From a virus, in the IMG/VR virus record IMGVR_UViG_3300027608_001887, positions 1 to 21,407 of that record: 21,407 nucleotides of DNA. The stretch is one strand, 5' to 3'. The position numbers and the translations under genes were made by a program. Below the pieces are notes generated by a model. The model ran no database searches and was not told the origin of the DNA. It was given only the letters and a program-made list of their open reading frames with translations. Positions 1 to 21,407 of the stretch are shown in pieces. The first letter of the stretch is position 1. The number at the start of each line of letters is the position of its first letter.

Positions 1-415
1 CAGAACCAAAGTTTGCTTTAGTAATAATACATCCTTGAAGGATCCATTTCTCAACCGCAACTCCCGTTGGGTCTAACATTTCTAAATCAACGTCTTTTTT
101 ATACCCTGCAGCATAACCCATACGTCCTGTTACCGATTCTGCATGTAAACGAACCCATTCCATAACCGCCTGAGCAGCTGAAGGTCCGATTGGGTCACGT
201 AACTTAACGCTTATCTCATTCCACTTAAATGAACTTGAGACATACGTTTCAGTGTTTAAAAATTTAATCTCTTTTTTTGCGATATCTATTTGTGGTCTTG
301 ACGCACTTTCAACGTACCAAGAGTTGATCCCCAAACTAGATGGGAAAGTAATTATAAACCTATTGGTTCTTTTAGGTTCATACTGAAAAGGCATTTTCAT
401 TAGTAAATCAGCCAT
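1..415 (-). CDS. Tail tube protein (T4 gp19-like), N-terminal 138 residues, cut by window edge
   Basis: This gene reads leftward from ATG at 413-415 and runs off the left edge, so the C-terminus is missing. The visible 138 residues begin MADLLMKMPFQYEPKR and continue through NRFIITFPSSLGI, a WYVESASRPQ segment and SFKWNEISVKLRDPIGPSAA. This is the pattern of T4-type tail tube subunits (T4 gp19, 163 aa), the protein that stacks into the inner channel of a contractile tail. The sheath gene upstream on the same strand fits: sheath and tube are neighbours in T4, but here a 48-aa gene and a HAD phosphatase lie between them. The start is preceded by an A-rich leader without Shine-Dalgarno sequence and by an A/T promoter-like element 27 nt upstream. 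The family assignment comes from recognition, not a search. Confidence 0.85.
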   Translation of the reverse strand, partial: MADLLMKMPFQYEPKRTNRFIITFPSSLGINSWYVESASRPQIDIAKKEIKFLNTETYVSSSFKWNEISVKLRDPIGPSAAQAVMEWVRLHAESVTGRMGYAAGYKKDVDLEMLDPTGVAVEKWILQGCIITKANFGS

Positions 416-442
416 GTCTTATTTTTTAATTTGTTTTATTTA

Positions 443-454
443 TTATATAAATAT
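443..454 (-). promoter_or_regulatory. Promoter-like A/T element upstream of tail tube gene
   Basis: The coding strand reads ATATTTATATAA, ending 27 nt before the tube ATG. The same core with almost the same spacing (29 nt) precedes the sheath gene, as expected if both are driven by one late-promoter class. It resembles the T4 late promoter TATAAATA, but no transcription data are available. Confidence 0.5.
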
Positions 455-521
455 TGTCTTGTTTATTTTTTTCTATTTACTTTCGTATACAAATAAAATA
501 TTCTTATAATATATCCAGTTA

Positions 522-1400
522 TTATAGTTCTTTTTTAATATTTCCTTTAGTTAAATATGTTTTTACTGGACTTTTTTCATATTCACTATCTAAAAATTCT
601 TTCATCTTATCTATATTTCTTGGGTCATCATCTGAAAATCCGATTGTTGGTATAATTTCTTGGTTATTCACATCATTCTTAAAGAAAGCATTTTTACCAA
701 TAACTTGGGCCATTTCTTTACAATAACTAATAAAACTTCTCATTGCTTTTATCTTACCTTCTTCAGGGCTGGAAGCGTTCCCTTCTCCAAAAGAAACCGG
801 TTCAAATCTACACCTATCTAAATATTCATTGATGAGGTCTTTATCTGTAAAGTTTAATTCAAACGATTCATCTAATTGTTCCTCCTCACTAAAGTGACTG
901 TATTTTTTTAAGTTTTCAACCAACGTGTTTTTATTTAACCCATTGTGATTTGATATAATGTAATTATATGTCGCCTCTTTTAAAGTTTCAGGGTTATGTC
1001 CCCTTGCAGTTATAATCGCAAATATAGATCCACCATTAACACACTCAATAAAATCGTTCCAAGAAGGACCAGGTGACGCTACCATCGCATCTATAATAAA
1101 TCTTTTATCTCCTTTGGTTCCAAAATTTCTATATGGGTCAGGAGCATATCCAACAATTGTAGTTCCTTTATAATTAAAAGGTTCGACACCAATTTGATGT
1201 CTGTGTTCGGCAAAATCTTCTGTGGACATTCCAACCTCTTGTTCATTTTCGGTCATCACAAGTATTTGTGTCGGCATAAAAACAATATTGTCGTCCCAAT
1301 CAAACGCATAATATTTTGTATCCGGATTCCCTTGTTCATCAAACCCCTCAAATAAATTACGTTTTCTTACAAAATTATATACGTGTCTTTTAATATCCAT
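522..1400 (-). CDS. HAD-superfamily phosphatase-like protein
   Basis: The 292-aa protein shows the HAD hydrolase signature. Motif I is FDWDDNIV (D34 and D36, the expected nucleophile and acid/base pair). Motif II is AIITARG (T131). A candidate motif III lysine is K216, and an acidic motif IV is GFSDDDPRN (D257-D259). HAD enzymes transfer or remove phosphate through an aspartyl-phosphate intermediate; in T4-like phages members include the 3'-phosphatase half of polynucleotide kinase. No kinase P-loop is visible, so a stand-alone phosphatase is the best reading and the substrate is unknown. Its ATG overlaps the last 11 bases of the upstream 48-aa gene, indicating translational coupling. It lies between the sheath and tube genes, so it is probably expressed late with the tail proteins. 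Confidence 0.72.
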   Translation of the reverse strand: MDIKRHVYNFVRKRNLFEGFDEQGNPDTKYYAFDWDDNIVFMPTQILVMTENEQEVGMSTEDFAEHRHQIGVEPFNYKGTTIVGYAPDPYRNFGTKGDKRFIIDAMVASPGPSWNDFIECVNGGSIFAIITARGHNPETLKEATYNYIISNHNGLNKNTLVENLKKYSHFSEEEQLDESFELNFTDKDLINEYLDRCRFEPVSFGEGNASSPEEGKIKAMRSFISYCKEMAQVIGKNAFFKNDVNNQEIIPTIGFSDDDPRNIDKMKEFLDSEYEKSPVKTYLTKGNIKKEL

Positions 1401-1536
1401 TATTTTGTAGTTTCTCTAAAATTTTCTCCAATTGACTTTCAGTTATAACAATGTTTTGTTTTTTGTTAGAATATGTTTTATACCCTTTAAGGTCGTTACC
1501 AACCGACTCTTTAATTATTTTTTTTTCTATTTTCAT
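1390..1536 (-). CDS. Small 48-aa protein with ITESQLEKIL motif, unknown function
   Basis: This 48-residue ORF has a strongly basic N-terminus (MKIEKKIIKES) and a C-terminal amphipathic helix (IVITESQLEKILEKLQNNGY). The frame stays open upstream to 1584, but the start at 1536 is preferred. The upstream part would translate the sheath terminator hairpin, and a promoter-like element with an AAAGGC stretch lies just before 1536. The gene ends inside the HAD gene start (11-bp overlap), so the two are likely translated together. Short I-T-E-x-x-L-x-x-I-L segments are, from memory, common at the ends of small phage proteins, but I can name no function for them. A targeting tag or a binding partner of the HAD protein are both possible. 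Confidence 0.6.
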   Translation of the reverse strand: MKIEKKIIKESVGNDLKGYKTYSNKKQNIVITESQLEKILEKLQNNGY

Positions 1537-1544
1537 TGCCTTTA

Positions 1545-1556
1545 TTTTATAAATAT
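1545..1556 (-). promoter_or_regulatory. Promoter-like A/T element before the 48-aa gene
   Basis: The coding strand reads ATATTTATAAAA, 8 nt before the ATG at 1536 and directly after the sheath terminator hairpin. That placement fits transcription restarting for the 48-aa/HAD pair. Confidence 0.45.
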
Positions 1557-1559
1557 ATA

Positions 1560-1585
1560 AATGGGGAATATTTCTACTCCCCATT
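1560..1585 (-). terminator. Hairpin terminator after tail sheath gene
   Basis: There is a perfect 8-bp stem (AATGGGGA at 1560-1567 with TCCCCATT at 1578-1585) and a 10-nt loop, 16 nt past the sheath stop codon. On the minus strand it is followed by an A/T-rich rather than pure T tract, so termination may be partial. On the plus strand a T-rich run follows, but no plus-strand gene ends here. Confidence 0.65.
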
Positions 1586-1600
1586 AATTTTATTTTTTAT

Positions 1601-4600
1601 TTATACGTCATCAAAAGATGCTCCAGTAGGTGTGATAACAAACTCAATATCAATATACTCTAACGCTCTTGTAGGTTTTAAGAAAATCTTACCTGTTAAA
1701 GTGTTTGAATCTAAATCTTCAGGAGTGTTTGATACCGTCACACGGAAATCAATTAAACCACGATCTCTTCTTATTGAATCTAAGATTGGGTTAACTGAAT
1801 CTAAGAATTGTTGTCTTACTTTATCGTCGTTTTGTTCAAACAATAATCTAACCGCTACCGCTGAAATTAACTTACGTGCTTGTAGTAATAAACGTCTTAC
1901 ATTGATTCTGTCAAGTGCCGACTCTCTAACTTGTAATGTTTTATTACCCCAAATCACAGTACCAACATCAGAGAAAGTTGCGATTGGATTAATTCTACCT
2001 TTATAAAGTGTGTCTCTATCTTCTTGTGTTAATTTTTTACGTGCTCTAATAGCATTTACAAGCCCTCTTGTGTAACCCGCAGACGCGAACCAAGGGAATG
2101 CGATGTTATCAGTTAACGCCAAGTTTTTAGTTACCTCTGCAGTTGCTGGAATATAAATTTGTGTATTGTTTACACTGTCTCTTGTTAATACCCAAGGGTA
2201 GTAAGTAGCAGTATAGTTAGAATCAATACCTGTACTCTCTAAATTATCCACAACCTCTTGAGGATAAATAAGACCTTCCTCAATATCATTGTAAGATGGT
2301 AAGAATAAGTTAAAGTCAGGTGTTGTACAGATATATATTGAGTCTGCTCTGTCTGACTCTACCATATCAATAGCATCCTCAACTAAGTTAGAATTATTAA
2401 CATAATCAATACCCGGTGTTGTAAATATATTAATGTTTACTGATTCGGGGTTTGCAAATGTTGATTGTCCCCATTTGTATGCGTAATAGTCAGTATTCGC
2501 CCAAGTCTCTTGGTTTGGTCCTGAAATTTGTTTAAACGCTCCCCATCCTGATGCTGTTGGGTAAGATACTGATGATGCCGCTCCGAATTTAAATCCTGAT
2601 TGACCTAATGCAAACGTATCTCCATTAGTTCTGTTTTCACGATAAATGTCCCAACCGTCAAAACCACCATATGCTAATACTGTGAATTTACGAGTATTTA
2701 ATCTGTAATATGGGTTATCACTGTCAGTCGGTTCAGAACTAAATGATCCTGTACCAACTTCAAATGCTGCCGTTGTTGCTGATGTTAATACGTTAAGTTT
2801 GGTTACAACCGTTGACCCACTATCCATATGGAATCCCTTTGTTGTGTACGCCCAAGTAGTACCGACAGTATCAGTAGCCAAGTTTGCAGGTATTTGTTTT
2901 CCTTTATATTCGTAAAAATCGTAATCAATACCGGTAATATTCGATATACCTAAATACGCCTTTCTTGGGTTCTCACCGTTTGATATTACTGGATTATCTC
3001 CACCTGATGATGATCCAAATGGTGGGTTATAAATAACGTCACCCGCTTGTAAATATTTTGTTTTATATACTACAAATGGTGGTGTTGATTGTGCGTACTC
3101 TCTTGAGGTGTAACCCTCAAAACCACAAGGTAATGCGTCTGATGGTGCTTCTGAACTCATCTCTAACATTACAAATTTAGATTTTACTTCATATTCACCG
3201 TTAGATGTACCTATTTTGTTAGCTACATAGTTAGTTTGATTTGGATCCATAGAACAGTTAGTGAAACTTTCAACAACTCTTACATTTTGATCATTATCGT
3301 AGAAATCTCTAATGAATACATCAAAAGTACCATTAGAGAATGAGATATTCCCAATAGACATTTTAACAAGTCTATTTGCTGCGTTACCATCGGAGATTAA
3401 TTTAAATTTAAATAACTTATAAACTTTATTACCTCTTAATTCCGAAACCATATATGGAGTTTCAGGAGTTTGGTATTGTTCTAAATAGAACCCTAAAGAA
3501 TCGTAATAGTCTTGGATTACTGAGTCATCAGTTACACCAGGAAGATCAACCAACGCACCATAGATACCTCTAATTTTACCGTTATTATACCCCGTAGTTA
3601 ATAGACTTGCATATGTCTCTTCAATAAATAAAGGAACCTCATTTCTATCTTTACCAAAATTAGATCTACCAAAAACTTTAGAAATGTATTGAGAGTCTGT
3701 CGACGCCAATGACGTTTCAAAACTAAATGTGTCCCCATCATTTGTGATACCTGAAATAACAAAAGTTTCAAACGGATTAGTTGATACACCAGAATACGTT
3801 CCTGTTGTAATAATATTAACCCCTGTTGTTGCACTAACTTGGAAATTAGGTCCGTGTTGAGAACTTGAGTACGATGTAATACCTCTTGATCTTAATGTTG
3901 ATACGACCATATTATCATATTCTGAATAAGTCGATCCTGAATAATTTGTAAGGTAAACGGCCATAGATCCAGAATAAACCCCCCCACCTATACTTGATAT
4001 TGTTTTTAATACCGAACCAAAACCATAACCATTATAGTTACTATAAGTTCCAGATTTGTTGTAATCAAACAATGAATAATACCAAGGATCGTTTTTGTAT
4101 GATGATAAGTCGTTGTTTGCAAATATCACATCCTCAACTCCAAACGTTTCTGTGTATGCCGTTGCACCACCAGATGTTATTGAGTCACCAGTCACTGCAC
4201 TGTACGTCGGAGTATCAACCGACCCCCAAAAATATGCGGTTCTACCTGTTAAAGCGGATGCCGTAGAATAACGATTAACCTCTGACGAAATATAAGATTG
4301 AAAATCAGAATTTAATGTAGAGGTTGATCCATTTGCCGTTGTATATGTACTGTAAAAATCAGAAGATAATAACGCCGATGGTGAAGTGATTGTGATGTTA
4401 GCACTCGATCCTGTTGTTCCCGTAAAGAATACGTATGAAACTGATGATGGTGTAGTACCAGTAATCGCAAGTGTACTTGAATCTAAATTACCGATAGTTA
4501 CTATAGACCAAGAAGGACCAGCATCATAACCTGATAATCCAAGTATTCTCGTAACGAATAATTGATTTGATTGTTGTAAGTATGATTTGGCGATATACGC

Positions 4601-4831
4601 GGTTTCATATTTAGGGATTTGTGTGTTTACAAATTTTTCAGGACTTGTTCCTCCAAAATATACTTGGAACTCATCAAAATTTGTAATAAAAATAGGTTCA
4701 AAGGCGGGACCTTGTAGGGTCTCACCAGCTAAACCTAAAGTAGTTACACCAACACTTTGTGCAACAAAAGTTAAGTCCCTTTCTGAGGTGTATACCCCCG
4801 GAGAAACGAATACTTTAGTAGTAGATGCCAT
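1601..4831 (-). CDS. Tail sheath protein (T4 gp18-like), unusually large
   Basis: This 1076-aa protein is the contractile sheath subunit surrounding the tail tube. The N-terminus (VFVSPGVYTSERDL, residues 7-20) has the PGVY-x-x-E signature of phage sheath proteins. The last ~170 residues contain the conserved tail-proximal domain: GKINP-like TLYKGRINPIATF, WGNKTL, INVRRLLLQARKLI, a VNPILDSIRRDRGL helix, and KPTRALEYIDIEFVITPTG at the end. T4 gp18 is 659 aa. The extra ~400 residues lie in the middle (about 120-720) and are rich in Ser, Thr, Tyr and Gly, as expected for surface-exposed beta domains on the outside of the sheath. A promoter-like element lies 29 nt upstream and a hairpin terminator lies downstream, so it may form its own transcription unit at high level. 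Confidence 0.93.
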   Translation of the reverse strand: MASTTKVFVSPGVYTSERDLTFVAQSVGVTTLGLAGETLQGPAFEPIFITNFDEFQVYFGGTSPEKFVNTQIPKYETAYIAKSYLQQSNQLFVTRILGLSGYDAGPSWSIVTIGNLDSSTLAITGTTPSSVSYVFFTGTTGSSANITITSPSALLSSDFYSTYTTANGSTSTLNSDFQSYISSEVNRYSTASALTGRTAYFWGSVDTPTYSAVTGDSITSGGATAYTETFGVEDVIFANNDLSSYKNDPWYYSLFDYNKSGTYSNYNGYGFGSVLKTISSIGGGVYSGSMAVYLTNYSGSTYSEYDNMVVSTLRSRGITSYSSSQHGPNFQVSATTGVNIITTGTYSGVSTNPFETFVISGITNDGDTFSFETSLASTDSQYISKVFGRSNFGKDRNEVPLFIEETYASLLTTGYNNGKIRGIYGALVDLPGVTDDSVIQDYYDSLGFYLEQYQTPETPYMVSELRGNKVYKLFKFKLISDGNAANRLVKMSIGNISFSNGTFDVFIRDFYDNDQNVRVVESFTNCSMDPNQTNYVANKIGTSNGEYEVKSKFVMLEMSSEAPSDALPCGFEGYTSREYAQSTPPFVVYKTKYLQAGDVIYNPPFGSSSGGDNPVISNGENPRKAYLGISNITGIDYDFYEYKGKQIPANLATDTVGTTWAYTTKGFHMDSGSTVVTKLNVLTSATTAAFEVGTGSFSSEPTDSDNPYYRLNTRKFTVLAYGGFDGWDIYRENRTNGDTFALGQSGFKFGAASSVSYPTASGWGAFKQISGPNQETWANTDYYAYKWGQSTFANPESVNINIFTTPGIDYVNNSNLVEDAIDMVESDRADSIYICTTPDFNLFLPSYNDIEEGLIYPQEVVDNLESTGIDSNYTATYYPWVLTRDSVNNTQIYIPATAEVTKNLALTDNIAFPWFASAGYTRGLVNAIRARKKLTQEDRDTLYKGRINPIATFSDVGTVIWGNKTLQVRESALDRINVRRLLLQARKLISAVAVRLLFEQNDDKVRQQFLDSVNPILDSIRRDRGLIDFRVTVSNTPEDLDSNTLTGKIFLKPTRALEYIDIEFVITPTGASFDDV

Positions 4832-4860
4832 TTTTTCTATTTAATTAAAGATTTATTTTT

Positions 4861-4872
4861 TTATATAAATAC
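4861..4872 (-). promoter_or_regulatory. Promoter-like A/T element upstream of tail sheath gene
   Basis: The coding strand reads GTATTTATATAA, ending 29 nt before the sheath ATG. It matches the element before the tube gene in both core and spacing. The leader between is A/T-rich with no Shine-Dalgarno sequence. Confidence 0.5.
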
Positions 4873-4911
4873 ATTTAAAAACAGCAAAAAACTGACCAAA
4901 AAAATAATAAA

Positions 4912-4953
4912 TATAGGTAAGTATGAAAAAATTCTACCTTTTTTCTACCTATA
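4912..4953. promoter_or_regulatory. Candidate operator: inverted and direct repeats before the 49-aa gene
   Basis: TATAGGTA (4912-4919) and TACCTATA (4946-4953) form an exact 8-bp inverted repeat. TTCTACCT occurs twice in direct orientation (4932-4939 and 4943-4950, an 11-bp offset, about one helical turn). The cluster lies between the divergent sheath gene and the small ribbon-helix-helix-like gene. Half-sites one turn apart are typical of such repressors, so autoregulation or control of the sheath gene is plausible but only inferred. Confidence 0.35.
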
Positions 4954-4956
4954 AAA

Positions 4957-4968
4957 ATATTTATTAAT
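4957..4968 (+). promoter_or_regulatory. A/T element abutting the 49-aa gene start
   Basis: The sequence ATATTTATTAAT lies immediately before the ATG. The identical 12 bases abut the J-domain gene start at 15850. The position leaves almost no leader if it acts as a -10-type element. Confidence 0.45.
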
Positions 4969-5118
4969 ATGAAAAAAATTAAAAATATAAAGATTTCAGA
5001 AGAATCTCATACCATCTTAAAAAAATATTGTGAAGATAACGGATTAAAACTTTATAAGTTTTTGGAGAAATTAATTATAAAAACATGCACAAAAGAAAAA
5101 GACATATATGGAGAGTGA
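4969..5118 (+). CDS. 49-aa ribbon-helix-helix-like small protein
   Basis: This short plus-strand ORF starts at ATG 4969 and ends at TGA 5116-5118. The sequence begins MKKIKNIKISEESHTILKKY and continues CEDNGLKLYKFLEKLIIK. It reads as a basic beta strand (KNIKIS), then a helix (EESHTILKKYCEDNG) and a second helix (LKLYKFLEKLI). This is the strand-helix-helix layout of small DNA-binding ribbon-helix-helix proteins (antitoxins, phage Arc/Mnt-like repressors). It is the only plus-strand gene inside the tail block and it abuts the gp15-like gene stop to stop. Repeated half-sites lie just upstream. The coding potential is supported by the clear fold pattern and by the start-site element; the regulatory role is inferred. 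Confidence 0.62.
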   Translation: MKKIKNIKISEESHTILKKYCEDNGLKLYKFLEKLIIKTCTKEKDIYGE

Positions 5119-5131
5119 TTAAACAATCACT
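5114..5131. terminator. Hairpin spanning two convergent stop codons
   Basis: AGTGATT (5114-5120) and AATCACT (5125-5131) form a 7-bp stem with a 4-nt loop, exactly over the abutting stop codons of the 49-aa gene (plus) and the gp15-like gene (minus). Neither side has a T tract, so it is at best a weak bidirectional terminator or 3'-end stabiliser. Confidence 0.35.
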
Positions 5132-6159
5132 GAATTGGTCTTTATGGTTGACGAAGTGTTATTATCAATTTTAACCACAGTCACCTTTAAGGTGTCACCA
5201 TCGGTTATTTGTATTACAGGTAGATCGTCTCCTAAATAATTATTATTAATATACACTGAATATGATGTAACATTTTGTGTTGATGTCACGTTTAGATCCA
5301 CCGTATATCTAAAAACCTCATTTAATTGGGTTACTCCTGAAACAAATAATAAATCCAAATCAAAACTATTAGGTCTTGGAGGTTCTATTTTTACCCTACG
5401 GTTTGATTTCTTAGTTTCAAACTCAAATAATGTTACCTGTCTACTAATTGCTGGTGACACTTGAAATTCTTCCTCGTCAATTAATAGTCCCTTTAATGTT
5501 ATCTTATAACTTTGTATATAATACTTTCTTTTTTCAATGTCCTTTACCGATTCGTCCGTTGGGTCCTCTAATGTAATCGGCATATAATGTCCTTTAATTT
5601 GTGTGTAGGATTGTTTTGATGTGAATTTTTGCATCATGATTTTATTAAACTCATTCACCTCTCTCATCCTATTACAAAAGATTTTAATAGTGTAAGTAAT
5701 ATCTACAGGAACAGGTTGTGGTATTGTATATACATCTGCACCTTTTCTTTGTCCGTCCCACGTAGGAACCGTATAATAAAAAAATCTAAGTCTTTCGGGT
5801 ATGTTTGCCGCACCTCCTTGAAACTTGCCGTATTTAACTTCAGGTTGTCTAACGGTGATAATAAAAGGTAATGATACGTTTTTATCTAAGTCTTGAAAAT
5901 CCCAAGTCTCGGTAAATTGTGACCAACTTTGTGTTGTTATGATTTTATCCACAGTGGGGACCAATTTTCCGTCAACAACCAATTTAATATCGTTTTTAAC
6001 AAAATCTAAAATGCCTCGATCCATATCAGCATGTAATACCCCCTTCGGTAAGTAAGTGCCGTCATTTGTGATGTCACCCAACATCTCTTCCCTTCTTTCA
6101 ACCCCAACCTTTTGAGGAACTAATGGTAAATGTTTTTTAATTTTTTTTGGTAATGCCAT
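5119..6159 (-). CDS. Probable tail completion/sheath stabiliser protein (T4 gp15-like)
   Basis: This 346-aa protein is assigned by layout and partial resemblance. A central PVDITYTIKIFCNRMREVNEF segment (about 150-170) is followed by a helix and a YYIQSYKITLKGLLIDEEEFQ strand pair. This resembles the T4 gp15 pattern of a YELSIFTR-type strand, a helix and a conserved EWSLTFEVNG-type strand. gp15 caps the tail and joins it to the neck. It follows the gp14-like gene by 2 nt and precedes the sheath, matching the T4 order 14-15-18. T4 gp15 is 272 aa; residues ~270-346 here look like an added Ig-like beta domain. The N-terminus is basic (MALPKKIKKHLPLVPQKVGV). A different neck or connector role cannot be excluded. 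Confidence 0.55.
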   Translation of the reverse strand: MALPKKIKKHLPLVPQKVGVERREEMLGDITNDGTYLPKGVLHADMDRGILDFVKNDIKLVVDGKLVPTVDKIITTQSWSQFTETWDFQDLDKNVSLPFIITVRQPEVKYGKFQGGAANIPERLRFFYYTVPTWDGQRKGADVYTIPQPVPVDITYTIKIFCNRMREVNEFNKIMMQKFTSKQSYTQIKGHYMPITLEDPTDESVKDIEKRKYYIQSYKITLKGLLIDEEEFQVSPAISRQVTLFEFETKKSNRRVKIEPPRPNSFDLDLLFVSGVTQLNEVFRYTVDLNVTSTQNVTSYSVYINNNYLGDDLPVIQITDGDTLKVTVVKIDNNTSSTIKTNSVIV

Positions 6160-6161
6160 TT

Positions 6162-6677
6162 TTATAATCCGTTAAATTCATCGTTTGTTACTGGCGATGC
6201 GATTATTGTTCTATAATATTTTTTATATCCACCGTAAGTGTGTTTATTATCCGAAGTAACTCTACCGTCGTTAACTACGGTATAATATCTAACTCGATCT
6301 TCTGTTTCGTAATATGCCAAATAATCACCTAATGAAACGTCAATAGCTAATTGATCCAAATACGTTTGGTAAACACTAAAGGTCATATTACCGGGCTCAA
6401 TTTGTGAAAGTTTTGACGCCCCAAGATCTGCGTTTGTAGGGGCGTCTATCTTAACCAAACCTTTTATTTCTATCGGTGTTAAAAATTGTATACCGCTACT
6501 TAATGCTTCTCCGTACACATCGTCGGTATTTGTTTTTTGTTTGTCAACTCTGTATAATACGACAGTAAAATTCATATCACCTAATTGCCATTCCATGCCC
6601 ATGGATATTTCTAAAAAAAAATCTTCTTCAGAAAAAAACTTATTTAACCTTGTAATTGGGACCTTATTCTGTGACAT
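6162..6677 (-). CDS. Probable neck protein (T4 gp14-like)
   Basis: This 171-aa protein has a DDVYGEAL segment, then GIQFLTPIEIKGLVKIDAP, a GNMTFSVYQTYLDQL strand-helix, and GDYLAYYETEDRVRYYTVVND. The order parallels T4 gp14 (256 aa), in which an LIFGEDL segment is followed by a strand, a VTLSINPNLF-type segment and a GDLIYFPMDNSLFEI segment. gp14 with gp13 forms the neck joining head to tail. It leads the neck/tail operon (2-nt gap to the gp15-like gene) and diverges from the helicase gene across 58 bp. A GTATTTATAGTT element directly abuts the ATG. The shorter length and distant similarity keep the call provisional. Confidence 0.55.
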   Translation of the reverse strand: MSQNKVPITRLNKFFSEEDFFLEISMGMEWQLGDMNFTVVLYRVDKQKTNTDDVYGEALSSGIQFLTPIEIKGLVKIDAPTNADLGASKLSQIEPGNMTFSVYQTYLDQLAIDVSLGDYLAYYETEDRVRYYTVVNDGRVTSDNKHTYGGYKKYYRTIIASPVTNDEFNGL

Positions 6678-6689
6678 AACTATAAATAC
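6678..6689 (-). promoter_or_regulatory. A/T element abutting the gp14-like gene start
   Basis: The coding strand reads GTATTTATAGTT with the ATG following at once. On the opposite strand the same bases contain TATAAATA, the T4 late-promoter core, 48 nt upstream of the divergent helicase gene. Confidence 0.42.
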
Positions 6690-6721
6690 ATTGATTGATT
6701 ATTTATTATTGTTTACTATTT

Positions 6722-6733
6722 TTATTTATATTA
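6722..6733 (+). promoter_or_regulatory. A/T element before the helicase gene
   Basis: TTATTTATATTA lies 2 nt before the ATG at 6736. It is a weaker match to the element seen before other leading genes; the TATAAATA at 6681-6688 is an alternative promoter core. Confidence 0.33.
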
Positions 6734-6735
6734 TT

Positions 6736-8502
6736 ATGGAAGAATTAATTTCAAGAACACCCGAAACGAGGTCACTTCAATTACTTGACGAATATGAAGG
6801 ATCAAATAACTATATCCTAAATTTAAAACACAAAAAACAAAATAGTAAATCGTTTACACCTACCAGATCTCAAGCGGAGTACATTATAAATTTTCACGGT
6901 CGTACACCAAAGGTCGCAAAAAAATGGGTCAAACTCGATTCGTATTTTGGTAAAAAAATGATGGAAGAAAAAATGTATACCAAAGAACCGACAGAGATTT
7001 ATGTTGAGAAACTTTTGGTTGAGAAAGATAAATCATACCATATATGGGGTAAGGTGTTTAGTAGTGACACTGTACACGACTTTTGGCTACCAAAAACCGC
7101 TATCATTAAAGACAATGAAGTTAAAAATGTTGTTGTCGATTATACAAAATACGACTCAAGGCCACCAATGGTACATCAAAAACCAGCAATAGAGAAATTG
7201 GTTGGTAACAAAAAATATATTTTGGCTGACGATATGGGTCTTGGTAAGACTACCAGTACAATCATCGCCACACTTGAAACAAAAGTAAAAAAAATATTAA
7301 TAGTTTGCCCGGCATCTTTAAAAATTAATTGGCAACGAGAAATTGAAAACTATTCAAGTAGATCCGTTTACATTGCTGAAGGGAAGAAGTTTTCAACGGA
7401 TCACGACATTGTGATAGTAAATTACGACATATTAAAAAACTTCCACGACGTAAAAAAAAGAGATCAATCGACCATCCTAAACACCAAATTTGATTTGGTA
7501 ATTATGGACGAAGCGCATATGATATCTAACCCCCAAGCTCAGAGAACTAAAATTGTAAACGATATCTGCGATAAAGTCGATAGGGTTTGGTTACTAACGG
7601 GCACACCAATGACATCACGACCGATGAATTATTTTAATCTTTTGAGTTTGGTTGAAAGTCCTGTGGCCGCGAATTGGATGGCATACGCAAAAAGATATTG
7701 TAACGGGTTTCAATTCGTTGTGGGTAATAGAAAAATTTGGAATGTTACGGGAGCATCAAACTTAGATGAACTAAGAGAACGAACGCAATCACACATTCTT
7801 AGGAGACTAAAAGAAGACGTTTTAGATTTACCCGATAAAATTATTACACCTGTTTATTTAAGATTAAAGTCTAAAGACTATGAAGAACTCATGGGTGAAT
7901 ACTATGATTGGTACGACAAAAACCCCAACGAATCCGGATCATTAACCATCCAATTTGGTAAATTAATGAAAGTTAGAAAAGTTATTGCCGAAGAAAAAGT
8001 TAAATCAACTATTGAGTTAGCTGAAAATATTATTGATCAAGGAAAAAAAGTTATCATATTTACAAACTTTACAGACACATTACGTGCTATTTATAACCAT
8101 TTTGGAAAAAGTGCGGTTTATTTAGATGGGTCTTGTTCAAAACCTCATCGACAAAAATCTGTGGATGATTTTCAAGAGAATGATAAAATTAAAGTTTTTG
8201 TTGGGAACTTAAAGGCTGCGGGTGTTGGTATTACTTTAACATCGGCCGAAGCGGTTATTATGAATGATTTGTCGTTTGTACCGGCAGAACACGCACAAGC
8301 AGAAGATAGGTCACATAGAATTGGACAAAAAAATTCAACATCAGTTTACTACCCCCTTTTTGAAAACACAATAGAGGGTGAAATATACGACATCTTAAAT
8401 AGAAAGAAAAAAATAATATCCACAGTTATGGGGGATGATCTATTATTAGATGAGGCATCGTCAATAGAGGAAATGTTAAAGATAATTTCTAATGGTAGGT
8501 GA
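6736..8502 (+). CDS. SNF2-family DNA helicase/translocase
   Basis: This 588-aa protein has a full SNF2 motor. Motif I is DDMGLGKT (165-172), motif Ia is CPASLKINW (191-199), motif II is DEAH (258-261), and motif III is LLTGTPMTSRP (286-296). The second RecA lobe has IIFTNFTDTL, GVGITLTSAEAVIMNDLSFV and the motif VI signature EDRSHRIGQ (523-531). Such proteins use ATP to move along duplex DNA; the SMARCAL1/HepA-like members rewind or remodel forks, a job filled in T4 by UvsW and Dda. The N-terminal ~140 residues are a phage-type extension with no domain I recognise. An open frame runs upstream to 6541, but it would overlap the divergent gp14-like gene; the start at 6736 sits behind the A/T element and begins MEELISRTPE. 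The stop codon overlaps the element serving the SOD gene. Confidence 0.9.
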   Translation: MEELISRTPETRSLQLLDEYEGSNNYILNLKHKKQNSKSFTPTRSQAEYIINFHGRTPKVAKKWVKLDSYFGKKMMEEKMYTKEPTEIYVEKLLVEKDKSYHIWGKVFSSDTVHDFWLPKTAIIKDNEVKNVVVDYTKYDSRPPMVHQKPAIEKLVGNKKYILADDMGLGKTTSTIIATLETKVKKILIVCPASLKINWQREIENYSSRSVYIAEGKKFSTDHDIVIVNYDILKNFHDVKKRDQSTILNTKFDLVIMDEAHMISNPQAQRTKIVNDICDKVDRVWLLTGTPMTSRPMNYFNLLSLVESPVAANWMAYAKRYCNGFQFVVGNRKIWNVTGASNLDELRERTQSHILRRLKEDVLDLPDKIITPVYLRLKSKDYEELMGEYYDWYDKNPNESGSLTIQFGKLMKVRKVIAEEKVKSTIELAENIIDQGKKVIIFTNFTDTLRAIYNHFGKSAVYLDGSCSKPHRQKSVDDFQENDKIKVFVGNLKAAGVGITLTSAEAVIMNDLSFVPAEHAQAEDRSHRIGQKNSTSVYYPLFENTIEGEIYDILNRKKKIISTVMGDDLLLDEASSIEEMLKIISNGR

Positions 8503-8513
8503 TATTTATAAAT
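8502..8513 (+). promoter_or_regulatory. Late-promoter-like element before the SOD gene
   Basis: ATATTTATAAAT ends one base before the ATG. The bases 8507-8514 read TATAAATA, an exact T4 late-promoter core, yet they end directly at the start codon. A T4-type start site ~6 nt downstream would fall inside the gene. Confidence 0.45.
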
Positions 8514-8514
8514 A

Positions 8515-9324
8515 ATGGAAGTAAATATTAAATATAACGGAGACACCACAAAAGAACAAAAAGACTTAATGAAAAAATTTGAACAAAAAAACAAAGAGAA
8601 AATAAAATCCGTTTACAAACCATTTCAAAATAAGATCAATGAATTGGAGATTAAATTAAATGAAGATTTAATTTCACATAAAAATATTATTTCAGAAATA
8701 AAAAGTATAAGTGTTGAAAAATTACCTTACGATTATAACTCTGTAGAGGGGTTTATAGATTCAGAAACAATGAAAACTCACTACACAAAGCATTATAAGG
8801 GGTATGTTGAGAAATTAAATATAGAGTTAGAAAAAGTTAAAGGCCCTGATTTGGATATTGAGTCAATCATTAAAAAAATATCTAAATTTAATGATAAAGT
8901 TAAAAATAATGGTGGTGGGGCATTTAATCACGCATTATTTTGGAAAATGTTATCCCCAACAAAACAAGAAATAAAAGACCCAATCAAAAGTAAAATAGAA
9001 AAAACTTTTGGTTCTATGGATAAATTTAAAGAGAAGTTTGAGGAGGAAGCAAAATCCCGTTTTGGTTCCGGTTGGGTTTGGTTAATATTAACAAAAAGTA
9101 ACACTTTAAAAATAGTTACCACACCAAATCAAGATAACCCACTGATGAATACTGAAAAAATACAGGGGTATCCCATATTGGGTTTAGATGTTTGGGAACA
9201 CGCTTATTACCTAAAATATAAAAACCAAAGAGACAAATACGTTAAAAACTTTTGGAAGGTTGTTAATTGGTCGTTCGTAAATGATTTATACGTAACTCAA
9301 ATAGAAAGAAACAAATCAAAATAA
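8515..9324 (+). CDS. Fe/Mn superoxide dismutase with helical N-terminal extension
   Basis: This 269-aa protein converts superoxide to peroxide and oxygen if active. All four metal ligands are visible: H89 (MKTHYTKHYKGYV), H139 (GGGAFNHALFW), and D225 and H229 (GLDVWEHAYYLKY). The second-sphere glutamine in TTPNQDNPLM, together with GGG before AFNH, is the pattern of Mn-type or cambialistic enzymes. Family members are usually ~200 aa. Residues 1-66 are an added Lys/Glu-rich, probably coiled-coil segment before the canonical KLPYDY start, with no signal peptide, so the protein is cytoplasmic or virion-borne. The gene lies 12 nt after the helicase and 27 nt before the gp13-like gene, inside a phage module. 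It could protect infected cells from oxidative stress or be a repurposed structural protein. Confidence 0.9.
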   Translation: MEVNIKYNGDTTKEQKDLMKKFEQKNKEKIKSVYKPFQNKINELEIKLNEDLISHKNIISEIKSISVEKLPYDYNSVEGFIDSETMKTHYTKHYKGYVEKLNIELEKVKGPDLDIESIIKKISKFNDKVKNNGGGAFNHALFWKMLSPTKQEIKDPIKSKIEKTFGSMDKFKEKFEEEAKSRFGSGWVWLILTKSNTLKIVTTPNQDNPLMNTEKIQGYPILGLDVWEHAYYLKYKNQRDKYVKNFWKVVNWSFVNDLYVTQIERNKSK

Positions 9325-9328
9325 TAAG

Positions 9329-9340
9329 ATATTTATATAA
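9329..9340 (+). promoter_or_regulatory. Promoter-like A/T element before gp13-like gene
   Basis: ATATTTATATAA ends 11 nt before the ATG. It lies within a loose inverted repeat, AAGATAT (9326-9332) and ATATCTT (9345-9351), that could fold around the start site. Confidence 0.45.
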
Positions 9341-9351
9341 AAATATATCTT

Positions 9352-10470
9352 ATGACCACATCAATTATTCAAGAACCAGATAGAGGTAAACTCTATAAAA
9401 GAATTAAAAATCTTTTGGGGGCTCCGTTAAGGAGTGTTGAACTAGAGGATGAAATGATGGACTCTTTATTGGAGTTATCAATTCAAGATTATTCCCAACA
9501 CGTAAACGATTGGTTGATTGAAAGTCAGTGGTCGTCTTTGTATGGTTTAAATTTAGATGAGCAATCCGTAACAAGAGCGTTTACGACGAGAAGTTTAGAT
9601 TGGGAAACACAATACACCTATTCGTACTCTAAAATCGTAGGATTACAAGCTGGTGGTGATTACGTTTTGAAAAAAGATTATATAGATTTAATTCCTAACC
9701 AACAAATTTATGAAATACCCGCAGGTAGAGAACTTAACGAATTGTTGTGGTTCTCAAGATCAGAATTGGACGCAGCATATTTTGATCCATTTATGGGTGG
9801 ATTTGGAGGTATGGGAGGTGTTGGATTAGGTGGTGGTGCCGGTTTTTCACAAATGGGAACATCGGGAAATTATTTTGTAACTCCAGCCTTTGATATATTA
9901 TTGAGGATGCAAGACATCAATATTAAACGAAGAATTATAACGGGAGAATTAACATATAGGGTTACCGCATTACCTGAAGGTAAAAAGGCGATACATTTAA
10001 TGAATGTTCCTGGTGGTAAGTTTGATTTTGGTAATATGAAAAATAAAGGTAACAGAGTATGGTATTGGTATTACGATACTTTTGATAGGGAGGACTGTTT
10101 AAAGAAAAATCCAGATGTTGTTAGATTACCATCTGACGTTCCTATTGATGAAACTCGTTGGGATGAATTAAACTCACCAGCGCAGACTTGGGTTAGAAGG
10201 TGGTTTACCGCATATTGTAAAGAAACTTTAGCGAGAGTTAGGGGAAAATATAGTGGTAATTTAAAGACTCCAGATAGTGAGTTAACATTAGAATACACAA
10301 CCTTACAATCCGAAGCGAAAGATGAAAAAACTATGTTGTGGGAAGAACTTAAAACAAGACTTGAAAGGTTGAGGCCCGAAAAACAATGGGAGATCAAAGG
10401 GGCTCAGGCGGAAAATATGAATAAAGCGTTAAAATATAGACCATTTACAAGTCCGTATACTGTAATATAA
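9352..10470 (+). CDS. Neck protein (T4 gp13-like)
   Basis: This 372-aa protein opens with KLYKRIKNLLGAPLRSVELE then DEMMDSLLELSIQDYSQHV and DWLIESQW (to about 60). This is the typical start of T4-type gp13 neck proteins, in which an LGAP-x-x-x-VEL motif is followed by a helix. gp13 helps close the filled head and dock the tail. T4 gp13 is 309 aa. The extra length here includes a glycine-rich loop, GGFGGMGGVGLGGGAG (149-164). The C-terminal third is helical (TWVRRWFTAYCKETLARVRG, then ELKTRLERLRPEKQW). Unlike T4, it is on the opposite strand from the gp14- and gp15-like genes and is separated from them by the helicase and SOD genes. A 110-aa gene follows after 6 nt. Confidence 0.72.
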   Translation: MTTSIIQEPDRGKLYKRIKNLLGAPLRSVELEDEMMDSLLELSIQDYSQHVNDWLIESQWSSLYGLNLDEQSVTRAFTTRSLDWETQYTYSYSKIVGLQAGGDYVLKKDYIDLIPNQQIYEIPAGRELNELLWFSRSELDAAYFDPFMGGFGGMGGVGLGGGAGFSQMGTSGNYFVTPAFDILLRMQDINIKRRIITGELTYRVTALPEGKKAIHLMNVPGGKFDFGNMKNKGNRVWYWYYDTFDREDCLKKNPDVVRLPSDVPIDETRWDELNSPAQTWVRRWFTAYCKETLARVRGKYSGNLKTPDSELTLEYTTLQSEAKDEKTMLWEELKTRLERLRPEKQWEIKGAQAENMNKALKYRPFTSPYTVI

Positions 10471-10476
10471 TTTTTT

Positions 10477-10809
10477 ATGGCAGTTTTTAAATCGATCCCA
10501 TCCAAAAGAATTATAAACGGTAACATTATTGAGACCTCTGACTCAGCTATTGTAACCAATAAAAACTATACTACTAATGGTGAGTATGTTATTGTTACCA
10601 AAGGTGTTGATCTTTGTGTCATATCTTTAGACCACACAAACACAGATCACGTAGTTATAAAATCATTAACAAACACTTTGGTAAAATCCGATACACTCAT
10701 AGACGAAGAATTTAATGAGGTTGAACTAACTAAAGGTTCCTGTGTTGAATTTAAGTATATTGGAAATAACTGGTATGTCCTTTCTAGTGATGGGTTAAAG
10801 GGGTCTTAG
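10477..10809 (+). CDS. Small beta-rich protein, probable virion component
   Basis: This 110-aa protein is predicted from its alternating hydrophobic pattern to be nearly all beta strand: AVFKSIPSKRIINGNII, YVIVTKGVDLCVISLD, DHVVIKSL, and the ending VEFKYIGNNWYVLSSDGLKG. Endings of this WYVLSSDG type are, from memory, seen in small phage head or tail decoration proteins, but I cannot name a family. It has no promoter-like element of its own, starts 6 nt after the gp13-like gene and is probably co-transcribed with it. Its stop overlaps the polymerase stop by 4 bp on the opposite strand. There is no signal peptide or transmembrane segment. Confidence 0.6.
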   Translation: MAVFKSIPSKRIINGNIIETSDSAIVTNKNYTTNGEYVIVTKGVDLCVISLDHTNTDHVVIKSLTNTLVKSDTLIDEEFNEVELTKGSCVEFKYIGNNWYVLSSDGLKGS

Positions 10810-13706
10810 TCAAAAACTAAGGACATTAAGTCACCATCTTCATCAAATTCATAAAGGTCATCAACATCAACTGACTTTTTAACTTTATTCTCCAACATTA
10901 GTTTTCTATTGTGATCAACTCTACTTTTCTCAACAAGTTCCAAAGTATTGTCAATATACATATAGTATGGATCAATACCCACTGTTTGCCAAAATACGAT
11001 CTCCATATCAGATAAAGTTAAGACCTCATCTAAATTATCTTGATCCTTTTCTTTCATTGGATATCCACGACCTAATACTGTTTGTGACTTCGTAAAGATT
11101 GGTTGATATATTGGGTTTTCAATTAAAATGTCTTTTCTAATATCAGGGTTATATACAACAAGTAAGGGTTCAATTCTTTTATTAAATGCTGCTAACGCTC
11201 TCGCCACGTTATAATCACCTAATAAGTCAGGGTTATTTTCTATTTCCTTTTCATCAATTAAATAACAATTTAAGATAACTTCACTTTTTGATAACATTTC
11301 AGGTGGTACGCCCCCGTGAATTTTTGTATAATCCTCAATTTGTTTTTTAGTCATCTTTGTTGTTTTTTTCTGAACATCACCGTGTGATTTCTTTTCACCG
11401 TTATTAACGTAATAGATGGTATCACCTAAACCTGGTTTTTTTCCGGCATTCATTAAAAGTTCCATGTGAGCCTGTCTTGACATTAAACTGCCCGAAATTG
11501 TTTTTTTTGTGATATGTACTTTATAATCGTCAATTGATTGTTTAACACGAGCCTTGTTTGCCATTTTTGCTAAAGGTATTTCTCTGTTGTAAATTTTACT
11601 TACATACTCATAATAAAAATCTAAGAACTCACCACCCTTACCATCAAGTAACATTCTTAACCCTTTATCTAAAAATTCTGCAACATATGTTTGAAGTTTT
11701 TTAGATTTAATTGAGTTACCCGTAAGTTTAACTTTACCTTTATCTGTGAGTAATGCGTAGTTCTTACGAGCCACGTTAATGGTTGCGGGCCATACACCGT
11801 CAATATCAAGACCCATCTCGTTTCTCATAAATAAATCATTATATTCTGCAACATCGGCTTCAGCACCTACGTAGGTTTCACCCTCCTTAACTAACCCGTT
11901 AAGTCCTTTACCTACATAGGTATAGTTTTCTCTATCTTGTGGAGTCTCAAAGTTGACCCCATCCGTGTCAAGAACCAAAGGAACATACCCTCTACTCATA
12001 AAATACATAATCATCTGTCTTAAATACTGTCTTCCTGTACACGTAATCTGCTCTCCCATATCAATGTCTCCCCACGGAAATACGTGAGGTGCTGAGAGAG
12101 AACCGAAGAACGCGTTGATAAAGATTTTAATTGGTAATTGTTTCCTGTCATATGAGACTGAAAGTTTCGGATCCGTTTTTTTAAATTCACTTGCTAAGTT
12201 TTTATATTTTATACGTGTATCTCTAAAGTACTTCAACATACTTTTCATTGATCCTGTTACGTCACAAGATGGGAACACATCGTGAACTAACTGAATGGAG
12301 GGGTATAGTGACGAGTAATCGAGTTTTAATACCTTTCTTGAGTAACCGACCTGAACCAAACGAGAAAGTCCTCCTGTAAATTTTCTTTTCTCTTTCTTTT
12401 TAGGAAGTGCCAATTTGTTTTTATAAGACCACGCACACATAATTATTTTCCATAATGTTGCGGTACCCATCGTTGAGAGTCGTTCATAGGTGGTTGGTAC
12501 CAATTTAGAAAGTAAAAAATTCGCTTGGTTAAACTGTTCGTCAACAACCATAGTCTCATAAAGGTCATCATCAAGATAGTCTTCAATAATTTTTGAACCA
12601 TTAGTTTTCACATATACATCAGTTCTCCTTGAACAAACTTCATCTATCTTTTCGTTGATTCCTATCTTTTTATAGTTACCGTTTTCTTTATTCATCCAAT
12701 AGTCCTCATTGTCAAAATAAATCTTTCCGATTTTATCCCCCTCAACATAAACACGATTTTCTTTTTCTGCCTCAATAAATTTGGTAATATACTTCAAAGA
12801 CCAACTCTTAATGTCAGAGTTAATCGCTTGTGCTCTACGAACCGCATGTGCGATATCCACAATATTATACCCCCACATTTGTGTTTGTACGTATGGTTCC
12901 ATCTCATTCGCCAATTTTAGAATACCGTCTTTTTGTTTTAACGGTTGATCTGCCTTTAACGTTTTGGATATTTTTTTAATGTTTAACTTTAAAATCTCTG
13001 CACGTTTTAAAATAAACGGAAAGTCAAAGAATGCGGAGTTGTACCCACCAATAAGTGACGGTTTTAATTCGTCGATGGTGTTAAAAAACTCAATAATCAT
13101 TTGTCTTTCTTCGTCTTCATTTTGTGCTGATAATAATTTTAGAAAACCACGATTGTCCCTCATCCCGATCAAGAACATTTTACTTGTCTTAGGATCTAAA
13201 CCTGTGGTCTCAATATCGAAGACAAACCTGTGAATTTCATCGTATTCGTCAAACCCTTTAAAGAGTCTTTTACTTTTTTGAATGAGGTACTGTTCTACCG
13301 GAGTCATGATGGTAATCACATCTGAATTATCTCTATCCCAAGGATCAAGACCACCACCCTTAAAAAAGTTCACAAGGTTTGAATATGATTTTGTTGTTTT
13401 GACCAAGAAAGTCAATCCATTTTTTAATCTTTCGTCTCCGCGATCTTCTAATTTTTCTATTATAATGCCGTTTTCAGACATCGCCTTTTTTTGAAAGTCT
13501 TTATTACCTTTATAAAAGTTTTTTGTTCTAAGGTCACCAACCCAAGCAAATGGGATGAATGTATCCATTCTCAAAAGTTTTCCTTTGATTGGATCTTGTA
13601 TTACCTTGAAAATTTTATCTGATTTGTAATCGTATTCTAACGCGACAATGTATTTCTCGTCGTCTTCGCCGTGTAAAAAGCGCTCAATTTCTTCTTGTGG
13701 AACCAT
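10806..13706 (-). CDS. Family B DNA polymerase (T4 gp43-like)
   Basis: This 966-aa replicative polymerase has a proofreading exonuclease. Exo I is FVFDIETTGLDP (D164, E166), Exo II is GGYNSAFFDFP (Y222-D228), and Exo III is plausibly YLDDD (Y377, D381). Polymerase motif A is LKLDYSSLYPS (D463), motif B is KIFINAFFGS (K527, N531, G535), and motif C is VLDTDGVNF (D580, D582). The usual motif C is DTDS; glycine replaces the serine here. T4 gp43 is 898 aa, so the length fits. The start (MVPQEEIERF) is 87 nt past the end of the preceding gene; a CTATTTATTAGG element lies 57 nt upstream. The N-terminal part (1-150) has the beta-rich layout of T4-like polymerases. It would copy phage DNA with the clamp and clamp loader, which are outside this window. 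Confidence 0.95.
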   Translation of the reverse strand: MVPQEEIERFLHGEDDEKYIVALEYDYKSDKIFKVIQDPIKGKLLRMDTFIPFAWVGDLRTKNFYKGNKDFQKKAMSENGIIIEKLEDRGDERLKNGLTFLVKTTKSYSNLVNFFKGGGLDPWDRDNSDVITIMTPVEQYLIQKSKRLFKGFDEYDEIHRFVFDIETTGLDPKTSKMFLIGMRDNRGFLKLLSAQNEDEERQMIIEFFNTIDELKPSLIGGYNSAFFDFPFILKRAEILKLNIKKISKTLKADQPLKQKDGILKLANEMEPYVQTQMWGYNIVDIAHAVRRAQAINSDIKSWSLKYITKFIEAEKENRVYVEGDKIGKIYFDNEDYWMNKENGNYKKIGINEKIDEVCSRRTDVYVKTNGSKIIEDYLDDDLYETMVVDEQFNQANFLLSKLVPTTYERLSTMGTATLWKIIMCAWSYKNKLALPKKKEKRKFTGGLSRLVQVGYSRKVLKLDYSSLYPSIQLVHDVFPSCDVTGSMKSMLKYFRDTRIKYKNLASEFKKTDPKLSVSYDRKQLPIKIFINAFFGSLSAPHVFPWGDIDMGEQITCTGRQYLRQMIMYFMSRGYVPLVLDTDGVNFETPQDRENYTYVGKGLNGLVKEGETYVGAEADVAEYNDLFMRNEMGLDIDGVWPATINVARKNYALLTDKGKVKLTGNSIKSKKLQTYVAEFLDKGLRMLLDGKGGEFLDFYYEYVSKIYNREIPLAKMANKARVKQSIDDYKVHITKKTISGSLMSRQAHMELLMNAGKKPGLGDTIYYVNNGEKKSHGDVQKKTTKMTKKQIEDYTKIHGGVPPEMLSKSEVILNCYLIDEKEIENNPDLLGDYNVARALAAFNKRIEPLLVVYNPDIRKDILIENPIYQPIFTKSQTVLGRGYPMKEKDQDNLDEVLTLSDMEIVFWQTVGIDPYYMYIDNTLELVEKSRVDHNRKLMLENKVKKSVDVDDLYEFDEDGDLMSLVFD

Positions 13707-13793
13707 ATCTATAATTTTAAGTTTGGGTTATTATGCTCACAAAAAATATCGTGATTTCCCTTACCTAATAAATAGTGGTTAAATGGTAAAATG
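13707..13793 (-). promoter_or_regulatory. Leader region of the DNA polymerase gene
   Basis: This 87-nt gap contains a CTATTTATTAGG element (13764-13775 on the opposite strand) that would serve as a weak promoter core 57 nt before the polymerase ATG. No Shine-Dalgarno sequence is present. One frame is open through the gap and reads like protein, but it has no standard start codon. Confidence 0.3.
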
Positions 13794-14147
13794 TCAAATG
13801 ATGTTGATATATAAATTTGAAACTATTGGTGCGATCAACTCTCCGTTTTCTAATACAATCGAAAATTCTCCGATGAATCTTCCTTTTTTATTTGTGTCTC
13901 TTGCCGACCATTTGTAATAGATATAATATTCTCTGTCTGAATCGGGATTTGTTCTATCTTTTTCTGTTAGGTATGCCGGTTGCATAAATATTTTTTGGAT
14001 TCCATTGTCTTCACTTTTCATCGAGAATCGGATGTTTGCGTTATCCAAAATTTCATAAAAGTTTTTCCATGAGTCGGTTCTTCCGTCTCTGATAACATCC
14101 ATTTTAAGGATCGGTAAACTTGTATTTTGTTTTATAAAAAATTCCAT
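13794..14147 (-). CDS. Probable fibre/baseplate-associated protein, 117 aa
   Basis: This 117-aa protein begins MEFFIKQNTSLPILKMDVIR and continues DGRTDSWKNFYEILDNANIR, FSMKSEDNGIQKIFMQPAYL, EYYIYYKWSARDTNKKGRFI and GEFSIVLENGELIAPIVSNL. The layout (conditional material property, binding to a preceding fibre, then a GxFxGEF strand and an L-I-x-P-I ending) recalls the N-terminal domain of phage baseplate upper proteins of the BppU type, where ligand-like segments join fibres to the baseplate. It starts 2 nt after the fibre-like gene, so the two are translated as a pair. The assignment to a named family is tentative, but a virion accessory role fits the position. Confidence 0.45.
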   Translation of the reverse strand: MEFFIKQNTSLPILKMDVIRDGRTDSWKNFYEILDNANIRFSMKSEDNGIQKIFMQPAYLTEKDRTNPDSDREYYIYYKWSARDTNKKGRFIGEFSIVLENGELIAPIVSNLYINII

Positions 14148-14149
14148 TA

Positions 14150-14818
14150 TTAAAAAATATAATCTAAAATGGTTCTACCCCAACCGTTATTGGTTTTTAC
14201 GTATAAATAATCGTCATCCCAAGTTAATTGACCTATAGATCCAAACGTATCTCCAGAAGATGTGGGAGTATAACCATTATTTATAATAAAACTATTTGCG
14301 GTTAATCCACTATTAACTATAATATTTCCTTGAAATGTCCTTGTCCCCCCACTTGGAGATAAAATACTTTCTTTAAGTTCAATTTTATTCGTGATTAAAT
14401 TTAATGTTATTGTTTGTTCGTCCGCTTCTGCTAGCGTTGATATTTCATTATTTAAGTCTTCAGTTAATCCGGTTATTTGAAATCCCCCGCCAATGTTATA
14501 ACTTAACGTTATCGTTCCACCTGTATTATATGTTCCACCAGAAACAAAAGTATCCCCTGATATGTTAAATCCGTTTACTGTTAATGTGTTTGCGGTTAAT
14601 CCGCCTGTAAAATTAGTCGATCCTGTCACAGTTCCACCACTTAACGATAAATAATTACCACTTAATGAAGCACCACTCAATATAAAATCTTTAATTTGAT
14701 CTAAATTAATTTTTTTAGTTAAACTATCGGAAGGGTCGTCAAGTGGTAATACCACTGAGCTTGTTACGTTTCCTGATAAGATTAGTGGTAAATTTAATAT
14801 TCTTCTATCTGTTGCCAT
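14150..14818 (-). CDS. Fibre-like virion protein, 222 aa
   Basis: This 222-aa protein is Gly/Ser/Thr-rich. The N-terminus (MATDRRILNLPLILSGNV) looks like a virion-attachment segment. The middle has short beta repeats (YLSLSGGTVTGSTNFTGG, LTANTLTVNGFNISGDTFVS, GGTYNTGGTITLSYNIGG) typical of trimeric phage fibres. The C-terminus (FGSIGQLTWDDDYLYVKTNN) is a W-D-D-D-Y-L-Y-V-K motif often seen at fibre ends. It probably extends from the baseplate or tail and may contact the host. It is the first gene of a minus-strand unit with the 117-aa gene and perhaps the polymerase. A promoter-like element lies 7 nt upstream in a 27-bp gap shared with the divergent nuclease gene. Confidence 0.68.
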   Translation of the reverse strand: MATDRRILNLPLILSGNVTSSVVLPLDDPSDSLTKKINLDQIKDFILSGASLSGNYLSLSGGTVTGSTNFTGGLTANTLTVNGFNISGDTFVSGGTYNTGGTITLSYNIGGGFQITGLTEDLNNEISTLAEADEQTITLNLITNKIELKESILSPSGGTRTFQGNIIVNSGLTANSFIINNGYTPTSSGDTFGSIGQLTWDDDYLYVKTNNGWGRTILDYIF

Positions 14819-14825
14819 CTTTTTA

Positions 14826-14837
14826 TTATATAAATAT
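14826..14837 (-). promoter_or_regulatory. Promoter-like A/T element before fibre-like gene
   Basis: The coding strand reads ATATTTATATAA, 7 nt before the ATG at 14818. It overlaps the element of the divergent nuclease gene by 4 bp, so one 20-bp stretch carries a copy on each strand. Confidence 0.48.
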
Positions 14838-14845
14838 TTATAAGT
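14834..14845 (+). promoter_or_regulatory. A/T element abutting the nuclease gene start
   Basis: ATATTTATAAGT is directly followed by the ATG at 14846. It overlaps the element facing the other way for the fibre-like gene. Confidence 0.45.
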
Positions 14846-15211
14846 ATGGAAAATGAAAATTATTTATATCACTATAAGGCAAAAGTTTTGGAAATATACG
14901 ATGCCGATACGATTAGAGTTGAGTTAAATCTAGGATTTGGTATTGTTTGGAGGGGTTCGGATAATAGAGGCGTTGAAATAAGATTGTTTGGCCTTAATGC
15001 CCCAGAAATGAAAGGACCCGAAAAAGATATGGGTATAATATCAAGAGATAAGTTAAGGGAACAAATTTTAGGTCAAGAAATCACACTTAAAACAATTAAG
15101 GATAGAAGTGAAAAATTTGGTCGTTACCTCGGAATAATAATTAAATCGGATGGAACAAATATTAATGAATGGTTAATTAAAGAAGGGTTGGCGATTAAAA
15201 AAGTTTATTAA
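14846..15211 (+). CDS. Staphylococcal-type nuclease (thermonuclease family)
   Basis: This 121-aa SNase-fold nuclease cuts DNA or RNA with calcium. The three catalytic residues of the family are in place: R46 (EIRLFGLNAPE), E54 in the same motif, and R93 (KFGRYLG). The acidic metal-binding D21 in YDADTIRVEL is also present. The fold covers the whole protein, which is close to the minimal domain size. There is no signal peptide, unlike secreted staphylococcal nuclease, so it acts inside the cell. It could degrade host DNA for nucleotide recycling or process recombination intermediates. The insert GFGIVWRGSDNRG between strands is typical of bacterial and phage members. Its stop codon overlaps the stop of the convergent membrane-protein gene by 4 bp. 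Confidence 0.9.
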   Translation: MENENYLYHYKAKVLEIYDADTIRVELNLGFGIVWRGSDNRGVEIRLFGLNAPEMKGPEKDMGIISRDKLREQILGQEITLKTIKDRSEKFGRYLGIIIKSDGTNINEWLIKEGLAIKKVY

Positions 15212-15591
15212 TCCTCAAACCAATTAAAAAAAATTGTAAAAGATATACCATATAAAATTCTTGCTATTATTACAAATAAAAGACACTCTATTTTTGAAAG
15301 ACAAGGAATAAATAAAAAGTATACACCAGCAAAAATCATTAAAGTTCTAAACAATTTAAAAAGATGCCAAGCATCTGTAAAACCAACAAATAATGTTTTT
15401 GAAAGAAAAAATCTTTCTCCCTTTAGCGGATCGCCATCTTCGTATTTATTTTTCCACGAACTAGACGGGTCCCAAAAAAGTTGATTTTTAAAATTTTTAA
15501 AAATAGAAATATTGTAGTGAAATTGTAATTTGTCCATTACCGCTTCACAAATTCCAGCGACAAAAAAAAGAATGAATCCAATATAAATCAT
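15208..15591 (-). CDS. Small membrane protein with SWKNKYEDGDP loop
   Basis: This 127-aa protein has hydrophobic segments at about 2-18 (YIGFILFFVAGICEAVM), 80-97 (LFRTLMIFAGVYFLFIP) and 102-120 (ECLLFVIIARILYGISF), so about three membrane spans. Between the first two lies a polar loop with QLFWDPSSSWKNKYEDGDP and a SKTLFVGFTDAWHLFK segment. This FW(D/N)P-x-x-SWKNK-x-x-x-GDP pattern resembles uncharacterised membrane proteins that I recall from Bacteroidota genomes, which suggests acquisition from the host. Its ATG overlaps the TGA of the upstream 65-aa gene (ATGA), so the two are a coupled pair. No function is known; modifying or excluding at the host envelope is possible. Confidence 0.72.
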   Translation of the reverse strand: MIYIGFILFFVAGICEAVMDKLQFHYNISIFKNFKNQLFWDPSSSWKNKYEDGDPLKGERFFLSKTLFVGFTDAWHLFKLFRTLMIFAGVYFLFIPCLSKIECLLFVIIARILYGISFTIFFNWFED

Positions 15592-15785
15592 TTATTATCT
15601 TTTAAAAATTTATAATACCAAATAATTGATGCTATTAAACCGCCATAACTTGGAATAAAAACCGCAATTTTTAAATACCAAGTATCCAAATAACCTTCTG
15701 ATAAAAAATAAGGGTAAAGTATTGAACCCATCAAACCAAACCCAATAGAAAACCAAGAAGATATATGTGTTCCTAAATTTTTCAT
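15588..15785 (-). CDS. Two-span membrane protein, 65 aa
   Basis: This 65-aa protein has two hydrophobic segments: about 10-28 (SSWFSIGFGLMGSILYPYF) and 38-56 (LKIAVFIPSYGGLIASIIW), followed by a basic tail (YYKFLKDNK). It is coupled to the downstream 127-aa membrane protein by a 4-base ATGA overlap, and an ATATTTATTAAT element lies 8 nt before its start. The small size and two spans resemble holin-like or accessory membrane proteins, but no lysis gene is adjacent, so I do not call it a holin. It may be a partner of the larger membrane protein. Confidence 0.65.
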   Translation of the reverse strand: MKNLGTHISSWFSIGFGLMGSILYPYFLSEGYLDTWYLKIAVFIPSYGGLIASIIWYYKFLKDNK

Positions 15786-15793
15786 AATCTTTT

Positions 15794-15805
15794 ATTAATA
15801 AATAT
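15794..15805 (-). promoter_or_regulatory. Promoter-like A/T element before membrane-protein pair
   Basis: The coding strand reads ATATTTATTAAT, 8 nt before the 65-aa ATG. The same 12 bases occur on the other strand before the divergent J-domain gene 33 bp away. Confidence 0.48.
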
Positions 15806-15837
15806 TTACTTATTTAATTAACGACTTAACTAAACAG

Positions 15838-15849
15838 ATATTTATTAAT
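15838..15849 (+). promoter_or_regulatory. A/T element abutting the J-domain gene start
   Basis: ATATTTATTAAT is directly followed by ATG. It is identical, start codon included, to the element before the 49-aa gene at 4957. Confidence 0.47.
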
Positions 15850-16401
15850 ATGACTGATAAATTAAAAAATTTAAAACTTTCACTTCTATTAAAAGAATTA
15901 AAACTTTTAGATTCAGAAAAGGAATATATCGATGAATTTACAAACCATTATAAACCTATTTTTATGGATGAGTTATCAAAAAACGGATATAAACCAAAAT
16001 TAATAACGGGCGAAACAAAAAATAATATTTCAGATACAATAAATAAAAAAATTATAGAGGTAAGTGAGGAAGAATTAAAAACAATAAAAACCGTTTTTAG
16101 ATCTATTGCGAAAATATGTCATCCAGATAAAACAAAAAATCTTTATAGAAATAAATTATACGATCAAGCGCAAATCGCATATGAAATTAATGATTTATTA
16201 AGTTTATATAAAATAACAAAAAAATTAAATATAGATGTTAATCTTACGGTTGATTCATTGGTTTTATTTGAAAAAATTGTTGTGGATAGGAAAAAAGAAT
16301 TAAAAGAGGTTGGATCATCTTTTTTATGGTTATGGGTCAACGAAATTAACGATGAAAAAAAAATGGAAATAATAAATAAATTTATAAAAACACACGGATG
16401 A
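15850..16401 (+). CDS. J-domain (DnaJ-like) protein
   Basis: This 183-aa protein has a J-domain core at about 72-128: helix II EELKTIKTVFRSIAKIC, the invariant HPD tripeptide (H91-P92-D93), and helix III YDQAQIAYEINDLLSLYKIT. HPD is what stimulates the ATPase of DnaK/Hsp70, so the protein likely recruits the host chaperone for phage folding, assembly or replication. There are no Gly/Phe or zinc-finger regions as in full DnaJ. Residues 1-70 are a Lys/Leu-rich helical region, and the C-terminus (140-183) contains FLWLWVNEINDEKK, perhaps the client-binding end. The last codons overlap the glycosyltransferase start (ATGA), so the two are co-translated. Confidence 0.8.
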   Translation: MTDKLKNLKLSLLLKELKLLDSEKEYIDEFTNHYKPIFMDELSKNGYKPKLITGETKNNISDTINKKIIEVSEEELKTIKTVFRSIAKICHPDKTKNLYRNKLYDQAQIAYEINDLLSLYKITKKLNIDVNLTVDSLVLFEKIVVDRKKELKEVGSSFLWLWVNEINDEKKMEIINKFIKTHG

Positions 16402-17582
16402 AAATTGGTATTACATTGGGATTAAAAGACAACAAAGAGTCTATATGGACAAACGGAATAAAACAAAACGTTTTAATGTTGGTTCATCTATTAAATAATT
16501 CAGAAAAAAAATATGATGTCTGTATTTTAAATACGGTGAAGTTAGATTTTACAGAAAAACCATCTTATTTAAATAACATTGATATACATTACCTTAATGA
16601 TAAATTCATGGAAATGGATTTGATTATTGTAATGGGAGCACAAGTACATGATTCACAATTAAAGTCGTTCAAAGCACAGGGTAATAAAAAAGTTGTATCA
16701 TATAAATGTGGAAACAATTATGTTATTTCAATGGAGAGTATCCTTTTTAAAGAAAACGATAAAACTAAAACATACCAATATGAAACAGAATATGATGAGA
16801 TATGGTATGTTCCACAACAACATATGGTTAATTCTGGGTTGTATAGAACATTATATAGAACAGAAGCTATTCCAGTTCCATTTATATGGTCTGAGAAGTT
16901 CTTATTTGAATCTGTGGCTGAAATCCATAAAGGGTTTAAAAATGGACAATATAAGAAAGATTGGCAGTATGAAGTGGGTAAAGATAAAAAAACATTGGGT
17001 ATAATGGAACCAAATTTAAATATTGTTAAATTTTGTTTAATACCTGCTATGATTGCTGAGGAATGTTATAGAGGTGAGATTGGTAAAGAACATATAGAGA
17101 AATTGAGAATCACCAATTCAGGTAACATAAAAGAAAACAAAGAATTCCTTTCAATGGTTGGAACTTTTGATTTATATAAAGATGGAAAAGTAAGTGCTGA
17201 ATCTAGATATCAAACAGCATATATGTTGACTCAACATTTGGATGTTTTAATATGTCATCAAGTTTTAAATCCATTAAATTATTTGTATTTGGATGCTGTT
17301 TATTTAGGTTATCCAATTTTACATAACGCTCCTATGGTTAAAGATCTTGGTTATTACTATGAAGGATCGGATACATATTCTGCGGCTAGAAAATTGGATT
17401 ATATTTTAACTCAACATGATAAAGATATTAAAGGTTACAATGAAAGAAATGATGTTGTATTGCAACGTTATCATATTGAAAATACAGATGTAATTAAAAC
17501 GTATGATCGTTTAATTGATGGATTGTTTAATGGTGGAAATAAAGGGTTAATTTATGATCCGTTTACAAATTTATATAAGTAA
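16398..17582 (+). CDS. DUF2827-type glycosyltransferase-like protein
   Basis: This 394-aa protein matches the DUF2827 family, which I know from bacterial capsule and surface-polysaccharide loci. It shows MKIGITLGLKDNKESIWTNG at the start, DLIIVMGAQVHDSQLKSF, KKVVSYKCGNNYV, a YDEIWYVPQQH segment, RTLYRTEAIPVPFIW (to ~165), MEPNLNIVKFCLIPAMIAEE at about 204-223, and QVLNPLNYLYLDAVYLGYPI then LHNAPMVKDLGYYYEGSD near 290-330. The two-lobed layout suggests a GT-B-type sugar transferase. Substrates are unknown: candidates are host surface glycans, phage DNA or virion proteins such as the adjacent repeat adhesins. It is translationally coupled to the J-domain gene and ends at a bidirectional terminator. 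Confidence 0.8.
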   Translation: MKIGITLGLKDNKESIWTNGIKQNVLMLVHLLNNSEKKYDVCILNTVKLDFTEKPSYLNNIDIHYLNDKFMEMDLIIVMGAQVHDSQLKSFKAQGNKKVVSYKCGNNYVISMESILFKENDKTKTYQYETEYDEIWYVPQQHMVNSGLYRTLYRTEAIPVPFIWSEKFLFESVAEIHKGFKNGQYKKDWQYEVGKDKKTLGIMEPNLNIVKFCLIPAMIAEECYRGEIGKEHIEKLRITNSGNIKENKEFLSMVGTFDLYKDGKVSAESRYQTAYMLTQHLDVLICHQVLNPLNYLYLDAVYLGYPILHNAPMVKDLGYYYEGSDTYSAARKLDYILTQHDKDIKGYNERNDVVLQRYHIENTDVIKTYDRLIDGLFNGGNKGLIYDPFTNLYK

Positions 17583-17604
17583 AACATTTTAATATGAATA
17601 TAAA

Positions 17605-17629
17605 AAAGGAGACCTTTTGAGTCTCCTTT
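17605..17629. terminator. Bidirectional Rho-independent terminator
   Basis: A perfect 9-bp stem, AAAGGAGAC (17605-17613) with GTCTCCTTT (17621-17629), encloses a 7-nt loop. It is followed by CTTTTT on the plus strand and by a T run on the minus strand. It lies between the converging glycosyltransferase and adhesin genes and can serve both. Confidence 0.88.
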
Positions 17630-17646
17630 CTTTTTGATTGTTAATT

Positions 17647-17676
17647 AAATCAGTTGATTAAATTTCTCCACCATCA
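17647..17676. repeat. 30-bp repeat at adhesin 3' end, copy 1
   Basis: This stretch is identical to 19146-19175. It covers the last codons and stop of the 475-aa gene plus ~11 bases beyond it, so the paralogy extends outside the reading frame. It includes the small inverted repeat AATCA-GT-TGATT. Confidence 0.9.
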
Positions 17677-19085
17677 GTAATTGTCCAAGTGTAGTTGTCA
17701 ATGATATCCTGTCTTGCTGTTGCTCCAGCAGAAGTATATTCAATTGAACCCATGTCCAAAGTTACATTAGGTTGTAGAGTTAATAATGACCAAGAATTTA
17801 ATATGTTGTCATAAATAAGAGGATTAAAATCTGCTGGTGTTTTACCATACATAAAATTACTCATATAAATTACATTAGATATATCCCATTCGTTGATGTC
17901 TCCATTGAATGATGTTGCATTAGAGAACATATTAGACATATCAGTCACAGAAGATACATCCCATCCACCAATCCCTCCGTTGAATGATGTTGCTTCTTGA
18001 AACATCCCACCCATATTAGTTACAGATGACACATCACTGAATATGTAATCGGTAATTTTAATACCACTGGAACGACCCAAAAATGATGTTGCCCCAGCAA
18101 ACATACCAATCATACTAGTTACAGCTGAAGTGTCCCAAGAACTAATGTTTTGATTGAATGCTGTTGCACCTTCAAACATACTTTCCATATTAGTTACAGA
18201 AGATACATCCCAAGAATTTAATGGTTGGTTAAATGAAGTTGCACCTTCAAACATGTTACTCATATCTGTTACAGAAGATACATCCCATGAATTTAATGGT
18301 TGATTAAATACAGTTGTACCATAGAACATAAAACTCATATTAATTATAGCTGAAGTGTTCCATCCACTAATGTCTTGGTTAAATGAAGTTGCACCTTCAA
18401 ACATACTACCTATCTCAATTACATTAGATATATCCCATGAACTAATATTTCCGTTGAATGCTGTTGCAAAAGCAAACATACCACCCATCCCAATTACATT
18501 AGATGTATCCCATGAACTGATATTTCCATTAAATAATGTACCACTAAACATATAAATCATAGAAGTTATTCCAGATACATTCCATGAATTGATATTTGGT
18601 ACACTTGTTAATGACGAACAATCAGCAAACATGCTATTAAAATTAGTTGTTCCTATTAAATCAAATATTCCATTTACTGTTGTTAAGTTTGTACATCCTG
18701 CAAAATATGAACCATCATTTCCTAGTTTAAGTGATCCGATGTTTGTGATTGATGTTATTTTTTGAGAATCTAAACCATAATTAAATGACCATCCCTCAAT
18801 TGTTCCTGTGATTGTAATTGTGTACACTCCTCCTGTTGCATAAGTATGTGAATAAAACCCCGTTATAAGTCCTCCACTACCTTGAACATTGTCCGTGTTT
18901 CCATCACCCCAGTTTACAGTGAAATTGTAGTTGCTAGAAGCACCTCCTAATGGTAGTGTAATGGAAGGATTTTCATCACCTAGTGTTGTATCCCATACTG
19001 AGATAAAGTCGGTTCCACCACCTCCACCGTTTCCGCCTGTGGTTGCACCTTTGATTCTTAATTTTCCGTTTACGTTAATTGGCAT
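17658..19085 (-). CDS. BspA/DUF285-repeat protein, shorter paralog (475 aa)
   Basis: This 475-aa protein has four parts. First comes an N-terminal tag (MPINVNGKLRIKGAT) with a glycine linker. Second is a PKD-like beta domain (WGDG at 59-62, SHTYATGG at 80-86). Third are about nine ~25-residue units (166-397) of the form x-x-W-D-x-S-x-V-x-x-M-x-x-M-F-x-x-A-x-x-F-N-x-x-I, the DUF285/BspA leucine-rich-repeat type. Last is a conserved ~60-residue end (SIEYTSAGATARQDIIDNY). BspA-type proteins bind host surfaces in bacteria; in this phage the protein is most likely a receptor-binding or decoy adhesin on the virion. It has no signal peptide and no membrane anchor, which argues against a secreted host protein. 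One repeat near residues 336-350 is irregular. It is the downstream paralog of the gene ending at 19157. Confidence 0.85.
   Translation of the reverse strand: MPINVNGKLRIKGATTGGNGGGGGTDFISVWDTTLGDENPSITLPLGGASSNYNFTVNWGDGNTDNVQGSGGLITGFYSHTYATGGVYTITITGTIEGWSFNYGLDSQKITSITNIGSLKLGNDGSYFAGCTNLTTVNGIFDLIGTTNFNSMFADCSSLTSVPNINSWNVSGITSMIYMFSGTLFNGNISSWDTSNVIGMGGMFAFATAFNGNISSWDISNVIEIGSMFEGATSFNQDISGWNTSAIINMSFMFYGTTVFNQPLNSWDVSSVTDMSNMFEGATSFNQPLNSWDVSSVTNMESMFEGATAFNQNISSWDTSAVTSMIGMFAGATSFLGRSSGIKITDYIFSDVSSVTNMGGMFQEATSFNGGIGGWDVSSVTDMSNMFSNATSFNGDINEWDISNVIYMSNFMYGKTPADFNPLIYDNILNSWSLLTLQPNVTLDMGSIEYTSAGATARQDIIDNYTWTITDGGEI
17692..17753. repeat. 62-bp exact repeat encoding adhesin C-terminus, copy 1
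   Basis: These 62 bases are identical to 19191-19252 and encode the shared MGSIEYTSAGATARQDIIDN end of both adhesin genes. Confidence 0.9.
17895..18590 (-). repeat. Tandem ~75-bp coding repeats of the shorter adhesin
   Basis: About nine units encode the DUF285 repeats (residues 166-397). Spacing is 75 bp, except for a 72-bp first unit and an enlarged unit of 99 bp that lacks its tryptophan. Confidence 0.85.
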
Positions 19086-19091
19086 AATTTT
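19018..19091. repeat. 74-bp exact repeat over adhesin start, copy 1
   Basis: This stretch is identical to 21222-21295. It spans the first codons, the ATG and the bases just before it, encoding the MPINVNGKLRIKGATTGGNG tag. Identity across the start codon marks a recent duplication or ongoing gene conversion. Confidence 0.92.
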
Positions 19092-19145
19092 AAGTTTTAA
19101 ATTTTTTATTTTGTTATTGTAATAACTACTAGTATATCATGTTAA

Positions 19146-19175
19146 AAATCAGTTGATTAAATTTCTCCACCATCA
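19146..19175. repeat. 30-bp repeat at adhesin 3' end, copy 2
   Basis: This is the partner of 17647-17676, crossing the stop codon of the 710-aa gene. Confidence 0.9.
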
Positions 19176-21289
19176 TTAATTATCCATGAATAGTTGTCAA
19201 TGATATCCTGTCTTGCTGTTGCTCCAGCAGAAGTATATTCAATTGAACCCATATCCCAAGTTACTCCAGTTTGTAGAGTTAATAGTGACCAAGAATTTAA
19301 TAAGTCATCGTAATAATCATAATCTGCTGTTGATTTACCAGTCATAAATGAATCCATGTATGTTACATTAGATATATCCCATCCATTGATATCTTGGTTG
19401 AATGCTGTTGCACCTTCAAACATAGCCCCCATATTAGTTACCGCTGCGGTATTCCATCCACTAATATCTTGGTTAAATGCTGTTGCCTGAGTAAACATGT
19501 TACTCATATCGGTTACAGAAGAAACGTTCCATCCACTAATGTCTTGATTGAATGCTGTTGCATTCTCAAATATAGCACCCATATCGGTTACAGAAGAAAC
19601 ATCCCATAAACTGATGTCTTGGTTAAACGATGTTGTATTACTAAACATACTATTCATATTAGTTACAGCCGCGGTATTCCATCCACTAATGTCTCCATTG
19701 AATGCTGTTGCATTAGTGAACATATAACCCATATTAGTTACAGAAGAAACGTTCCATGAATTTAATGGTTGATTGAATGATGTTGCATTAAAAAACATCT
19801 GATACATATCAATTACAGAAGAAACATTCCATGAGTTCAATGGTTGGTTGAATGATGTTGCATTATAAAACATACTATTCATACCAGTTACAGAGGATAC
19901 ATCCCATCCACTAATGTCTTGATTGAATGATGTTGCATTATAGAACATATAACCCATATTTATTACAGAGGATACATCCCATCCACTAATGTCTTGATTG
20001 AATGATGTTGCATTATAGAACATAGTACTCATATAAATTACAGCTGAAGTGTCCCATCCACTGATATCTCCGTTGAATGCTATTGCACCAGAAAACATCT
20101 CATTCATATCAGTTACAGCTGAAGTGTTCCATGAATTTAATGGTTGGTTGAATGCGGTTGCATCGTTAAACATGCCACCCATATTAGTTACAGAAGAAAC
20201 ATTCCATGAATTTAATGGTTGGTTGAATATTGTACCATAGAACATATAACTCATATCAGTTACATTTGAAACATCCCATCCACTGATATCTTGGTTGAAT
20301 GATGTTGCATCAGAAAACATATATATCATATCAGTTACAGAAGAAACATCCCATGAGTTCAATGATTGGTTGAATGCTGTTGCCCCCTCAAACATACTGT
20401 GCATATCAGTTACAGCTGAAGTGTTCCAAGAGCTAATATTTCCATTAAACGATGTTGCACCAGCAAATACACTATTCATATTAGTTACAGAAGATACATC
20501 CCATGAGTTCAATGATTGATTGAATGCTGTTGCTCCCACAAACATCTGATACATATCAATTACAGAAGAAACATTCCATGAATTTAATGGTTGGTTGAAT
20601 GATGTTGCATCAGCAAACATACTATTCATACCAGTTACAGAAGATACATCCCACGAATTTAATGGTTGGTTGAATGATATTGCATTAATAAACATACCAC
20701 CCATCTCAGTTACATTTGAAACATCCCATGAATTTAATGGTTGATTGAAAGATGTTGCACCATTAAATATGTCACCCATACTTGTTACAGCCGATGTATT
20801 CCAAGACCCAATTCCATTTACTGAGGTTAGAGAGGTACAGCTGTCAAACATACTACTAAAATTTGTAGTTCCTGTTAAATCAAATACACCTCCAATTGTG
20901 GTTAAGTTTGAACATCCATAAAAATATGCACCTTCATTTCCTAGTTTAAGTTGTCCGATGTTTGTGATTGAAGTGATTTTTTGACAATCTCCAACACCTG
21001 CGAATGACCATCCTTCAATTGTTCCGGTGATTGTAATTGTATATATTCCTCCTGTTGCGTATGTGTGAGTTACTTCTGCTTGATCATATGCTGTGATTGT
21101 ATCAGTGTTTCCATCACCCCAGTTTACACTAAAGTTGTAGTTACCAGAAGCAACTAATGGAAGTATAATGGAAGGATTTCCATCACCTAGTGTTGTATCC
21201 CATACTGAGATAAAGTCGGTACCACCTCCACCGTTTCCGCCTGTGGTTGCACCTTTGATTCTTAATTTTCCGTTTACGTTAATTGGCAT
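19157..21289 (-). CDS. BspA/DUF285-repeat protein, longer paralog (710 aa)
   Basis: This 710-aa protein has the same architecture as its neighbour: the MPINVNGKLRIKGAT tag, a glycine linker, a PKD-like domain (WGDG at 57-60, THTYATGG at 74-81), then repeats and the conserved end. Nineteen full units of 25 residues (one of 24) run from residue 161 to 634, followed by a partial unit. The consensus is N-S-W-D-V-S-S-V-T-x-M-x-x-M-F-x-x-A-T-S-F-N-Q-P/D-L/I. Units alternate between QPL-NSW and QDI-SGW endings and between D-V-S-S and N-T-S-A forms, which looks like mixing of modules. It probably forms a long solenoid displayed on the virion to bind the host surface. Upstream is an A-rich leader without Shine-Dalgarno sequence; 71 bp separate it from the shorter paralog, and no terminator is visible there, so the two may be co-transcribed. 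Confidence 0.87.
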   Translation of the reverse strand: MPINVNGKLRIKGATTGGNGGGGTDFISVWDTTLGDGNPSIILPLVASGNYNFSVNWGDGNTDTITAYDQAEVTHTYATGGIYTITITGTIEGWSFAGVGDCQKITSITNIGQLKLGNEGAYFYGCSNLTTIGGVFDLTGTTNFSSMFDSCTSLTSVNGIGSWNTSAVTSMGDIFNGATSFNQPLNSWDVSNVTEMGGMFINAISFNQPLNSWDVSSVTGMNSMFADATSFNQPLNSWNVSSVIDMYQMFVGATAFNQSLNSWDVSSVTNMNSVFAGATSFNGNISSWNTSAVTDMHSMFEGATAFNQSLNSWDVSSVTDMIYMFSDATSFNQDISGWDVSNVTDMSYMFYGTIFNQPLNSWNVSSVTNMGGMFNDATAFNQPLNSWNTSAVTDMNEMFSGAIAFNGDISGWDTSAVIYMSTMFYNATSFNQDISGWDVSSVINMGYMFYNATSFNQDISGWDVSSVTGMNSMFYNATSFNQPLNSWNVSSVIDMYQMFFNATSFNQPLNSWNVSSVTNMGYMFTNATAFNGDISGWNTAAVTNMNSMFSNTTSFNQDISLWDVSSVTDMGAIFENATAFNQDISGWNVSSVTDMSNMFTQATAFNQDISGWNTAAVTNMGAMFEGATAFNQDINGWDISNVTYMDSFMTGKSTADYDYYDDLLNSWSLLTLQTGVTWDMGSIEYTSAGATARQDIIDNYSWIINDGGEI
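19191..19252. repeat. 62-bp exact repeat encoding adhesin C-terminus, copy 2
   Basis: This is the partner of 17692-17753, base-identical over 62 bp. Confidence 0.9.
19388..20809 (-). repeat. Tandem 75-bp coding repeats of the longer adhesin
   Basis: Nineteen units encode DUF285 repeats. Most differ at several positions, but two neighbouring units share an exact 62-bp block (19888-19949 and 19963-20024, offset 75), the mark of a recent unit duplication. Confidence 0.92.
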
Positions 21290-21295
21290 AATTTT
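21222..21295. repeat. 74-bp exact repeat over adhesin start, copy 2
   Basis: This is the partner of 19018-19091, covering the start codon and tag of the 710-aa gene. Confidence 0.92.
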
Positions 21296-21319
21296 TTAAA
21301 TTTTATTTGTTTATTAAAA

Positions 21320-21347
21320 AACATCGGAGGATTTCTCCCCCGATGTT
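21320..21347 (-). terminator. Rho-independent terminator of the gene at the right edge
   Basis: An 8-bp stem, AACATCGG (21320-21327) with CCGATGTT (21340-21347), lies 22 nt past the stop of the right-edge gene. On the minus strand a run of T residues follows the stem. It separates that gene from the 710-aa adhesin, which must then use its own promoter in the ~30 bp between hairpin and ATG, or rely on read-through. Confidence 0.85.
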
Positions 21348-21369
21348 AATTTTAAAGTTAATCTAATGA

Positions 21370-21407
21370 TTAATACATACCATAAACAGCAACTTTATCA
21401 CCAGCAA
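21370..21407 (-). CDS. C-terminal 11 codons of a minus-strand gene cut by the right edge
   Basis: Reading leftward from the edge, one frame gives AGDKVAVYGMY then TAA at 21370-21372. The strong terminator just beyond it supports this as a true gene end. Too little is visible to assign a function. Confidence 0.6.
   Translation of the reverse strand, partial: AGDKVAVYGMY

Follow-up and report, generated by a model that had tools for sequence, protein, structure and literature searches.

The variation that is clearly visible at the locus we studied is the swap of whole adhesin cassettes at a single slot, which is flanked by the end of a large fibre gene and a DUF2827 gene and which we compared in ~20 related phages. 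The sequences are metagenomic, and by the window we mean the entire stretch analysed, 21,407 nt of IMGVR_UViG_3300027608_001887, whose slot holds two tandem genes, A and B. The explanation we favor, and consider reasonably probable, is that the slot supplies interchangeable adhesins that are docked to the virion via a common peptide and whose cassettes are exchanged through conserved ends. A and B would then be receptor-binding proteins of a large myovirus-type phage, either alternatives or displayed together, encoded directly behind the fibre gene and built from a short tag, an N-cap, a DUF285 solenoid and a C-cap. The tag would be the docking peptide that holds the adhesin to the virion, with the fibre encoded upstream as its most likely partner, which is a guess on our part, and the solenoid surface would bind a host glycan or protein.

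Both genes lie on the minus strand and encode DUF285 adhesin-like proteins of 475 aa (A, 17658..19085) and 710 aa (B, 19157..21289). They belong to the DUF285/TIGR02167 family of tandem 25-residue repeats, exceeding the curated cut-offs in Pfam (DUF285, 311 bits for A and 697 bits for B, cut-off 25) and in NCBIfam (TIGR02167, 138 and 339 bits, cut-off 30). A first-pass annotation of this DNA had described two tandem genes of these lengths, encoding adhesin-type repeat proteins in a phage context and without signal peptide or anchor, and all of this is supported, no signal peptide or anchor being evident in either sequence. Each protein begins with the tag MPINVNGKLRIKGAT (19041..19085 in A, 21245..21289 in B), followed by the N-cap domain (18612..19013 in A, 20831..21220 in B). 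The PKD match of the B N-cap is sub-threshold (19.5 bits, cut-off 27), and a structure model of low to medium confidence predicts mostly beta strand for its homolog in A. The solenoid comprises nine DUF285 units in A (17841..18611, with a 33-residue insert at ~17991-18089) and 20 units of 25 residues (75 bp) each in B (19334..20830), and the C-caps occupy 17658..17840 and 19157..19333, respectively. Apart from DUF285 and the sub-threshold PKD match in B we detected no domain in A or B, including no enzymatic depolymerase domain, and no relatives of solved structure were found by sequence. When the model of A, which is of moderate confidence only (pLDDT 74), was used in a fold search, no PDB entry matched at E ≤ 0.001, and the best of the weak hits were mostly LRR proteins.

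On one side of the slot the contig breaks off inside the large fibre gene, of which the window retains the terminal 11 codons and the stop (AGDKVAVYGMY* by translation, 21370..21405, minus strand), and the same or a near-identical C-terminus is found on the fibre genes of L009, L013, L141, L145 and L154, among others. An intrinsic terminator on the minus strand (21320..21347, a 12-pair stem and then a T run) separates gene B from the fibre gene. On the far side, a terminator-like hairpin (17605..17629, plus strand) lies between gene A and the convergent DUF2827 gene (16398..17582, plus strand; 394 aa; Pfam 335 bits), which served as the slot marker in the 24 relatives inspected. The order of fibre gene followed by adhesin was observed in the window and in L009, L010, L013, L014 and L199. 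What, then, occupies the slot in other phages? In the relatives we found DUF285 proteins, LRR_4/LRR_8 proteins, CBM5/12 proteins, ConA-like lectins and unknown proteins, with a slot usually containing one to three adhesin genes, and in L145 the slot is empty. In L072, which shares 90-94% identical DNA over most of window positions 2375-14160, a different fibre module replaces the whole variable block (14150..21407). Inspection of the 21-kb window by eye turned up no reverse transcriptase of the kind that goes with the template and variable repeat of a diversity-generating retroelement adhesin (Mtd-like).

These unrelated occupants have the tag in common. In A and B it reads GKLR[VI]KG followed by a glycine linker, and KLR[VI]KG is present in ~20 of the 21 complete DUF285, LRR and CBM proteins from the window and the slots of relatives, if the variant TSIKGVN of the L013 CBM protein is counted. 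The modular N-terminal tag of the first-pass annotation is supported, and we find it on unrelated domains as well. Its position varies between N-terminus, C-terminus and interdomain sites, the last in L150, L151 and L194 (between LRR and CBM domains), and in L156 it is within a long LRR protein. As with the empty slot of L145, it counts against the docked-adhesin explanation that an LRR protein of L147 (1036 aa) and a 382-aa protein of L194 lack the motif although they occupy the slot. At the nucleotide level, all 15 occurrences of the KLR[VI]KG pattern in ten contigs (about 1.17 Mb) fall in the slot, and the reversed pattern, our control, did not occur in the same contigs. Between phages the tag codons differ (TTA, CTA, CTT or CTC for Leu; AGA, CGT or CGA for Arg) while the peptide is fixed, from which we conclude that the tag is conserved as protein. 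L010 has a local tag variant of its own, MSINVNGKLRIKG, which is common to its DUF285 protein and to a CBM protein of 64 aa that is unrelated to it, and the DNA of the variant is shared too.

Could the tag be a mere flexible inter-domain linker, or a DNA recombination handle, with the adhesins attaching via their N-cap or solenoid? The interdomain and internal positions just described would suit such a role, as would the Gly/Pro-rich linkers that come after the tag and the near-identity of tag DNA in several genes. The tag is also short and modelled at low confidence at either terminus (pLDDT ~36 in A and ~37 in an LRR protein), so it could be flexible. We nevertheless consider this reading unlikely, because a peptide that is fixed despite synonymous differences speaks against selection on the DNA alone, because in most proteins the tag is at a free N- or C-terminus, where a linker is superfluous, and because it is found on unrelated folds and is absent from the glycosyltransferase, sulfotransferase, APS-kinase and SET proteins of the slots. 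A very improbable alternative, in our view, is that A and B are not virion parts at all but accessory proteins acting within the infected cell. The lack of an evident signal peptide or anchor would fit this, as would the scatter of DUF285 genes, often annotated as hypothetical, across phage genomes. Against it stand the location directly behind the fibre gene, the exchangeability of the two genes with carbohydrate-binding and lectin domains that share their tag, and the replacement of the entire block by a fibre module in L072.

The idea that A and B are docked, exchangeable adhesins also draws on the DNA of their ends. The two genes share an exact block of 75 bp that contains the tag (19017-19091 and 21221-21295), one of 40 bp just past it (18974-19013 and 21181-21220), one of 62 bp in the C-caps (17692-17753 and 19191-19252) and one of 30 bp across the stop codons (17647-17676 at the end of A and 19146-19175 at that of B). 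The 62- and 30-bp blocks had been noted previously at these lengths, the first of the four as 74 bp. The earlier description of the ends as base-identical is accurate for the extreme ends but not for the whole N-cap, which is 81% identical overall (77% in amino acids) and differs at 13 of 58 four-fold sites. Since the N-cap has diverged at such sites while the tag block is the same in all its 23 codons and none of 19 four-fold sites differs in the C-cap, a chance origin of the identical blocks is excluded. An assembly artefact, by collapse or duplication, is unlikely, as no block exceeds 75 bp, less than the usual read length, and differences between A and B are spread along both genes. Part of the end identity could stem from selection on DNA or RNA and not from recombination.

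The same ends recur in other phages. Leader (19086..19154, minus strand) and tag of A match their counterparts in a DUF285 gene of L013 exactly over 110 bp (19045-19154). Over leader, tag and N-cap start the two genes agree at 182 of 186 bp, whereas identity is 74% in the DUF2827 region next to them and the genes upstream are not the same, that of the L013 gene encoding a CBM5/12 protein. Further exact end-block matches extend over 77 bp with L009 and over 62 and 76 bp with L011. With DNA-level conservation of the tag, leader and caps, different adhesins could be exchanged as cassettes, and we suggest that this would occur by homologous recombination between co-infecting phages.

Recurrence in L009, L011 and L013 also led us to reject recombination between A and B as the main source of their identical ends. 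The first-pass annotation had proposed that A and B recombine through these ends within one phage and so shuffle repeat number and order in a manner resembling antigenic variation. It was right that constant ends enclose a core of varying unit number (about 7 to 20 units among relatives), and its count of ~9 units for A holds, although for B we counted 20 units and not ~19. In favor of such shuffling are the exact blocks (75, 62 and 30 bp) at the two ends, the difference of 9 versus 20 units, the fusion of two DUF285 proteins, C-cap to N-cap with loss of the inner tag, in L010, which shows that tandem copies can fuse, and an excess of best matches within the same gene (24 of 75 units, compared to 11.6 ± 3.7 under label shuffling). 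However, the partner gene provides the best match for only one of nine A units and one of 20 B units, and the end blocks are not private to the pair. Near-identical neighbouring units, as expected after recent expansion, are absent from A and B, the closest pair of units in the window being 91% identical and the largest internal duplicate in B a 150-bp tract of 90% identity; units so diverged give no sign of recent copy-number flux. The comparison across relatives pointed the same way: L011 and L012, the sole near-identical contig pair (99.99% over 12 kb), have identical arrays. We therefore regard shuffling between A and B as distinctly unlikely. It counts against cassette exchange, in turn, that no strain-level change was caught among the contigs compared. 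If A and B are docked adhesins exchanged as cassettes, unit number would change more slowly, via occasional internal copying.

DUF285 is not a fixed trait of the lineage: polymerase relatives with up to 98% protein identity lack it upstream of that gene, and the complete records of five contigs from such relatives (G011-G015, 72-229 kb) contain none. Among cultured relatives, the best polymerase matches are to Salinibacter phages (23-26% identity), and the sheath protein matches that of a huge uncultured phage (31%).

Variable DUF285-type repeat proteins with DNA-level shuffling have already been described as PARCELs (PMC2996958). Like those BspA-like proteins, A and B consist of 25-residue units in tandem, in which hydrophobic positions are fixed and polar ones vary; they also share a variable copy number, ORF-specific ends and a sporadic distribution that suggests transfer (PMC2996958). 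Unlike them, A and B occupy a phage receptor-binding slot, have a tag that spans unrelated folds and show no evident membrane signal. PARCELs in the DNA sense are defined by dyad symmetry (Roske et al., 2010), and relative to synonymous-codon shuffles we found no exact inverted repeats of at least 9 nt within 150 bp in the repeat tracts of A and B, an exact-arm test that weak imperfect dyads could escape and that differs from the statistically derived palindrome motifs of the original work (PMC2996958). A PARCEL/DUF285 gene has also been annotated in the Vibrio jumbo phage vB_VhaM_pir03, likewise a large myovirus with DUF285 and BspA-type genes, and in the parts of that report available to us these genes are annotated only, with no tag, slot or cassette exchange described (PMC7765460).

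More tentatively, the tag may be a universal adhesin plug, in which a peptide of ~8 residues, at either end or between domains, fixes solenoid, lectin and carbohydrate-binding modules of unrelated structure at a single place on the virion, with lineage-specific tag dialects; the MTQx[KR]VGWR start in L202-L204 is possibly another dialect beside KLR[VI]KG. Were this so, several adhesins could be displayed at once and swapped without redesign of the fibre. If the docked-adhesin explanation is correct, the tag would mark receptor-binding proteins of an uncultured large-phage lineage from sequence alone, and it would show how recognition folds that are unrelated to each other, among them LRR and DUF285 solenoids known mostly from bacterial surfaces, could be accommodated on one virion. 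The minimal attachment peptide would be a testable prediction, and host-range change would become a question of cassette exchange.

In T-even phages the gp38 gene follows the fibre gene, an arrangement like that of the A/B slot directly downstream of its fibre gene. The gp38 proteins of T2, PP01 and S16 are separate adhesins at the tip of the large distal fibre and, as proposed for A and B, combine a conserved attachment part with a variable recognition part (PMC12892980). The attachment region of gp38 is larger and N-terminal, 113 residues having been swapped between T2 and PP01, compared to a putative tag of ~13 residues here, and gp38 recognition uses glycine-rich motifs with loops, compared to DUF285, LRR or CBM modules (PMC12892980). 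A and B have neither a large N-terminal gp37-binding domain nor a glycine-rich recognition lattice, but a short tag, N-cap and DUF285 repeats instead. In KP32-type phages, RBP2 docks onto RBP1 by a conserved peptide (PMC13082707), and our proteins resemble RBP2 in pairing a short conserved peptide with a variable recognition module, although here we infer docking from sequence. The KP32 protein, a trimeric depolymerase, carries its peptide at the N-terminus, whereas the modules here are solenoids or CBMs with an N-terminal, C-terminal or internal motif. The KP32-type partner has a T4 gp10-like branching domain; none was identified here, the L014 fibre giving no informative match to Pfam or PHROG in a search that is weak for such diverged fibres. 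By analogy, then, the gp38 tip adhesins and the conserved-peptide RBP2 of KP32 are the nearest precedents for the adhesins of this slot.

The interval between the large fibre gene and the DUF2827 gene, here called the slot, differs in content from phage to phage. Among 48 loci, many of them redundant, that were collected by searching with the DUF2827 gene and the fibre N-terminus, the slot holds two DUF285 genes in the window, CBM5/12 and DUF285 genes in L013, a double DUF285 gene with CBM5/12 in L010, LRR and DUF285 genes in L014, one or two LRR genes in L087, L139, L144, L146 and L154, an LRR fused to a CBM in L150 and L151, a ConA-like lectin in L194 and unknown proteins in L141 and L143; in L145 it is empty. 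In the window a strong terminator separates the end of the fibre gene, of which the final 36 coding bases (AGDKVAVYGMY and stop) lie at the window edge and which is complete in relatives, from B. A and the DUF2827 gene are convergent, and the gap between them contains a terminator-like hairpin.

What these otherwise unrelated slot proteins have in common is a short motif, KLR[VI]KG[VA], which is N-terminal in the DUF285, CBM and unknown proteins, C-terminal in the LRR proteins and internal in the LRR-CBM fusions. Its nucleotide pattern occurs 15 times in ten contigs (about 1.17 Mb in total), each time inside the slot by locus coordinates, and the reversed pattern gave no occurrence in the same contigs. 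The peptide is constant and its codons are variable, and a local variant tends to be common within one genome, such as MSINVNGKLRIKG on both L010 genes or KLRVKGVGQ, which ends one L014 gene and begins the next. L147 and one L194 protein are exceptions, and the slot enzymes (GT25, sulfotransferases, APS kinase and SET) lack the motif. In a second lineage, L202-L204, no fewer than four complete proteins, each about 500 aa long (L202:12657-20487, and the same in L203 and L204), one with a ConA-like lectin domain, stand behind a fibre gene of the same kind and share another start, MTQx[KR]VGWR. A DUF285 protein with caps nearly as in A and B but starting with MAIQIAISNAVGSRSRST (L011:9938-11086, L012:7477-8625) has a different gene neighbourhood and marks where the tag module ends.

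Genes A (17658-19085, 475 aa) and B (19157-21289, 710 aa), both on the minus strand, lie head to tail 71 bp apart, with DUF285/TIGR02167 matches far above cut-off. Between their caps are nine 25-residue units in A, which also has a 33-residue insert, and 20 in B. The first-pass annotation was right that these are two real ORFs with shared ends, since exact blocks lie across the start codon (75 bp), shortly after it (40 bp), inside the C-cap (62 bp) and across the stop codon (30 bp). The tag codons (23/23) and the comparable four-fold sites of the C-cap (19/19) are identical, which exceeds shared ancestry at an average rate, because the whole N-caps are 81% identical in DNA and differ at 13 of 58 four-fold sites. 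The slot LRR proteins follow the pattern of A and B, being tandem paralogues whose ends are constant and whose cores differ in the number of repeats, and L010:1498-4038 encodes 846 aa in which two DUF285 proteins are joined C-cap to N-cap with the inner tag missing, as expected if tandem copies lose their junction.

Did recombination between A and B through these ends shuffle the repeats, as had been proposed? The units argue against it, as they are seldom each other's best match (1/9 in A, 1/20 in B), and the ends are not private to the pair. A shares 110 bp exactly, and 182/186 bp overall, with L013, in which the upstream gene differs and the adjoining DUF2827 region is 74% identical to the window; L009 matches A and B over 77 and 75 bp, and L011 matches their C-caps over 62 and 76 bp, respectively, despite its other neighbourhood and tag. 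Such conservation fits a model in which phages exchange cassettes by way of short conserved stretches. Best matches within a gene are in modest excess (24/75 where 11.6 were expected), and in B no internal copy is larger than a 150-bp tract of 90% identity. Units at the two ends of an array tend to find their matches at the ends of arrays in other genes; the matches of inner units follow no obvious order. L011 and L012, which have 99.99% sequence identity across 12 kb, carry the same array.

Between the adhesin genes and DUF2827 there are also sulfotransferase and GT25 glycosyltransferase genes (L139:11247-13070, L146:6957-9270, with an APS kinase, and L156:14602-16419), which may modify the fibre, the adhesin or the host surface. 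A small SET-domain-type protein is encoded just downstream of the fibre gene at L151:15199-15573 (with a Pfam match) and L194:14654-15031.

The 21.4-kb viral record belongs to a phage with a contractile tail, as judged from its sheath match, and similarity searches found no close cultured phage. Polymerase relatives in IMG/VR reach 98% identity, several related contigs exceed 200 kb, and in none of the relatives with a sufficiently long upstream flank does DUF285 adjoin the polymerase gene. L072 is 90-94% identical to window 2375-14160 over most of its length (88.7% in one stretch), and in it an 870-aa fibre replaces the whole block from 14150 onward. The polymerase ORF has 1013 aa in L072 (5676-8717) and 966 aa in the window (10806-13706), and the alignment breaks near 11270-11368, possibly through an insertion. 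In the 1076-aa sheath (1601-4831, minus strand) the recognisable sheath domains are confined to the C-terminal third, with the Pfam match beginning at residue 794. A 269-aa ORF (8515-9324, plus strand) between the SNF2-like helicase and head-tail adaptor genes is a putative iron/manganese superoxide dismutase, resembling it in the motifs GSGWVWL and LDVWEHAYYL.

The anatomy of these genes, the distribution of the tag and the replacement of cassettes are direct observations, from which we infer that the virion would carry the adhesins, attached through the tag and probably to the upstream fibre, with the recognition module, be it a solenoid or a carbohydrate-binding one, turned towards the host and binding it. 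Structure models of A and an LRR relative show a repeat body with caps, and the tag is modelled at low confidence whichever end it occupies; this is compatible with, but does not prove, a flexible docking peptide.

DUF285 repeats of variable copy number were described in 2010 as PARCELs, for which transfer and intragenomic shuffling were proposed (PMC2996958); such repeats have been noted in a Vibrio jumbo phage (PMC7765460), and our tblastn search found them in 114 phage records. The gp38 of T2-type phages is a separate tip adhesin on the long tail fibre (PMC12892980), and the second receptor-binding protein of Klebsiella phage KP32 is docked by a conserved N-terminal peptide (PMC13082707). 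Variable DUF285 repeats, tip adhesins and peptide docking are known already; the open-access literature searched did not yield the arrangement described here, a dedicated slot in which several unrelated recognition folds carry one short motif, at whatever position.
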